Source: Herbinix sp. (lineage in GTDB: Bacteria; Bacillota; Clostridia; Lachnospirales; Lachnospiraceae). Taken from it: a stretch of DNA of 64,000 bases. Location of the stretch: NCBI GenBank assembly GCA_029256105.1, contig JAQSYO010000002.1, forward strand, positions 310,001-374,000, read 5' to 3'. Under the pieces are notes generated by a model. That model made no database searches. It saw nothing but the letters and a program-made list of their open reading frames with translations, and was not told the origin of the DNA. The translations under genes and the position numbers were made by a program. Below, piece after piece: positions 1 through 64,000 of this stretch (positions within the stretch are counted from its first letter, which is position 1; each line of letters starts with the position of its first letter).

Positions 1-221
1 CATTAGCTTATAAATGAATACCTTTTTTACTACGATTAACCATTTGAGCGCATATCATTCAGGAAGGACAAAATACATATAGACCATAATTGATAGAAGT
101 TATATGAATCAAATGTTTAGATTAAAATTTTTTCACATACTTTCTAATTATGTACTTTCTCCATAATATCTCCACAACCAATTGATATGATAAGAAAGAA
201 GTAGAAAAAAGGAGGATGCAT

Positions 222-2252
222 ATGTCTTCAAATATGATTACCAAAACAATATTGATTGATAATATGACCTGTGTCAATTGTGAGAACATAATTGAACAAG
301 AATTGTCTCGACTAGAGGGAATAGCAAAGGTCAAAGCTAGTTATTCCGCGGGTATGGCTACCATAACTTATGATGAAAATGTAATTAATCTCGAAAAAAT
401 TGAACAAGTATTACTGGAACATGATTACTACGTGAAAAAAAGTACTTCAAAAGAATTTGCAAATGCACCGTATACGAATATTCCAAATAGTAACAGCAAA
501 ACACTTTCTTCCGGTAAAGTATATAATACTGCAACAAACAAAATTGATTTTACCAATGTGATCGCTGTAGCTATTATCATTTTTGCTCTTTATACAGTGG
601 CAAATCGGTTTGGATTATTGAACATATTTAATACCTTTCCGGTAGCAAAGGATGGTATGGGATATGGAATGCTGTTCCTGATCGGAGTTCTTACCTCTGT
701 TCATTGTGTAGCAATGTGTGGTGGTATTTGCCTTTCCCAATGTGTACCGAAAAATCCTACCAGCAGTGGTGGAGAAAGCAAGTTTGCAGCTATGAGACCT
801 AGCTTATTATATAATTTAGGTCGAGTAATCTCCTATACAGCAATTGGAGCTGTTGTTGGAGCAATCGGTTCCGTAGTTAGCTTCTCAGGAACAATGAAAG
901 GCATCGTACAGATCTTGGCTGGTGTATTCATGGTGATCATGGGATTGAATATGTTAAATATTTTCCCTTGGCTACGTAAATTCAATCCTAGAATGCCAAA
1001 AATATTCGCTAAAAAAATCTATGCACAAAGAAGTAGTAATAGCCCGCTTTACATTGGGTTGTTAAATGGGTTGATGCCCTGTGGACCTTTACAGGCGATG
1101 CAGCTGTATGCACTATCAACCGGCAGCCCGATAAAAGGTGCAGTATCAATGTTCTTATTCAGTGTAGGAACAGTACCCTTGATGTTTGCCTTTGGAGCAC
1201 TCAGCTCATTCTTAAGCAAAAAATTCACCAGTAAGATGCTGACAGCCAGTGCAATCCTAGTAGTAGTGTTAGGTGTATTCATGTTCAACAATGGAATTGG
1301 TTTATCAGGAATTACCTTGCCTTCGATATCACCCATAACAAGTTCAGCGCAGACAGGTAATGTAGCAACACTCGAAGATGGTGTGCAGGTAGTTACTACA
1401 AGCCTATCCTCCGGTCGCTACGAACCAATCGTCGTTCAAAAAGGAATTCCGGTTAAGTGGACGATCCAAGCAGAGGATGGAGATATCAACGGTTGTAATA
1501 ATAAAATGATTATTCAAAAGTATAACATTCAAAAACAACTTGTTGCAGGCAACAATGTAATTGAATTTACTCCAACGGATACCGGAGTAGTCCCATATAG
1601 CTGCTGGATGGGTATGATACGTAGCAAGATAACGGTGGTAGATGATCTTAAGGCAGTTGATAATAGTGTTGTGACGGATAGTAGTGGTGTCACAGAAAGC
1701 ACAGGAGGATCCTGTTGCGCAGGTGGAGCAAGTACGAATTCAGCTGATACTAGTTCAAATACAAATGGAGCAGGCTCGAATACAAGCGGAGCAAGTTCAA
1801 ATGCAAGCGGTTTAGATGACTACAATAACCTTCTTGATGTGCAAATACCAACCGATAACATTGCAATAGCAAAGGTTGAGGATGGTATTCAAACAGTAGA
1901 TATAACTTATGATGGAAAAGGATTTTCTCCTGCAGTTGTGGTTGTACAAGGTGGATTAGAGACGACCTGGACAATTAATGGAATCAAGAAAGATATGAAA
2001 AGCAGTAATCTATTATTCCCGTATTATTCTGCACAGCTAGAAGTACTGGAAGGAAAAAATCCAATTAATTTTATTCCGGATCAAGATTTTGATTTCTATT
2101 CCGCAGATTCCGCTTACTATGGCTATGTTAAGGTAGTGGATGACATTAATAAGATTGATGTGGAAGCAATTAAAAAGGAAGTTTCAGAGTATAAACCATC
2201 GGCACAAAATAATAGTGTAAGTGGTACAGGCGGCGCATCCTGCTGTCAATAA
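222..2252 (+). CDS. Fusion: N-terminal heavy-metal-associated (HMA) domain + sulfite exporter TauE/SafE (UreH-like) membrane domain + two C-terminal cupredoxin-like domains
   Basis: HMA motif MTCVNCENI; membrane segment with SVHCVAMCGGICLSQC and LNGLMPCGPLQAMQLYA; two repeated 'DG[VI]QxV...VVVQxG...WTI' beta domains; Cys tails GGSCCAGG and GGASCCQ. GGAGG at 211-215 favours ATG 222 over 216. Confidence 0.85.
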   Translation: MSSNMITKTILIDNMTCVNCENIIEQELSRLEGIAKVKASYSAGMATITYDENVINLEKIEQVLLEHDYYVKKSTSKEFANAPYTNIPNSNSKTLSSGKVYNTATNKIDFTNVIAVAIIIFALYTVANRFGLLNIFNTFPVAKDGMGYGMLFLIGVLTSVHCVAMCGGICLSQCVPKNPTSSGGESKFAAMRPSLLYNLGRVISYTAIGAVVGAIGSVVSFSGTMKGIVQILAGVFMVIMGLNMLNIFPWLRKFNPRMPKIFAKKIYAQRSSNSPLYIGLLNGLMPCGPLQAMQLYALSTGSPIKGAVSMFLFSVGTVPLMFAFGALSSFLSKKFTSKMLTASAILVVVLGVFMFNNGIGLSGITLPSISPITSSAQTGNVATLEDGVQVVTTSLSSGRYEPIVVQKGIPVKWTIQAEDGDINGCNNKMIIQKYNIQKQLVAGNNVIEFTPTDTGVVPYSCWMGMIRSKITVVDDLKAVDNSVVTDSSGVTESTGGSCCAGGASTNSADTSSNTNGAGSNTSGASSNASGLDDYNNLLDVQIPTDNIAIAKVEDGIQTVDITYDGKGFSPAVVVVQGGLETTWTINGIKKDMKSSNLLFPYYSAQLEVLEGKNPINFIPDQDFDFYSADSAYYGYVKVVDDINKIDVEAIKKEVSEYKPSAQNNSVSGTGGASCCQ

Positions 2253-2354
2253 GGATAATCATAGAAATACTGAATTGATACATTTTAAATAATTTACTAA
2301 GTTGGATATTATGATGAAAGAATAATTCAAATAAGAAAGGGAAGAGAATAAGCC

Positions 2355-2951
2355 ATGAATAAGAATTCAAAGAACAATCCAAATATGAAAAAGATCGCAC
2401 TCCTTGTAACAGCTGCAATTGCAGTGGTAGTAATTGCCTTAAGTAGTAAGTTGCAGAGTAAGGCAGATAATGAAACCGCTGGAGCTTCAGACATAACAAA
2501 TACCACAGAGACATCGAGTACTACAGATACCACAGATACCACAGACACCACAGATACCGCCAGTAATCAAATTGCAGTAGTAAAAGATGATGATCTTGTT
2601 ATACAAGTGAAAGACATCACGGATACAGCTACTTTTTACCCTGCTGAGATTAATGGAACAGCACTTGAGGTCATTGCAGTAAAAGCACCCGACGGTAGTA
2701 TACGTACTGCCTTTAATACTTGCCAAGTATGTTACAGCTCTGGAAAGGGATATTATAAGCAAGAGGGTGATGAGTTGGTTTGCCAAAACTGTGGTAATCA
2801 CTTTGGAATGGATGATGTGGAAGTCACAAAGGGAGGCTGTAATCCGGTTCCGATCACCTCGGAATTCAAAACAGTGAATGATGACACAATAACCATATCA
2901 AAAGATATTTTAACGCAAGCTTCAGCAATTTTTACAGACTGGAAAAAATAA
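2355..2951 (+). CDS. DUF2318-type Cys-rich membrane-anchored protein
   Basis: N-terminal TM, TTDTTDTTDT linker, NTCQVCYSSGKGYYKQEGDELVCQNCGNHFGMDDV...GGCNPVPI typical of DUF2318. Confidence 0.8.
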   Translation: MNKNSKNNPNMKKIALLVTAAIAVVVIALSSKLQSKADNETAGASDITNTTETSSTTDTTDTTDTTDTASNQIAVVKDDDLVIQVKDITDTATFYPAEINGTALEVIAVKAPDGSIRTAFNTCQVCYSSGKGYYKQEGDELVCQNCGNHFGMDDVEVTKGGCNPVPITSEFKTVNDDTITISKDILTQASAIFTDWKK

Positions 2952-2989
2952 AGTTAAGGGTAATTAAGCAGAAAGGTGAGGAGATTTAA

Positions 2990-5452
2990 ATGGAAAAGGA
3001 TTCAATAAAGATAAGCGGTATGACCTGTGCAGCCTGTGCCCAGAGAGTGCAGAAAGCAGTCAGTAAACTAGAGGGTATTGCGAATGCAAGTGTTAACTTT
3101 GCAACAGAGAAATTATCAGTAGAATATGATAATCAAATTGCTTCCGTATCAAATATAAAAGATGCAGTTGAAAAAGCAGGCTACGGAGTAATCGAAGAAA
3201 GCAAATTTAATAACGTTACAATACCAATCGGTGGAATGACTTGTGCTGCTTGTGCGCAAAGAGTAGAAAAAGCGATTGCAAAGTTGGAGGGTATCACAAA
3301 GGTATCCGTAAATTTAGCAACAGAAAAAGCAACGGTAGAATATGATTCACAGATCATCCGATTATCAGCAATTAAGCAATGTATTGAGAAAACTGGTTAC
3401 AAAGCTTTGGAAATAGATAAAAATACGGTTGATGAAGATAAGCTTCGTAAGGAAAAAGAGATAAAAACACTTTGGACCAAATTCATCATTGCAACAGCCT
3501 TCGGAATTCCGTTATTATATTTTGCAATGATTCCGATGCTTTCCTGGTGGCCCTTCCCTGTACCGAAAGCGCTTAATCCAATGTTATTTCCTTTAAGATT
3601 TGCTTTACTACAGATTTCTTTGGTAACTCCTATCATTATTGCAGGATATAGGTTTTATACCGTTGGCTTTAAAGCATTATTTCAAAGAAGTCCAAATATG
3701 GATTCCCTAGTTGCAATTGGAACCTCAGCAGCAATTATCTTTAGTATTTATAATACTTACGAAATAATGAATGGTAACTTTAAGGCTGTGGAAAGCTTGT
3801 ATTACGAGACAGCAGGTGTAATTATTGCCCTCATTCTACTTGGTAAATCCCTGGAAGCCGTATCAAAAGGGAAAACTTCGGAGGCGATTAAGAAGCTGAT
3901 GGGTCTTGCACCAAAGACAGCCATCATAATTGAAAATGATAAGGAAGTCGAAGTTCCGATTGACGAAGTAGAAATAGGGGATATTATTTTAGTAAAGCCG
4001 GGTGAAAAAATTCCGGTGGATGGTGTTGTATTAGAAGGAAACACCTCAATTGATGAGGCAATGTTAACTGGTGAGAGTATGCCTGTTGATAAGAAAGCAG
4101 GCGACAAAGTCTTCGCTGCCAGCATTAATAAGAATGGTATGATTAAATTTAAAGCAACTAAGGTTGGAAGTGACACGGCTCTTGCACAAATTATTAAGTT
4201 AGTAGAAGATGCGCAAGGTTCGAAAGCTCCGATTGCCCAAATGGCAGATATTGTTTCAGGATATTTTGTTCCTATCGTTTGTGGACTCGCAATCCTTGCA
4301 TTTTTAGCATGGTTCTTAACCGGACAATCGTTAGCTTTCTCACTTACTATATTTATCTCTGTTATCGTAATCGCCTGCCCATGTGCTCTGGGACTTGCAA
4401 CACCGACTGCAATTATGGTGGGTACCGGAAAAGGAGCAGAGAACGGTATTCTTATAAAAGGTGGCGAAGCGCTTGAGACGACACACAAGATTAATACAAT
4501 CGTGTTTGATAAGACAGGTACAATTACGGAAGGTAAGCCAGAGGTAACGGATATCCTCACAACTTCAGTAGTAACGCGTGAACGACTTCTTCAGATTGCC
4601 GCCTCAGGTGAAAAAGGCTCCGAGCATCCACTTGGCGAAGCAATTGTAAGAGGAGCAGAAAAAGAGAAGCTTGAATTTAAAAAGGTGGAACAATTTGAAG
4701 CAATCCCTGGTCATGGAATTGAAGTAGTTATTGATGGAATTAATGTGTTAATTGGTAATAAAAAATTAATGGATAATAGAAATATTGATTTACAGGAGTT
4801 AAAGGACAGTTCGGATATCTTAGCAGGCGAAGGAAAGACTCCGATGTATGTAGCAATGGAGAATAAACTGGCTGGAATTATCGCAGTTGCTGATGTTGTA
4901 AAAGAAAGTAGTGCGAAGGCCATTAGAAAGCTTCAGTCCATGGGCATAGAAGTAGCAATGATTACCGGAGATAATCGTAAAACTGCGGAAGCAATTGCGA
5001 AGCAGGTGGGAATTGACCGAGTCTTAGCTGAGGTACTTCCTCAGGATAAGTCCAATGAAGTTAAGAAGCTTCAAGCAGAAGGTAAGAAAGTATGTATGGT
5101 TGGCGATGGTATCAATGATGCACCGGCACTTGTGCAAGCAGACATCGGTATTGCTATTGGCTCCGGTACGGATGTAGCGATGGAATCAGCGGATATTGTT
5201 CTGATGAGAAGCGATCTTATGGATGTTCCGACAGCAATAAATCTTAGTAAGAGTACAATTCGTAATATCAAACAGAATTTGTTCTGGGCATTTGGTTACA
5301 ATGTTGCCGGAATACCGATAGCCGCAGGTATCCTTCACTTATTTGGAGGACCGTTATTAAATCCGATTTTCGCTGCTGCGGCAATGGCATTCAGTTCTGT
5401 ATCTGTCGTATCCAATGCATTGCGATTAAAACGATTTAAGGCATATCGATAA
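2990..5452 (+). CDS. copA: Copper-translocating P-type ATPase with two HMA domains
   Basis: Two [11 protein letters not shown] motifs, [39 protein letters not shown] aggtgaggag. Confidence 0.93.
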
Positions 5453-5480
5453 AAGCGCAGTAATTGCGCCGTACACCTTG

Positions 5481-5508
5481 ATAATAGGAAAATTTATGTT
5501 CCTATTAT
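5481..5508. repeat. Inverted repeat downstream of copA (terminator or operator)
   Basis: ATAATAGGAA-N8-TTCCTATTAT. Confidence 0.45.
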
Positions 5509-5622
5509 ATAAAATCTAACTTTTCAACATGCATATTGTAAATGAAGATGCAAAAACTAAGTTGATAAGCAAAGACAGTAGAATACATCAAAGAATAAAA
5601 AAGGAAGAAGGCAGGTATTTAA

Positions 5623-6303
5623 ATGAAAAAGAAATTATTGTTATCAACATTTTCGCTATTAGCGATTGTAAGTTTAACCGCATGTAACAAGTTGGATGTA
5701 ATAGGGGATCAATCAATCAAATCCTTTGAAGCAGTTCTCAATTCTACGAAAGAAGAGGTAACCGAGGATACGACCTTTGGTGGTTGGTCCTTAGCAGCAC
5801 CTGATGGTGAAGCAAGATTTGTATGGAGTAAAGACTTCAGTAAAACTACTTCTAACGATGCATTCTTGGAAGTGAAAGCACAACCCTTTATTGATGCAGG
5901 TCTTGATATCAGTAAATTACCGGCTGGAATGGTTGTTGGGGATAAGATCGTAGTAGGAACCGAACTTGGAAATGATAAGCCATCTAGTAATAGCGATGCA
6001 ACTCCAATAGACTCCTATAAACAAATCGTAAAGAATTATCGTGATAATATTAAATATCACACAGCACTTGATCATTATGGTGTGGATATGACCAATGGTA
6101 ATATGTTCGAATGGGCGAAGGATATGGCTACGAATGACAAAGATATTGTTTTCGTATTAAATCCACAACCATTTATTGATGCGGGTGTAGATGCTTCTAA
6201 AGTGGACGGTTGGGTATTTGCTAAAGTGGATACAATGGATGAGAATGGTAAGAAAATTCAAGTTGACAAATTTTTAAAGCCTTTTGATCTAGAAAGCAAA
6301 TAA
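5623..6303 (+). CDS. Secreted lipoprotein with internal duplication
   Basis: Lipobox LTAC; repeated QPFIDAG[LV]DxSK segments. Confidence 0.7.
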   Translation: MKKKLLLSTFSLLAIVSLTACNKLDVIGDQSIKSFEAVLNSTKEEVTEDTTFGGWSLAAPDGEARFVWSKDFSKTTSNDAFLEVKAQPFIDAGLDISKLPAGMVVGDKIVVGTELGNDKPSSNSDATPIDSYKQIVKNYRDNIKYHTALDHYGVDMTNGNMFEWAKDMATNDKDIVFVLNPQPFIDAGVDASKVDGWVFAKVDTMDENGKKIQVDKFLKPFDLESK

Positions 6304-6364
6304 AATCTGGTTGTAGCATTGATGCTTAGGGCATTCCTGTGATAAAATAGTATTACCTATTAGT

Positions 6365-6402
6365 AAGGGGTTGTTGCGAGTGTACTCGTAGCTCCCCTTT
6401 TT
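6365..6402 (+). terminator. Rho-independent terminator
   Basis: AAGGGG...CGAGTgtACTCG...CCCCTTTTT. Confidence 0.75.
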
Positions 6403-6473
6403 ACATAATTCATGACAATAGAAAGTTTGCGATGCGTGCTTTCCGTTGTTTTATCAATTTACGGAGGCAGGAA

Positions 6474-7175
6474 ATGAATCATATAGCAAAAAAGATACTT
6501 GTAGTGGAAGATGAAGAAAAAATAATGGAAGTTATAAAATCTTTTCTGGAAAGCAAAGACTTCCATGTTATTTCTGCAGAAGATGGAAAGAAAGCGGTAG
6601 AGTTATTTGATAAGGAGAATATCTCGTTAGTTTTACTTGATCTTATGTTGCCCAAGCTTTCAGGGGAAGAAGTTTGTAGATTAATTCGTAAAAAATCCAG
6701 AGTACCTATCATAATGCTAACGGCTAAGTCAGATGAGTCAGATATGCTTCAGGGACTTGGAATTGGTGCCGATGATTATATTACGAAGCCCTTCAGCTTA
6801 AAAGCGTTATATGCAAGGATGGAAGCGGTAATGAGAAGGTCTGCAGAGGATATGCTTCCTTTAGTCAGTAAGTATTCGTTTAATGACGGTGATTTGACTG
6901 TTGATTTTGAAAGCATGATAATTAGAAAACAATCAGAAGAAGTAAAACTGACTCCGAATGAATATAAGATTTTAGCAACGATAATAAAATATCCCAATAA
7001 GGTCTTTACCAGAGATGAATTAATTGCATCTGCTTTTGGTAATGAATTCGAAGGGTTTGATCGAACGATTGACAGTCATATTAAAAATCTCAGGCAGAAA
7101 ATAGAAAGTGACCCTAAAAATCCAATCTACGTAAAAACAATTCATGGGGTCGGTTATAAATTTGGAGGTGAGTAA
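6474..7175 (+). CDS. OmpR-family response regulator
   Basis: KILVVEDEEKIMEVI, LVLLDLMLPKLSGEE, winged-helix FDRTIDSHIKNLRQKIE...GVGYKFGG; RBS ggagg before ATG 6474. Confidence 0.92.
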   Translation: MNHIAKKILVVEDEEKIMEVIKSFLESKDFHVISAEDGKKAVELFDKENISLVLLDLMLPKLSGEEVCRLIRKKSRVPIIMLTAKSDESDMLQGLGIGADDYITKPFSLKALYARMEAVMRRSAEDMLPLVSKYSFNDGDLTVDFESMIIRKQSEEVKLTPNEYKILATIIKYPNKVFTRDELIASAFGNEFEGFDRTIDSHIKNLRQKIESDPKNPIYVKTIHGVGYKFGGE

Positions 7176-8567
7176 TTGAAACATAGCTTAAAAGCAAAAT
7201 TATCAGCAACGATTCTGGTTATTGTTCTTCTTACGATAGCAATAATCAGCTTTCTGGCCAACTTTTTTATTAATCGGCAATTCACTGACTATATTACCAA
7301 GCAACAGGAATTAAAAGCACAGATTATAACCTCGAGCATTAGCCAACAATATACCAAGTTTACGAATCAATGGAATTTAGATTATGTTCATGCCATCGGA
7401 ATGTTCTCCCTCTATGAAGGTTATATAGTAAAAGTTTATGATAAAGATAATGTGATTTTATGGGACGCGCAATCGCATGATATGAAATTGTGTAATCAGA
7501 TCATGGAGGATATTTCAAATCGCATGCGAATTGAGTATCCACAGATAGAGGGGGAATTTACCTCTACCGATTATTCACTTGAACAGAACGGAACGACAGT
7601 TGGTAAGATCAGCATCAGCTATTTCGGACCATTTTTCTTGAATGAAAATGAGTTTAAGTTTCTTCATTCACTGAATACAATTTTATTTAGTATTGGTTTT
7701 ATCTCCTTAGCAGTATCAGTAATAGTCGGGCATATTCTTGCGAAGCGAATTACTCACCCAATTTTAAAGACAGTGGAAGCGACGAAGCAAATCGCGGATG
7801 GAAATTATGAGGTGCGGCTAGTAGAAGAAAGTAACACCATGGAATTAGATATGCTGGTAGGTTCCATTAATCATTTGGCTGTGTCCTTAGAGACCTTGGA
7901 GAAGTTAAGAAAACAATTAACGGAGGATGTGGCTCACGAGCTTCGGACCCCGATTACAATATTACAATCCTATATCGAAGCAATGACCGAAGGAATATGG
8001 GAAGCTTCACCCGAACGACTGCAAAGCTGTTACGAGGAAGTGATTCGTATTGGCAAATTAGTAGGTGATTTAGAAAGCCTTGCAAAGCTAGAAGGTGAGA
8101 ACCTAAAATTGAATAAGACACATATGGATTTGTATCCGGTTGTTGTGAAAACAGTGGACAGTTTTGCAAGTGAGATTGAGAATAAGAAGCTGGAGGTAAC
8201 AATCAAGGGATCACATCTGGAATTAATGGCTGATCAAGATCGTATCAAGCAAGTAGTAGTAAACCTTTTTTCGAATGCGATTAAGTATTCGAAGGATAAC
8301 TGCAAGATATCCTTTGAATTTTTTGAAACCAAAGATTCTACAGGCTTTTTTATTAAGGATAATGGTGTGGGTATTCCAAAAGAGGAACTTCCATATATTT
8401 TTGAACGTTTTTACCGAGCGGATAAATCGCGTAACCGTTTAACTGGAGGTACCGGAATAGGTTTAACCATCGTAAAATCCATAGTGGAGGCGCATGGAGG
8501 CAGAATATCCGTGGAAAGTAATATGAATGAGGGTAGTAAATTTACTGTAACCTTACCGAAAGAATAA
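7176..8567 (+). CDS. Sensor histidine kinase (HAMP-HisKA-HATPase), TTG start
   Basis: DVAHELRTPI, NLFSNAIKYS, DNGVGIPKEELPYIFERFYRADKSR; abuts the RR stop with GGAGGTG at 7164-7170. Confidence 0.92.
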   Translation: MKHSLKAKLSATILVIVLLTIAIISFLANFFINRQFTDYITKQQELKAQIITSSISQQYTKFTNQWNLDYVHAIGMFSLYEGYIVKVYDKDNVILWDAQSHDMKLCNQIMEDISNRMRIEYPQIEGEFTSTDYSLEQNGTTVGKISISYFGPFFLNENEFKFLHSLNTILFSIGFISLAVSVIVGHILAKRITHPILKTVEATKQIADGNYEVRLVEESNTMELDMLVGSINHLAVSLETLEKLRKQLTEDVAHELRTPITILQSYIEAMTEGIWEASPERLQSCYEEVIRIGKLVGDLESLAKLEGENLKLNKTHMDLYPVVVKTVDSFASEIENKKLEVTIKGSHLELMADQDRIKQVVVNLFSNAIKYSKDNCKISFEFFETKDSTGFFIKDNGVGIPKEELPYIFERFYRADKSRNRLTGGTGIGLTIVKSIVEAHGGRISVESNMNEGSKFTVTLPKE

Positions 8568-8634
8568 CGATTTGAAATATGTTTTGAAAAATAAATCAGG
8601 AAAAATAAATTGATTTAAAAGTTAGGTATTTACA

Positions 8635-8663
8635 TTGACAATTATCAATGTAATGCATATAAT
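8635..8663 (+). promoter_or_regulatory. Sigma-A promoter P1 of ars locus
   Basis: TTGACA (8635-8640), 17-nt spacer, TATAAT (8658-8663); followed by an ArsR-operator-like AT-rich palindromic stretch atagatatatagatatttatcgatat. Confidence 0.8.
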
Positions 8664-8750
8664 AACCATAAATAGATATATAGATATTTATCGATATAAA
8701 TAAAATAACCATTACATTACAACAGAGGTTTGTATCATACTTAGGTAGAG

Positions 8751-8784
8751 AAAAGCTAGTAAATCAATTTTACTGGCTTTTTAT
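8751..8784 (+). terminator. Rho-independent terminator between two ars promoters
   Basis: AGCTAGTAAA-TCAA-TTTACTGGCT followed by TTTTATT. Confidence 0.7.
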
Positions 8785-8796
8785 TAACTTGGCATA

Positions 8797-8824
8797 TTGA
8801 CAATCATCTATATGATGCTATAAT
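8797..8824 (+). promoter_or_regulatory. Sigma-A promoter P2 of ars operon
   Basis: TTGACA (8797-8802), 16-nt spacer, TATAAT (8819-8824); followed by atatagataaatctctatatcat operator-like palindrome. Confidence 0.8.
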
Positions 8825-8864
8825 AAACATATAGATAAATCTCTATATCATCTTAAGATTAATA

Positions 8865-9030
8865 TTAAAATAGAATCAATATTAAAATAGAATCAATATT
8901 AAAACAGAATCAATATTAAAATAGAATTTATATTAAAACAGAATCTTTAAAACAGGATTATTAAAACAGAATAATTAAAACAGAATTTATATTAAAAATA
9001 GGATTTATATAAAAATAGGATTTGTTCTAA
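8865..9030 (+). repeat. AT-rich short tandem repeats in the arsR leader
   Basis: Repeated AATATTAAAAyAGAATC units with degenerate continuation TTAAAACAGAAT. Confidence 0.8.
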
Positions 9031-9072
9031 TTTAGTATTGATTTAGAAATTTGATAGATGGAGGAGAAAATT

Positions 9073-9396
9073 ATGGAGAATTTAATTGATTATGCTTCGG
9101 TTTTTAAGGCCTTAGCAGATGAGACACGATTAAAAATTGTTGAGATGCTGTCCTGCGGAGAATTGTGTGCCTGTGATATCTTGGAGTCATTTCAGATAAC
9201 TCAGCCTACACTTTCTTATCATATGAAAATCTTAACGGATAGCGGGATTGTTGTAAGTAGAAAAGAAGGCTCATGGGTGAGATATCATAACAATGAGGAA
9301 CTTGTGTTGTCGGTTAAACTTTTCTGGAATCAGATCACGACAGATAGTGAAACTTGCATTTGTAAAACACGGAATCAAAAAATAAAATGCGATTAA
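9073..9396 (+). CDS. arsR: ArsR/SmtB-family arsenic-responsive repressor
   Basis: KALADETRLKIVEMLSCGELCACDILESFQITQPTLSYHMKIL; GGAGGAG before ATG 9073. Confidence 0.9.
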   Translation: MENLIDYASVFKALADETRLKIVEMLSCGELCACDILESFQITQPTLSYHMKILTDSGIVVSRKEGSWVRYHNNEELVLSVKLFWNQITTDSETCICKTRNQKIKCD

Positions 9397-9419
9397 TGTA
9401 TTCTGAATGATTAGGATAT

Positions 9420-9597
9420 AAATAAGAAAAACAATAAGAAAAACAATAAGAAAAACGAATAAGAAAAACGAAGTAAAAAAAAGAAGTAAAAAAGAAGTAG
9501 AAAAAACGAAGTAGAAAAATGAAGAAGAAAAAAAGAAGAAGAAAAGAAGAAAAAGACAAGAACAAAAAGAAAAAAGAAAAAGAAATTAAGTCTTGTT
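9420..9597 (+). repeat. Purine-rich low-complexity spacer between arsR and acr3
   Basis: Runs of AATAAGAAAAAC / GAAGTARAAAAA / GAAGAAGAAAA. Confidence 0.8.
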
Positions 9598-9648
9598 TTA
9601 AATTTTAAAGTAGTGCGAAACAAATGCTTGATAAAAGGAGAGATGATA

Positions 9649-10740
9649 ATGAGCAAAGAAAAGACAATAGGAATTGGATTTTTTTCGAAATACTTAACAT
9701 TATGGGTAGCTATTTGTATGATTGTTGGGGTATTAATAGGTAAATTCCTACCAATGATACCTGAATTTTTTAATCGTTTTGAATATGCAAATATTTCAAT
9801 ACCTACCGCGATTCTTATCTGGGTTATGATATATCCAATGATGATGAAGGTGGATTTTCAAAGTATTAAAAATGTACGTAAGAACCCGAAAGGACTATAT
9901 GTTACGTGGATTACGAATTGGTTGATTAAACCATTTACTATGTATGGTCTGGCTGTTCTATTTTTCTATGTAATATTTAAAGGATTAATCCCTGCTGACC
10001 TTGCGAAACAATACCTAGCAGGTGCAGTATTGCTGGGAGCAGCGCCATGTACTGCAATGGTTTTTGTATGGAGTCAATTAACAAAAGGAAATCCGGCTTA
10101 TACAGTAGTTCAGGTAGCTACAAATGATTTGATTATTCTTGTTGCATTTATACCAATTGTAAAATTCTTATTAGGTGTTAGCGATGTATCGGTTCCCTGG
10201 GATACGTTAATCATGTCCGTTGTACTTTTTGTTGTTGTCCCATTGACTGGTGGAATTGTAACCAGAATGTTGATATCAAAAAGAAAAGGGTTGGACTATT
10301 TTGAAAATAAATTCTTACCTAAGTTCGATAATGCAACTACAATTGGTTTACTATTAATGCTTGTGTTACTATTCTCCTTCCAGGGTGAGGTTATATTAGG
10401 AAATCCACTACACATCCTACTAATTGCAATTCCATTAACTATTCAGACGTTTCTCATATTCTTTATTGCATATTTAGTGTCTAAACCATTAAAGCTTCCT
10501 CATACTATAGCGGCCCCTGCTGGAATGATCGGTGCCTCGAACTTCTTTGAATTAGCGGTGGCGGTCGCAATTGCCTTATTCGGTATGGATTCACCAGCAG
10601 CGCTTGCAACAACGGTGGGTGTCTTGACTGAAGTTCCGATAATGTTAATTCTGGTAAAGATAGCAAATAATACGAAGCATTGGTACCCTGAAGAATCTAT
10701 TAAAAAAGTAAATTTACGAGTAGCAGAGATAAAAAAGTAG
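9649..10740 (+). CDS. acr3: ACR3-family arsenite efflux permease
   Basis: Multi-TM protein with GAAPCTAMVFVWSQLTKGN and GMIGASNFFELAVA; RBS aaaggag before ATG 9649. Confidence 0.92.
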   Translation: MSKEKTIGIGFFSKYLTLWVAICMIVGVLIGKFLPMIPEFFNRFEYANISIPTAILIWVMIYPMMMKVDFQSIKNVRKNPKGLYVTWITNWLIKPFTMYGLAVLFFYVIFKGLIPADLAKQYLAGAVLLGAAPCTAMVFVWSQLTKGNPAYTVVQVATNDLIILVAFIPIVKFLLGVSDVSVPWDTLIMSVVLFVVVPLTGGIVTRMLISKRKGLDYFENKFLPKFDNATTIGLLLMLVLLFSFQGEVILGNPLHILLIAIPLTIQTFLIFFIAYLVSKPLKLPHTIAAPAGMIGASNFFELAVAVAIALFGMDSPAALATTVGVLTEVPIMLILVKIANNTKHWYPEESIKKVNLRVAEIKK

Positions 10741-10741
10741 A

Positions 10742-10940
10742 TTAAAAATAATTAAGTAAAATGTAGAAGTAAATGTAGAAGTAAATATTGAATAATACAG
10801 AAGTATATTTAAAAATAAATACAAAGTAAAAACAAAAGTAAAAACAAAAGTAAATATAAAAGAAAATAAGAATGAAAGTAAATAAGAATATACAAAAGAA
10901 ATTACTGAAATAAAACAACATTAACAAGAAAATAGTAAAA
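10742..10940 (+). repeat. A-rich low-complexity spacer between acr3 and arsD
   Basis: Repeated GTAGAAGTAAAT, AGTAAAAACAAA and AAAGTAAATA units. Confidence 0.75.
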
Positions 10941-10958
10941 AGAATGGAGATATGAATT

Positions 10959-11348
10959 ATGATTGAGATGCAAATTTTTGAACCAGCGATGTGTTGTGAT
11001 ACCGGACTTTGTGGTATAGGTGTTGATCCTGAACTCCTCCGCATTTCCACCGTTTTAAATTCGTTAAATAAAAATGGAGTTACAGTAGAGAGATTTAATT
11101 TATCCAGTGCACCACAGGTTTTTGTTACCAATAAAGTAGTAAACAATTGCATTAAAGAAAAAGGCGTTGACGAATTACCACTAACTGTTTTAGACGGAGA
11201 GATAATTATTACCGGAAGATATCCAACGAATGAGGAATTTATTCAATTCCTTAACATACCTCAAAGTTTTTTGGGTGAACAAAAGATAGTACAGGAAATA
11301 ACGGAAGAGTCAGATGGCTGTTGCTGCTCTGGCGGGAGCTGTTGCTAG
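10959..11348 (+). CDS. arsD: Arsenic metallochaperone/repressor ArsD
   Basis: IFEPAMCCDTGLCGIGVDPELL, VNNCIKEKGVDELPLT, C-terminal CCCSGGSCC. Confidence 0.93.
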   Translation: MIEMQIFEPAMCCDTGLCGIGVDPELLRISTVLNSLNKNGVTVERFNLSSAPQVFVTNKVVNNCIKEKGVDELPLTVLDGEIIITGRYPTNEEFIQFLNIPQSFLGEQKIVQEITEESDGCCCSGGSCC

Positions 11349-11421
11349 TTCACTTCGAACGAAGGAGATTTATAATATATCGGACAGATATAGTTTGAAG
11401 GGACGGAAAGGAACATAAATT

Positions 11422-13167
11422 ATGAATTACTTTAATCCTAAAAATATTCAACTGACAAAATACCTTTTTTATACTGGTAAAGGTGGAGTAGGTAAGACCT
11501 CCACCGCCTGCGCAACTGCTGTTACGCTTGCTGATAGCGGTAAAAAAGTATTGCTAATAAGTACCGATCCAGCTTCGAACCTCCAGGATGTATTTCAAAT
11601 AGAACTAAATAATAAAGGAGTACCCATCAAAGAAGTTCCCGGTCTTGTTGTAATAAATTTAGATCCCATCGAAGCAGCAGCGGAGTATCGGGAAAGTGTT
11701 GTGGCTCCTTACCGAGGATTATTGCCCGAAACAGTGATTACAAATATGGAGGAGCAGATGTCTGGTTCCTGCACGGTTGAAATAGCAGCCTTTAATGAAT
11801 TTTCTAAATTTATTACAGATGAAAAGCTTCAGAAGGATTATGATCATATCATTTTTGATACCGCTCCTACCGGTCATACGCTTCGAATGCTACAATTACC
11901 ATCCGCTTGGAGTAATTTCATTAGTGAAAACACGCATGGAGCTTCCTGTTTGGGCCAGCTTTCCGGGTTGGAAGATAAAAAAGAAATATACAAAAATGCA
12001 GTGAAAACATTATCAGATGATTCGCTTACTACATTAATATTAGTATCTCGTCCTGAGGAAACACCATTAAAGGAAGCAGTGAGGGCATCAAAGGAGCTAG
12101 CAGATATTGGTGTTAAGAACCAGACAATGATAATGAATGGGGTACTAAGTTCCTATGATGACTCAGTTTCAAAAAGCCTTTATGAGAAACAGCAAAAAGC
12201 TCTAGAAGCTATACCAGAGGACTTGAAAACCAAAGTGATTTATACGGTCCCAATGAGAGCATATAACATTACAGGAATAGAGAAGGTTAGAGCATTACTA
12301 ACGAAGGATAATTACGATGTTCAAAAAGAAACGCTTCATAGTGTTTCGCCTCAACAATTAAAGGATGTAATTGATGATCTTTATCAGTCAGAAAAGAAGG
12401 TTGTTTTTACTATGGGAAAAGGTGGTGTTGGAAAAACTACGATTGCTGCGGCGATTGCACTGGGATTGTCCTCAAAAGGGAAAAAGGTGCATTTGACTAC
12501 AACTGATCCGGCTGCCCATTTAAAATTCGTCCTAGGTGAAGATAGTGGCATTACCATGAGCCATATAGATGAAAAGGCTGAGCTTATAAAATACCAGGAG
12601 GAGATTCTCCGAGAAGCAAGAAAAACGATGTCAGAGGATGATATCGCATATGTTGAAGAGGACCTTCGCTCGCCTTGCACTCAGGAAATAGCCGTATTTC
12701 GTGCCTTTGCAGAGGTAGTGGAAAAAGCGGAGGATCAAATAGTAGTAATTGATACAGCGCCTACTGGGCACACACTTTTACTGCTTGATTCCACGCAAAG
12801 CTATCATAGGGAGATTAAGCGCTCTCAGGGGAACATTCCAGAGTCGGTTCGAAAACTATTACCTAGACTTCGTAATGCCAAGGAGACAGAAGTAATTATT
12901 GTAACTTTAGCAGAAGCTACCCCGGTTTATGAGGCTATGCGTTTGGAAGAAGACTTAAAACGTGCAGAGATAGCAACAAAATGGTGGGTTATAAATGCAT
13001 CCTTCAACCAGAGTAAAACTACCAATGCTCTGCTGTCTGCCAAGGCGAATAATGAAATCGAATGGATTAATAAGGTTGATGCTCATTCAAACGGTAATTT
13101 TGCTTTAATCCCATGGAGTGCAGGAGAAATAAAAGCAGATACATTACTTGATTTAGATATTAGATAG
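11422..13167 (+). CDS. arsA: Arsenite-transporting ATPase, two-domain
   Basis: Two P-loops (GKGGVGKTSTA, GKGGVGKTTIA) and two DTAPTGHTL signatures. Confidence 0.95.
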   Translation: MNYFNPKNIQLTKYLFYTGKGGVGKTSTACATAVTLADSGKKVLLISTDPASNLQDVFQIELNNKGVPIKEVPGLVVINLDPIEAAAEYRESVVAPYRGLLPETVITNMEEQMSGSCTVEIAAFNEFSKFITDEKLQKDYDHIIFDTAPTGHTLRMLQLPSAWSNFISENTHGASCLGQLSGLEDKKEIYKNAVKTLSDDSLTTLILVSRPEETPLKEAVRASKELADIGVKNQTMIMNGVLSSYDDSVSKSLYEKQQKALEAIPEDLKTKVIYTVPMRAYNITGIEKVRALLTKDNYDVQKETLHSVSPQQLKDVIDDLYQSEKKVVFTMGKGGVGKTTIAAAIALGLSSKGKKVHLTTTDPAAHLKFVLGEDSGITMSHIDEKAELIKYQEEILREARKTMSEDDIAYVEEDLRSPCTQEIAVFRAFAEVVEKAEDQIVVIDTAPTGHTLLLLDSTQSYHREIKRSQGNIPESVRKLLPRLRNAKETEVIIVTLAEATPVYEAMRLEEDLKRAEIATKWWVINASFNQSKTTNALLSAKANNEIEWINKVDAHSNGNFALIPWSAGEIKADTLLDLDIR

Positions 13168-13178
13168 GAGAGTGCGAT

Positions 13179-13610
13179 ATGGATAACAAGGATAAGATAA
13201 AATTTGATCATAAGCCCAAGGTAGCATTTGTGTGTGTTCATAATTCTTGTCGCAGCCAGATGGCAGAAGCATTGGGAAAGTTACTGGCCAGTGATGTATT
13301 TGAGAGTTATTCTGCGGGGACTGAATTAAAAGACCACATCAATCCAGATGCAGTGAGGCTGATAAAAAGTATTTACGGAGTTGACATGGAAGAAACGCAG
13401 CGCAATAAACTGCTCGAAGACATTCCAAGACCAGATGTTGTGATCACAATGGGTTGTAATGTTAATTGCCCTGTAATTCCCTGCAAGCTTCGAGAGGATT
13501 GGGGCTTAGAGGATCCTAGTGGTCAAAGTGATGAAGAATTTACTAAAATAATTCAAATTATTGAAAGCAAGATATTAGAATTAAAGGATAGATTACAAGT
13601 AAACCTGTAA
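13179..13610 (+). CDS. arsC: Arsenate reductase, LMW-PTP-like/thioredoxin-type
   Basis: VCVHNSCRSQMAEAL and CNVNCPVIPCKLREDWGLEDPSG. Confidence 0.93.
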   Translation: MDNKDKIKFDHKPKVAFVCVHNSCRSQMAEALGKLLASDVFESYSAGTELKDHINPDAVRLIKSIYGVDMEETQRNKLLEDIPRPDVVITMGCNVNCPVIPCKLREDWGLEDPSGQSDEEFTKIIQIIESKILELKDRLQVNL

Positions 13611-13628
13611 ATGATACAGTCTCTTTTG

Positions 13629-13687
13629 AAATCCCGAATACGTAGGTAAGGCAATATTTGCTCTTATCCGTAGTCGGGATTTTTTAC
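13629..13687 (+). terminator. Rho-independent terminator of ars operon
   Basis: AAATCCCGA...TCGGGATTTTTTAC. Confidence 0.75.
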
Positions 13688-13860
13688 TTTTCAAGCTTCA
13701 TTATAGCACCGATTATTAATTCTTCTATCCTGCTTATGTCTTTTTATGAGGCTGATGTAAGTTTTATTCATTTAAATAAATGACCAATTAAAGACCTACA
13801 TACTTCCTCCATAATTAAAGATTATAATTACCGCAAATAGAATATTGAGAGGTGCACATA

Positions 13861-14709
13861 ATGAAAATTTTATTTTATATATTAGGATTTCCAATCCACT
13901 TTTTTGGTGTGATGATAGCTATAGGAATGTTAGCCGGAATATATATATCTTACCTAGAAGCAAGTAGAAAAAAATTGGAAGTTGATAGAATACTTGATCT
14001 TGCGGTATACGGAATAATTTCAGCAGTAGTTGGAGCGAGACTATTTTATATTCTATTTTATGATTTATCCTTCTATCTTCAAAACCCGGCGGATATAATT
14101 TTGATCAATGAGGGTGGTTTATCAATACATGGAGGGATAATTGGTGCTTTCATTTTCGGTTGGCTCTATTTTAAAAAGCATAAATTAAGTTTCTTTAAAT
14201 ATGCAGATGCAATAGTACCAGGAATTATATTAGGTCAGGGTATAGGTAGAGTTGGCTGCGATGTGTTTGGAAAAGTTATGTCAGTAACTCTACCGTGGGG
14301 TATTGAACGACAGGGGCTGTTATTGCATCCAACTCAATTATATGAATTTGTATTGAACTATTTAGTTTTTATCATTTTATGGAGAAAGCGTGAAAGCATT
14401 CGTTATGATGGACAACTATTTATTTGGTACGTAATACTTTTTTCAATTAATAGAAGTATAGTTGAATTATACAGAAATAATCCCTCCGTTGTTGGATGGT
14501 TTTCTATATCCCACTTATTAAGTATATTTTTAATAATTACGGCAGTTATAATCATGTTTTTCTTGAAAAGGAGAAGAGGTGATGACCCAATTAATAGCGA
14601 GGCGAGTGAAAAAGTAGGAACTCATATTATGGATTGGCTAAAAGATATGATAATTATCATTGCAGTGATAACTGTATCAGTGATAATTTTCTATACAGTA
14701 CAGTCGTAA
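13861..14709 (+). CDS. lgt: Prolipoprotein diacylglyceryl transferase
   Basis: GGLSIHGGIIGA, GQGIGRVGCDVFGKV, HPTQLYE; GAGAGGTG before ATG 13861. Confidence 0.88.
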   Translation: MKILFYILGFPIHFFGVMIAIGMLAGIYISYLEASRKKLEVDRILDLAVYGIISAVVGARLFYILFYDLSFYLQNPADIILINEGGLSIHGGIIGAFIFGWLYFKKHKLSFFKYADAIVPGIILGQGIGRVGCDVFGKVMSVTLPWGIERQGLLLHPTQLYEFVLNYLVFIILWRKRESIRYDGQLFIWYVILFSINRSIVELYRNNPSVVGWFSISHLLSIFLIITAVIIMFFLKRRRGDDPINSEASEKVGTHIMDWLKDMIIIIAVITVSVIIFYTVQS

Positions 14710-14839
14710 CGAAGAAATGCCTGTGATAGAGAGATAACATCAAGAAACATAAGAAAGTGACCTAGTGCAACATAAGAGAGTGCCCTAGTTAAAGAGTGAT
14801 TGAAATCAGAAATTTTAGATAAATAGTTGTAATTCAAGA

Positions 14840-14882
14840 AGCTGTCACATTAGGTTGTTTACCTTTTATGACAGCATTTTTT
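14840..14882 (+). terminator. Rho-independent terminator
   Basis: GCTGTCA...TGACAGC then ATTTTTT. Confidence 0.65.
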
Positions 14883-15212
14883 ATCAGTTATATTTCAGCA
14901 TTTGGTCTCATATTAGTAAAACCAATTCTAGATACACTGGTAGCGAAATCACAGGACCAGTAGCACATGATCTTGTTGTATTTAAATAAGGGGTAATCAT
15001 ATAAATCATGATTCATGAGTTTACTTCTAAATATTTATTCATAATTATTATATGGCCTGCTGGTGTAATTGCTAGACAATGTTCTTGTATAACATGATAT
15101 AAAGGTAAATATTTGTCTAATAAATAATTTAAAAAACAGTATTTTCTTTACACTATCTACATATGAAACGTATATTATTATGTCGAAATATAAATTTTAA
15201 GGAGGTTTTTGA

Positions 15213-16334
15213 ATGAAAAAGAAGGGAAGTTTTTTCGGCGGACTAGTTGTTTTCTTTTTAATTATTATCATTCTTGGTGGAGTCGGATACCTGGGATATA
15301 ACATTATTAAAAATGGAAATGGTGGAATGGCTAGTATGACTTCTGACAGTACATCTGGGGATACAAATAACACAGATGTATCAAATACTGACACACCCAC
15401 TGATACAGCAAACTCGAATAATGATACTTCGACGAATAATGATACTACAACCGCTTCCGAAAATAGTAACAAAATCACACAGATCAATCAAGTGATGCTA
15501 AATAAGGAAATACTTGATAAAGCATCGAACACGATTAATTCATCGTTAGAACAGATGACGCTCGATCCTTATGCAGCGAAGTCAGACACGAATGCAACCA
15601 CAGATATGCAGGGAATGAATGACAGTCAGCAAAACAATCCTGATACAATTGCACAAGGAAGTACAACAGTGAATATTTATACGGCACCAACTGACCAAAT
15701 GACTCAGACACAGAGTATGAGTATGGGACAAACCTATGATTCTGATAAGATGCAGCAACTTCATTCCGGACTGTTCAAGGTTTCGGTAGGAATGCAATTG
15801 CTAAGTCAGCTTCAGAATAATCTTGAGAAACAAATTGAACAGGCAAGTATTGATGCAAATAGTGATTCAGAATATTTCATGAATCAGTATTATTCAACAA
15901 TACAAAATAAAAATAAGCTTACCAATGCACTTACCTATATCAATGAGGCAGTTGATTTGATTAATATTAACCCATATGTAGATGCAAATGGAGTGGTATA
16001 TGATTCAAGTAAAATGACTCAGCTACATGACAGCATCTATATGATTGCTCAGGGAGTAGTAGACCTGAATAAGTTAAATGATGATTTGCTAACTCAAGCA
16101 GTACACATTGGAAATTCAGCACAGAATTCATATAATCAAGAGTTAGTTGATAGCGTAAATACCAACAACAATACTATGGATATGTCCACCGGTGGCTTAT
16201 TTAGTAATCTTAATCTATCATCAATTATAACTTTTGCTATGATAGCCTTTGTAGTAATTTTTATCATTGGATTACTTGGTGCTATCTTGAATCTCTTTAA
16301 GTCTAATAAAACAGGAAATGAACAGATATCGTAA
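15213..16334 (+). CDS. Membrane-anchored Ser/Thr/Asn-rich protein with TM at both termini and helical repeats
   Basis: RBS aaggaggtttttg; N-TM, S/T/D/N-rich linker, repeated 'DSxKMxQLHxxxxxxxxGxxxL' segments, C-TM. Confidence 0.7.
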   Translation: MKKKGSFFGGLVVFFLIIIILGGVGYLGYNIIKNGNGGMASMTSDSTSGDTNNTDVSNTDTPTDTANSNNDTSTNNDTTTASENSNKITQINQVMLNKEILDKASNTINSSLEQMTLDPYAAKSDTNATTDMQGMNDSQQNNPDTIAQGSTTVNIYTAPTDQMTQTQSMSMGQTYDSDKMQQLHSGLFKVSVGMQLLSQLQNNLEKQIEQASIDANSDSEYFMNQYYSTIQNKNKLTNALTYINEAVDLININPYVDANGVVYDSSKMTQLHDSIYMIAQGVVDLNKLNDDLLTQAVHIGNSAQNSYNQELVDSVNTNNNTMDMSTGGLFSNLNLSSIITFAMIAFVVIFIIGLLGAILNLFKSNKTGNEQIS

Positions 16335-16371
16335 TTTAAACTTTAATATATTTTGAAAGGAGTGAAATAAT

Positions 16372-17061
16372 ATGTGGGAAACAATAAAAAAAGACCCGCT
16401 TATTAAGACAATTGTTATTATTCTTCTTGGTGTTCTGGCCTTTGGATTTGCTTTCAATATCATGTTTGGATCAGGAAGCAGTGGAATGGAAGAAAGTACG
16501 ATGAGCATGGGTACGGGATACTCACTGAGTAATACGTTGGAGGTCATTATTGCACTACTCATTAAGCTGGCTATCATTGCTTTACTGATCGGAATCATTG
16601 TATGGATTTTTAGAGCAATAGGAAAACGAGCAGGAAATGAACAAACAGATAAATTTGCATGGATAAAGGAAGATCCTATTGTTAAAAATGCATTAATTAT
16701 AATTGGTGCAGTAATAGTACTAACATTTTTACTCTCATTATTTCGAGGAGGTTCTGCTACAGGTGAAATGACAGGTGGAAATTCCTATTCATTATTTACG
16801 AATATGAGCTATGGAATCCAATCCTTCTTTTCTTTGTTATTAAAGTTATTGCTCCTACTCTCATTTTTGGGTTTAGTGTATGGTATTTATATGTATCTAA
16901 AACAAAACCATATAAGCTTAACGAATCAGAATGTAAGTAATAAAATGGATAACAATAAGAGCACAACAATATGTCCTAATTGCAATGCACAGTTAAAAGA
17001 TAGCTGGAAATGTTGCCCGCACTGCGGAAGTGATAAAGGTGTTGAAGATAAAACAATATAA
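16372..17061 (+). CDS. 4TM membrane protein with internal duplication and C-terminal zinc ribbon
   Basis: Two homologous KxDPxxKxxxIIxG...LLLKL blocks; CPNCNAQLKDSWKCCPHCGSD; RBS gaaaggag. Confidence 0.75.
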   Translation: MWETIKKDPLIKTIVIILLGVLAFGFAFNIMFGSGSSGMEESTMSMGTGYSLSNTLEVIIALLIKLAIIALLIGIIVWIFRAIGKRAGNEQTDKFAWIKEDPIVKNALIIIGAVIVLTFLLSLFRGGSATGEMTGGNSYSLFTNMSYGIQSFFSLLLKLLLLLSFLGLVYGIYMYLKQNHISLTNQNVSNKMDNNKSTTICPNCNAQLKDSWKCCPHCGSDKGVEDKTI

Positions 17062-17081
17062 AAGATAATGAGGTCCGGCTT

Positions 17082-17558
17082 ATGAATAAAATAAGATTTG
17101 ATTTTGTAATACATTGGCTCTACGCAATCATATGGGCTTTACTAGCAATCAGCGGTTTTTCCATGGTAAGTGCAAAATTTGGATGGCTATTAAACTTTGA
17201 CTTTACGATAGCCGATACGATCCATAGAATTAATGCAGCTGCGTTTGTAGTAATCACATTTATATCAGTTGGGTATGAAATAATACGAAAGATAAAAAAG
17301 GATGATCGTACTCAGCCATGGTTCATAATAGGAAAAAGCGGTTATCAGCTTTTTACTTTTATAGTCAGTCTTCTACTGATAATAACCGGTGTAATTATTT
17401 GGATTTGTATGGAAGTTTATAAACCAGGGGTAGCTTTTGCACTTTTAATTCATGAATATGTATCGTATGTAGCACTTGCCAGTGTTGTATGGCATATGTA
17501 CAAAAAGACCCACATCTTATTGTGGCCTAAAAATAAAGCAAAGAAAGTTATGAACTAG
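17082..17558 (+). CDS. Small 4TM cytochrome b-like (formate dehydrogenase gamma/cyt b561-like) protein
   Basis: 4 TMs with candidate haem-ligand His in VIHWL, TIHRIN, LIHEYVSYVALASVVWHMYKKTH. Confidence 0.6.
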   Translation: MNKIRFDFVIHWLYAIIWALLAISGFSMVSAKFGWLLNFDFTIADTIHRINAAAFVVITFISVGYEIIRKIKKDDRTQPWFIIGKSGYQLFTFIVSLLLIITGVIIWICMEVYKPGVAFALLIHEYVSYVALASVVWHMYKKTHILLWPKNKAKKVMN

Positions 17559-17576
17559 AAGTAGAGGAGGGAGAGT

Positions 17577-17885
17577 ATGGTACAAAAACCGTGGTTTAAA
17601 GTTTTTATCTGGTTTCTGGCAACATTTTTCTTTTTCCTTGCCTCAGGAGTAATTATATCATTATTAAAGCCTGGCCCTACGGAAAGAGAGGTCATGAGTT
17701 ATATGTCGGGCATGATGGGAGCTATGGAGAGTTCAATCATGGGAGCACTGATGGACATGGAAGGAAATAGTAGTTTGAAATCAATCCTATTCTGGACAAT
17801 CAGTACATTTCCCCTCATTATAATTTTCAGTGTCATTGCCGGTTTTTATCTAAGAAAGAGAAGCGGTGAGGAAAAAAATGTTTGA
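17577..17885 (+). CDS. Small 2TM Met-rich-loop membrane protein
   Basis: TM-TM with loop REVMSYMSGMMGAMESSIMGALMDMEG; RBS gaggaggg. Confidence 0.6.
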   Translation: MVQKPWFKVFIWFLATFFFFLASGVIISLLKPGPTEREVMSYMSGMMGAMESSIMGALMDMEGNSSLKSILFWTISTFPLIIIFSVIAGFYLRKRSGEEKNV

Positions 17886-18240
17886 TAAAAAGAAGCTGAA
17901 TTTTTGGAGGTTAGCGGTAATATTCATGGGAGTAATCGTAATATCACTTTCTTCCTTATGGTTATCTCCGCAGGGTACGAAAGCTACAATGATGAATGTG
18001 AGTATGGGTAATATGGCTAAGGACATGCACCTGTCAAATATAACGATCTATGATTTGGTTGATAATCCAGAAACCGAAACCGAAACCGAAACACAAACAG
18101 ATAAGACGGATAGCACAGAGCACCATTCAGAACCATCAGACACGAAAAGTATGGGGATAATAACTACCCTGATTATATTTAGTCTTCTACCATTACTGAT
18201 CGGTGGAAGTATCATATTAGCAATAGTCTGGATAAAGTAG
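17878..18240 (+). CDS. Small 2TM membrane protein with Glu-Thr repeat loop
   Basis: Start overlaps the previous gene (gaggaaaaaaATG); ETETETETQTDKTDSTEHHSE loop. Confidence 0.6.
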   Translation: MFDKKKLNFWRLAVIFMGVIVISLSSLWLSPQGTKATMMNVSMGNMAKDMHLSNITIYDLVDNPETETETETQTDKTDSTEHHSEPSDTKSMGIITTLIIFSLLPLLIGGSIILAIVWIK

Positions 18241-18251
18241 GTGATAAAGAA

Positions 18252-18857
18252 ATGGATATTTTAGGTTCTATCGGACAATTATATACTTTTGTTTTATTAG
18301 TTCTTCTGTTCCTGGGATCAGGATTAGCTGTATGGGCTATGATAAATTCTATCATGAAAAACAAAGATAAGAGGAAGGTAAATTTTAATTCAAAACTTGG
18401 CAGTATAAAAAACAATAAAATAATCGGAGGTTTTCATATGAAAAATAACAATTTTATTAAATTAGCAGTATTCTCTTTTATAGGTATCATAATTAGCGCA
18501 GCAATATTAACGGCGCTTCCCAATACGAATGCGATGAACAATGCGAATAACATGAATATGCAATATGGTACAAATGGAATGTATACACAGACAAGTATGA
18601 ATGGACAAGCTAATATGAATATGCAGGGTAATACATCTAGTCAATATTATGATACAAATTCAATTCAACAGCAGTTATACAATATGCAGCAACAATTAAA
18701 CCAAATGCAAAGCCAGATTAATAATTCATCTAGTAATATGCAATCCCAGACCACCTCTGGAAGTAGTAATATGAACAACAGTAGTAATATGAACAACAGT
18801 AGTAATATGAACAACAGTAATTCAAATAGTAGCAGTAGTAGCATGCCGATGATGTAA
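18252..18857 (+). CDS. Met/Asn/Gln-rich membrane-anchored protein; likely main start at 18438
   Basis: Continuous ORF; internal GGAGG (18426-18430) precedes ATG 18438, giving MKNNNFIKLAVFSFIGIIISAAIL..., paralogous to the N-terminus of the 23751 gene; Met/Asn repeats SSNMNN. Confidence 0.65.
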   Translation: MDILGSIGQLYTFVLLVLLFLGSGLAVWAMINSIMKNKDKRKVNFNSKLGSIKNNKIIGGFHMKNNNFIKLAVFSFIGIIISAAILTALPNTNAMNNANNMNMQYGTNGMYTQTSMNGQANMNMQGNTSSQYYDTNSIQQQLYNMQQQLNQMQSQINNSSSNMQSQTTSGSSNMNNSSNMNNSSNMNNSNSNSSSSSMPMM

Positions 18858-18886
18858 TCGCGATAAGTTAAATGATCGGTTAAATT

Positions 18887-18933
18887 AATATCGCCTAGGA
18901 CGAATTTGTTTTATATCGTCCCAAGGCGATATT
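18887..18933. repeat. Inverted repeat hairpin
   Basis: AATATCGCCtaGGACGA...TCGTCCcaaGGCGATATT. Confidence 0.7.
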
Positions 18934-18963
18934 TGCTAATAATCAAGGTAGGGAGATTTTCAT

Positions 18964-18984
18964 GCCTATTCGAATCGAATAGGC
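18964..18984. promoter_or_regulatory. 21-nt near-perfect palindrome 5' of response regulator
   Basis: GCCTATTCGA-A-TCGAATAGGC. Confidence 0.5.
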
Positions 18985-19019
18985 AACCAATTTATCTTGT
19001 TTGTAATAAGGAGGTATTC

Positions 19020-19706
19020 ATGCTGAAAAATGTATTAATCATAGAGGATGAAGTAAAAGTTTCGGAAGTAATCAAAGCTTATCTGGAAAAGGAAGGATAT
19101 CAGGTTTGGTGCGTTACGAGTGGACTAAAAGGAATTGAGTTATTCGGTAAAATTGATTTTAAACTGGTTATATTGGATTTGTTATTGCCTGACATAGACG
19201 GTGAAGAAGTGTGCAGGGTACTTAGGAAAATGTCCGATGTCTATATATTTATGTTAACTGCTAAAGTAGCACTTACAGATAAGATAGAAGGTTTAAACGC
19301 AGGAGCAGATGAATATTTAACAAAACCCTGTAGCCCAAGAGAACTTACGGCACGAGTAAATTCACTATTTCGGAGATTTGATTCTTCAGTACCAATTATT
19401 TTTATATCAAAGGATGGATTATTGACAATTGACTACAACAAAAGAGCTGTTAAATTAAAGGGACAGGAAATTCCCTTTACGCCCAATGAGTTTGATATTC
19501 TATATACCATAGCAAAAAATAAAGGACGTGTAGTTAATCGTGAACAATTGATTGAACAGGTATTCGATATTAGCTTTGAAGGCTCGGATAGAACGATTGA
19601 CGTTCATATAAAGAATATTCGCAAAAAGATTGAAGAGGATACAAGGAATCCCCAATACATTTTAACTGTAAAAAAGTTTGGTTATAAGTTTGGGGGTGAT
19701 GATTAA
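19020..19706 (+). CDS. OmpR-family response regulator (paralogue of 6474-7175)
   Basis: NVLIIEDEVKVSEVIKAYL, LVILDLLLPDIDGEE, SDRTIDVHIKNIRKKIE...FGYKFGGDD; RBS aaggaggtattc. Confidence 0.92.
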   Translation: MLKNVLIIEDEVKVSEVIKAYLEKEGYQVWCVTSGLKGIELFGKIDFKLVILDLLLPDIDGEEVCRVLRKMSDVYIFMLTAKVALTDKIEGLNAGADEYLTKPCSPRELTARVNSLFRRFDSSVPIIFISKDGLLTIDYNKRAVKLKGQEIPFTPNEFDILYTIAKNKGRVVNREQLIEQVFDISFEGSDRTIDVHIKNIRKKIEEDTRNPQYILTVKKFGYKFGGDD

Positions 19707-21055
19707 TGCATACGATTAGAAAGAGATTATCCTTTATTCTGGTTTTCTGTACAATTTTATCCGTATTGTTATCTGCATTTTTTGTTAATCTGGCTGTAAA
19801 TAGTACGTTCAATAAATATATCTCGGATAATCAAGAGAAAAGAAACGATCGCATTGTCCGATATTTTGAGGAAGTATATAAAAGAGATTTAAATTGGACA
19901 GCAGATTCTGGAAAAGAAATTCAACATGAAGGTTATATGAGTAAGTACTGCATAACGCTGCTCGATAAAGACAAAAAAGTAATATGGGCAATGGATACCT
20001 CTGAAATAATCGATATGAGTAATGAAAATGCTGGTAGCGAATACCGGACAGCTACCTTTAACATAACATATCAGGATACGACTGTGGGTTATGTAATAAT
20101 AGGACAATATGACCCAGTTTTGGTTTCGGAACAGGACATTAATTTTAAAAATTCAATTAATAAAAATATTGCAATAAGTGTTATTATCACGATAGCATTT
20201 GCAGGTCTAATCAGTATGTATTTTTCAAAACAATTTTCGAATCCAATTAAAGCAGTATCAGAGACTTCGGTTAATTTAACTGAGGGAAATTATAAATCTA
20301 AGACCGAGACGAAGAGTAAGGTGCAGGAAATAAATAATTTGATAAACAGTATTAATACGTTAGGAGAAAGACTTGAATACCAAGATGATCTAAGAAAACG
20401 ACTGGTATCTGATATATCTCATGAAATACGTACTCCTTTGAATATTTTCCAAAATAATTTGGAAGCAATGATAGATGGAGTGTTTCCAGCCACTGCAGAC
20501 AGACTGGTTAACCTAAATGATGAAGTAATCCGGTTTGGCAAACTGTTGAATAACTTAGATGTTTTAAAGCAAATTGAGGAAGAAAATATAAGTTTAAATT
20601 TTGAAACTGTGGACTTGGCAGAATTGATTAAAAATGTATATGATAACTTTTCTATTCCTACCCAAAATAGAAACATTAAGCTATCACTTAATATCCTACC
20701 AAATGAGGCATATGAATTACTTGGGGATAAAGATAAGTTAAGACAAGTGTTTATTAATATTTTGTCCAACGCAGTTAAATTCACGGAGAACGAGGGTAGT
20801 ATATCCGTTCACTTAGAAAGTAACAAAAATCAATTTTTAGTCATTGTGAAAGATACCGGAATAGGAATTAAGAAAGATGATTTACCATTCATTTATGAAA
20901 GGCTTTATAGAGGAGATAAAAGCCGACATCAAATTGAAGGAAGCGGTATCGGTCTCACAATTACAAAGCAAATATTAATTCGTCATTCTGCTACAATTGA
21001 CGTGGAGAGTGAGGAAGGTGTTGGGACTTGTGTTACCTTACGGTTTAATAGATAG
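19706..21055 (+). CDS. Sensor histidine kinase (paralogue of 7176-8567)
   Basis: SDISHEIRTPLNIF, NILSNAVKFTENEG, DTGIGIKKDDLPFIYERLYRGDKSR; TAATG overlap with RR. Confidence 0.92.
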   Translation: MHTIRKRLSFILVFCTILSVLLSAFFVNLAVNSTFNKYISDNQEKRNDRIVRYFEEVYKRDLNWTADSGKEIQHEGYMSKYCITLLDKDKKVIWAMDTSEIIDMSNENAGSEYRTATFNITYQDTTVGYVIIGQYDPVLVSEQDINFKNSINKNIAISVIITIAFAGLISMYFSKQFSNPIKAVSETSVNLTEGNYKSKTETKSKVQEINNLINSINTLGERLEYQDDLRKRLVSDISHEIRTPLNIFQNNLEAMIDGVFPATADRLVNLNDEVIRFGKLLNNLDVLKQIEEENISLNFETVDLAELIKNVYDNFSIPTQNRNIKLSLNILPNEAYELLGDKDKLRQVFINILSNAVKFTENEGSISVHLESNKNQFLVIVKDTGIGIKKDDLPFIYERLYRGDKSRHQIEGSGIGLTITKQILIRHSATIDVESEEGVGTCVTLRFNR

Positions 21056-21095
21056 AGTTTATTTATTCATATAGTTTAGATAATGGGGGATGATT

Positions 21096-22445
21096 ATGAA
21101 AATTCTAATAGCTGATGATGAAAAGAATATGAGATGGATCTTAGGTAAGAATCTTATAGAAGAGAATTTTACTGTTATTGAGGCCTCTGATGGAGAGGAA
21201 GCCTTTAACATGTTCTTGGATGAAGAGCCGGATATGGTTATTTTAGATTACCGTATGCCTAAGCTTGATGGAATGGAAGTGCTAAAAAGAATAAAGACGA
21301 TTAATTCGAAGCTTCCGGTAATAATGATAACTGCACATGGCAGTACGGATGCAGCAGTAGAAGCTATGAAGTTAGGTGCAGTGGATTATGTATCTAAGCC
21401 TTTTGATATTGATGAATTGAAATTAACAATATTTAAAGCTTTAAATGTTGTTAAGTTATATAAAGAAATCGATTATCTAAAAGAAACTGCTGGACAGAAA
21501 TTTAACGATAAAATAATTGGTAATAGTCGAAGAATGCAAGAAGTTTTTGAGATGGTTAATAAAGTTGCAGATACGAATGCATCTGTTTTAATAATTGGTG
21601 AAAGTGGTACCGGAAAAGAAGGCATTGCTGTTTCTCTACACAATAAAAGTGGCAGAAAAGATAAACCCTTTATTACTGTGAATTGTGGAGCTATACCAGA
21701 GACATTAATAGAAAGTGAATTATTCGGATACGAAAAAGGCGCTTTTACCGGTGCCAATTCCAGAAAATTAGGTAGATTTGACAGAGCACAGGGTGGTACC
21801 TTGTTTTTAGATGAAATCGGAGAAATTAGTTTACCTCTTCAGGTGAAAATTTTACGTGTTCTTCAAGAAAAAGAGTTTGAACGAGTTGGAGGTACGGAAG
21901 TAATTAAAGCCGATGTTAGAATAGTAGCTGCTACGAATAGAAATTTAGATAAAATGGTTGAAAAGGAAGAATTTCGTGAAGACCTACTCTACAGATTAAA
22001 GGTGATACCAATTAAATTACCGCCATTAAGAGAGCGAAAAGAGGATATTCCGTTATTAGTAGATTTCTTTATGGATAAATATAGTAGAGAAATTAATAAG
22101 AGTAAGCTTTATATGGAAAGAGATACGCTGGAACTATTAATGAATTATGATTTTCCAGGTAATATCAGAGAATTAGAGAATCTGATTGAGAGGCTGATGA
22201 TACTTTCGTCGGGGGATAGTATAAGTCCGTCCTTGCTTCCGAAGGAATTAGTAAAAGGAGCGTATGCTGCCAAAAAAGATATGTTTATGCTACCAGAGGA
22301 AGGAATTAATTTAGAGCAAATAGAGGAAAGCTTTGTAAAGCAAGCCTTGGAATTGTCAAAAGGAAACCAAACACACGCTGCGAAGTTATTGGGATTATCT
22401 AGGCATGCGCTAATATATCGATTAGAAAAATATAAATTAAAATAA
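21096..22445 (+). CDS. NtrC-family sigma-54-dependent response regulator (REC-AAA+-HTH)
   Basis: REC domain; GESGTGKEGIAVSLH; GAFTGA motif for sigma-54 contact; C-terminal HTH QTHAAKLLGLSRHALIYRLEKY. Confidence 0.95.
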   Translation: MKILIADDEKNMRWILGKNLIEENFTVIEASDGEEAFNMFLDEEPDMVILDYRMPKLDGMEVLKRIKTINSKLPVIMITAHGSTDAAVEAMKLGAVDYVSKPFDIDELKLTIFKALNVVKLYKEIDYLKETAGQKFNDKIIGNSRRMQEVFEMVNKVADTNASVLIIGESGTGKEGIAVSLHNKSGRKDKPFITVNCGAIPETLIESELFGYEKGAFTGANSRKLGRFDRAQGGTLFLDEIGEISLPLQVKILRVLQEKEFERVGGTEVIKADVRIVAATNRNLDKMVEKEEFREDLLYRLKVIPIKLPPLRERKEDIPLLVDFFMDKYSREINKSKLYMERDTLELLMNYDFPGNIRELENLIERLMILSSGDSISPSLLPKELVKGAYAAKKDMFMLPEEGINLEQIEESFVKQALELSKGNQTHAAKLLGLSRHALIYRLEKYKLK

Positions 22446-22465
22446 TATCAAAATACTTTAATGTA

Positions 22466-22503
22466 GAAAATAGAAGGGCTATCTCTTGGCGCTTCTATTT
22501 TTT
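22466..22503 (+). terminator. Rho-independent terminator
   Basis: AAATAGAAG...CTTCTATTTTTTG. Confidence 0.7.
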
Positions 22504-22597
22504 GAAATATAAAAAATATCAGTTCAAGGAATATTCGAATTAATAGAGCAGATATTAATCTATGTAATGATAAAATTAAATACAGGAGGAAATTATT

Positions 22598-22969
22598 ATG
22601 GTTGCAACAATGGAAAAATCAACTAGTTCACTCATACAGAAGGGAAACCCAAATCAGACTTGTATTGATGCATGTGTGATATGTGCTCAAATATGCCAGG
22701 AATGCCTCAATATGTGTCTTCAAGAGGAAGATGTAAAAGCGAGAGTTGATTGTATTAAGACGCTTCAGGATTGTACTGAAATCTGTGTATTGACTGCCGG
22801 TTACATGTCTAGGAGTAGTGGAAATATTAAGAATATATGTAATGTATGTGCTACCATCTGCGAAAAGTGCGCAACAGAATGCGATTCCTTCCAGGATCAA
22901 CACTGTCAAACTTGCGCAGGTACTTGTAATCTATGTGCAACTGAATGTAAAAGCATGGGTAATATGTAA
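22598..22969 (+). CDS. Cys-rich four-helix-bundle copper-binding protein (Csp / DUF326-like)
   Basis: Repeated CxxxC: CIDACVICAQICQECLNMC, CIKTLQDCTEIC, CNVCATICEKCATEC, CQTCAGTCNLCATEC; RBS aggagg. Confidence 0.85.
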   Translation: MVATMEKSTSSLIQKGNPNQTCIDACVICAQICQECLNMCLQEEDVKARVDCIKTLQDCTEICVLTAGYMSRSSGNIKNICNVCATICEKCATECDSFQDQHCQTCAGTCNLCATECKSMGNM

Positions 22970-23002
22970 CATATAATATATTGATAAAAGAATTAATTTC
23001 AT

Positions 23003-23036
23003 GAAAAGCTAGCCTTAACTTCTGTTTGGGCTAGCT
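23003..23036 (+). terminator. Rho-independent terminator
   Basis: AAGCTAGCC...GGGCTAGCTTCTTG. Confidence 0.65.
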
Positions 23037-23250
23037 TCTTGTGTCATAGAATGTTCTCGAAGCGTAATTCTAATGTTGCTCTATAAGCTGTTCAATTTTC
23101 TACACTGGCATGTATCGTTTTGTACGTTTATCATAGTTTTTATCAATAAGTAAAGCTTACTAAATTGAATAATACATAAAAATCATCAAAATTACACCAA
23201 TTTTACTGATAATTATATTTTTAATAAGATTTTTCAAACACAAATTTATT

Positions 23251-23266
23251 TGGCACAGTAATTGCT
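23251..23266 (+). promoter_or_regulatory. Sigma-54 (-24/-12) promoter
   Basis: TGGCACAGTAATTGCT; GG-N10-GC spacing exact. Confidence 0.9.
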
Positions 23267-23308
23267 ATATATATTAGTACAGGGAATTTGATTGAAGGAG
23301 GTGTAATT

Positions 23309-23737
23309 ATGAAAAAGGATTTAGCCTTAAAGGTAATTTTATTTTCTGTCTTTGGAATAGTCCTTTTATGGCTTGCAAAAGAAATACTATTCCCGGCAAA
23401 TTATTTAGGTTTTCGATTTAATATCAATGGAAATTATGGAGGTGATAATATGTACATGAATGGAAATTATGGAGTTGGAACAGGAACATTTTCTGTTTTA
23501 CTAGTATTCTTAATCAAATTTTTAATCGTTGTATTTGTCTTGGCATTAGTTGTAGGTTTGTTTATGGCAGCAAAAAATTATCTTTTTACGACACAAGATA
23601 TCAATGCATTTAAGGGAAGTTTTACTCCGGTTGAAAAGTCAAGAAAGACCTGTGATATTTGTGGTAAGACCTTAGAGAGTGGTTGGAAGGTATGCCCTTA
23701 CTGTGCAGCAGAAGTTAAAGAAAAAAGTGATTTATAA
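23309..23737 (+). CDS. 2TM protein with Asn/Gly/Met loop and C-terminal zinc ribbon
   Basis: GAAGGAGGTG before ATG 23309; loop NINGNYGGDNMYMNGNYG; CDICGKTLESGWKVCPYC. Confidence 0.75.
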   Translation: MKKDLALKVILFSVFGIVLLWLAKEILFPANYLGFRFNINGNYGGDNMYMNGNYGVGTGTFSVLLVFLIKFLIVVFVLALVVGLFMAAKNYLFTTQDINAFKGSFTPVEKSRKTCDICGKTLESGWKVCPYCAAEVKEKSDL

Positions 23738-23750
23738 AGGAGGTAAGCAA

Positions 23751-24176
23751 ATGAATAGAAATCCATGGTTAAAGTTAGCTGCAGTGTCTTTTACAGGAAT
23801 CATAATCAGCTTTGCAATACTCTGGGGAATTCAACAATATGAAAATTACCAATATTATAATGGTAATCAAGGTTATATGAACCAATCTCAGTATGGAGTG
23901 CCACAGAATGGAATGAACTCCTATGGGATGAACGGAATGAATATGCAAGGTAGTATGAGCGCAGGCATTAATATGCAAGGAAACATGCAAGGAAACATGC
24001 AAGGAAACATGCAAGGAAACATGCAAGGAAACATGCAGGGTAACATGCAAGGTAATACAAATACGCAAAGTAATTCAAATATGCAAGGTAATATGAATAG
24101 CGCATCCAGTAATAGTCAAAGTGGTGGTATGGGAATGATGGACGACATGATGAGTATGATGGATATGGGTATGTAA
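23751..24176 (+). CDS. Membrane-anchored Met-rich repeat protein (putative copper-binding)
   Basis: AAAGGAGGTAAGCAA-ATG; TM followed by (MQGN)n repeats and MGMMDDMMSMMDMGM tail. Confidence 0.75.
   Translation: MNRNPWLKLAAVSFTGIIISFAILWGIQQYENYQYYNGNQGYMNQSQYGVPQNGMNSYGMNGMNMQGSMSAGINMQGNMQGNMQGNMQGNMQGNMQGNMQGNTNTQSNSNMQGNMNSASSNSQSGGMGMMDDMMSMMDMGM
23973..24056 (+). repeat. 12-bp in-frame tandem repeat (~7 copies) encoding MQGN
   Basis: ATGCAAGGAAAC repeated, last copies diverged (ATGCAGGGTAAC, ATGCAAGGTAAT). Confidence 0.95.
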
Positions 24177-24211
24177 TTTTTCCCCCCATAGAAATTTATA
24201 AAAAACTGAAA

Positions 24212-24263
24212 ATAATAAGAGTTATCCAGGTTTGTATTAATATTACGGCAGGGATAACTCTTA
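24212..24263 (+). terminator. Rho-independent terminator-like hairpin
   Basis: AATAAGAGTTATCC...GGATAACTCTTATTTAT. Confidence 0.7.
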
Positions 24264-24459
24264 TTTATGAAACTATAAATGGACAGCAAAGTTATAATGA
24301 AAATCGTAATTTATAGGTAGATAAAAACTTCATATTATCTTCATATTACAACGATATAATTAATTACATAGAAAAGATTCCAATCTGTTTTAATGTGGCT
24401 TTTTGTGATGGATATAGTAATTGTTTTGAAATAACTTGAGCTATAGGGAGGAAGAAATA

Positions 24460-26199
24460 ATGAATAAATTAATTGGATCTTTATCAATTATTGCATTCAT
24501 TGTAGTCGTATTATGTGTTATTACTTGGAATAATAATATGCAAAGGGTAATGCAAAATAATCGAAATGCAACGGATTCATATAATCAAAAAAATAATATA
24601 AATATTACTAATATGATAGAGGAAGATAATAAGACAGCCGCTGCTAAAATGTCAGATGAAACGAATATGACAGACGAAGATATTTTGACAGATGATACAA
24701 ATAAGACGGATGAAACAAATATGGCTGACAATGCTCCTTCTACTATTTTACAGCCCAAAGAAGGACAACCTATTAAGGAAATTAATCTAGTAGCGATAGA
24801 AAATATAATTGAAATAAAGCAAGGTATTAATTTGCTTGTGTGGACTTATGGAGGAACAGTTCCTGGAACTGAGATTAGAGTAACCCAGGGTGATTTTGTA
24901 CGGGTTCATTTGACTAATACGTTACAGGAACCTATCACAATTCACTGGCATGGTTATCCGGTGAAGTCTGAGATGGATGGCATACCAGGTTACACACAGG
25001 ATGCAGTGCTACCGGGTGAAACCTTTACATACGAATTTTCTGCTGATTATGTTGGGACCTATTGGTATCACTCGCATCAGGAAAGCTCAAAGCAAGTAGA
25101 TATGGGGCTTTATGGAGCATTAATTGTAGAACCTAAAATTAAAACTATTATAGATAAAGAATATACTTTAATTCTTGACGAGTGGATGGAAAATAATGAG
25201 GAAGATATGACCATGTCCATGCCTAGTGATAGTTCTGATGATACGTTGAATATGGATAATGCATCCAATGCTTCGGGAAGTATGTCTAGTGTGGATGGGA
25301 ATGGACCCGAAATGGCGGAAGAAAAGATGATGAAAGAACTTTATAATATTTATACGGTAAACGGTAAATCGGGAGCGCATATTCGCCCATTAGAAGTAAA
25401 TATTGGGGATGTTATAAAATTGCGCTTCATCAATGCCGGATATCGGTCTCATGGTATTCATATACCAGGACAAGTTATTAAAGTTGTTAGTTCAGATGGA
25501 CAGGAGATTATGGGAGCGGATGAAATAAAAGATCAAATTATTGTAATTGCTCCAGGTGAGAGATATGATGTAGAATTTATCGTTCAATCAGAGGATAGTT
25601 TCATCATAGATTTTCATGATGAGAATCTGTTTAATGATCAGCTAAAGATTCCGGTGGTTGTTAATGGAGGAAACGGTAATATATTAAGTGAAGATAAATC
25701 GAAGGTATTATTAAAATTTGATTTATCCATCTATGGGAGTTTTAGTGAAGGGCAATTTACACTAGATCAAGAGTATGATGTAGAACAATATATTGAATTA
25801 AACTCAAAGGTAGATAATGATGCTTTAAGATATACAATAAATGGTTCAACTTTTGATGAGCTTCTTCCGATTACGATAAAAACTGGGGATTTCATAAAAC
25901 TTACTTATGAAAATAAGAGTTCTGTAGATCATCCAATGCATCTTCATGGCCACTTTTTTCAAATCTTATCGAAGAATGATATACCTTTTAGCGATACCAC
26001 AATAAGGAAAGATACACTTCTTATAAAATCTGGTGAAAAGTATGTGATTGCTTTTAAAGCAGATAATCCGGGTAATTGGGTACAACATTGTCATGAACTA
26101 CACCATGCAGCAGCAGGAATGATGCAAAAAATAATTTATTCGGATTATAAAGCTAATTATACGCCCGATCCCAATAATATGGTGAACAAGCCTGAATGA
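24460..26199 (+). CDS. Multicopper oxidase, membrane-anchored (CueO/laccase-like)
   Basis: Copper motifs ITIHWHG, TYWYHSHQE, HPMHLHGHFF and WVQHCHELHHAAAGMM; N-terminal TM. Confidence 0.9.
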   Translation: MNKLIGSLSIIAFIVVVLCVITWNNNMQRVMQNNRNATDSYNQKNNINITNMIEEDNKTAAAKMSDETNMTDEDILTDDTNKTDETNMADNAPSTILQPKEGQPIKEINLVAIENIIEIKQGINLLVWTYGGTVPGTEIRVTQGDFVRVHLTNTLQEPITIHWHGYPVKSEMDGIPGYTQDAVLPGETFTYEFSADYVGTYWYHSHQESSKQVDMGLYGALIVEPKIKTIIDKEYTLILDEWMENNEEDMTMSMPSDSSDDTLNMDNASNASGSMSSVDGNGPEMAEEKMMKELYNIYTVNGKSGAHIRPLEVNIGDVIKLRFINAGYRSHGIHIPGQVIKVVSSDGQEIMGADEIKDQIIVIAPGERYDVEFIVQSEDSFIIDFHDENLFNDQLKIPVVVNGGNGNILSEDKSKVLLKFDLSIYGSFSEGQFTLDQEYDVEQYIELNSKVDNDALRYTINGSTFDELLPITIKTGDFIKLTYENKSSVDHPMHLHGHFFQILSKNDIPFSDTTIRKDTLLIKSGEKYVIAFKADNPGNWVQHCHELHHAAAGMMQKIIYSDYKANYTPDPNNMVNKPE

Positions 26200-26352
26200 A
26201 ATATTTAAATATGATTTATCATGTATTTGGTGACTGTATAACAAGGAAAGATAATATTACATCCTTGTAAGTAAAATAAGTAAAGTTGTAGAGTATGTAA
26301 ATTACGTTTAGTCATAATAAGATAAATGATATTTAAGGTGGAGGTGAGTTTT

Positions 26353-27765
26353 ATGGATATGAGTATGAAACAAAAAATGCAACAAGAACAGAAATTGATT
26401 TTAACGACAGAAATGCAACTGTCTTTAAAACTACTCCAAATGCCTATTAATGATTTACAAGAATGTATTGAAAAGGAACTTGATGAGAATCCAATTTTAG
26501 AGATCGATGATACAATTTCTGATGATGCGACTAAAGTTGATGAAAATAAAGAGGACTTTTCAATTAAGGAAGAGATATTTGATTATAGTAGCTTCCTACA
26601 ACAATCAAAATATGATGGTAATATTCAAGATGTTTCCTATATTGATAATGATGAGGATAATATTAATAATCCATTCAATTATATCTCCAAAACTACTTCA
26701 CTCAAAGAATATTTAAAGGATCAGTTGATAGAAAGAAATGATAATAAAGAAATAAAAAATATAAGTGAATATCTTATAGAATGTATGAATGCCGATGGTT
26801 TCATTACGGATGATATAAAAGATATCGTTATAAATATTGCTGAGTCATATGAAAAGGTTAATTCTGCTTTAAAAATAGTACAAGATTTACAGCCGTGGGG
26901 TATTGGCGCAAAAGATTTTAAAGAGAGTTTAGTAATACAATTAAGAAAGAAAAATATCAGTGATAATAAAATTTATATAATCATTAATAATTTCTTGGAT
27001 CTGTTGGCGGATAATAAGTACAAGGAATTAGCCCATATTTTAAACGTAGATATAGAAACGATAGGGCGTTATGCTGATATCATAAAATCACTGGAACCGA
27101 AACCTGCCAGGGGTTTTTATACCGGAGAAGATACAAAATATATCATTCCTGAGGCATTTATTAAGAAAATTGGTAAGGAATACTATATCATTATGAATGA
27201 TGATATGCTTCCCAAGCTAAATGTAAATACGTATTATTGTGATATTATCAAAGAGGATAATAACTCAGAAGCAGTAAACTTTATCAAAGATAAGGTAAAT
27301 AGTGCGTTATATCTGATTAAGGGAATTGAACAAAGACGAAATACAATCTATAGAGTTTTAGAAAAAATTATGGAATTTCAGAGAGATTATTTTGACAAAG
27401 GCGAGTTGTATTTAAAACCTATGAATATGAAAGATATATCGGTAGACTTAAACTTACATGAATCAACGGTAAGTAGAGCAATTAAGGAGAAGTATATAAG
27501 TATTCCTATGGGTACAGTCAAAATAAAGGATCTATTTACGAACGGAATATACGCGGGTGATTCTTCGGAAGATGTCTCGACTAAAACTATTAAAAATGAA
27601 TTAGAAAAAATGATAAGAGAAGAAGATAAGCACCATCCACGATCGGATCAAGACCTCTGTGATATTTTAAATAGTATGAATTTAAATATATCGCGAAGAA
27701 CCGTAGCTAAATATCGAGAAGAGCTAGGAATAAGGTCATCCAGTAAACGAAAACTATTTAATTAA
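26353..27765 (+). CDS. rpoN: RNA polymerase sigma-54 factor
   Basis: Gln/Leu-rich region I (MKQKMQQEQKLILTTEMQLSLKLLQMP...ELDENPILE); HESTVSRAIKEKYI; RpoN-box-like RRTVAKYREELGI. Confidence 0.94.
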   Translation: MDMSMKQKMQQEQKLILTTEMQLSLKLLQMPINDLQECIEKELDENPILEIDDTISDDATKVDENKEDFSIKEEIFDYSSFLQQSKYDGNIQDVSYIDNDEDNINNPFNYISKTTSLKEYLKDQLIERNDNKEIKNISEYLIECMNADGFITDDIKDIVINIAESYEKVNSALKIVQDLQPWGIGAKDFKESLVIQLRKKNISDNKIYIIINNFLDLLADNKYKELAHILNVDIETIGRYADIIKSLEPKPARGFYTGEDTKYIIPEAFIKKIGKEYYIIMNDDMLPKLNVNTYYCDIIKEDNNSEAVNFIKDKVNSALYLIKGIEQRRNTIYRVLEKIMEFQRDYFDKGELYLKPMNMKDISVDLNLHESTVSRAIKEKYISIPMGTVKIKDLFTNGIYAGDSSEDVSTKTIKNELEKMIREEDKHHPRSDQDLCDILNSMNLNISRRTVAKYREELGIRSSSKRKLFN

Positions 27766-27942
27766 CAAACGTACAGTGATTTCAAACTTACATTAAAAAA
27801 CCTATTGTACAAAAATAAACATTAAGCTGTAGAAATTTGAACAGTTATTAATAGTACTCAATATAGTATTCAAAATGTACTCAAAAGAACAAAGGCTGTT
27901 GTAAGATAATAAATTGCAGCAACCTTTGCTATTTTGGAAGAA

Positions 27943-28170
27943 TTAATGTTCCAAATTCCTCTTGATTTTTAAATATTCTTCCTCATTAATCTCACCTTTG
28001 GCATATCGTTCCCGTAATATCTCAAGGGAACGGTCCAAGCTATATCCAGAATTACCGGAATTGTTATATTGGTTCGGTAAATTGTAGTGGGAATTATAGT
28101 GTGAATTATTGATAATATGAAATACAAACCAAATGATAAGAAATAAGGATAATAAAGGTATAAGAAACAT
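27943..28170 (-). CDS. Small TM protein with C-terminal SHOCT domain
   Basis: SLEILRERYAKGEINEEEYLKIKRNL; GGAGGTGATATC-ATG on minus strand; sigma-54 promoter directly upstream. Confidence 0.8.
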   Translation of the reverse strand: MFLIPLLSLFLIIWFVFHIINNSHYNSHYNLPNQYNNSGNSGYSLDRSLEILRERYAKGEINEEEYLKIKRNLEH

Positions 28171-28207
28171 GATATCACCTCCGTTAATGTCTCTAGGAAT
28201 ATTAGAA

Positions 28208-28223
28208 AGCAATTACTGTGCCA
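28208..28223 (-). promoter_or_regulatory. Sigma-54 promoter, minus strand
   Basis: Reverse complement reads TGGCACAGTAATTGCT, identical to the site at 23251-23266. Confidence 0.9.
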
Positions 28224-28230
28224 AAATAAT

Positions 28231-28246
28231 TGGCATGATAATTGCT
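28231..28246 (+). promoter_or_regulatory. Sigma-54 promoter, plus strand, divergent
   Basis: TGGCATGATAATTGCT; 7 bp from the divergent site. Confidence 0.9.
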
Positions 28247-28287
28247 TGTATATATTAGAGTAAATTTAAAATAAAGGGGTGACAAAA

Positions 28288-28398
28288 ATGAGCAAAAAGA
28301 CATTAACAATATTAAGTATTACAGCAGGAATTGTAGTGGTTTTAGTAATTGGGTATTTGGTATATATGTATGGTATTATGCCAGCATCAAAGATGTAA
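28288..28398 (+). CDS. 36-aa single-TM microprotein (absent from ORF track)
   Basis: AAAGGGGTGAC RBS then MSKKTLTILSITAGIVVVLVIGYLVYMYGIMPASKM*; sigma-54 promoter upstream, terminator downstream. Confidence 0.7.
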   Translation: MSKKTLTILSITAGIVVVLVIGYLVYMYGIMPASKM

Positions 28399-28498
28399 GT
28401 TAGTTATTTAATTTGTATTATATTCGCAATTTAGTTATTTGGATTTAACATAGTAGTTGTTGTGATTGGGCAATATGCTCATAGAATCATAAACATAT

Positions 28499-28531
28499 AC
28501 AAAAGTGGATAATTTTGATATCCACTTTTGT
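28499..28531 (+). terminator. Terminator hairpin after microprotein
   Basis: ACAAAAGTGGATA-TTTTGA-TATCCACTTTTGT. Confidence 0.65.
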
Positions 28532-28637
28532 ATATATAATTATTCAGTACAATAGAATGTTTGATTATCAATCATCCTGTTTTACCAGGAAAAACTTAGA
28601 TTAACATAAATTAAGAAATCAATAAGGCGGTGAATGA

Positions 28638-28985
28638 ATGAATTTTAAGAAAACAATTTTATATCTTCTTTCGGGTATCTTTATACTAATATTTGTATAT
28701 AATTTTGTCCTTCCCTACATGGTTACTCCAAATTATACCGGCATGGGGATGCATATGTATAGTGGGAGTTTTAATAATTCAACTTATTATTATTTTGCCA
28801 ATTTGATTACTTTCTTAATCATTATTTTAGTTATTATCGTTGTAGTAATGGCATTATTTAAACTATTTATGAGTCCAACGCAAAAGAAATGTAAAAAATG
28901 TGGATTAGCAATTGATAGTGATCGTTGGCAAATATGTCCGAGATGTGGAAATAATCTTCAGGATGGGAGTGTGGATAAGAAATGA
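28638..28985 (+). CDS. 2TM protein with Met/Gly/Asn loop and C-terminal zinc ribbon
   Basis: Loop TPNYTGMGMHMYSGSFNNS; CKKCGLAIDSDRWQICPRCGNNL. Confidence 0.75.
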   Translation: MNFKKTILYLLSGIFILIFVYNFVLPYMVTPNYTGMGMHMYSGSFNNSTYYYFANLITFLIIILVIIVVVMALFKLFMSPTQKKCKKCGLAIDSDRWQICPRCGNNLQDGSVDKK

Positions 28986-29236
28986 CTCTTTTATTTTTGG
29001 TAGCAATTACGATAATCGTTTATTATGTTTTTATTTATAAAGAAGCTTATAAGAATATTTTTAATAATATATATGATAAAAAATGTCCGAATTGTAATAA
29101 TCCTATTGAGGCAAGTTATAATGTATGCCCAGTATGTAAGGAGACATTAAAAAAGAAATGCTCTAGCTGTGGAAACATGGTAGATAAAAGCTGGAAGTAT
29201 TGCCCTTATTGTAAGGTGACATTGAGAAAAAGGTGA
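28982..29236 (+). CDS. TM protein with two zinc ribbons
   Basis: CPNCNNPIEASYNVCPVC and CSSCGNMVDKSWKYCPYC; ATGA overlap with previous gene. Confidence 0.75.
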   Translation: MTLLFLVAITIIVYYVFIYKEAYKNIFNNIYDKKCPNCNNPIEASYNVCPVCKETLKKKCSSCGNMVDKSWKYCPYCKVTLRKR

Positions 29237-29330
29237 TGTGTGGAAGAAATTTAAAATTACTGAATTCTTCTGAAAGATCTCTTTCACAAAGTTACTTAAG
29301 CCGCCTTAAAGAGGCGGGATGGAGATATAA

Positions 29331-30770
29331 ATGAAAAAAAAAGTTGCTAATATAATTTTGATTATCTTAATAATAGTAGTTATTTCGGTATTACATTATA
29401 CATCGGAAGCTACTAATTCGACGTTACACCAATTTTATAAGCTTCTTTACTTTATTCCTGTAATTTTCGCAGCGATTAAGTATGGATTTCGAGGTGGTAC
29501 GGCAACTGCACTTTTTATTAGTCTTATTTATTCACCTCAAAAGTTGCTGTCAATAGGGATGGGTGGGGAGGCATTAAATGAATTGATGGATATCTTTTTG
29601 TTTTTTGCTGTTGGTATTGTTACAGGTATATTAGTTGAAAAGAAAAACCTAGCTGTCAAAACGATTGATAGCCAGCTGAAAAAATATGTCATTCTTGAGA
29701 ATTATACAAATTCCGTTTTAGAAAGTATTAAAATTGGTATTATTGCCATTAATAATGATTTTTATATCACATCAATTAATTCAGGAGCAAAGAACATATT
29801 GGGCGTAACAAATGATTGCATTGGCATGAACTTTGTGGAGGCCTTTTCTTGTTGTAAGGATATAGAGTCAATCATAGTTGGTGCTATGGAGGACAGTTCG
29901 ACATTAGTTAATTTGGAAAGAAATCTTCTACAAGATAATAAGGAAGTTAATATAAAAATCGATACATTTCCCCTGAGTCTAGAAAATAAGAATAAGGGTT
30001 TAGTTATTATAATTGAAGATATTACAGAAATAAAGAAGATTAAAAGTCAAATGCATCGAAATGACAAATTGGCATCCGTAGGCGAGTTAGCAACAGGTAT
30101 TGCTCACGAGATACGAAACCCTCTGGCAATCATAAAAATGATTGAGCAAACAATGAGCAAGGAATTAGAAAACAATAAGAGTGCTCTCGATGAACTAAAG
30201 ATTATTGATGAAGAAATAGAACGGGCAAATAAGGTTATAAAATCCCTGATGGAATTTAGTAAGCCGAGTAAAAATGAAAAAGATAAATATTCCATTAATC
30301 AAATAATTGAGGATGTACTCGTAATCACAAATAAATATACAGCTCAACATAATGTTAATGTCCTTGTAAAAGAGACTGAAGTTTCTGAAGGTATATTTGA
30401 CAGAGAACAACTGATACAGGTATTTATTAATCTGATATTTAATGCAGTAGATGCTATGCCTCAAGGTGGGGAAATCACTATAGCTATAACTTCGCAAAAC
30501 CTTTCAGATAATAAATTAAAGATTACTTTTGAGGATACTGGACAAGGGATTGATGACTTAAATTTGAATAAAATATTTGATCCATTCTTTACAACAAAAG
30601 CCGAAGGAACAGGTCTAGGGCTTCCAATAGTGTATAGAATTATTGAGGATCACGAAGGATCAATTAATGTAAAAAGCATAGTAGGAAGAGGCACGTATTT
30701 TGAGATAATATTGCCTGGAATAAAGGATGAAAGAACTATTAATGGTAGTAATGAAGCTACTATAATATGA
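29331..30770 (+). CDS. Membrane PAS-HisKA-HATPase sensor kinase (NtrB/AtoS-like)
   Basis: 4TM N-terminus, PAS, GELATGIAHEIRNPLAII, NLIFNAVDAMPQGG, GTGLGLPIVYRIIEDHEG. Confidence 0.92.
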   Translation: MKKKVANIILIILIIVVISVLHYTSEATNSTLHQFYKLLYFIPVIFAAIKYGFRGGTATALFISLIYSPQKLLSIGMGGEALNELMDIFLFFAVGIVTGILVEKKNLAVKTIDSQLKKYVILENYTNSVLESIKIGIIAINNDFYITSINSGAKNILGVTNDCIGMNFVEAFSCCKDIESIIVGAMEDSSTLVNLERNLLQDNKEVNIKIDTFPLSLENKNKGLVIIIEDITEIKKIKSQMHRNDKLASVGELATGIAHEIRNPLAIIKMIEQTMSKELENNKSALDELKIIDEEIERANKVIKSLMEFSKPSKNEKDKYSINQIIEDVLVITNKYTAQHNVNVLVKETEVSEGIFDREQLIQVFINLIFNAVDAMPQGGEITIAITSQNLSDNKLKITFEDTGQGIDDLNLNKIFDPFFTTKAEGTGLGLPIVYRIIEDHEGSINVKSIVGRGTYFEIILPGIKDERTINGSNEATII

Positions 30771-30909
30771 GAAATACAAAATCATTTTAAAACTATATTT
30801 CACATAAGAAACTTAGATAAAAGTCAATATCTTCATATATTCTCCATACTGAAACTCTATTATATAATTATAGTTTGATACAAAAAGAATTTTAATTGGA
30901 GGTTACTGT

Positions 30910-31203
30910 ATGAATTTTAGAAGAAGTAATAAAGATAGACAAAATGGCCACGGACACAGTCCAATGAAACATATGCTCCATATGATACTCTGTTGTGGAC
31001 TTCCTATTGTAATAATATTTTCATTACCATTTATAGCTAAGTTTAACCCTGTTATTGCTGGCGGTTTAGGAATTATAACACCATTTATATGCCCAATCAT
31101 GATGGGTGGAATGATGCTTATGATGTTTGGCAAGAAGAAGTCAAACTGCTGTGATGAAAAGAAAACTGAGATGGATAGTAGTGAGATATCGGCGAAATTA
31201 TAA
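30910..31203 (+). CDS. Small Cys/Met/His membrane protein
   Basis: GHGHSPMKHMLHMILCCGLP..., PIMMGGMMLMMFGKKKSNCCDEKK; GGAGG upstream. Confidence 0.65.
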   Translation: MNFRRSNKDRQNGHGHSPMKHMLHMILCCGLPIVIIFSLPFIAKFNPVIAGGLGIITPFICPIMMGGMMLMMFGKKKSNCCDEKKTEMDSSEISAKL

Positions 31204-31226
31204 GCAATTATACGTTATTTACAGAA

Positions 31227-31260
31227 TAACTTCTGCCTCTTGTTTTTCTGGGCGGAAGTT
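31227..31260 (+). terminator. Rho-independent terminator
   Basis: AACTTCTGCC...GGCGGAAGTTTTTTATG. Confidence 0.65.
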
Positions 31261-31311
31261 TTTTATGTAACTAAGGAAATACAAAATTCGAAAGAGACAG
31301 GGAGTGACGTA

Positions 31312-31947
31312 GTGAGAAAAATATTATCTTGGTGGAAAAAATACGCATACATTGTTATGTTAATAATTATGTTAATAGGTATATTTTATCCGAAGGTCAT
31401 GCTTGTGTTTATTATCTGTATGCTAGGGCCTTCACTTACTGGCTTATTTACAGGTAGATTTTGGTGCGGGAATATCTGCCCAATCGGTAATTTCTTTGAT
31501 CACTTAACAATCAAAATTAGTAATGATAAAAAAGCCCCCAGTTTGTTTAAATCAAAATATATCAGAATTATATTTACAATACTTATGATGTCAATGTTTT
31601 CATTTGAAATGATTTTCGCCTTTCGTAAACCCGTAATGATGGGAATGGTATTTTATGAAATGATACTGGAAGCAATAATCATTGGTACTTTTTTATCGGT
31701 CATTTATCATTATAGAGTATGGTGCCACCTTTGTCCCATGGGAAGTACAGGAGCGTTAGTCACTCATTTGAGTAATCGAAAAAAAGTATTAAATGTATCA
31801 TTACATTGCTCCGCTTGTAAAAAGTGTGAGGAAAAGTGTCCTATGGGCCTAGCACCTTATGAATATAGAGGCAAAAAACTAAGTTCCTATAATTGCATTC
31901 AATGCGGTATATGCAAAACTGATTGCACAAGTAATGCGATTAGGTAA
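31312..31947 (+). CDS. Membrane 4Fe-4S protein (NapH/CcoG-like), GTG start
   Basis: FWCGNICPIGNF, WCHLCPMGSTG, CSACKKCEEKCPMG, CIQCGICKTDC; earlier starts fall in the terminator. Confidence 0.8.
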   Translation: MRKILSWWKKYAYIVMLIIMLIGIFYPKVMLVFIICMLGPSLTGLFTGRFWCGNICPIGNFFDHLTIKISNDKKAPSLFKSKYIRIIFTILMMSMFSFEMIFAFRKPVMMGMVFYEMILEAIIIGTFLSVIYHYRVWCHLCPMGSTGALVTHLSNRKKVLNVSLHCSACKKCEEKCPMGLAPYEYRGKKLSSYNCIQCGICKTDCTSNAIR

Positions 31948-31979
31948 GGGACAAGCTAAATTAGTTGGGAGCGTTAAAG

Positions 31980-32168
31980 ATGGATATAAATGATAAGATT
32001 CGTAAAAGATACGACAGGATATCAAAGATCTATGATATTTTTGAGCAGCCGATGGAGATGATAGCGCTTAAAAAGTTTAACAGAAGAACAGTGAATAATG
32101 CTAAGATAGCAGGATTCACGAACTTAGATGTAACTGATTTAGCAGGAGATATTGTTAAAAGATTGTGA
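31980..32168 (+). pseudogene. Internally deleted class I SAM-methyltransferase-like remnant
   Basis: 62 aa reads like an N-terminus (IRKRYDRISKIYDIFEQPMEMIALKK) joined directly to a C-terminus (AKIAGFTNLDVTDLAGDIVKRL) with no SAM-binding core. Confidence 0.55.
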
Positions 32169-32254
32169 TAATTAATGGTAAGTAATTTTAAAATATATAC
32201 TTTAGGGAGAAGTTTCAGATTATGCTTAGCCATTTACACTATCACAATTAATTT

Positions 32255-32280
32255 AGGCTACCTTTATGGGTAGCTTTTTT
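32255..32280 (+). terminator. Rho-independent terminator
   Basis: GCTACC-TTTAT-GGGTAGCTTTTTT. Confidence 0.75.
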
Positions 32281-32591
32281 AAATTAGTCCGGTAACTATT
32301 AAAGTTAAAATATTTAATCTATTGTAATGAAAGTTGAAAAGAATTCACCCCTTACATAGTTATAGTAGTAAAGGATGAAGGAGTTAGCAGCTTTTATGTC
32401 TATGATCTGTTAGTTGTTAATAACTTCATTATGAATTTAATAATTGGCTTACTTAATTTAATCCATTTACCCGTGTCAAATATTATAAAAAAATATTAAA
32501 GATATTATTGACATATAATATTATACGGTGTATAGTATTATCAAGATCACAATATTATTTCTTTAATAGAACTCGGAAAGGAGTTGATATT

Positions 32592-32909
32592 ATGGTATTT
32601 AATACCGGTTCAGCATTACTCGATGCGATCGTACTTGCTGTTGTTTCTAAAGAACCGGAAGGAACCTATGGGTACAAAATAACACAGGATGTCAGACTAG
32701 CGATTGAAGTCTCTGAATCCACTTTGTATCCGGTCCTAAGAAGGCTCCAGAAGGAAGATTGCTTAGAAGTTTATGACTTGGAATTCGGGGGAAGAAACCG
32801 AAGGTATTATAAGATCACAGATAAGGGTATGGTACAACTAAGGTTATATAGCGACGAGTGGGAAAGTTATTTTAGGAAAATAAATATTATATTTGAAGGA
32901 GTGAAATAG
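32592..32909 (+). CDS. PadR-family transcriptional regulator
   Basis: GTYGYKITQDV...SESTLYPVLRRLQKEDCLE...RRYYKITDKG; RBS aaaggagttgat. Confidence 0.9.
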   Translation: MVFNTGSALLDAIVLAVVSKEPEGTYGYKITQDVRLAIEVSESTLYPVLRRLQKEDCLEVYDLEFGGRNRRYYKITDKGMVQLRLYSDEWESYFRKINIIFEGVK

Positions 32910-33731
32910 ATGACAAAGCTAGAATTCATGAAGGAACTCGAAAGCTTATTGTCCGATATCCCTTTGGAAGAAAGAGCAGGGGAAGATCACGAAGATGAAA
33001 TTATGAAGGAATTAGGCTCACCCAAACGGGTTGCCTCTATCATAAAAACAGATTTAAATTCCAATGCAACCGACCGTGAAAGCAGGGGATATTTTACGGA
33101 GAACGGGTATCAGGATACGATTTATAATGAGTTTGAAATTGTAGGTGCAACAAAGGAAACGTCTGATAATTCGAATCAGAGAAACAATGCAAATCAAACA
33201 AACGCAAACAACACAGGTAATACAGATTCTAGTAGGAACCAAGGACAGAATAATAACCAAGGACAGTACATTAATCAAGGACAGTTCAATGACCAACGTG
33301 AAAACTATAACCAAAATACAGCATCAGGTGCAAACCAGAACAAGCAACAAAGCAGCCCGAATAAGAACTCAAACGCAGGTTTAATCATATTACTTATCAT
33401 CTTTTCTCCAATCTGGTTTCCGTTAGCGATGTCTATCTTTGGAGTTGTCATCGGAGTTGTTGCAGCAATATTAGGACTTATCTTCGGACTTGGTGTGGCT
33501 GGAGTTGCTATGATGGCAGCAGGAATTGCCTTATTTATCGCAGGTTTAATACAGATTAGTGTTCCCTTTATTGGTTTGTTGTTATGTGGAGGCGGTTTAA
33601 TTATCCTTGGGTTGGGTATGCTTTTTGTATTATTTACTGGATTTTTGTGCAAGACAGTATTACCGGCTTTCATAAAGGGTATCGTATATCTTTGCCGATT
33701 ACCTTTTCAGAATAGGAGCGTGATTGCATGA
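32910..33731 (+). CDS. DUF1700-family membrane protein
   Basis: MTKLEFMKELESLLSDIPLEER; Asn/Gln repeat linker; C-terminal TMs. Confidence 0.8.
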   Translation: MTKLEFMKELESLLSDIPLEERAGEDHEDEIMKELGSPKRVASIIKTDLNSNATDRESRGYFTENGYQDTIYNEFEIVGATKETSDNSNQRNNANQTNANNTGNTDSSRNQGQNNNQGQYINQGQFNDQRENYNQNTASGANQNKQQSSPNKNSNAGLIILLIIFSPIWFPLAMSIFGVVIGVVAAILGLIFGLGVAGVAMMAAGIALFIAGLIQISVPFIGLLLCGGGLIILGLGMLFVLFTGFLCKTVLPAFIKGIVYLCRLPFQNRSVIA

Positions 33732-34570
33732 AATCATTTTTTAAAGTATGGCTGAGTATTGCTTTAATAGCGATTGTATTCGGAATTGGGATACTAATTA
33801 TTATTGCAGGTTCCGGAGCAACCTGGAGAGATATTCCAACCTATTCTCTAGCAGAAAGTTATGATGGTGTCAATGCTATCGATATGGAAATAGGATATGG
33901 TGATGTAAAGATTGTAACGGGTAACGAATTTTCAATTGACGCTGAGAATTTGATGGACGATAGTATGGAATCCTATGTAAGTGATGGTACCTGGACGATC
34001 AGGCAAAACGAGGATAATTTCCATGTGTTTGGTTTGAGATTTCCAGCAAAGCAGATGCTTCGTTGGAATGATAATTTAGTACCACGTATTACAATTACTA
34101 TTCCGGAAGATTTTGTTGCTAAAAACTTTAACTTAAATATCAATGCAGGATCAGTTACTGCGGAGGCGATTCAGGCTGAGAATGGAGATTTTAAAGTTGA
34201 TGCGGGAAAGTTGGAGATCAATCGTTTAGTCATAAACGGAAAATCACAATATAATGTGGGTGCCGGTGAGATGAGACTAAATGATATCGAAGTAAATGAC
34301 ATCTCAGTAGATTGCGGCGTCGGCAATATCGAAATAGATGGAACGATTAAGGGAGATAATAATATTAAATGCGGTATCGGTGAAGTTGATCTTAATTTAT
34401 CTGGTGAGGAAGAGGATTATTCTTATGAAGTGAATTCCGGAATAGGGAACGTCTCGATTAATGACGATAGATATCATAATTTGTCTAACCATATCATTGA
34501 TAATGAGGGAGCCGAAAATTATTTTTATTTAGACTGTGGAATTGGTAATATTATAGTTGAATTTAACTAA
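33728..34570 (+). CDS. DUF4097-family beta-repeat protein
   Basis: TM then repeated beta motifs (INAGSVTAE, VDAGKLEIN, VGAGEMRLND, CGVGNIEID, CGIGEVDLN); ATGA overlap. Confidence 0.82.
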   Translation: MKSFFKVWLSIALIAIVFGIGILIIIAGSGATWRDIPTYSLAESYDGVNAIDMEIGYGDVKIVTGNEFSIDAENLMDDSMESYVSDGTWTIRQNEDNFHVFGLRFPAKQMLRWNDNLVPRITITIPEDFVAKNFNLNINAGSVTAEAIQAENGDFKVDAGKLEINRLVINGKSQYNVGAGEMRLNDIEVNDISVDCGVGNIEIDGTIKGDNNIKCGIGEVDLNLSGEEEDYSYEVNSGIGNVSINDDRYHNLSNHIIDNEGAENYFYLDCGIGNIIVEFN

Positions 34571-34608
34571 AAAAAATGTATGATAGATATATAGAAGGAG
34601 GTTATTTT

Positions 34609-34794
34609 ATGGAACAGAAAAGATTATACAGATCAAGTACCAATAAAATGATTAGTGGCGTGTGTGGAGGAGTTGCAGAGTATATTAATATTGACCCTAC
34701 CGTAGTTCGATTATTATGGGTTGTATTTGCTTTTTCAGGATTTGGTATACTCGCTTATATCCTTGCTGCAATTATTATGCCTTACCAATCATAG
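34609..34794 (+). CDS. PspC-domain protein
   Basis: KRLYRSSTNKMISGVCGGVAEYINIDPTVVRLLWVVFAFSG. Confidence 0.92.
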   Translation: MEQKRLYRSSTNKMISGVCGGVAEYINIDPTVVRLLWVVFAFSGFGILAYILAAIIMPYQS

Positions 34795-34819
34795 GAATTA
34801 ACTTAGATTATAAATGAAG

Positions 34820-34873
34820 AGAGGTTACTTGGAGTTAACCCTTGCAAAGGGATATTCCAAGTAACCTCTTTAT
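34820..34873 (+). terminator. Rho-independent terminator
   Basis: AGAGGTTACTTGGA...TCCAAGTAACCTCTTTATT. Confidence 0.8.
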
Positions 34874-34896
34874 TAGTGTAAATTAGTAACTCAATA

Positions 34897-35253
34897 TTAT
34901 AGAAGTTTATTAATTATCTCAATAATTTGTGCTGCATCAAAAGGCTTCGCAAGAAATTCTTTCGCACCAAATTTCACGGCATCTACCATTTTCGACTTCT
35001 GCCCAGCAGCAGTGACCATGATAACATTTGCATTCTTATCATATACCATTATCTGTCTTAAAGCTTCCAAACCGTCCATCACTGGCATTGTTATATCCAT
35101 AGTAGTAATATCAGGATGCAACTCTTTAAATTTTATGATACCATCTTCACCGTTCTCGGCTTCCCCAATAACCTCGTGACCATTTACTTCTAAAACTCCT
35201 CTTAGAATTTTACGTGATGTTTTAGAATCATCTACTAAAAGTATGCTTGCCAT
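34897..35253 (-). CDS. CheY-like response regulator
   Basis: ILLVDDSKTSRKILRGVLE, DITMPVMDGLEALRQI, AKEFLAKPF. Confidence 0.9.
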   Translation of the reverse strand: MASILLVDDSKTSRKILRGVLEVNGHEVIGEAENGEDGIIKFKELHPDITTMDITMPVMDGLEALRQIMVYDKNANVIMVTAAGQKSKMVDAVKFGAKEFLAKPFDAAQIIEIINKLL

Positions 35254-35266
35254 TCTAATATCCCTC

Positions 35267-36154
35267 CTAATCTATTCCAATTAAATTATCTGCTACAACA
35301 ATTAAATCGGTTTGTTCTCCATTCATAAGAACCGGAACTACACAGATGTCGCCTTTTGATGTAATCTTTTTCCCTGTATAAAAAAGAGGAGGTGTCATAT
35401 CAATATGGATATCTTCATGACTAAGCTTTGAAGCATATAGTCCGTTGGTACAGTTAATAAATTCACACACAGAATCGAAGGCATCTTCATCCATGTTAGT
35501 AAATTCTTCTTTTGCAAAGGGACTAGCAATTGATAATAGTTCATTTTTCTTAGCTGCCATTCCTACAAAAATCTCGTGATCACCTACCATCTTCTGAGAT
35601 GCAAGAGCACCAAAAGGGTAGTCATGCACGGTGTAGGATTTTTTGATTATGATATTATTATTTACAAAGCGAACAATATTACGGATGGCTAAGCTTAGAC
35701 ATTCACCGCTGAAAGGGGCGTCTAAATCAACGAAAACCGGAATAATGCGATCAATATCTCCAGATTTTAAAGCATCGATATCAGAGTCAGAAAAATTATT
35801 TTCTTTCTTATACTCTTCCAAATAATTCTCAATCTCCTGAATGGTTAAGATATTATTCTCAGTAAATGCCTGTACAAATTGTAAATATGGATTTCCTTGC
35901 ATGTTTAGTAAATATGTAACTTCCTCGTTAAGTAAATATCCTTTTTCAATGGCGATGTCACCGAAACGTCGATCCATTTTTTTCTGGATATCATTAATTT
36001 CCTCTGCCTGCTTTTTAGTAAGTAATTTCTCTGTTACAGCGGTTAAACCTAACTTAACACGTGTTTTTTGCTGCAACATCATTCCATCTTCAAATTGTGA
36101 TTGAGAAATTTTATTCTTTTCCACTAAGTAATTTCCAAAATAAAGCCCGAACAT
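35267..36154 (-). CDS. CheX-like chemotaxis phosphatase-domain protein
   Basis: Adjacent to CheY; C-terminal VCEFINCTNGLYASKLSHEDIHIDMTPPLFY resembles CheX-like motif. Confidence 0.65.
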   Translation of the reverse strand: MFGLYFGNYLVEKNKISQSQFEDGMMLQQKTRVKLGLTAVTEKLLTKKQAEEINDIQKKMDRRFGDIAIEKGYLLNEEVTYLLNMQGNPYLQFVQAFTENNILTIQEIENYLEEYKKENNFSDSDIDALKSGDIDRIIPVFVDLDAPFSGECLSLAIRNIVRFVNNNIIIKKSYTVHDYPFGALASQKMVGDHEIFVGMAAKKNELLSIASPFAKEEFTNMDEDAFDSVCEFINCTNGLYASKLSHEDIHIDMTPPLFYTGKKITSKGDICVVPVLMNGEQTDLIVVADNLIGID

Positions 36155-36522
36155 GATATTTCTCCTTTCGTAATCCAAGATAACCCAGAGCATTCACACA
36201 ATAGAGAAAAATCTGATAAATGTATCCCCCAATACATAAAATCAATACAGAAATCTCATATTAGAATGTTATACACTTAATAATATACAACATAATAATT
36301 AAAAAAAATAGACTATATTTTAAAATTATACATTTTTTTTAATAATATTCAAGATTATGTAATTTACGTTAAAACTCCTATATTTAGGGAAAAAACGTAT
36401 TGTTAACTCTTTATACATGGGGACTATTTTGGGATAATTCAGGAAAATTTATTGTTATATGATGACAATCCTGCCTATCTATGATAAAGTATTGTTTGAG
36501 TTAAGATGAATTGGAGGTCAAT

Positions 36523-38292
36523 ATGAAAACAATAATCGAGTTGATTACCGAAGAAGTAATACAAGCTTTTGTACAGAAGGGCTTTGAAGAAAAATATGGT
36601 GTTGTAACCATTTCCAATCGGCCGGATCTATGTCAATATCAATGTAACGGTGCATTGGCGGCTGCAAAGCAATATAAAACAGCACCGATTAAGATAGCAC
36701 AGGAGATTACAGAATCTCTGCAAAATAGTAAGTACTTCAAGGAGATTTCGGCAATTATGCCGGGATTTATTAATATTACGCTCAGTGATGAGTTTCTAGC
36801 TGATTATTTAAATCAAATGAAGGCAGCTGAGGACTTTGGTTGTGAGAAAGAGCCACATCCCAAAACGGTACTCCTTGACTACGGCGGTCCTAACATTGCC
36901 AAACCACTTCATGTAGGTCACATGCGTTCTGCCATAATCGGAGAGAGTATTAAACGTATTCTAAGATATTGTGGTAACAATGTCATTGGTGATGCGCACT
37001 TAGGTGATTGGGGTACGCAAATGGGTCTTGTAATTGCAGAGCTTAAGAGACGTAAACCGGAGCTAATCTATTTTGATGAGAACTATCAAGGTGAATATCC
37101 GTCGGAAGCTCCGTTTACGATCACGGAGTTGGAAGAAATCTATCCGGCAGCTAGTGAATATTCCAAAGAAAATCCAGAATTCAGGGAAGAAGCTAAGTAT
37201 ATCACATACCTGCTTCAGAATGGGCATAGAGGATATACCGCGATCTGGAACCATATGCTTGAGGTATCAGTGACTGACTTAAAGAAGATTTATGAGACCC
37301 TAAATGTTACCTTTGACCTATGGAAGAAGGAAAGCGATGCACAGCCATATATTCCGGATATGATACAGTACTTTAAGGATAATAATTTTACACGAATTAG
37401 TGAAGGTGCTTTGGTTGTGGATGTGAAGGAAGATACAGACACAAAGGAAATACCACCTTGTATGATCTTGAAAACGGATGGCGCAACCTTATATAATACA
37501 ACCGATCTTGCTACAATCGTTGAGCGTATGAAATTGTTCGCTCCCAATCGCATCATTTATATTACGGATAAACGTCAGGAGCTCTATTTTGAAACGGTGT
37601 TCCGTTGTGCCAGAAAGACAAAGCTTATTCATGAGGATACCGTTCTTGACCATATCGGCTTTGGTACGATGAACGGCAAGGATGGAAAGCCTTTTAAGAC
37701 CAGAGAAGGTGGAGTTATGCGCCTTGAGAATCTTATTAAGAGTGTAAATGAAGAGGTTTATCGTAAGATTATGGAGAATCGTAGTATGGAGGAGGAGGAA
37801 GCAAGAGCAATTGCCGCTCAGGTAGGTCTTGCAGCCTTGAAGTACGGTGATTTATCTAATCAGGTATCCAAAGATTATGTCTTTGATCTCGACCGATTTA
37901 CTTCCTTTGAAGGGGATACAGGACCTTATGTTTTATATACAATCGTACGAATTAAGTCTATCTTGGCTAAATTCAAGGACCTGAAAAAGGATGCAGTTGA
38001 AACGCCAGTTATATTACCAACTACAAACGCAAGTGAGCAGGCTCTTATGCTTGAATTATCCAAATTTAATGAGATGATTTATGCTGCTTCTGCAGAGACA
38101 GCACCTCATCGGATTTGTGCTTATATTTATGATTTGGCCAATGCCTTCAACAGCTTTTATCATGATAATAAAATTATTACAGAGGAAGATGCTCTAAAAC
38201 AATCTTCCTGGATTTCATTAATAACTTTAGTACAGGATATACTCCTGACCTGTATTGATTTACTTGGATTAGAAGCACCGGAACGTATGTAA
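36523..38292 (+). CDS. argS: Arginyl-tRNA synthetase
   Basis: PNIAKPLHVGHMRSAIIGE; KTREGGVMRLENLI; GDLSNQVSKDYVFD; GGAGG upstream. Confidence 0.95.
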   Translation: MKTIIELITEEVIQAFVQKGFEEKYGVVTISNRPDLCQYQCNGALAAAKQYKTAPIKIAQEITESLQNSKYFKEISAIMPGFINITLSDEFLADYLNQMKAAEDFGCEKEPHPKTVLLDYGGPNIAKPLHVGHMRSAIIGESIKRILRYCGNNVIGDAHLGDWGTQMGLVIAELKRRKPELIYFDENYQGEYPSEAPFTITELEEIYPAASEYSKENPEFREEAKYITYLLQNGHRGYTAIWNHMLEVSVTDLKKIYETLNVTFDLWKKESDAQPYIPDMIQYFKDNNFTRISEGALVVDVKEDTDTKEIPPCMILKTDGATLYNTTDLATIVERMKLFAPNRIIYITDKRQELYFETVFRCARKTKLIHEDTVLDHIGFGTMNGKDGKPFKTREGGVMRLENLIKSVNEEVYRKIMENRSMEEEEARAIAAQVGLAALKYGDLSNQVSKDYVFDLDRFTSFEGDTGPYVLYTIVRIKSILAKFKDLKKDAVETPVILPTTNASEQALMLELSKFNEMIYAASAETAPHRICAYIYDLANAFNSFYHDNKIITEEDALKQSSWISLITLVQDILLTCIDLLGLEAPERM

Positions 38293-38362
38293 GGTAATCA
38301 ACCGAGCAGGCAAGCTCAGATGACTACACGCACGATTGGAAGAAGCAGGCAGAGGTGAGGGT

Positions 38363-39718
38363 ATGTTTGTTAAAAGAACAGCGGAACTAAAGCTTATGGA
38401 GGAGCAATTTGCTTCACCGGAGAATAATCTAGTTATCTTGTATGGAAGAAAAGGTATGGGTAAAACTACGTTACTCACTGAATTCCTGGAGGGAAAGTCG
38501 GCAACCTTTTATTATGAAGGTACGGAGTGTGTGGATAAACTTCAACTTATTCAAATGCTTCGTAACATGGCTGAGATCCCCCAGAATTCAGAGAACCTTA
38601 ATTACCCTCTTCTTTTTTCGGATTTTATTGGGAAACGCTTGGAAAAAACCATAATAGTTCTGGATGAGTTCCATTATATCATCAAAAATAGTCCGAACTT
38701 TGTTGAGGCATTGCAATTACTTCGTAATACAGAACGTCCAGTGATGTTTATTTTGTGTAGCTCTTCTATAAGATGGGCTGAAAATGAGATGATTAGCAGC
38801 TTAGGAACCTCAGCCTCTTATATTACGGCATACATGAAATTAAAGGAATTTACTTTCGTGGATTTCGTTCATCGTTTTCCCAAATCCAGTGTTGAGACTT
38901 GTATCCATATTAATGCAATTCTAGGAGGAATTCCCGAATATCTTGATGATTGGCAGGAAGGTCAATCGGTAAAGGACAACATCAAACATCTATTACTAAA
39001 TAAGAACAGCAGGCTTTTTATGGCACCCCAACAATTTTTAAAGTTGGAACTTAGAGAGCCGGCTGTTTATAATACAATTCTTTTTACCTTAGCAGAGGGG
39101 AACCGCAAATTGAATGACCTTCATGCGAAAACAGGGTTCTCTAGGGCTAAAATAAGTGTATACTTAAAACATCTGATTCAACTTGATTTAGTAGAAAAGT
39201 TAGTTCCTCTGAATGCAGAAGGAAAGGAAAATGTACAAAAGGGACTTTATCGCATCAAGGATAACTTCCTTAGCTTTTGGTACCGATTTGTATTTCCGAA
39301 TTTATCAGATTTAATGTTAGGAAAAGCAGATAAGGTCTATGACAATGAAGTTGCTCCTTACCTAAATAAATACATGGGGGAATACTTTGCAGATGTTTGT
39401 ACTGAGTTTTTAAAGCTCATGAATTTTCATCTCAGACTTCCAGAAAAGTTTATCTGGTGGGATCGCTGGTATGGCAAAAATGGCACCATAGATATTCTTG
39501 CACTGGGCGAACATAACAAATCCCTTGTAGGTAAATGTCTTTGGGAAGAGAGAGTAACGGAGATTAGTGATTATGAGACTTTGAATTCACTGGCAAGAGA
39601 GGCAGGAATCAATCCGAATTATTGCTATTTATTCTCCAAGGGTGGTTTCACTCAGGAGCTTCGTGACTTAGTTGCTGGAAATAACAATGTCATGTTAATT
39701 GAATTGGAAGATTTGTAG
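38363..39718 (+). CDS. Archaeal-type AAA ATPase with DUF234-like C-terminus
   Basis: [38 protein letters not shown]-terminal restriction-fold-like region. Confidence 0.8.
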
Positions 39719-39732
39719 GAAGAAGGTACCTT

Positions 39733-41157
39733 ATGTATCGTTTAATATCAAAATTAGTTATTTATAAAAATCTAGGGCAAGACAGTCTCTTGTTTCAATT
39801 AGCAGATCTAATAAAGGAGTATGACGGTTATATCGATGTTATAAAAGACACGAGTAACATAAAAGACACGCGTAACTTAAAAGACTCCATTAATTTAAAA
39901 TATACAGTTCCGGTAAAAGACTCCTTGCATTTGAAAGCCTCTGTTTTTGAGAAAGAGAACATTATCTCTAAAATTTATCTACTGATCAATCAATTGTTAG
40001 AATTAGCAACGGATTATGGCTTTAATAAAAACCTCTGGCATAATTACCTCGCGTTTTTACTTGCAACAGGAGAGAACCCCTTCAGTATTACCTGCGAAAA
40101 GGTTGGAGCTAAGGATGGAACGGTGAATCAATTTGCCCAAAATGATTTTAAGATATTTAAAGCCCTGTTTGATTATGACTTTAAACCCCTCGAGGAGGAA
40201 CTAGGTATTAATTGCTTCTCTGTAATAAGTGATTATAAAGCAATTGAGAAAAATAGTAGCCGCTATAACAAAAATGTCAGTGATAAGGTGCAATTTCTTA
40301 GTACAAAGATAGAAAATGCAAAGGATGAGATTGAAATTTTTACCTGTGTTACGGAGTTCTACCGTGATTATGGAGTGGGAGCTTTCGGGCTTAACAAGGC
40401 CTTTCGCATAAAGAAGGAGCAGGGGCAATTGGATATCTTCCCAATAACAAATACTCAGGAGGTTCTGCTGTCTGATTTGGTTGGCTATGAAATCCAGAAG
40501 AGAAAGCTAATTGATAATACGAGGGCTTTCGTGGAAGGGAAAAAGGCAAATAATGTGCTTTTATTCGGAGACAGCGGTACCGGTAAATCAACTTCGGTAA
40601 AAGCGATTTTGAATGAATATTATCAGGATGGACTTCGGATGATAGAAATCTATAAGCATCAATTTGAGGATTTATCTGCTGTAATCGCACGGATAAAGAA
40701 CCGTAATTATAAATTCATTATATACATGGATGACTTATCATTTGAAGAATTCGAGATTGAATATAAGTACCTGAAAGCAGTAATTGAAGGTGGTCTTGAG
40801 ACAAAGCCGGATAATGTGCTAATCTATGCGACCTCCAATCGTAGGCATCTGATAAGAGAAACGTGGAATGATCGCTCTGATATGGAAAAATCTGAGGATC
40901 TTCATCGATCCGATACGATGCAGGAGAAGCTTTCCTTAGTAGCACGTTTCGGTATCACAATTAATTTTTCTTCACCAGCGAAGAAGGAGTTCTTAGATAT
41001 AGTAAAACAATTGGCGAGACGTCAGGGTAATATTAATCTAACAGAGGAAGACCTCTGCGCAGAGGCTAATAAATGGGAATTGTCCCATGGCGGCATGTCT
41101 GGACGTACCGCACAGCAATTTGTAAATTATTTATTAGGACAAGTCGATTTATTATGA
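39733..41157 (+). CDS. DUF815-family ATP-binding protein
   Basis: [46 protein letters not shown]. Confidence 0.85.
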
Positions 41158-41174
41158 GTATAGGATTAAAATAT

Positions 41175-41280
41175 GGAAGATTATTCTTCCAATAATACAG
41201 GGAGGATAATTCATCCTAAACAGGGAGGATAATTCCTCCTAAACAAGGAGGATACTTCCTCCAAAAACAAGGAGGAAGAT
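41175..41280 (+). repeat. Tandem Shine-Dalgarno palindromes, ~23-nt period
   Basis: GGAAGATTATTCTTCC (41175), GGAGGATAATTCATCC (41201), GGAGGATAATTCCTCC (41224), GGAGGATACTTCCTCC (41247), GGAGGAAGAT (41271) then ATG 41282. Confidence 0.95.
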
Positions 41281-41281
41281 A

Positions 41282-41674
41282 ATGGAGAAGTTCAGGATAT
41301 TAGTAAAAGGCGTTGTTCAATATGAGGATAAGTACCTTGTGGTTCACAAATGGTATGATGATCGTGTGTCAGAGCCATATCAATGGGAATTTATAGATGG
41401 TGTGATTGAATTCGGGGAAGGGCCTGACAAAGCCGTGTTAAGAAGCATCTTTGAGCAAACCGGATTATCTGCAACCATTGATCGAATACTCTACACCTGG
41501 TCCTTTATGACAGGTGATGTATTTAACATAGGAATCAGTTACTTATGCAGAGTATCCTTTGATGATGTAATATTGTCCGAGGACTTGGTGGACAGCCGGT
41601 GGATTATGAAATTTGAAATGGAGAATTACGTAAACAGCAAGGTATTGGAAGATGTAGAACAGGCGGAACTGTAA
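41282..41674 (+). CDS. NUDIX hydrolase-like protein
   Basis: FIDGVIEFGEGPDKAVLRSIFEQTGL resembles a degenerate NUDIX box. Confidence 0.7.
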   Translation: MEKFRILVKGVVQYEDKYLVVHKWYDDRVSEPYQWEFIDGVIEFGEGPDKAVLRSIFEQTGLSATIDRILYTWSFMTGDVFNIGISYLCRVSFDDVILSEDLVDSRWIMKFEMENYVNSKVLEDVEQAEL

Positions 41675-41687
41675 AGGAGAATGGCAA

Positions 41688-43001
41688 ATGCTTACTTTAA
41701 TCAAGAATGGGTATGTAATTGATCCAGCATCTAATAGGGAGGGTCTTTTTGATGTTTTAATTGATCAAGATCTAATTTGTAAGATCAATCAAAATATAGT
41801 AATCGAGGAGGTACAGCTTGAAGCGAAGAAAATGGGCAGGCAGTTCAAGCTAATCGATGCGAAGGGTAAGCATGTAATGCCCGGCTTTATTGATCTTCAT
41901 GTTCATCTACGTGAACCCGGGTTTGAGTATAAGGAAACGATCGCTACGGGTGCAATGGCAGCGGCAGCAGGTGGATTTACCTCGGTTTGCCCCATGCCGA
42001 ATACAAAACCATCAACCGATAATGCGGATACGGTGCGTTGGATATTAGATAAAGCGAAGAAAGAAGCTGTCATTAATATCCTTCCAGTTGGAGCTGTTAC
42101 GCTTGGGCAGTTTGGGGAAGAACTTGTTGCAATTGGGGAATTAAAAGATGCCGGTGTAGTTGCACTTAGTGAAGATGGTAAATCAGTTATGGATACCGCG
42201 CTTTATGCCAAAGCAATGCAACAGGCTGCGATATATAACATTCCTATCTTTGCCCATTGTGAAGATAAAAGCCTAGCTGGGAAGGGTGTCATAAATTCAG
42301 GGAAAAAGGCAGAACAATGGAATCTGCCTGGAATAAGCAATGCCGTTGAAGACATTATAACAGCAAGGGATATTCTACTTGCGAAAGAGACGGGTGCTCA
42401 GCTTCATCTTTGCCATTGCTCTACGAAGGATAGCACAACGATGATTGCACTGGCCAAAAAGGACGGTTTAAAGGTGACGGGTGAGGTATGTCCTCATCAT
42501 TTCACACTGTCGGATGAAGATATCCTAACTGACGATGCAGATTATAAGATGAATCCACCCTTGCGAAAGCCAGAGGATGTACAAGCATTAAAGGAAGCCT
42601 TAAGAGATAATATTATTGATGTAATTTCAACTGACCATGCTCCACATTCAGCAGAGGAAAAATTAAAATCTTTTACCGATGCACCTTTTGGGATAGTAGG
42701 TTCAGAGACTGCATTTGCATTAACCGTGTCAGAACTCGTGAATACCGGTTATTTAACCCTCCGACAAATGGTAGAGAAATTGAGCACAAATCCAGCAAAA
42801 ATACTTGGTAGTGACCGAGGTTGTATAGAAGAAGGTCGGATAGCAGATATCGTAATTGCGGATCTAAATGCTGAGTATACCATTGATAAGAATAGATTTT
42901 ATTCGAAGGGAAAGAATACACCTTTCCATGGAAGAAATGTGAAGGGACGTATTGAGTACACATTTGTATCAGGGAAAGTAGTATATAAATTCGAGAAGTA
43001 A
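41688..43001 (+). CDS. pyrC: Dihydroorotase
   Basis: PGFIDLHVHLREPGFEYKETI, AHCEDKSLAGKG, STDHAPHSAEEK. Confidence 0.95.
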   Translation: MLTLIKNGYVIDPASNREGLFDVLIDQDLICKINQNIVIEEVQLEAKKMGRQFKLIDAKGKHVMPGFIDLHVHLREPGFEYKETIATGAMAAAAGGFTSVCPMPNTKPSTDNADTVRWILDKAKKEAVINILPVGAVTLGQFGEELVAIGELKDAGVVALSEDGKSVMDTALYAKAMQQAAIYNIPIFAHCEDKSLAGKGVINSGKKAEQWNLPGISNAVEDIITARDILLAKETGAQLHLCHCSTKDSTTMIALAKKDGLKVTGEVCPHHFTLSDEDILTDDADYKMNPPLRKPEDVQALKEALRDNIIDVISTDHAPHSAEEKLKSFTDAPFGIVGSETAFALTVSELVNTGYLTLRQMVEKLSTNPAKILGSDRGCIEEGRIADIVIADLNAEYTIDKNRFYSKGKNTPFHGRNVKGRIEYTFVSGKVVYKFEK

Positions 43002-43020
43002 TGAAATGATTAAGAAGAAC

Positions 43021-43098
43021 GAGGGAGATGCCTCATAGAGAAGGAGGCATTTTCTTCAAAAAACAGGAGGCAAAGCCTCCAAAAAAAGGAGGCTTTTT
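43021..43098 (+). repeat. Shine-Dalgarno palindrome array 5' of pyrF
   Basis: GGAGGCATTTTCTTC (43043), GGAGGCAAAGCCTCC (43066), GGAGGCTTTTT (43088); 22-23-nt period. Confidence 0.9.
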
Positions 43099-43101
43099 AA
43101 T

Positions 43102-44034
43102 ATGATTAACAAATTAGTTGAACGAATTGAGCAAATGAGTGCACCCATTGTAGTTGGTCTTGATCCTATGCTTGATTATATGCCACAACACTTACTTAAC
43201 AAAGCATTTCTTGAAAAGGGAGAGAACCTCGAGGGTATTTCAGAAGCGATTTGGCAATACAATAAGGGAATTGTGGATGCTACCTATGACTTGATCCCTG
43301 CTGTTAAGCCACAGATTGCAATGTATGAGCAATTTGGTATTGAGGGTCTGAAAGCTTTTAAGAAAACGGTAGATTATTGTAAAGAAAAAGGTCTGGTGGT
43401 AATTGGTGACATAAAACGAGGCGATATCGGCTCCACCTCCGTAGCTTATGCTACTGGTCACCTTGGTAAGGTGACGATTGGAGGAAATACCTATCGTGGC
43501 TTTGATGAGGATTTCATTACGGTTAATCCTTACTTGGGCTCTGACGGCGTGCTTCCATTTATTGATGTTTGTAAGGAGGAAGACAAAGGTTTATTTATTC
43601 TTGTAAAGACCTCTAATCCCTCCAGCGGTGAATTTCAGGATCAGTTAGTAAATGGCAAGCCCTTATATGAACTCGTTGGAGAAAAGGTTGCTGAGTGGGG
43701 TGAACTGCATATGGGAACCTCGTATAGTTATATCGGTGCAGTAGTTGGTGGTACGTATCCAGAGATGGGTAAGATCTTAAGAGCACTTATGCCAAAAACC
43801 TATATCCTTGTTCCGGGTTATGGCGCGCAAGGTGGTAAGGCAGAAGATTTAGTGCATTATTTTAATAAAGATGGATTAGGAGCGATTATTAACTCTTCGA
43901 GGGGAATTATTGCTGCCTATAAACTAAAAGGTTATGAAAAATTCGGTCCGGAAGCTTACGCCGATGCTTCTCGCCAAGCAGTAATCGATATGAGGGAAGA
44001 TTTAAAGAAGGCATGGGTAGCAGCAAAAAAGTAA
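43102..44034 (+). CDS. pyrF: Orotidine 5'-phosphate decarboxylase
   Basis: VGLDPMLDYMP, VIGDIKRGDIGSTSVAYA, VPGYGAQGGKAEDL. Confidence 0.95.
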   Translation: MINKLVERIEQMSAPIVVGLDPMLDYMPQHLLNKAFLEKGENLEGISEAIWQYNKGIVDATYDLIPAVKPQIAMYEQFGIEGLKAFKKTVDYCKEKGLVVIGDIKRGDIGSTSVAYATGHLGKVTIGGNTYRGFDEDFITVNPYLGSDGVLPFIDVCKEEDKGLFILVKTSNPSSGEFQDQLVNGKPLYELVGEKVAEWGELHMGTSYSYIGAVVGGTYPEMGKILRALMPKTYILVPGYGAQGGKAEDLVHYFNKDGLGAIINSSRGIIAAYKLKGYEKFGPEAYADASRQAVIDMREDLKKAWVAAKK

Positions 44035-44087
44035 ATGTTGAGATAAAAAATTGGAAGAATTTAAGAATGGGAAGAACAAATAAAAAA

Positions 44088-44127
44088 CAGGGGAGCATTA
44101 TCAATTGATAATGTACCCCTGTTTTTG
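44088..44127. terminator. Bidirectional terminator between pyrF and peptidyl-prolyl isomerase gene
   Basis: AACAGGGGAGCATTATCAATTGATAATGTACCCCTGTTTTT. Confidence 0.8.
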
Positions 44128-44166
44128 GTTTTCCTTTTTTGCTACCTGCAAACAGTTATATTAAGT

Positions 44167-44697
44167 TTAGCATTTTTCAGGTTCACTATATTCCACACCA
44201 AAGGTATCAACAGTAACTTTCTTCATAATTTGTGGTTCCAAGGGAGCATCGGAATAATCCGTTTTAACATCAGCAACTTTATTAACAACATCCATACCTT
44301 CGGTTACTTTACCGAAAGCTGCATAGGAACCGTCTAAATGGGGGGAATCCTTATGCATGATGAAAAACTGGGAACCTGCTGAATCTGGGCGTTGAGATCT
44401 TGCCATAGAAAGCACGCCAGCGGTATGCTTAATATTATTATCAAAGTGGTTATAAGAGAATTCACCCTTGATAGAATATCCGGGGCCGCCCATTCCGGTA
44501 CCCTCCGGATCGCCGCCTTGAAGCATAAAGCCACGAATAACACGGTGAAACTTCAGACCGTCGTAGAAGCCCTTATTCACTAGGGAGATGAAATTGTTAA
44601 CTGTATTGGGAGCTACATCAGGATATAATTCGATTTTGATGATATCTCCGTTTTGAAGTTCCATTGTTACGATTGGGTTTGTATTTGCCATTTTCAT
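44167..44697 (-). CDS. Cyclophilin-type peptidyl-prolyl cis-trans isomerase
   Basis: FHRVIRGFMLQGGDPEGTGMGGPGY; GVLSMARSQRPDSAGSQFFI. Confidence 0.93.
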   Translation of the reverse strand: MKMANTNPIVTMELQNGDIIKIELYPDVAPNTVNNFISLVNKGFYDGLKFHRVIRGFMLQGGDPEGTGMGGPGYSIKGEFSYNHFDNNIKHTAGVLSMARSQRPDSAGSQFFIMHKDSPHLDGSYAAFGKVTEGMDVVNKVADVKTDYSDAPLEPQIMKKVTVDTFGVEYSEPEKC

Positions 44698-44804
44698 TCA
44701 TTTCCTCTCAATTAAAGAATTTACACATTATATGCCTTAAAATGATTGCTTTTGCTGGTAAATATATCATAGTAGGGCATCTATGTCAAGGTAGAGCAAG
44801 GTAA

Positions 44805-46085
44805 TTAGTTTTTTATCCGTATATTATTAATGATAAATTTGCTTTTTGGAAGGGTAGGCATTCTTGATAATCGATAAGTTAAATCCTGGAGCGGCACCTG
44901 ATATTCGATACGAGTTGATAGAAATTTTAAGCTTTCTTTCATTAGTGCTAGCGTAATCATTTCACCTGGACAACGGGTTCCTTTATTGTAATCTCCACCA
45001 CCTTGAGGAATAAAATCGAAGGGATCTTCATTGCGATCACGAAAGCGTTCCGGTTGAAATATATTAGCATCCTTCCAGGTACTTTCATCATGGTTCGTCC
45101 CGAAAATGTCTAATAGCACCAAAGTGTCTTTTTTAAAGTTATAATTATGCCAATTGAAATCATTTCGCACTCTTGCAGCCAAAAAAGGGCCGAAGGGGTA
45201 ATAACGACGGATCTCCTGAATGAACATTGAGAGGTAGGTGTCATCCTTTTGTTGAAGCTTTTCCTTACATTCCGGATACGTATGCAGAGCTAAGGCTCCA
45301 AAGGTGATATAGGTAGCGATTGCTGTAATGGGTCGTAAAATATTTAATAATTCCACTGCAGCAACCTGTGTTTCAAGAAGGTTGCCGCTAAGATCACGGT
45401 GCCAAGCAATGGCATTTAAAGCAGTGTCCTTTGGCACTATAATACGTCCTGCTCTGACAGTACGAATGATATCCCCGGCCCAACATTCTGAGCGATTTCT
45501 TGCATATCTTCCCTTCCAATGTCTGGGTCCGGCGGCACCAAATGCATCAATCATAGCACTCATATCTTGTGATCTTTGCCTTATTTCCGATTTATGCAGC
45601 GGTACTCCAGCCCATTTGCAAGCTACTTGAAATAATAATTTGTTAGCTTCATCAAATAGCACCACCTTGTGCTTACCCTCCCAACGCTTGCTTTTTATCT
45701 GCCATAGGGATGTTGTAAGATTAATAATTCTATTGATTTGAGAGGGTGTCATAATGGACATAAAAAGTAACTTGCGGTGCATATGGGCAGCACCATCCAA
45801 GGTCTGGATGGCTTTTTTACCAAATAAGGTTTCTTGAATTCTCTTTGGCATCGCACCCTCTCTCGTAAACAAGTTCTGATCATAGAATAGCGTAGCGGCT
45901 TCTTTTCCACTGATACAAATTGCTTTTTGGCCCATTAAACGGATCTGAAATAAATCGGAACCATATTTGCGAATGCGATTTGGGATAAATAAATAACCTT
46001 CCATTAAAAGCAGTAGTGAACTATCTATAAATTTTTCTCTTGGTATTGTATTTGGCAATTTTCTGTTTATATCGGTTGGCTTCAT
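44805..46085 (-). CDS. Cytochrome P450, CYP152 (fatty acid peroxygenase)-like
   Basis: FGAAGPRHWKGRYARNRSE, ILRPITAIATYITFGALAL, EIRRYYPFGPFLAARV, FIPQGGGDYNKGTRCPGE (haem-Cys). Confidence 0.88.
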   Translation of the reverse strand: MKPTDINRKLPNTIPREKFIDSSLLLLMEGYLFIPNRIRKYGSDLFQIRLMGQKAICISGKEAATLFYDQNLFTREGAMPKRIQETLFGKKAIQTLDGAAHMHRKLLFMSIMTPSQINRIINLTTSLWQIKSKRWEGKHKVVLFDEANKLLFQVACKWAGVPLHKSEIRQRSQDMSAMIDAFGAAGPRHWKGRYARNRSECWAGDIIRTVRAGRIIVPKDTALNAIAWHRDLSGNLLETQVAAVELLNILRPITAIATYITFGALALHTYPECKEKLQQKDDTYLSMFIQEIRRYYPFGPFLAARVRNDFNWHNYNFKKDTLVLLDIFGTNHDESTWKDANIFQPERFRDRNEDPFDFIPQGGGDYNKGTRCPGEMITLALMKESLKFLSTRIEYQVPLQDLTYRLSRMPTLPKSKFIINNIRIKN

Positions 46086-46292
46086 ATCTGTCTACTCCTT
46101 AGGATTGAATAATTAGTTACCTTTCCCTATTATTTACATGTTTTTTAAAAATATGATTTTCTTGTAATTCCTGCTTATGTTTTATATAATGTAAGTCAGC
46201 AAATATTAAATTCTCGTAAAACTATAGATTTTATTTCTCCATAATACTTAACAAAAGATAAAACACATACGAAAGGGAGTTAGGACAGATTG

Positions 46293-46697
46293 ATGAGTGA
46301 GGTTTATACTTTTGGAATAAAATCAGGACAACCAACGGCTTTAATTAATATTACAAATGAAGTTCAGAATGTGATAAAGGACAGCGGAATAAAAGCTGGT
46401 ATCTGTGTAATATTTGCTCCGCATACTTCAGCAGGGATTACACTAAATGAAAATACGGACCAAGATGTAATACGCGATTTTGTTATGGAGACAAATAAAA
46501 TTGTTCCAATATCAGATGGGTATCATCATATTGAGGGAAACTCAGCGGCACATATCAAATCGAGTATCGTGGGAGTTTCACAAACGTTGATTATAGATGA
46601 TGGAAGGTTACTTTTAGGAACCTGGCAGGGGATCTATTTCGCGGATTTTGATGGGCCGAGGATACGGAAGGTTTACGTGAAAATAATTGAAGGATAA
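46293..46697 (+). CDS. YjbQ/UPF0047-family protein
   Basis: CVIFAPHTSAGITLNENTDQDV; HIKSSIVG; LGTWQGIYFADFDGPR. Confidence 0.9.
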   Translation: MSEVYTFGIKSGQPTALINITNEVQNVIKDSGIKAGICVIFAPHTSAGITLNENTDQDVIRDFVMETNKIVPISDGYHHIEGNSAAHIKSSIVGVSQTLIIDDGRLLLGTWQGIYFADFDGPRIRKVYVKIIEG

Positions 46698-46805
46698 TTT
46701 AAAGAAGTCAGACTAAAATACGCCTTGTCCAAGACCAAGAATTAGGATATAATCGGAATGGATAAACAAAAGCAGACATTATTTATATTTCATAGGAGAA
46801 AATAT

Positions 46806-47573
46806 ATGTCAGTAGCAAGCAAAAAAAAAGCTATCATAATAGAGAATATTAAAATAGCAGAAGATATCTATAGTATGTGGATGAAGGCAGCGGATATTGC
46901 GACGTTGGCAAAGCCAGGCCAATTTGTTTCCTTGTATTGTAACGATGGTAGCAGACTTTTACCAAGGCCAATCAGTATTTGTGAGATTGATCGTGAACAG
47001 GGAAGGGTAAGATTAGTATATCGCATTGCGGGCAAAGGAACAAAGGAATTTTCCCTCTTAAATGCAGGTGACTCAGTAGAAGCAATGGGACCTTTCGGAA
47101 ATGGATTTACATTAGAAGGTAAGAAAGCCCTGCTGATCGGAGGAGGAATAGGCATACCTCCTATGCTTGAGTTGGCAAAACAGTTAAACTGTGAGAAACA
47201 GATAGTGTTGGGATTTCGTGATATAACATTTTTGGAGAAGGAATTTGAACCATATGGCAAGGTCTATGTGTCCACAGAGGATGGAAGCAAGGGAACGAAG
47301 GGTAATGTTATTGATGCAATGAAAGTAAATGATCTTGAGGCAGATATCATCTTTGCCTGCGGACCTACACCAATGCTACGAGGCGTCAAGGCTTATGCAC
47401 TGGATCAGGGTATTATAGCGCAACTATCCATGGAAGAGCGGATGGCTTGCGGTGTAGGAGCATGCCTTGGTTGTGTATGTAAGACGAAGGAAATTGATCA
47501 TCACAGTAATGTTAAGAATAAACGAGTTTGCAAGGATGGGCCAGTATTTTACGCCAATGAGGTGGAGCTATGA
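46806..47573 (+). CDS. pyrK: Dihydroorotate dehydrogenase electron-transfer subunit
   Basis: LLPRPISICEID, LIGGGIGIPPMLELAK, MACGVGACLGCVCKT. Confidence 0.93.
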   Translation: MSVASKKKAIIIENIKIAEDIYSMWMKAADIATLAKPGQFVSLYCNDGSRLLPRPISICEIDREQGRVRLVYRIAGKGTKEFSLLNAGDSVEAMGPFGNGFTLEGKKALLIGGGIGIPPMLELAKQLNCEKQIVLGFRDITFLEKEFEPYGKVYVSTEDGSKGTKGNVIDAMKVNDLEADIIFACGPTPMLRGVKAYALDQGIIAQLSMEERMACGVGACLGCVCKTKEIDHHSNVKNKRVCKDGPVFYANEVEL

Positions 47574-48472
47574 ATACAAGCGTAACCTTAGCTGGAATTA
47601 CCTTTAAAAATCCAGTAACGACCGCATCAGGAACCTTTGGTTCCGGTATGGAGTATAGCGATTATGTAGATTTATCAAAACTTGGTGCAGTGACAACCAA
47701 GGGCGTTTCCAGTATCCCTTGGGCGGGAAATCCAACTCCAAGAGTAGCGGAAACTTATGGTGGAATGTTAAATGCTATAGGACTTCAAAATCCAGGTGCA
47801 GATGTTTTTATTCATAGAGATCTCCCGTTTTTAAGAAAACAGGACACTAAGATTATTGTTAATGTTGTTGGTAAAACCACAGAAGAATATTGCGATGTGG
47901 TGGAGCGCTTAGCAGATTGTGATGTTGATATGTTGGAAATTAACATATCCTGTCCTAATGTGAAAGAAGGCGGCATTGCTTTTGGCCAGGATCCCAGATG
48001 TATCGAAGAGATTACATCACAATTAAAAAGACGAGCCAAACAACCAATCATAATGAAGTTAAGCCCGAATGTAACTGATATTGCCGAGATGGCGAGAGCA
48101 GCAGAGGCAGGCGGTGCAGACGCACTATCCTTAATCAACACATTAACCGGTATGAAGATCGATATTTACCGAAGATCATTTCTGTTGGCGAATAAAACGG
48201 GCGGATTATCCGGTCCTGCAATCAAACCGATTGCAGTACGCATGGTATATCAAGTTGCTAATGCAGTAAAACTTCCAATCATCGGTATGGGAGGTATCAC
48301 CAATGCAGAGGATGCGCTTGAATTCATTATGGCAGGTGCTAGTATGATAGCAGTGGGAACGGCTAATTTTATCAATCCTACGGCAACGGTAGAAGTTGTG
48401 GAAGGGATTGAAACATATATGAAGCAATATGGAATACAAGATATCAAAGATTTAATCGGTTGTGTAGGGTGA
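47570..48472 (+). CDS. pyrD: Dihydroorotate dehydrogenase, catalytic subunit
   Basis: NPVTTASGTFGSGMEY, NAIGLQNPG, INISCPNVKEGG, GMGGITNAEDALEFIMAGA; ATGA overlap with pyrK. Confidence 0.95.
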   Translation: MNTSVTLAGITFKNPVTTASGTFGSGMEYSDYVDLSKLGAVTTKGVSSIPWAGNPTPRVAETYGGMLNAIGLQNPGADVFIHRDLPFLRKQDTKIIVNVVGKTTEEYCDVVERLADCDVDMLEINISCPNVKEGGIAFGQDPRCIEEITSQLKRRAKQPIIMKLSPNVTDIAEMARAAEAGGADALSLINTLTGMKIDIYRRSFLLANKTGGLSGPAIKPIAVRMVYQVANAVKLPIIGMGGITNAEDALEFIMAGASMIAVGTANFINPTATVEVVEGIETYMKQYGIQDIKDLIGCVG

Positions 48473-48475
48473 AGA

Positions 48476-48545
48476 AAGAATTCAGCTATGCTGAATTCTT
48501 GGTATATATTAAGAATGAATTCCAGTGGAAATTCATTCTTAATAT
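48476..48545. repeat. Two consecutive hairpins after pyrD
   Basis: AAGAATTCAGC-TAT-GCTGAATTCTT (48476-48500) and ATATTAAGAATGAATTCC...GGAAATTCATTCTTAATAT (48506-48545). Confidence 0.85.
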
Positions 48546-48738
48546 TTACAGGTGTTCTGAAGCATTTATAGTCACTGTGTGGCAATGCTGGTTAGTGTGA
48601 AGAAAGAGCGTCTTTCCGGCTATTGGAGATGACACATAGCGGCATCGGGTAAGTTCGTATAATAAATCTTAAATTTTTAAGAAGTACTATTATTTAAAAT
48701 AATTTGTGTTACAATGAAATCATGGCAGGAGGAAGATT

Positions 48739-49410
48739 ATGGAACAGTATAAGAAGGAATTTATTGAATTCATGGTGGATTGTGGTGTATTGAGATTCGG
48801 TGATTTTACTACCAAAAGCGGACGTAAAACCCCCTTCTTTGTTAACACAGGCTTTTACCGAACAGGTGCGCAATTACGAAAGCTCGGTGAATATTATGCG
48901 AAGGCAATTAATGACAAATACGGGCTTGACTTCGATGTATTGTTTGGTCCTGCATATAAAGGCATCCCACTCGCTGTAGCAACAACAATGGCAATCAGTG
49001 AATTCTATCAGCAAGACATTAAATACTGCTCCAACCGAAAAGAAGTCAAAGACCACGGAGATACAGGAATACTCTTAGGCTCGCCACTTACCGATGGTGA
49101 CAGGGTAATCATAATTGAGGATGTTACTACCGCAGGAACCTCAATCGGAGAGACAATGCCGATATTAGCAGCGCAAGGTGACGTTAAAGTGCTTGGCCTC
49201 GTCGTATCTGTAGATCGTATGGAGCGTGGACAAGGCAGTAAAAGTGCTCTTTCTGAAATAGAGGAAACCTATCAAATTACAACAACAGCAATCGTAACAA
49301 TGCAGGAAGTTGTTGAACATTTGCATAATCAGTCTTACAAAGGGAAAATTGTAATTGATGATACATTAAAAGCAGCAATTGATGAATATTATAAGCAATA
49401 TGGCGTTTAA
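48739..49410 (+). CDS. pyrE: Orotate phosphoribosyltransferase
   Basis: FGPAYKGIPLA, NRKEVKDHGDTG, VIIIEDVTTAGTSIGE. Confidence 0.95.
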   Translation: MEQYKKEFIEFMVDCGVLRFGDFTTKSGRKTPFFVNTGFYRTGAQLRKLGEYYAKAINDKYGLDFDVLFGPAYKGIPLAVATTMAISEFYQQDIKYCSNRKEVKDHGDTGILLGSPLTDGDRVIIIEDVTTAGTSIGETMPILAAQGDVKVLGLVVSVDRMERGQGSKSALSEIEETYQITTTAIVTMQEVVEHLHNQSYKGKIVIDDTLKAAIDEYYKQYGV

Positions 49411-49436
49411 TTCAGATGCTAAAGGAGGAATTGTAA

Positions 49437-49589
49437 ATGATGGAGAAAATCTATAACACAATGAAATCAGTCGGCGTGTGGAATCTTGTTATGGGAATTC
49501 TATTGATCGTTGCAGGAGTAGTTTCCGGAATCTTATTGATTTTAAACGGAGCAAAGCTGCTAAAGAAAAAATCCGAACTATTATTTTAA
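49437..49589 (+). CDS. 50-aa single-TM small protein (absent from ORF track)
   Basis: AAAGGAGGAATTGTAA-ATG; MMEKIYNTMKSVGVWNLVMGILLIVAGVVSGILLILNGAKLLKKKSELLF*. Confidence 0.75.
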   Translation: MMEKIYNTMKSVGVWNLVMGILLIVAGVVSGILLILNGAKLLKKKSELLF

Positions 49590-49613
49590 TTTGAATTGTA
49601 AATATTTATCCGA

Positions 49614-49653
49614 TGCCCCAAGATATCTGCAAAGCAGGTTGCTTGGGGCAGTT
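49614..49653 (+). terminator. Rho-independent terminator
   Basis: GCCCCAAG...CTTGGGGC then AGTTTTTT. Confidence 0.8.
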
Positions 49654-49860
49654 TTTTAGATTTCGTTGATTACCTTAGCATAGTCTGGTACAATATTAAC
49701 GAATGACTTGAAAGGTATTTTTATAGTATAAATAAAATTAAAGTTAAAACTTAAATGATATAGAGATATGAAATTTGCAGAATAAGCATCTTTACACAGG
49801 TTATTTGAGAAGCTATAAAGCTTGTTAGAGATGCCCAAAATCGGCAGAATGGAGGTAGTA

Positions 49861-50682
49861 ATGCATGATCTAAGCCTTTATGAAAAGAAAATAATAAATG
49901 ACGAGGAATTTCCAGTCCAAATATTTAAAAATCAGATCCGAAAACCGGGAAGCTTCTATCCGGCCCATTGGCATGAGCACATAGAACTTCATTATATACT
50001 TGAGGGGAAGGGTACTATATTGTGCAATCAAAAGCCCCTTCTTGTAGAAGAAGGTAGTCTGGTAATCGTGAATAGTAATGAATTACATGAGGGGATCAGT
50101 CAATCAAAAATCTTCGATGCGGTGGTAATGATATTTGAAATGGATGCTTTCTCAAAGGAGATGGCGAACTGCAATGTGATTTTTCAATCACTCGTCGCTG
50201 GTGATACGAAAATAAAAGAACTGATTGTTTCAATCTACCAGGAAGAAATCGATAAGAAATCGGGATATAAATTGGCGATGAAAGGCAAAATATATGAATT
50301 AATAACCTACTTATTCAGGAATTATGTAGTAGAAAGCCTTTCCGATAAAGAAAGCAGCAAACGTAACCAGAATTTAATGAGGTTAAATACAGTGCTGCAT
50401 CATATTCAAGGGAACTATACAGAACCAATTTCTATCCAAGAATTAGCGGAGTTGATACATTTAAGTGAATACCGCTTTTGCCACTTGTTCAAGGAGAGCA
50501 TAGGACAAAGCCCATTGAATTATACAAATGAAGTCCGTTTGAAAAAAGCACATAATTTGTTGGAGCAGAAGGAAATGACGATATCCGAGGTAGCAATTGC
50601 AGTAGGTTTTCAGGATTATAATAATTTTGGCCGTTTGTTTCGCAAATATTTTGGTTATGCGCCTTCCCATGTTTGGAACTGA
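49861..50682 (+). CDS. AraC-family transcriptional regulator with cupin domain
   Basis: FYPAHWHEHIELHYILEGKG; two HTHs with VGFQDYNNFGRLFRKYFGYAPS; RBS ggaggtag. Confidence 0.92.
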   Translation: MHDLSLYEKKIINDEEFPVQIFKNQIRKPGSFYPAHWHEHIELHYILEGKGTILCNQKPLLVEEGSLVIVNSNELHEGISQSKIFDAVVMIFEMDAFSKEMANCNVIFQSLVAGDTKIKELIVSIYQEEIDKKSGYKLAMKGKIYELITYLFRNYVVESLSDKESSKRNQNLMRLNTVLHHIQGNYTEPISIQELAELIHLSEYRFCHLFKESIGQSPLNYTNEVRLKKAHNLLEQKEMTISEVAIAVGFQDYNNFGRLFRKYFGYAPSHVWN

Positions 50683-50809
50683 TCACAAAATTAATACATA
50701 CTCAAAAGCCTTGTTTGAAAGACTAATGGAGAAGACTGTAGGAAAGTTTGTATGTGAATGTTGGTAAGAAATAGCAAGATTATATGTGCTTTCAGCAAGA
50801 TATCTATTG

Positions 50810-50842
50810 CTATTCCTATCATATAAATATATGATAGGAATA
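50810..50842. repeat. Perfect inverted repeat in front of sugar operon
   Basis: CTATTCCTATCATAT-AAT-ATATGATAGGAATAG. Confidence 0.75.
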
Positions 50843-50975
50843 GAGTGAGAATAAATTCAAAATTTGTGCGGTTTGTAAAAAAATGTACATTTACTATGAG
50901 TAGGTGTGCTTGAAAGCAAAGGATGCGCTAAGCGCTCAGATAGTGAGTAAAATGAAATTTTAAGGAGGAAATAGA

Positions 50976-51947
50976 ATGAAGTTAGGAACGTTTTCAGTTG
51001 TCTTAGGAGATATGTCTCTTGAAAATGCTTGTGAATTTTTAGCGAAAAATGGTGTTCAAATGATCGAAATCGGATGTGGCGGTTATCCTGGGAAAGCGCA
51101 TTGTGATCCGGACGTTTTATTAAAGGATGAGAAGGAATTAGAGAAATTTAAGAAAATAATTAAAAAAAATAATCTTGAAATAAGTGCAATCAGCTGCCAT
51201 GGGAATATGGTTCATCCTGTGAAGGAGAAAGCAGATAGTTTTGATGAGGATTTGACGAAAGCAATTCTATTAGCAGAGAAGCTTGGGGTTCCTGTAGTTA
51301 ACACCTTCTCCGGTTGTCCTGGTGGAAGTCCTGAGGATAAGACACCGAACTGGGTAACCTGCTCATGGCCGGATGATTATATGCATATTTTGGATTATCA
51401 GTGGAATGAAGTATTAATTCCGTATTGGAAGAAGAAAGTTGCATTTGCAAAAGAGCATGGCATTCATAAAATTGCTCTCGAGTTACACCCAGGATTTTGT
51501 GTTTATAATACAAACACTTTATTAAAACTTCGTGAGGCAGTTGGACCTGAAATCGGTGCAAACTTTGATCCCAGCCATTTAATCTGGCAGGGTATGGATC
51601 CTTGCACTTGTATCAGAGAATTAGGCAGAGCGGGAGCACTTTTCCATTTCCATGCAAAAGATACAAAGGTGGATGCAAGAAATACCTCTGTTAATGGTGT
51701 ACTTGATACAAGCCATTATGGCAACGAATCTAGCCGCTCCTGGATATTCAGAGCAGTCGGATATGGACATAGCGATGATTACTGGAAAGCAATTATTTCC
51801 GAACTTCGCATGGCTGGTTATGATTATGCAATCAGTATCGAACATGAAGACAGTTTAATGTCAGGTAATGAAGGATTATTAAAGGCAATTGGATTCTTAA
51901 AGAATGTTTTAATGTATGAAGACAAAGGAACGATGTTCTGGGCATAA
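50976..51947 (+). CDS. Sugar phosphate isomerase/epimerase (TIM barrel)
   Basis: VQMIEIGCGGYPGKAHCDPD, ALELHPGFCVYNT, NFDPSHLIWQGMD, SIEHEDSLM. Confidence 0.88.
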   Translation: MKLGTFSVVLGDMSLENACEFLAKNGVQMIEIGCGGYPGKAHCDPDVLLKDEKELEKFKKIIKKNNLEISAISCHGNMVHPVKEKADSFDEDLTKAILLAEKLGVPVVNTFSGCPGGSPEDKTPNWVTCSWPDDYMHILDYQWNEVLIPYWKKKVAFAKEHGIHKIALELHPGFCVYNTNTLLKLREAVGPEIGANFDPSHLIWQGMDPCTCIRELGRAGALFHFHAKDTKVDARNTSVNGVLDTSHYGNESSRSWIFRAVGYGHSDDYWKAIISELRMAGYDYAISIEHEDSLMSGNEGLLKAIGFLKNVLMYEDKGTMFWA

Positions 51948-51983
51948 TATAAAAAAATAAATTAGTAAAACTAAGGAGAAGTT

Positions 51984-53039
51984 ATGGCACAAATAGATTT
52001 TATGATTGGTATCGTAGGCTTTGGTGGAATGGGTAATTGGCATAGAGAGACCATAGCAAACATCGAAGGATTATGCGTTGCAGGAATATATGATATAGCG
52101 GAAGAAAGAAATACCTATGCAAAAGAAGTTGGAGTTCATACTTATGCGAGTCTTGAGGAATTGCTTGAGGACGAACAGATTGATATAGTACTGGTTTCTA
52201 CCCCAAATGATTTGCATAAGCCGATTGCAATTCAAGCGATGCGTGCAGGCAAAAATGTGGTATCCGAAAAACCGGTAACTTTAAGTTCCTCCGATTTACA
52301 GGAAATGATACAGGTTTCAGAAGAGACAGGAAAGTTGTTTACTGTACATCAGAACCGTCGTTGGGATGAAGATTTTCTGACGATGAAGAAAATCTTTGAG
52401 GAACAGCAATTAGGTGAAGTGTGCCGTATTGAATCAAGAGTACATGGTTCTAGAGGTATCCCGGGTGACTGGAGACAAGAGAAGGAACACGGCGGCGGAA
52501 TGGTATTAGACTGGGGTGTTCATTTGCTAGACCAGATTCTACTTATGATGGGTAATCAGAAGTTAAAGAATGTATATGCAACCGTAACAAATATTACAAA
52601 TCAAATGGTGGATGATGGTTTTACCGCTCAACTAACATTTGAATCAGGCGTTGAGGTATTCGTTGAAGTTGGAACCAGTAATTTCATCTCATTACCAAGA
52701 TGGTATATGATAGGTCAAAATGGTACAGCAATCATTGAAGACTGGAGTCTTAAAGGTCGAATTGTTCGCGCAACAGGCATAAATGAGAAGGATGTTGTTC
52801 CGGTTCGAACCGCAGCTGGCCTTACGAAAACTATGGCACCAAGAAGAGATGATACTATAATCACAGAAGAGCTTTCCATAGTAAAAAGTGATATTAGAGA
52901 CTTTTACAAAAATGTAATGAAGACAATCCTAAAGGAAGAAGAACCAAAAATCAAACTTCCTGAGGTTATGCGTGTCATGAAATTAATGGAAGCTATATTT
53001 GAATCAGCGGATAAACACGAAGTAATTCATTTTGAATAA
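51984..53039 (+). CDS. Gfo/Idh/MocA-family oxidoreductase
   Basis: IGIVGFGGMGNWH, STPNDLHKPIAIQAMRAGKNVVSEKPVTL, DWGVHLLDQ. Confidence 0.92.
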   Translation: MAQIDFMIGIVGFGGMGNWHRETIANIEGLCVAGIYDIAEERNTYAKEVGVHTYASLEELLEDEQIDIVLVSTPNDLHKPIAIQAMRAGKNVVSEKPVTLSSSDLQEMIQVSEETGKLFTVHQNRRWDEDFLTMKKIFEEQQLGEVCRIESRVHGSRGIPGDWRQEKEHGGGMVLDWGVHLLDQILLMMGNQKLKNVYATVTNITNQMVDDGFTAQLTFESGVEVFVEVGTSNFISLPRWYMIGQNGTAIIEDWSLKGRIVRATGINEKDVVPVRTAAGLTKTMAPRRDDTIITEELSIVKSDIRDFYKNVMKTILKEEEPKIKLPEVMRVMKLMEAIFESADKHEVIHFE

Positions 53040-53080
53040 AGAGAAGATAAATCCGTTATAGCAGGAAGAGGGGAATTAAT

Positions 53081-53842
53081 ATGGGGACATTACCTGTTGC
53101 ACTTCAAGTATATACCATACGAGAAGTTGCAGAAAAAGATTTTGTGAAAGCAATGCAGGATGTTAAGAAAATGGGTTATGATGGTGTGGAATTAGCGGGA
53201 TTATATGGACATTCGCCGGAAGAAATTAGAGATTGCCTGAAGGAAATTGGGTTAACTCCCATTTCTGCTCACGTAGCATATCAGGAATTTGTCCGTGATT
53301 TACAGGGAACTGTAAAAAGTTATGCAACAATTGGGTGTCGTTATGTTGCAATCCCTTATTTACTTGAGGAAGATCGTTATGGAACGGAACGATTTGAGGA
53401 AATGATGAATTACATTCCAAGTATTGCAAAAGCTTGTAAAGAGGAAGGTATTACACTTCTTTATCATAACCATGATTTTGAGTTTTTAAAAACTACAGAG
53501 GGTGAATATGTATTAGATTATATGTATCAGACAATACCGGCAGATGAGCTGCAAATGGAGCTTGATACCTGTTGGGTTAAAGTAGTTGATATTAACCCAA
53601 GTGAATACATGAAAAAATATGCTGGAAGATTACCAATCGTACATCTGAAGGATTTTACCGGAGCAAGACCGATCGAGTTTCGTGCATTAGGACGGGGAGT
53701 GCAGAATTTTCCTTCCATACTTGAAGAAGCCATCCGTGGTGGCAGTGAGTGGGTGGTTGTGGAGCAGGATAGTCATACAGAGTATACAGCGCTCGAGGAT
53801 GTCCAAATCAGCAGAGAATACCTTAAATCACTTGGTTGGTAA
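53081..53842 (+). CDS. Sugar phosphate isomerase/epimerase (TIM barrel)
   Basis: ALQVYTIREVAEKDF, LLYHNHDFEF, MELDTCWVKVVDI, VHLKDF. Confidence 0.9.
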   Translation: MGTLPVALQVYTIREVAEKDFVKAMQDVKKMGYDGVELAGLYGHSPEEIRDCLKEIGLTPISAHVAYQEFVRDLQGTVKSYATIGCRYVAIPYLLEEDRYGTERFEEMMNYIPSIAKACKEEGITLLYHNHDFEFLKTTEGEYVLDYMYQTIPADELQMELDTCWVKVVDINPSEYMKKYAGRLPIVHLKDFTGARPIEFRALGRGVQNFPSILEEAIRGGSEWVVVEQDSHTEYTALEDVQISREYLKSLGW

Positions 53843-53913
53843 AATATTAGAAACAAAGGATTAGACAAATCAGTATGCATTATTAATATTATAATGGATT
53901 GGAAGGTATTTAT

Positions 53914-54993
53914 ATGGATAAAGTTAAAATAGGCATCGTTGGTTGTGGTGGTATTGCAAATAATAAGCATCTACCTGCGATACAAAAAAACGGAAACTAT
54001 GAAATCATAGCATTTTGCGACATCATTAAAGACAGGGCAGAGGAAGCTAAGTCGAAATATGGTACAGAGGATGCAAGAGTTTATACGGACTACACAGAGC
54101 TTCTCAAAGAGAGCGAGTTGGTAGCCGTATATGTATTAACTCCGAATAAGTCCCATGCTAGCATTTCCATCGCTGCTATGAAAGCTGGAAAGCATGTTAT
54201 GTGTGAGAAGCCAATGGCAAAAACTTATGAAGATGCAAAGTTAATGTTAGAGACTTCTAAGGAAACAGGAAAGTTGTTAACCATCGGCTATCAAAATAGA
54301 TACCGTGCAGACTCCACCTATATGAAAAAATCCTGTGAGAATGGTGATCTTGGTGAAATTTATTATGCAAGAGCACATGCAGTAAGAAGACGTGCAGTTC
54401 CGACATGGGGCGTATTCTTAAATGAAGAGGAACAAGGTGGAGGCCCGTTAATTGATATCGGTACCCATGCTCTGGATTTAACACTCTGGATGATGAATAA
54501 TTATGAACCAGAATCTGTTACAGGCTCCGTATACCGTAAATTAGCAGATCAAAAAGAGCAAGGCAATGCTTTCGGTGAATGGGATCCGGCAGAGTTTACT
54601 GTTGAAGATTCTGCTTTCGGATTTATTAAGATGAAGAATGGTGCGACCATTCATCTCGAATCAGCATGGGCATTGAATACTCTTGAAGTGGATGAAGCAA
54701 AAACAACGCTCTGTGGAACAAAAGCTGGTGCTGATATGAAAGATGGACTTCGTATTAACCGAGTGCAGTATAACAAACAGAGCGTAGAAAAACCGGATTT
54801 AAATTCTGGTGGAGTTGCATTCTTTACCGGACAGGGCGAGAAGGACTCCGATATTGAACAGAGAACCTTTTATAACGCAATTACCAAAGGAGAAGAATTA
54901 GTGGTAAAGCCGGAACAGGCATTGGTAGTTACAAGAATTCTCGAAGCAATTTATGAATCTGGTAGAACAGGTAAGACAGTATATTTTGATTAA
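53914..54993 (+). CDS. Gfo/Idh/MocA-family oxidoreductase
   Basis: KIGIVGCGGIANNKHLPAI, HVMCEKPMAKTYEDAK, LIDIGTHALDLTLW. Confidence 0.92.
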   Translation: MDKVKIGIVGCGGIANNKHLPAIQKNGNYEIIAFCDIIKDRAEEAKSKYGTEDARVYTDYTELLKESELVAVYVLTPNKSHASISIAAMKAGKHVMCEKPMAKTYEDAKLMLETSKETGKLLTIGYQNRYRADSTYMKKSCENGDLGEIYYARAHAVRRRAVPTWGVFLNEEEQGGGPLIDIGTHALDLTLWMMNNYEPESVTGSVYRKLADQKEQGNAFGEWDPAEFTVEDSAFGFIKMKNGATIHLESAWALNTLEVDEAKTTLCGTKAGADMKDGLRINRVQYNKQSVEKPDLNSGGVAFFTGQGEKDSDIEQRTFYNAITKGEELVVKPEQALVVTRILEAIYESGRTGKTVYFD

Positions 54994-55014
54994 TTAAATT
55001 GTATTATTTTAGCC

Positions 55015-55043
55015 TTGACGAAAACCAAATTATAACATAATAT
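55015..55043 (+). promoter_or_regulatory. Sigma-A promoter of ABC-F leader
   Basis: TTGACG, 17-nt spacer, TAATAT. Confidence 0.7.
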
Positions 55044-55075
55044 AATAAAAGAAATAATTATGAGGAAGGTTTACC

Positions 55076-55207
55076 ATGAATACAACACTTAGATGGATTA
55101 AATTTGAAGCTATTATGATCGCATTATTATCACTTAAGGGGATAAGTGCGTCCAAATATCATAGTTTCAATAAGAACCATATAAGTTGGTTGGAGTATTC
55201 CTTCTAA
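55076..55207 (+). CDS. 43-aa putative leader peptide upstream of ABC-F gene
   Basis: GAGGAAGGT RBS; MNTTLRWIKFEAIMIALLSLKGISASKYHSFNKNHISWLEYSF*; followed by a terminator. Confidence 0.65.
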   Translation: MNTTLRWIKFEAIMIALLSLKGISASKYHSFNKNHISWLEYSF

Positions 55208-55235
55208 ATCATTGATAGAATCAAGATGCGATTAG

Positions 55236-55270
55236 AACCCAAGGCTTATTGGCTTTGGGTTTTTTTGTGT
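55236..55270 (+). terminator. Attenuator-type Rho-independent terminator
   Basis: AACCCAAGGC-TTATT-GGCTTTGGGTT-TTTTTG. Confidence 0.85.
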
Positions 55271-55353
55271 TTAAATATTATGAAGATAATTAAGGTTAAT
55301 GAGTAGTCTTTTCTCGTAGGGAATGGAACTCATAAGAAAGGTATGGATGAAAA

Positions 55354-57297
55354 ATGATAGAATTAAATATAAATAATTTAACTAAATTTTATGGTGCCAA
55401 TAAAATATTTGAAAATATATCCTTAGAAATTAAGACTGGAGAGCGAATTGGCTTAATCGGCCAGAACGGCTGCGGAAAATCGACAATTATGAAAATACTG
55501 ATGGGACTTGAGGATTATCAAAGCGGTGAAATCAGTTTACGTAAAGATAATAAGGTTGGCTACTTAAATCAGATTCCGGTATATGAAGCGGAAACTACGA
55601 CGATGGAGGTCATTCGAATGGCCTTTCAATCAATTTATGAACTGCGTAAGCAGATGGACGAACTCGAATTTCAGATGGGACATCTGGAAGGGAACTTACT
55701 CGAGCGAGCAGTTAGTCAATATAGCAAAGTATTGGAACAATATGAATTAGGTGGTGGCTATGAGCTTGAGATTAAAATTAATAAAGTTACCGAAGGCCTT
55801 CAAATTACAGATAACCTTAAGGAAATGTTGTTTGATCAGCTAAGCGGTGGAGAAAAGACTAGAGTAATACTTGCTAAAATTTTATTAGAGGAACCGGATA
55901 TTCTTCTCCTTGATGAGCCAACGAACCATCTGGATTTGGTAACCATAGATTGGCTGGAGGGATTTTTAAAGGAATATCAGGGTGCAGCGTTGATTATATC
56001 GCATGACCGGTATTTTTTAGATAGTGTTGTTGGTAAGATAATTGAATTGGAATTTGATCATGCTGAGGTTTACCTCGGCAATTATAGCTATTTTGTAGTA
56101 GAAAAAGAAAGAAGATTTTTAATTGAGTTTAAGAACTATCAAAATCAGCAAAAGAAAATTGACCGGATGGAGCACCAGATAGAGCGATACCGCATCTGGG
56201 GTGTGATGCGTGATAGTGAAGTAATGTTTAAACGTGCAAAGGAACTGGAGAAACGTCTTGAGAAGATTGACGTGATGAAGCGCCCGGTATTGGACAAAAG
56301 AAAGATACGGTTAAATAACAATGCGATAGGCAGATCTGGGAAAATGGTTCTTGAAATAAAAAATCTAAATAAATGTTTTGGAGAAAGAATAATACTTTCG
56401 GATGTAAATATGAATATATTTTATCAGGATAGTGCTTGTATCATCGGTGAGAATGGAAGCGGTAAGACTACTATTCTGAAGATGATTCTTGGAGCATTAG
56501 AGCCGGATCAGGGGATAATCCGAATTGGTTCACAGGTTAGTATTGGATATCTACCGCAACATGTTGAGTACTTGGATGAAGACCAGACGATGCTGGAGTA
56601 TTTTGCAAACCTTCACAATCTCTCGTTTGGTGCTGCCAGATCCTTGTTAGCAAAGGTATTATTTTTTAATGAAGATGTGAATAAGAAGATTAGATTCTTA
56701 TCTGGTGGAGAGAAGAGCAGATTAAAATTGTGTTCCTTAACCTTCGAAGGAGTAAACTTACTTATTTTGGACGAACCCACGAATCATTTGGATGTTGATT
56801 CAAGAGAGGTACTCGAGGAGACCTTATCCGAATTTGAAGGAACCTTACTATTTGTTTCCCATGACCGATATTTTATTAATAAACTTGCTGATAAAATCAT
56901 AACGATTGAGAATAAGACAACAAAACAATATGATGGAGACTATTCCTATTACCAGGAGGAGTATAAAAAGGAGCAAGAGAGACGGACTACTTTAACACTA
57001 CAAGATAAATATGGTAAGAGTACAGAAAATTCCACAAAAGATACTAAAAGTATTAATCATCATCTTCTGACATCAGAAAATCCAAAAAATTCTATTACAA
57101 AGAATAAACCGTCAAGGAAGTTGGAGATGCTTGAAAAAAGTATTGAGGAGTTGGAAGAGAAAATAAAATCCTTAGAGGAAATGATGAATAAACACAACTC
57201 CGATGGAAACCGCCTTAAGGAGCTTTACGAAGAAAAAGAGCAGGTTGAAAGGCAACTTGAAACATCTTATTCAGAGTGGGAAGCCTTACAATATTAG
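55354..57297 (+). CDS. ABC-F family ATP-binding protein (ribosome-associated; possible antibiotic resistance)
   Basis: Two ABC cassettes (GQNGCGKSTI, LSGGEKTRVILAKIL; GENGSGKTTI, LSGGEKSRLKL), no TM, C-terminal coiled coil. Confidence 0.9.
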   Translation: MIELNINNLTKFYGANKIFENISLEIKTGERIGLIGQNGCGKSTIMKILMGLEDYQSGEISLRKDNKVGYLNQIPVYEAETTTMEVIRMAFQSIYELRKQMDELEFQMGHLEGNLLERAVSQYSKVLEQYELGGGYELEIKINKVTEGLQITDNLKEMLFDQLSGGEKTRVILAKILLEEPDILLLDEPTNHLDLVTIDWLEGFLKEYQGAALIISHDRYFLDSVVGKIIELEFDHAEVYLGNYSYFVVEKERRFLIEFKNYQNQQKKIDRMEHQIERYRIWGVMRDSEVMFKRAKELEKRLEKIDVMKRPVLDKRKIRLNNNAIGRSGKMVLEIKNLNKCFGERIILSDVNMNIFYQDSACIIGENGSGKTTILKMILGALEPDQGIIRIGSQVSIGYLPQHVEYLDEDQTMLEYFANLHNLSFGAARSLLAKVLFFNEDVNKKIRFLSGGEKSRLKLCSLTFEGVNLLILDEPTNHLDVDSREVLEETLSEFEGTLLFVSHDRYFINKLADKIITIENKTTKQYDGDYSYYQEEYKKEQERRTTLTLQDKYGKSTENSTKDTKSINHHLLTSENPKNSITKNKPSRKLEMLEKSIEELEEKIKSLEEMMNKHNSDGNRLKELYEEKEQVERQLETSYSEWEALQY

Positions 57298-57466
57298 TTT
57301 CTTATAACAAAGGATAGATTTTTTAAGCAAAAAACAGTATAATCAATATCATGCTTAAAAGTATGGAATACTTTATTGCAGTAATATGAGCGATATTTAT
57401 GAAGGAAAAACGATAGAAGATATTTGTTATGAGATACAGTGAGAGACATGTTAAACGGAGGTTTCT

Positions 57467-58522
57467 ATGAGGACACAAGATTTTTATTATGATTTACCCG
57501 AAGAACTTATTGCGCAGGATCCCTTGGAGGATCGTTCGGGCTCCAGATTATTAGTACTGGATAAGAAAACTGGTGCAATGCAACATAAAATCTTTAAACA
57601 GATTACGCAGTATTTAAGAAAAGGGGATTGCTTAGTAATCAATAATACAAAGGTAATTCCTGCAAGATTAATTGGGGAGAAGCTTCATGAGAGTAGCCGA
57701 ACGGATGAGGAAGAGATCCACGGAGCAAAAATTGAACTTCTATTATTAAAGAGAAAAGAAAATGATATATGGGAGACCTTGGTGAAGCCTGGGAAGAAGG
57801 CACGACCTGGTACAAAAATAAGTTTTGGAAATGGACTACTTGTCGGTGAAATCATTGATATGACCAGTGAAGGAAACCGACTAGTTCAGTTTACCTACGA
57901 AGGGATATTCGAAGAAATATTAGATAAGCTAGGTCAGATGCCATTGCCGCCTTATATCACTCATGAATTAGCGGATAAGAACAGATATCAGACAGTATAT
58001 GCCAAATACGAGGGTTCTGCAGCAGCACCAACAGCAGGACTTCATTTCACCAAGGAATTATTGGCTGAAATTGAAGCGATGGGAATTCAGATCGCAAATG
58101 TAACCCTGCATGTGGGCCTTGGAACTTTTCGCCCGGTAAAGGTGGAGAACGTATTGGAACATCATATGCATTCGGAATTCTATCAAGTTACAGAGGAAGC
58201 AGCAGCATTAATTAATGAGACAAAAAAATGTGGTGGAAGAATCATCTGTGTTGGGACGACCAGCTGTCGAACTATCGAATCAGCTGCAGATGAACAGGGT
58301 ATCCTTCATGCAGGAGAAGGAGATACCACTATATTCATCTATCCCGGATATAAGTTTAAATTGCTTGATGCATTAATCACTAATTTTCATCTTCCGGAAT
58401 CTACTCTGATGATGCTAGTATCGGCTCTTGCAGGGACAGAGAACATTATGGTAGCCTATGAGGAGGCGGTTAAAGAACGTTATCGGTTCTTTAGCTTTGG
58501 AGATGCAATGTTTATTCAATAA
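57467..58522 (+). CDS. queA: tRNA preQ1(34) S-adenosylmethionine ribosyltransferase-isomerase
   Basis: [53 protein letters not shown]. Confidence 0.95.
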
Positions 58523-58556
58523 TTCATAATTTGTTGGTTGAGGAATATAGTATACA

Positions 58557-58592
58557 ATAAGGGAATCCGTAAGGGGATTCCTTTATTGTATT
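58557..58592 (+). terminator. Rho-independent terminator of queA
   Basis: AATAAGGGAATCC-GTAAG-GGGATTCCTTTATT. Confidence 0.75.
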
Positions 58593-58699
58593 TTATGTAC
58601 GTTGTTCTATTCAGTGGTTAAAGTTTATATTATGAATCACCAATTACCATCTAAGGCATAAATTGATAAAATAAATATTAATAAAATAAAAAATAACTA

Positions 58700-58728
58700 T
58701 TGAAATACAAAAAATTGTGTGCTATACT
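58700..58728 (+). promoter_or_regulatory. Sigma-A promoter of amt leader
   Basis: TTGAAA, 17-nt spacer, TATACT. Confidence 0.65.
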
Positions 58729-58810
58729 CTCGTTAACTTATTAATAAGATTTAAACAAAGAAGTTAATAAAAAGCATATTTTACTCAGAAATTACCATAT
58801 ATAAATAATT

Positions 58811-59212
58811 CCGACAATGATGTCAAAGCTTTTCAAGAGCTTTGGCTTTTTTAAATTTCATAAGGAATACTGACAATGAAGTCAAAACATAGTAATCGTT
58901 TTGACTCTTTTTTATTTCATAAGAAATACCGACAATGAAGTCAAAACATAGCAATCGTTTTGGCTCCTTTTAATTTATTAAGGAATACCGACAATGAAGT
59001 CAAAACATAGCAATCGTTTTGACTCCTTTTAATTTAATAAAAAATACCGACTATGAGATCAAAACATAGCAATCGTTTTTTTCCTTCTAATTTAATAAGA
59101 AATACCGACAAAGAAGTCAAAACAGGGTAGGTGTTTTGACTTCTTTTAATTTAATAATTGATACTGACAATGTAGTCAAAACTTATCATGAGTTTTGACC
59201 TCTTCTTTTTTA
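58811..59212 (+). repeat. 7-copy tandem array of hairpin/terminator-like elements, 59-bp period
   Basis: Copies start CyGACwAwG at 58811, 58870, 58929, 58988, 59047, 59105, 59164; each with GTCAAAAC...GTTTTGAC-type stem followed by a pyrimidine/T-rich tract (copy 5 degenerate). Confidence 0.95.
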
Positions 59213-59374
59213 TTAACAGTAAGAGAATTGTCTTGCCAATGATTAATATTAATCATTCATTTACACCAGAAGACGATGGAGACAGGGTAGTAATACCTTG
59301 GCCCCATGTTTATAAGTTAAAGTGGATATTGATTTTTCTACAACAGGAACACAAAAAGAATAGGAGGTGGCAGT

Positions 59375-59707
59375 ATGAGTAATCAAAACATTGGGAAGGG
59401 GAACAACAGAAAAAAGAAGATCATAGTCTATTTCCTTTATCTGGGCGCATTGAGCATAATATTTTCAGGGATTTTCTTTGGTGCTTATAGTGTAATAAAT
59501 GACATCAGTTTACCGGTTTTTAAAACATCGGTTCCAGGAATTGTATTTGGAATGCTGGTAGCATATATGGGGATTCGGTATTACTTCATGGTTTCGGATT
59601 TTAAAATTGAGTTTCTTAAGAATGATGCAAAATTTTCTTGGAGTAATTTTAAAAAAGAAAAAAAGAAAGTTCGTGTAACAAAAAATAAATTAATAATAGG
59701 GAGGTAA
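59375..59707 (+). CDS. Small 2TM membrane protein upstream of amt
   Basis: ATAGGAGGTGGCAGT-ATG; two TM segments; 5 bp before the amt start. Confidence 0.7.
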   Translation: MSNQNIGKGNNRKKKIIVYFLYLGALSIIFSGIFFGAYSVINDISLPVFKTSVPGIVFGMLVAYMGIRYYFMVSDFKIEFLKNDAKFSWSNFKKEKKKVRVTKNKLIIGR

Positions 59708-59712
59708 TAATT

Positions 59713-61281
59713 ATGAAAAAATCAGGAAAGTTTATTGGGCTACTGGCCTTGGTAGCTGCTTTGGCTATTGGTCTTGCATTAGCGTTTTCACCAGCTGGTA
59801 ATGCTGATCCAACCGGGGCATCGTATGTAGCCACAACAGGTTCTGAAACATTAAACGATGTTGCTACAACAGCAAACAAAGCCTATTATGGCGCAAATTA
59901 CACCTGGATTATGATAACCGGGTTTATGGTATTCTTCTTCCAATGTGGATTTGCTATGGTTGAGACAGGGTTCTGTCGTGGTAAAAATGCCGCTCATACG
60001 ATGACGATGAATTTTATGGTTTTCCTCGTAGGTGCAATCGGATATTTCATTAGCGGCTTCGCTATTCAGTTTGGTGGTTCCGGTGGAGCAGCAGGTCTTG
60101 GTTCCGGAGGTGGTGCACTTGATGCAATGCTTTCCATTCCTGGACTTGGTGGCATCATGGGTTATAAGGGTTTTATGTTATCAGGGGCTGGAATCTATGA
60201 CCCAGGTATTTATGCACTTTTCTTCTTCCAAATGGTATTTATGGATACAACAGTAACGATTCCGACAGGAGCAATGGCGGAACGAGTAAAGTATTCTGCA
60301 TATGTTATTATATCACTTTTCATCTCAATGTTCCTATATCCATTCTTCGGTAACTGGGTATGGGGCGGTGGTTGGCTTGCAACACTTGGAAAGAATTTTG
60401 GTTTAGGTCATGGAGTTGTTGATTTTGCAGGTTCGGCAGTTGTTCACTCAATGGGTGGTATGATGGCGCTATCAGGTGCAATCGTTCTTGGGCCAAGAAT
60501 TGGTAAGTTTAAGAAAGACGGATCTACGAGAGCTTTCCCAGGACACAACATTCCGATGGCAATTGTCGGAACTATCATTTTATTCTTCTGCTGGTTCTCT
60601 TTCAATGCCGGCTCAACATTAAATGCTTCAGATTTCAGACTTTCTGTAGTTGCAACCAATACGATGATAGCCGGTGCGATCGGTGGTTTGGCAGCAATGT
60701 TCTACATGTGGATAAAATATGGCAAACCAGACCCGTCCATGACGGCAAATGGTGCTTTAGCAGGCCTAGTTGCAGTAACTGCACCTTGCGCATTCGTTAA
60801 TGCAGCATCAGCATTTGTAATTGGTTTAGTTGGTGGCTTATTAGTTTGTATAGCAGTTCCGTTTGTTGAGAATAAGTTAAAGCTGGATGATCCGGTAGGT
60901 GCAATTTCCGTACACTGTATCAACGGCTTATGGGGAGTAATTGCATTAGGACTCTTTGCAGATGGTTCTTACGGTGATGGAGTTAACGGTGTTGCAGGCG
61001 GAGTTAAGGGCTTATTCTTTGGAGATGCATCCCAGTTGGTTGCGCAATTAATTGCAGTAGTTGTATTATTTGTATGGGGCTTCGGAGTTTCCTATTTATT
61101 CTTCAAGTTACTTGATAAAGTATGGGGTCTAAGAGTTGCTCCAGAGGTTGAGTTAGATGGACTTGATATTCCAGAAATGGGCGTACTAGCATATCCGGAT
61201 CAGCAATTATTGAAATGCGAATTAGATTTTGACTCAGCAGATAATGCACCAATCAAACAATTAGCAAGATTTAAAAAATAA
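59713..61281 (+). CDS. amt: Ammonium transporter
   Basis: FFQCGFAMVETGFCRGKNAAHTMTMNF, DFAGSAVVHSMGGMMALSGA, WFSFNAGSTL, ISVHCINGLWGVIALGLFADG. Confidence 0.96.
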   Translation: MKKSGKFIGLLALVAALAIGLALAFSPAGNADPTGASYVATTGSETLNDVATTANKAYYGANYTWIMITGFMVFFFQCGFAMVETGFCRGKNAAHTMTMNFMVFLVGAIGYFISGFAIQFGGSGGAAGLGSGGGALDAMLSIPGLGGIMGYKGFMLSGAGIYDPGIYALFFFQMVFMDTTVTIPTGAMAERVKYSAYVIISLFISMFLYPFFGNWVWGGGWLATLGKNFGLGHGVVDFAGSAVVHSMGGMMALSGAIVLGPRIGKFKKDGSTRAFPGHNIPMAIVGTIILFFCWFSFNAGSTLNASDFRLSVVATNTMIAGAIGGLAAMFYMWIKYGKPDPSMTANGALAGLVAVTAPCAFVNAASAFVIGLVGGLLVCIAVPFVENKLKLDDPVGAISVHCINGLWGVIALGLFADGSYGDGVNGVAGGVKGLFFGDASQLVAQLIAVVVLFVWGFGVSYLFFKLLDKVWGLRVAPEVELDGLDIPEMGVLAYPDQQLLKCELDFDSADNAPIKQLARFKK

Positions 61282-61330
61282 TAGACTTATTTTCAATCAA
61301 AGAACCGGAAATCGAAAGGGAGGTTATGAT

Positions 61331-61669
61331 ATGAAGAAGTTAGAAATTATTATTAAGCCGGAACGTCTGGAGGATTTAAAGAAAATCCTGAATGAATGTC
61401 AAGCAAACGGACTTATGATTACCAATATCATGGGCTATGGTAAACAAAAAGGATATGTTCAGATTTACCGTGGTACAGAAAATCATGTAAATTTATTACC
61501 TAAGGTTAAGGTGGAAACGGTAGTTCTTCCGGAAGTTGCTACCAAAATCGTTGATCGAGTAGTAAAAGAGATTAATACAGGCAATTACGGAGATGGCAAG
61601 ATATTCATTTATGAGGTTGAAGATGTTGTCAGAATTAGAACTGGTGAACGTGGCCACGACGCATTATAA
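61331..61669 (+). CDS. glnK: P-II family nitrogen regulatory protein
   Basis: MKKLEIIIKPERLEDLKKIL; YGKQKGYVQIYRGTENHV; GDGKIFIYEVEDVVRIRTGERG. Confidence 0.94.
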   Translation: MKKLEIIIKPERLEDLKKILNECQANGLMITNIMGYGKQKGYVQIYRGTENHVNLLPKVKVETVVLPEVATKIVDRVVKEINTGNYGDGKIFIYEVEDVVRIRTGERGHDAL

Positions 61670-61707
61670 AAAAAGAAACAGTAACAGTATAAAATATAGG
61701 AGTTGAA

Positions 61708-61768
61708 GATACCCTGTAAATTAGGCACTGCGAGAAGTTGTGGCTACTTTACAGGGTATCTTTACGAT
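61708..61768 (+). terminator. Terminator-like hairpin between the two P-II genes
   Basis: AAGATACCCTGTAAA...TTTACAGGGTATCTTTACG. Confidence 0.75.
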
Positions 61769-61924
61769 TCTAGGTTCCGGTTGATTTATCCCATAATTAA
61801 AAAATCTTATGTATTGTTAAGGATAGCAAAACATATTCACTACGGAAAGGAAAACGATTGATTTTATGCCATAGTATGATATGATTTAGCTTAGATAATA
61901 CAATAATGGAAGGGGAGAATTGAG

Positions 61925-62263
61925 ATGAAAAAGCTTGAAATTATTATTCGACCAGAGAGGCTAGAGGATTTAAAGCAAATTCTTGAGGAAAGTAAGGCAA
62001 ATGGTCTTATGATCACGAATGTAATGGGGTATGGTAAACAAAAAGGGTATGTAAATATTTATAGAGGCACGGAATGCCATGTAAATCTGTTACCAAAGGT
62101 TAAGGTTGAAACGGTAGTGACGGCTGAGGTTGCAGAAGTTATAATTGAAAAAGTATTAAAAGAGATTAATACAGGAAATTATGGTGATGGTAAGATATTT
62201 ATATACGAGGTAGAGGATGTAGTCAGAATCCGTACGGGTGAACGAGGCCGGGATGCATTATAA
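61925..62263 (+). CDS. Second P-II family nitrogen regulatory protein
   Basis: Highly similar to 61331-61669; C-terminus GDGKIFIYEVEDVVRIRTGERGRDAL. Confidence 0.94.
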   Translation: MKKLEIIIRPERLEDLKQILEESKANGLMITNVMGYGKQKGYVNIYRGTECHVNLLPKVKVETVVTAEVAEVIIEKVLKEINTGNYGDGKIFIYEVEDVVRIRTGERGRDAL

Positions 62264-62401
62264 AATATAAATATTGGGGAGCCTGTGCCTTACGATTGGT
62301 ATAAATAATAAAATCATTTTTTAATTCCGTAGAAAATCATTAACCATTCAGCGATCTTTCTAATAAGATAATAATGTATTAAAACTGAATAGAAGATTGA
62401 A

Positions 62402-62869
62402 ATGGGAGTTGATTTTGATAATATCAGGTTAAATATTAAAAAAGAATCATATGATCTGATTGGAACAGGTTCAGGAAGGCGAGTTTTTGATTTAAATAAT
62501 GGATATGTAGTTAAGATGGCTAAGAATAGAAAAGGCATAGCACAAAACAAGGTGGAGTATCAGATTTCCTCAACGGCTCATACAAAAATTTTTGCAAAAG
62601 TACTTGCGGTATCCGATGATTTTATTTATCTAATCATGGAAAAAGCTGAAAAAATAAATTACATCTCGGACGTTTGGAAGTATTATCATGTAAGAAATAA
62701 CCGTGAACTTTTTCGATTAAATGAGTTTAGAAATCTTACATCAAAATATGGGTTGTTGCTTCCTGACTTATGTAGACCTTATAGTTGGGGACTAATTGGA
62801 GGAAGACCTACGATTATCGATTTCGGTTTTACGAAAGAAGTTAGAAGAAGATATTATTCGCTTTTCTGA
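62402..62869 (+). CDS. Short protein-kinase-fold-like protein
   Basis: IGTGSGRRVFDLNNGYVVKMAKN (Gly loop/Lys-like), IYLIMEKAE hinge-like, PTIIDFGFT (DFG-like). Confidence 0.5.
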   Translation: MGVDFDNIRLNIKKESYDLIGTGSGRRVFDLNNGYVVKMAKNRKGIAQNKVEYQISSTAHTKIFAKVLAVSDDFIYLIMEKAEKINYISDVWKYYHVRNNRELFRLNEFRNLTSKYGLLLPDLCRPYSWGLIGGRPTIIDFGFTKEVRRRYYSLF

Positions 62870-62898
62870 AGGAGTTATGTAAATAGTTAATTAAAAAT

Positions 62899-62953
62899 GA
62901 ACTGTACTTTGCAATAGACTTATGAATGTAAGGTCTAATGTAAAGTGCAGTTC
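62899..62953. repeat. Long imperfect hairpin (probable terminator)
   Basis: AACTGTACTTT...AAAGTGCAGTT with inner AGACTTA...TAAGGTCT. Confidence 0.55.
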
Positions 62954-63010
62954 AAGTTGATTTACTCCATTTTTTATATAATATAATAAGGTTTGAATTT
63001 ATTCCGACTT

Positions 63011-64000
63011 TTATTTATTCATTTTCTTTAAGATACTTCTTGCAACACTGATTCCATTTGCAGAAGCCTGTTGTAAGCCTCTTGTTACCGCTGCTCCATC
63101 ACCGATTGCTCTAAGACCTTCTACACTAGTCTCAAAATCAGTATTAACAACGACTTTATTAGAGTAGAATTTAACTTCAACGCCGTATAGTAAGGTTTCG
63201 TCACTTGCAATACCTGGAGTTACTTTATCAAGAGCAAGAAGCATTTCTTTAATATCCACCATAATACGGTGAGGGAATACTAAGGATAAGTCACCGGGGA
63301 TTGCATCCTTTAAGGTAGGGACTAAATTGTTTCTGCAAAGTCTTTCCTCAGTTGTTCTTCTGCCACGTTGGAAATCACCAAAGGTCTGAACTAAAATTCT
63401 ACCACCACAAAGCATATTACTTAACTGTGCGATATGCTTACCATACTCAATCGGTGTATTGAAGGGTTTCGTAAAGTTTTTGGAAACAAGGATAGCAAAG
63501 TTAGTATTATTCGTTTTAAAGTCTTTCGATTTATATGCGTGTCCGTTTACAACTGCCAGGTTGTTTTCATAGTATTCAGTTGCTACTTCACCGGAAGGAT
63601 TTGTACAGAAAGTACGTACCTTATCATCAAAGGTTGGTGTATAGTAAACTAATTTTGCTTCATAGAGATTTTTATTTAAAAATTCCATTACTTCGTCACG
63701 AACCTCAACACGTACGCCGATATCTACGGTTCCGACTTTTGTCTCAATCCCATGCTCTTTACAAATCTGGCTGAACCAATCAGAACCTTCGCGGCCGCAG
63801 GCAGACACAATTTCATTCGCATAGAAGGTATCTCCCTTCATAGTAATGATTCCTTTTACCTTCTTGTCTTCGATAATGATGTCCTTAACCATGGTGTTAA
63901 AGAGCATTTCAATACCGGAAGCAAGTAGATGCTCCTGCAGACGGGTATAGATTTTATAACCCTCTTCTGTTCCTAAATGACGAATTGGACATTCAATTAA
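63011..64000 (-). CDS. FAD-dependent dehydrogenase/oxidoreductase, partial (5' end outside window)
   Basis: ELYGVEVKFYS, LRAIGDGAAVTRGLQQASANGISVARSIL; frame stays open from 63907 to the window end. Confidence 0.8.
   Translation of the reverse strand, partial: LIECPIRHLGTEEGYKIYTRLQEHLLASGIEMLFNTMVKDIIIEDKKVKGIITMKGDTFYANEIVSACGREGSDWFSQICKEHGIETKVGTVDIGVRVEVRDEVMEFLNKNLYEAKLVYYTPTFDDKVRTFCTNPSGEVATEYYENNLAVVNGHAYKSKDFKTNNTNFAILVSKNFTKPFNTPIEYGKHIAQLSNMLCGGRILVQTFGDFQRGRRTTEERLCRNNLVPTLKDAIPGDLSLVFPHRIMVDIKEMLLALDKVTPGIASDETLLYGVEVKFYSNKVVVNTDFETSVEGLRAIGDGAAVTRGLQQASANGISVARSILKKMNK

Follow-up and report, generated by a model that had tools for sequence, protein, structure and literature searches.

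The window, i.e., the whole stretch of 64,000 nucleotides of Herbinix sp. DNA that was analyzed, harbored an apparently acquired arsenic/copper island of about 24 kb (8568..32485), in which an entire sigma-54 circuit was held. On the forward strand, ORFs for an OmpR-type response regulator and histidine kinase (18906..21055), with homologous genes in L088/L090 and L300, which are copper loci, lay directly upstream of ntrC (21090..22445), which began about 35 bp behind them. The ntrC product, an NtrC-type activator, displayed a receiver domain, an AAA+ domain with GAFTGA motif and a Fis-type helix-turn-helix in Pfam. The same strand further encoded a Csp3-like, cysteine-rich four-helix copper-storage protein (22598..22969; DUF326, PDB CSP3 match at 70 bits), the small membrane protein ZR1 (23309..23737) with a Met/Asn/Gly loop and a C-terminal zinc ribbon, and a Met-rich secreted-type protein (23751..24176) with MNMQGNMQG repeats and no match in the Pfam search. 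Behind a strong terminator-like hairpin (24214..24266, forward strand, z = -5.6) followed a multicopper oxidase (24460..26199, forward strand; Pfam Cu-oxidase_2 and _3) with a Met-rich insert and relatives among copper_res_A and CueO.

The rpoN gene (26353..27765, forward strand) encoded a complete sigma-54 with AID, CBD, DBD and the RpoN box SRRTVAKYRE, scoring 403 bits against TIGR02395 (cut-off 277). Downstream were found a SHOCT-domain membrane protein on the reverse strand (27943..28170; PF09851) and, on the forward strand, an ORF with ribosome-binding site for a 36-aa microprotein with a single membrane span (28288..28398), for which a search for homologues returned none. A second hairpin (28495..28535, forward strand, z = -6.0), terminator- or attenuator-like, separated the microprotein from ZR2 (28638..28985, forward strand), a membrane protein with a Met/His loop and a zinc ribbon. 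ZR3, a membrane-anchored double zinc ribbon (28982..29236, forward strand; DZR), and ntrB (29331..30770, forward strand), encoding an NtrB-like histidine kinase that has membrane spans at its N-terminus as well as a PAS domain, completed the set. CopA was encoded nearby, at 2990. The first-pass annotation had overlooked rpoN inside the locus, as well as the NtrC-type activator, the NtrB-like kinase and the acquisition of the island.

Promoter boxes P1 to P3 and the genes behind them

Three near-identical sigma-54 boxes had been proposed in the first-pass annotation, two of them divergent with a 7-bp gap, and the sequence check located the 16-mers exactly so. P1 (23251-23266, forward strand) and P2 (28208-28223, reverse strand) both read TGGCACAGTAATTGCT, with predicted +1 positions near 23277 and 28197, while P3 (28231-28246, forward strand) read TGGCATGATAATTGCT, with +1 predicted near 28258. 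All three displayed the claimed GG-N10-GC spacing, within TGGCAY-N5-TTGCW. Scanning the 64-kb window with a sigma-54 weight matrix placed P1 to P3 at ranks 1 to 3 (18.2, 17.6 and 17.6 bits), and the next-best site (14.7 bits) was intragenic. The same scan attributed no box of their own to the multicopper oxidase or to rpoN, which sits between P1 and P2/P3.

The genome scan that had been suggested as a check gave, for the shared consensus TGGCAYRRTAATTGCT, three zero-mismatch matches in the 4.8-Mb assembly, all of them in the locus, against a chance expectation of about 0.03 per genome estimated from base composition. A looser consensus, TGGCAYNNNNNTTGCW, matched 16 times, versus 5 for the reversed control. 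Twelve of the 13 matches outside the locus fell within open reading frames; the lone intergenic one (TGGCATGCATTTTGCT, C31:206827) lay 162 bp 5' of an ORF, 451 aa or longer, whose sequence resembles a chemoreceptor. P1 to P3 are not due to chance.

Each box preceded a small envelope gene with a ribosome-binding site, as the first-pass annotation had it: the zinc-ribbon gene at 23309, the SHOCT gene at 28170 (reverse strand) and the 36-aa ORF at 28288, with start codons about 40 nt from the box. The zinc-ribbon/Met-rich operon that it had placed behind P1 was retained as a unit and refined in its extent, since the first hairpin closes the P1 unit before the multicopper oxidase. Together, the two hairpins split the transcription units and break the picture of a simple operon. 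Two of the three boxes also had TATATATTAG downstream in common, so promoter duplication could be a partial cause of their near-identity, beyond regulator constraint. The GG pairs of P2 and P3 were 11 bp apart. Given known footprint sizes, two polymerases should compete at such a pair. An activator-binding dyad was looked for near the three boxes and across relatives, and only AT-rich chance matches were obtained.

Sigma factor, activator and ancestry of the island

The genome search (assembly of 4.8 Mb, 98.5% complete) yielded a single copy of rpoN and a single genuine sigma-54 activator, which scored 250 bits. The five AAA+ matches ranking behind it reached 20-33 bits and are, judged by length, probably Clp-, DnaA- or RuvB-like. 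No rpoN was found in 33 other genomes of the genus, a 25%-identity match in one congener (E = 1.6e-4) being taken as spurious. Within the family, 46 of 299 genomes (own included) had a strong rpoN match, and the window RpoN was about 26-34% identical to the family RpoNs fetched. The window NtrC scored below the NCBIfam cut-offs of the AtoC (502 vs 714), ZraR (390 vs 760) and NtrC equivalogs. Judged by sequence evidence, the dedicated, coherent sigma-54 regulon put forward in the first-pass annotation is the best reading of the locus: rpoN, a GAFTGA activator and an NtrB-like kinase were each located no more than about 8 kb away from the boxes.

DNA common with congeners ended at 8567 and restarted at 32485. 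The island was absent at the same junction in all six congeners examined; the flanks were 265 and 585 bp apart in two of them (G301 and G321), and different, shorter stretches occupied the junction in the other four. Resident copper two-component genes on the left and a PadR-type gene on the right were conserved in all six. GC content was 0.29-0.34 over 14-32 kb versus 0.35-0.41 in most of the remaining window. Arsenic genes were also aboard the island, and a short ORF resembling a methyltransferase fragment was observed at its right end. The window contained no tRNA, no integrase was noticed among its ORFs, and the island ends displayed no repeats of at least 11 bp with at least 3 G/C. Contamination by a foreign contig (7.5% for the assembly) was ruled out: the flanking argS was up to 83% identical to that of congeners, hence the contig belongs to the genus.

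In a tree built by a quick method, the window RpoN and Clostridium-type RpoNs shared a starred clade, away from the RpoNs of its own family; the Clostridium-type RpoNs were 48-54% identical to it among the matches listed, and those of their genes that were inspected were located upstream of cggR-gapA. Judged by sequence, the window RpoN is of the Clostridiaceae type, and its tree placement argues for gain of the island here rather than loss from congeners. Absence in close relatives at the same site, along with different gene ancestry, indicates that the island was horizontally acquired. An RpoN alignment query of the genome collection returned at least 80 loci; among the matches listed, the window's copper genes were absent from all, and a syntenic NtrBC module was present in one (L193). 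The plasmid collection contained no RpoN above about 37% identity.

Related copper modules in other lineages

The window NtrC was sister (97*, quick-method tree) to the NtrC of L300, with 60% identity. L300 encodes the window's own gene set, in the order OmpR regulator, kinase, box, ZR2, ZR3, ntrB and ntrC, its ZR2 homologue standing immediately behind the sigma-54 box. ZR3 was kept adjoining ntrB in L300, L303 and L305. Orthologues of ntrB adjoined ntrC in relatives, whereas the two genes are apart in the window. Boxes were likewise associated with copper genes elsewhere: L303 had one before its zinc-ribbon genes, ntrB and ntrC, with a copper-type ATPase nearby and a second, divergent box 93 bp off, so that the tight P2/P3 spacing was not conserved there; L301 had boxes before a copper-type ATPase and before a unit of a small membrane protein, ntrB and ntrC; and in L306 a box led a gene run in which copA and an HMA protein came ahead of ntrB-ntrC.

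Dependence of the copper genes on the sigma-54 circuit was considered and rejected. Homologous modules of multicopper oxidase and Met-rich protein stood in two genomes (G377 and G516) with no NtrC, NtrB or rpoN of this kind alongside, the best activator-domain scores there being at most 133 and 44 bits, respectively; the sigma-54 layer is thus an addition to the copper module. The resident copA-copRS locus was also rejected as a member of the regulon, as it had no intergenic box and was conserved in congeners lacking rpoN.

A module of similar content was encoded in L193, a MAG named Coriobacteriaceae whose class assignment follows the genome collection: rpoN, ntrB, ntrC, a box, a membrane zinc ribbon and an HMA chaperone, in a genome with one genuine activator. 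About a quarter of the genomes sampled from this class (98 of 400) carried rpoN. The rpoN-ntrB-ntrC order was syntenic in all 13 further loci fetched from the group of L193. Counting L193, a box preceded rpoN in 13 of 14 loci; in 13 loci the contig extended past ntrC to the zinc-ribbon position, and 12 of these had a box between the two. Strict box matches numbered 27 in 229 kb of these loci, and 0 for two control patterns. These Coriobacteriia relatives bear on the published view of a 2025 survey that Actinomycetota are effectively without functional RpoN (PMC12316311).

Known systems, alternative readings and proposed working

The closest known system in its working, compared by description, was CorSR with the curA operon of Myxococcus xanthus (PMC3707914), which is copper-induced and has four putative sigma-54 boxes. 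Both systems encode a sigma-54-dependent regulator and a kinase next to a multicopper oxidase and to copA, and both have several putative boxes; in the island the sigma-54 regulator lies by the multicopper oxidase and the boxes within the copper cluster. Unlike the island, the nine-gene CorSR operon has no rpoN and no membrane zinc-ribbon genes listed (PMC3707914), and CorS has a periplasmic sensor domain, while the island kinase consists mostly of membrane spans and PAS. Enterobacterial ZraPSR is likewise sigma-54 dependent and comprises an NtrC-family regulator, a kinase and a small envelope gene in divergent orientation, but has no rpoN of its own; the window NtrC shared about 43% identity with ZraR and fell beyond the ZraR branch, and no ZraP homologue was seen. 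Reconstructed Clostridiales sigma-54 regulons (Nie 2019, PMC6615313) share the consensus TTGGCATNNNNNTTGCT with the locus; they comprise a single sigL per genome and 39 activator groups, mostly catabolic, most activators governing one nearby operon, and the words copper, zinc and arsenic are absent from that text. A lone activator for the one sigma-54 is also seen in Chlamydia and Borrelia (PMC3162934), in species that live inside cells or in symbiosis and have small genomes, whereas here the pair resides on an island and the genome measures 4.8 Mb. Single-activator sigma-54 as island cargo was not described in the papers retrieved from the open-access full-text literature. Relatives in mechanism are known (CorSR, ZraPSR); the novelty lies in a private, portable form that brings along a sigma factor of its own.

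The best explanation, with a probability of roughly 0.8, is that a full and private sigma-54 circuit came with the horizontally acquired arsenic/copper island into a genus otherwise without sigma-54. Three other readings were weighed against it. A sigma-54 system of ZraPSR type, serving envelope stress or zinc and with copper incidental, was considered rather unlikely: ZraPSR does combine a regulator of the NtrC type with a small, divergently oriented envelope gene, membrane zinc-ribbon proteins are the products here and the island has arsenic genes as well, but the window NtrC clusters apart from both ZraR and AtoC in the quick-method tree, boxes in relatives are found at copA and HMA genes, and those of the window flank the multicopper oxidase and the Csp3-like gene. 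A decaying passenger, whose promoters and genes persist without function in this host, appears improbable given full-length rpoN, ntrC and ntrB with intact invariant motifs and three near-perfect boxes, even though the island is richer in AT than its flanks, has a patchy distribution across the genus, ends on the right with the methyltransferase-fragment-like ORF, and has ntrC apart from ntrB, unlike relatives. Least credible of all was that the boxes arose by chance or by duplication of AT-rich sequence and that the housekeeping sigma factor reads the genes. The TATATATTAG shared by two boxes and the abundance of sigma-70-like hexamers would fit it; however, such sites were no more frequent than in shuffles, the exact matches are unique genome-wide and stand beside the sole rpoN and activator, and homologous operons of other lineages have boxes at the same place.

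If the island does carry a private sigma-54 circuit, the circuit is probably copper-responsive, because of its gene content and neighbors (the Csp3-like protein, multicopper oxidase and CopA); arsenic or general envelope stress could be the signal instead. The NtrB-like kinase would sense metal, most likely copper, or a metal-damaged envelope, and, by analogy with its family, phosphorylate the island NtrC. Hexamers of NtrC would then spend ATP in opening closed complexes of RpoN-polymerase at P1 to P3, as family and boxes suggest. The induced set would comprise the membrane zinc-ribbon and Met-rich copper-binding proteins, the SHOCT protein and the microprotein, and its products may bind or handle copper at the membrane, to judge by Met/His loops, zinc ribbons and neighbors. 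Read-through from P3 past the hairpin may reach ZR2-ZR3-ntrB, with positive feedback as a possible outcome, an arrangement suggested by the relatives. Since ntrC lies so close behind the OmpR-type pair, that pair may prime the circuit, and rpoN, lacking its own box, should be made independently of it.

It seems on balance plausible that such circuits belong to a class of sigma-54 modules that recurs in Bacillota and Coriobacteriia, each module being portable, self-sufficient and dedicated to one metal response. A portable module is defined here as rpoN, ntrB, ntrC, a membrane zinc ribbon, copper genes and promoters; the proposal includes that modules arose in or moved between both groups, the phylum Actinomycetota being thought effectively sigma-54-free, and that a host lacking sigma-54 receives it along with the resistance island.

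Sigma-54 is usually regarded as a shared, genome-wide factor. Here it is seemingly a cargo gene that frees a resistance island from host regulation, and a normally genome-wide regulator seems to serve as a private switch for copper-defence genes. If true, this would help to explain why rpoN is distributed so patchily among Clostridia, and the locus would offer a minimal natural system for the spread of sigma-54 circuits, with one sigma factor, one activator and three promoters.

Sigma-54 modules in Coriobacteriia

The module order rpoN-ntrB-ntrC-[box]-zinc-ribbon-HMA, in which the box is a sigma-54 (-24/-12) promoter match, was kept across the Coriobacteriaceae MAG locus L193 and 13 further Coriobacteriia loci (L250-L262), with CsoR and CDF genes close to the rpoN-ntrB-ntrC module. 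Functional sigma-54 is said to be absent from the phylum containing Coriobacteriia (PMC12316311). A second Coriobacteriia group (L264-L266) harbored a different rpoN adjoined by TGGCACGGTTYTTGCA boxes, and in both L264 and L266 a gene for a multi-spanning membrane protein (about 414-421 aa) lay about 180 bp downstream of a box.

Island genes and their counterparts

The operon at 15213-18857 of the window, encoding Met-rich and membrane proteins and including a duplicated loop/zinc-ribbon protein (16372-17061), had a counterpart without the sigma-54 layer in two genomes (G377 and G516). A short ORF (31965-32168) at the island's right end resembled a methyltransferase lacking its central part; for comparison, a methyltransferase followed ntrC in L300, the locus encoding the sister of the window NtrC. 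In two loci with relatives of the window NtrC/NtrB, a tiny conserved peptide with the motif LDCC(D/E)LN was found downstream of sigma-54 boxes (L301, 6724 onwards; L305, 6784 onwards), followed by a small membrane protein.

Other sites in the window and genome

The window also displayed a cytochrome P450-like ORF (44805-46085), hosted by an apparently anaerobic clostridial genome. Elsewhere in this genome, an additional intergenic sigma-54-like site (G000:C31:206827-206842) was located 162 bp upstream of a chemoreceptor-like ORF.

What the first reader, a model, noticed from the sequence alone, without database searches (positions are those of the whole stretch)
58700..59375. Seven-copy tandem array of covarying terminator-like hairpins in the leader of the amt-glnK operon
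A sigma-A-like promoter (TTGAAA-17-TATACT) is followed by seven direct repeats at a 59-bp period (58811, 58870, 58929, 58988, 59047, 59105, 59164). Nearly every copy carries a stem-loop plus T-rich tract. Stems keep pairing while sequence changes: copy 1 GTCAAAGCT/AGCTTTGGC, copies 2-4 GTCAAAAC/GTTTTGAC (copy 3 ends GGC), copy 6 GAAGTCAAAACA/TGTTTTGACTTC, copy 7 GTCAAAACT/AGTTTTGAC. Covariation suggests selection on RNA structure. The array lies between the promoter and a nitrogen-scavenging operon. It could be a serial attenuator, a multi-site platform for an RNA-binding antiterminator (ANTAR-type regulators are a known precedent for paired hairpins in Firmicutes nitrogen operons), or a copy-number-tunable rheostat. 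The loops (7-9 nt) do not uniformly match the ANTAR hexaloop, so a different binder is possible.
Basis: partly seen in the sequence, partly recalled or inferred. Interest (0 to 1): 0.82.

Follow-up and report, generated by a model that had tools for sequence, protein, structure and literature searches.

The report
Tandem ANTAR antiterminator array before amt
In front of an ammonium-uptake operon of a Clostridia-type bacterium, one RNA on/off switch (a terminator overlapped by a small hairpin of the kind that ANTAR proteins recognise) has been copied seven to eight times in a row, apparently giving a strict gate on a nitrogen-scavenging gene and a natural test of how few hairpins such switches need.

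Summary
The array is real: seven 59-nt units (58807-59199) lie between a sigma-A-like promoter and a membrane protein-amt-glnK operon. Six units carry an intrinsic terminator. It is in a second hairpin just upstream, GAC-[AATGAA]-GTC. Its 3' arm is the start of the terminator's 5' arm, so the two exclude each other, and the loop has A1 and G4, the ANTAR signature. Copy 5 has lost hexaloop stem and terminator together. An eighth, terminator-less hexaloop ("copy 0") sits exactly one period upstream. The same unit occurs in amt leaders across Clostridia, mostly once or twice (73 in 53 leaders; about 1 in shuffles), and before other nitrogen genes. The genome encodes one ANTAR protein, next to glnA. 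Best reading: a serial attenuator opened by that protein (NitR type). Two things are unusual: the tandem amplification, and the lack of the P1 recruitment hairpin that known ANTAR antiterminators need. In many leaders the hexaloop starts 6-25 nt after the -10 box, leaving little or no room for P1. This is a new variant of a known kind; binding and termination are untested.

The parts
58700..58728 (+). Predicted promoter TTGAAA-17-TATACT with TG element
   Evidence: similar element at similar distance from the first unit in relatives
58754..58765 (+). Copy 0: hexaloop hairpin AAC-[AAAGAA]-GTT without terminator, 25 nt after the -10 and exactly 59 nt before the copy 1 hexaloop
   Evidence: 27 of 59 match the array consensus, shuffled mean 18.8, 1.3% of shuffles as high; no foldable terminator
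58813..58846 (+). Copy 1: hexaloop GAC-[AATGAT]-GTC (58813-58824) overlapping terminator 58822-58846
58872..58906 (+). Copy 2: hexaloop GAC-[AATGAA]-GTC (58872-58883) overlapping terminator 58880-58906
58931..58965 (+). Copy 3: hexaloop GAC-[AATGAA]-GTC (58931-58942) overlapping terminator 58939-58965
58990..59024 (+). Copy 4: hexaloop GAC-[AATGAA]-GTC (58990-59001) overlapping terminator 58998-59024
59049..59084 (+). Copy 5, degenerate: GACTATGAGATC (A1 and the closing C-G pair lost) and no terminator stem
   Evidence: no covariance-model hit
59107..59146 (+). Copy 6: hexaloop GAC-[AAAGAA]-GTC (59107-59118) overlapping the strongest terminator 59110-59146
59166..59199 (+). Copy 7: hexaloop GAC-[AATGTA]-GTC (59166-59177) overlapping terminator 59175-59199
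59272..59315 (+). Relic of the distal unit of relatives: GAC-[GATGGA]-GAC, hexaloop stem broken, hairpin kept, U-tract reduced
   Evidence: alignment with the distal units of seven relatives; fold
59375..59707 (+). 110-aa protein, no family match, first gene of the operon
59713..61281 (+). amt, ammonium transporter
   Evidence: PF00909 and TIGR00836
61331..61669 (+). glnK-type P-II protein
   Evidence: PF00543

Best explanation
The array is a serial ANTAR-controlled attenuator. RNA polymerase starts just after the promoter ending at 58728 and meets six working intrinsic terminators. By default each folds (-8 to -18 kcal/mol, against about -0.7 for the 3-bp hexaloop hairpin), so little transcript reaches amt-glnK. 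Under nitrogen shortage the ANTAR protein encoded beside glnA (NitR type) binds the hexaloops, pins the GTC arm that each terminator needs, and polymerase reads through. Several gates in series should make leakage multiplicative and the response steep. The array arose by tandem amplification of the promoter-proximal unit that relatives carry once; copy 0 kept its hexaloop and lost its terminator, while copy 5 and the distal unit decayed. Shown by sequence: anatomy, mutual exclusivity, conservation in relatives, one ANTAR gene. Inferred: NitR binding, termination, direction of the nitrogen signal, history, and the benefit of many copies.
For: Hexaloop with A1/G4 overlapping the terminator in 6 of 7 copies. 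73 such units in 53 amt leaders against 0-3 per shuffled set. Test without loop constraint: hexaloops are the favoured loop length, G4 in 62/70, purine-1 in 65/70; control regions lack this. G-U wobbles 81 against A-C 10 in the terminator stems, so RNA-level selection. One ANTAR protein in the genome, directly after glnA. Further units before a family-5 solute-binding protein gene and glnA in the same genome and before asnB, gltB, amt, argD-like and pyrG genes in the family. Model hits in 81/175 genera with ANTAR against 4/25 without, p = 0.004. Loss of hexaloop stem and terminator together in copy 5.
Against: No binding, termination or expression data. No P1 hairpin, which studied ANTAR antiterminators need (PMC8934654). 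NitR differs from EutV at three of the RNA-contacting positions I could read (Tyr164 to His, Arg142 to Lys, Lys143 to Glu). The metagenome-assembled relative with a five-unit array (G031) has no NitR match, though that genome is only 87% complete. Within the array, similarity through recent duplication says little about selection.
Confidence: 0.82

Rival explanations
1. The units are ANTAR attenuators, but the number of copies is not selected: tandem duplication inflated a one- or two-unit leader by slippage or unequal crossing-over, and the extra copies are nearly neutral because one or two gates suffice.
For: Most relatives have one or two units. Copies 2-4 are the most alike (51-56 of 59), as after recent duplication, and copy 5, copy 0's terminator and the distal unit have decayed.
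Against: Six copies keep hexaloop arms perfectly and terminators intact while terminator loops diverge. A relative has an independent five-copy expansion of a different 71-72-nt unit.
Confidence: 0.35
2. The array is a set of DNA operator palindromes (GTCAAAAC-N9-GTTTTGAC) for a DNA-binding nitrogen regulator such as a GlnR-like protein.
For: The stems are palindromic in DNA too.
Against: G-U wobbles outnumber A-C mismatches 81 to 10 on the transcribed strand; T-tracts follow on one side only; the conserved loop rule and mutually exclusive hairpin have no role in DNA; units vary in sequence while pairing is kept.
Confidence: 0.03
3. Each copy is a ribosome-sensing attenuator: the ATG in AATGAA opens a 12-codon reading frame ending at the U-tract.
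For: Copies 2-4 read ATG AAG TCA AAA CAT AGC AAT CGT TTT GAC ... TAA, with AAGGA about 9 nt upstream in copies 2 and 4.
Against: Loop position 3 is T, and thus ATG possible, in only 26 of 70 units of relatives; copy 6, the strongest terminator, has AAAGAA and no ATG.
Confidence: 0.03
4. The hairpins are read by something other than an ANTAR protein, such as a metabolite or another RNA-binding antiterminator.
For: No Rfam family matches, and the classical dual-hairpin form is absent.
Against: A1/G4 hexaloop, overlap with the terminator, nitrogen genes and a glnA-linked ANTAR gene all point to ANTAR. The unit is too small for a known aptamer (general knowledge).
Confidence: 0.08

Closest known systems
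ANTAR dual-hexaloop antiterminators (EutV/eut, NasR/nasF, AmiR/amiE; PMC3369931, PMC8934654)
   Same: Hexaloop with A1 and G4 on a short stem whose 3' arm overlaps the 5' arm of an intrinsic terminator; ANTAR protein; nitrogen-related genes.
   Different: One hexaloop per terminator and no P1 at a short linker; seven to eight units in tandem at 59 nt; hexaloop close to the predicted transcription start.
Predicted ANTAR regulons for ammonium transporters, P-II, glutamine and glutamate synthesis, including Desulfotomaculum acetoxidans with at least 13 elements in six transcription units (PMC3369931)
   Same: Same gene functions, and more than one ANTAR attenuator per transcription unit.
   Different: Those elements were found as dual hairpins; head-to-tail amplification in one leader is not mentioned in the text that I read.
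NitR antiterminator of Clostridium acetobutylicum and the ANTAR response regulator Clo1313_2030 of C. thermocellum (as cited in PMC4676874)
   Same: ANTAR-type regulator tied to ammonia assimilation in Clostridia.
   Different: The present protein was identified only by position beside glnA and by its domain; the RNA target of NitR is not described in the text held.
Single-hexaloop ANTAR sites suggested in PMC8934654
   Same: One G4 hexaloop as minimal binding site.
   Different: Proposed there for sites without the time limit of transcription; here a single hexaloop overlaps a terminator, where P1 was thought necessary.

Membership tests
ANTAR-target antiterminator RNA | Hairpin of at least 3 bp with a 6-nt loop, A at 1 and G at 4 | tested here: met
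   6 of 7 copies and copy 0; relatives G4 62/70, purine-1 65/70 without constraint on the loop
ANTAR-target antiterminator RNA | Hexaloop hairpin overlaps and excludes an intrinsic terminator | tested here: met
   GTC shared by both structures; folds, anatomy
ANTAR-target antiterminator RNA | Two hexaloop hairpins (P1, P2) with a linker of about 2-25 nt (PMC8164766) | tested here: not met
   P1-like hairpins not above chance (linker-restricted 10/68 against 5.7); neighbouring hexaloops in the array are 59 nt apart; a eutA leader in the same family does show two
ANTAR-target antiterminator RNA | Genome encodes an ANTAR protein | tested here: met
   One, beside glnA
ANTAR-target antiterminator RNA | Upstream of nitrogen-metabolism genes | tested here: met
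   amt-glnK here; asnB, gltB, amt, argD-like, pyrG in the family
ANTAR-target antiterminator RNA | Protein binds the hexaloop through G4 and relieves termination | not testable with these tools
   Needs binding and transcription assays
Known riboswitch or RNA family (Rfam 15) | Covariance-model match at gathering score | tested here: not met
   No match in the window
Ribosome-mediated attenuator (leader peptide) | Conserved short reading frame overlapping the terminator | tested here: not met
   ATG not conserved among units

The most novel reading that the evidence does not exclude
Clostridial NitR-type leaders are a distinct, P1-less class of ANTAR antiterminator in which one hexaloop at the very 5' end of the transcript suffices. 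In this array the protein is recruited at the terminator-less copy 0 and handed from hexaloop to hexaloop as polymerase advances, so that each unit is the recruitment hairpin of the next: a processive relay through six terminators.
Probability: 0.2. Interest if true: 0.82.

Novelty: new variant of a known kind. Interest (0 to 1): 0.62.

Why it matters
The current EutV model says that both hexaloops are needed and that a 20-nt longer linker abolishes antitermination (PMC8934654), and published searches require two hairpins (PMC3369931, PMC8164766). Leaders with one hexaloop, often starting 6-16 nt after the -10 box, would show that P1 is dispensable in a widespread nitrogen regulon, and would explain why such targets were overlooked. 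The seven-copy array and relatives with one to five units are a natural copy-number series for asking what serial attenuators buy: lower leak, a sharper response, or a relay.

Tried and rejected
Rfam scan: no family. A P1 hairpin next to each unit: not above chance. Leader peptide: ATG not conserved. DNA operator: the G-U/A-C asymmetry and one-sided T-tracts argue against. Terminator of the upstream queA gene: queA has its own terminator at 58552-58591 and a promoter follows. The R1 model as a regulon finder: it also finds ordinary terminators (C38, C83, C84 hits have no proper hexaloop unit), so its hits were inspected one by one, and its counts per genome are not counts of ANTAR elements. 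A DNA search with the whole leader in 34 genomes of the genus found no second copy of this array (one 27-nt match in G007 was not pursued). Literature searches found no report of tandem or single-hexaloop ANTAR leaders; subscription papers on NitR are not in the library.

Full report
CHECK. The window holds a 59-nt tandem array at 58807-59199 (spacings 59,59,59,59,58,59 in the register). A promoter TTGAAA-17-TATACT lies at 58700-58728. Downstream are a 110-aa protein without family match, amt and glnK. Six of seven copies form terminators of -8.4 to -17.7 kcal/mol; copy 5 does not (-1.7). The leader folds better than all 100 shuffles (z -4.06). The upstream gene queA has its own terminator at 58552-58591, so the array is not its end.

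THE MISSED FEATURE. Every working copy has a small hairpin GAC-[hexaloop]-GTC running into the terminator, with loops AATGAT, AATGAA, AATGAA, AATGAA, AAAGAA and AATGTA. A hexaloop with A1 and G4 on a stem of at least 3 bp is the recognition signature of ANTAR proteins (PMC3369931, PMC8934654). Its 3' arm GTC is part of the terminator's 5' arm, so the two structures exclude each other. The hexaloop hairpin is weak (-0.7 kcal/mol) against the terminator, so without a protein the default is termination. In copy 5 the hexaloop stem, A1 and the terminator are all lost, as expected if the antiterminator is only needed where there is a terminator.

RELATIVES. Seventy-eight loci encoding Amt relatives were fetched, and the leaders of 52 of them plus the window were scanned. 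73 hexaloop-terminator units were found, against 0-3 in each of 20 dinucleotide-shuffled sets (five of the 73 were then set aside by eye as spurious). Because that scan demands the motif, I repeated it with terminator criteria alone. Of 104 leader terminators, 70 have an overlapping hairpin with a 6-nt loop, against 16-41 for loops of 4, 5, 7, 8 or 9 nt. Position 4 is G in 62/70, position 1 a purine in 65/70 and position 2 A in 63/70, while positions 3 and 6 vary. Control regions lack this pattern (for example G4 in 4/33 downstream of amt). The terminator pairs covary (the set was chosen for terminators, so pairing as such is partly built in). G-U wobbles outnumber A-C mismatches 81 to 10, so selection acts on RNA of the transcribed strand (the scan also favoured G-U over A-C, which inflates this).

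COPY NUMBER AND HISTORY. By the scanner, 25 leaders have one unit, 14 two, and one each four, five and six (the last is the window, seven with degenerate copy 5); by eye some leaders have one more than the scanner counts. L035, a metagenome-assembled relative with an 85% identical Amt, has five copies of a different 71-72-nt unit, so tandem expansion at amt probably occurred at least twice. Several relatives share a two-unit plan: a proximal unit 23-28 nt after the -10 and a distal unit near the gene. In the window the distal unit survives as a relic. A hexaloop without terminator, AAC-AAAGAA-GTT at 58754-58765, stands 25 nt after the -10, like the first unit of relatives, and exactly 59 nt before the copy 1 hexaloop. 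Its 59 nt match the array consensus at 27 positions (shuffled mean 18.8; 1.3% of shuffles as high). I read it as the first member of the array, its terminator lost; the similarity is modest, so this is likely rather than shown.

THE PROTEIN. The genome encodes a single ANTAR protein, 182-184 aa, directly after glnA, matching Pfam only in its ANTAR domain. It aligns to EutV, Rv1626, NasR and AmiR. By my reading of that alignment with the residue numbers of PMC8934654, the EutV Met172 and Lys147 positions are conserved, His replaces Tyr164 as in AmiR, Arg142 is Lys and Lys143 is Glu. The N-terminal half has no Pfam hit and no obvious phosphoacceptor aspartate (inference), so the signal may not be phosphorylation. 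A close relative (G004) has an 86% identical protein.

THE REGULON. In the same genome a unit GAC-AATGTG-GTC precedes a family-5 solute-binding protein gene, and a weaker one, GGC-GAAGGA-GTT, precedes glnA itself. In other genera of the family the best model hits precede asnB, the glutamate synthase large subunit, amt, argD-like aminotransferases, pyrG and some other genes, largely a nitrogen-assimilation set. ANTAR genes occur in 175 of 200 sampled genera; model hits occur in 81 of those 175 and in 4 of the 25 without (p = 0.004; the division of unlisted genomes was made by elimination).

NO P1. Known ANTAR antiterminators have two hexaloops; both are needed, and a 20-nt longer linker abolishes activity (PMC8934654). 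Published searches require dual hairpins, with linker 2-25 nt in PMC8164766. Here a P1-like hairpin is not significantly more frequent than chance in amt leaders (7/42 first units against 4.4; linker-restricted 10/68 against 5.7, at most 13 in shuffles) or in 26 further leaders (1 against 2.7). Of the 22 among those 26 with a good promoter match, the hexaloop arm begins 6-27 nt after the -10 in 20, most often 11-14. Transcription should start about 7 nt after the -10 (general knowledge), so in most there is no room for a P1. As a positive control, a eutA leader of a genome in the same family shows two hexaloops 15 nt or less apart (TCC-GATGCA-GGG and AGC-GGTGAA-GCT), though my automatic terminator rule missed its terminator. 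Start sites are predicted, not mapped.

MECHANISM. The best-supported account is default serial termination, relieved when NitR binds the single hexaloop of each unit. Six gates in series should multiply: if each let 10-20% through, the leak would fall by several orders of magnitude (illustration, not data). Whether NitR must be captured afresh at every unit or is passed along the array from copy 0 is open; the second idea would adapt the EutV hand-over model but must bridge 59 nt. That copy number is merely drift is a serious rival.

NOVELTY. The kind (ANTAR attenuator before nitrogen genes, including ammonium transporters) is known. New here, as far as the held literature shows, are the tandem amplification and the single-hexaloop architecture near the transcription start across a clostridial nitrogen regulon.

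Noticed in passing
G000:C31:280705-280759 (L124) and L034:8415-8465, outside the window: Single hexaloop-terminator units in the leaders of a family-5 solute-binding protein gene and of glnA-nitR in the same genome, suggesting a small regulon and autoregulation of the ANTAR gene.
   Followed up: partly
L035:2097-2432: Independent tandem array of five hexaloop-terminator units (period 71-72) in the amt leader of a metagenome-assembled relative; that genome shows no NitR match but is only 87% complete.
   Followed up: partly
window 61331-61669 and 61925-62263: Two similar glnK-type genes in a row, separated by a terminator-like hairpin (about 61707-61764), so the second is probably transcribed on its own; no hexaloop unit there.
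   Followed up: partly
window 41197-41290; similar at 43041-43098: Three tandem 23-nt repeats GGAGGATAATTCCTCC, each a Shine-Dalgarno-like sequence paired with its complement, directly before a real AAGGAGG and start codon: a row of possible ribosome-binding decoy hairpins.
   Followed up: no
window 59375-59707: 110-aa protein between leader and amt without Pfam or NCBIfam match; most relatives seem to have an open frame of similar kind in the same place.
   Followed up: no
L174 (G236:C22), minus strand about 8290-8440: eutA leader with two G1/G4 hexaloops, so ANTAR hexaloops in this family can start with G rather than A.
   Followed up: partly
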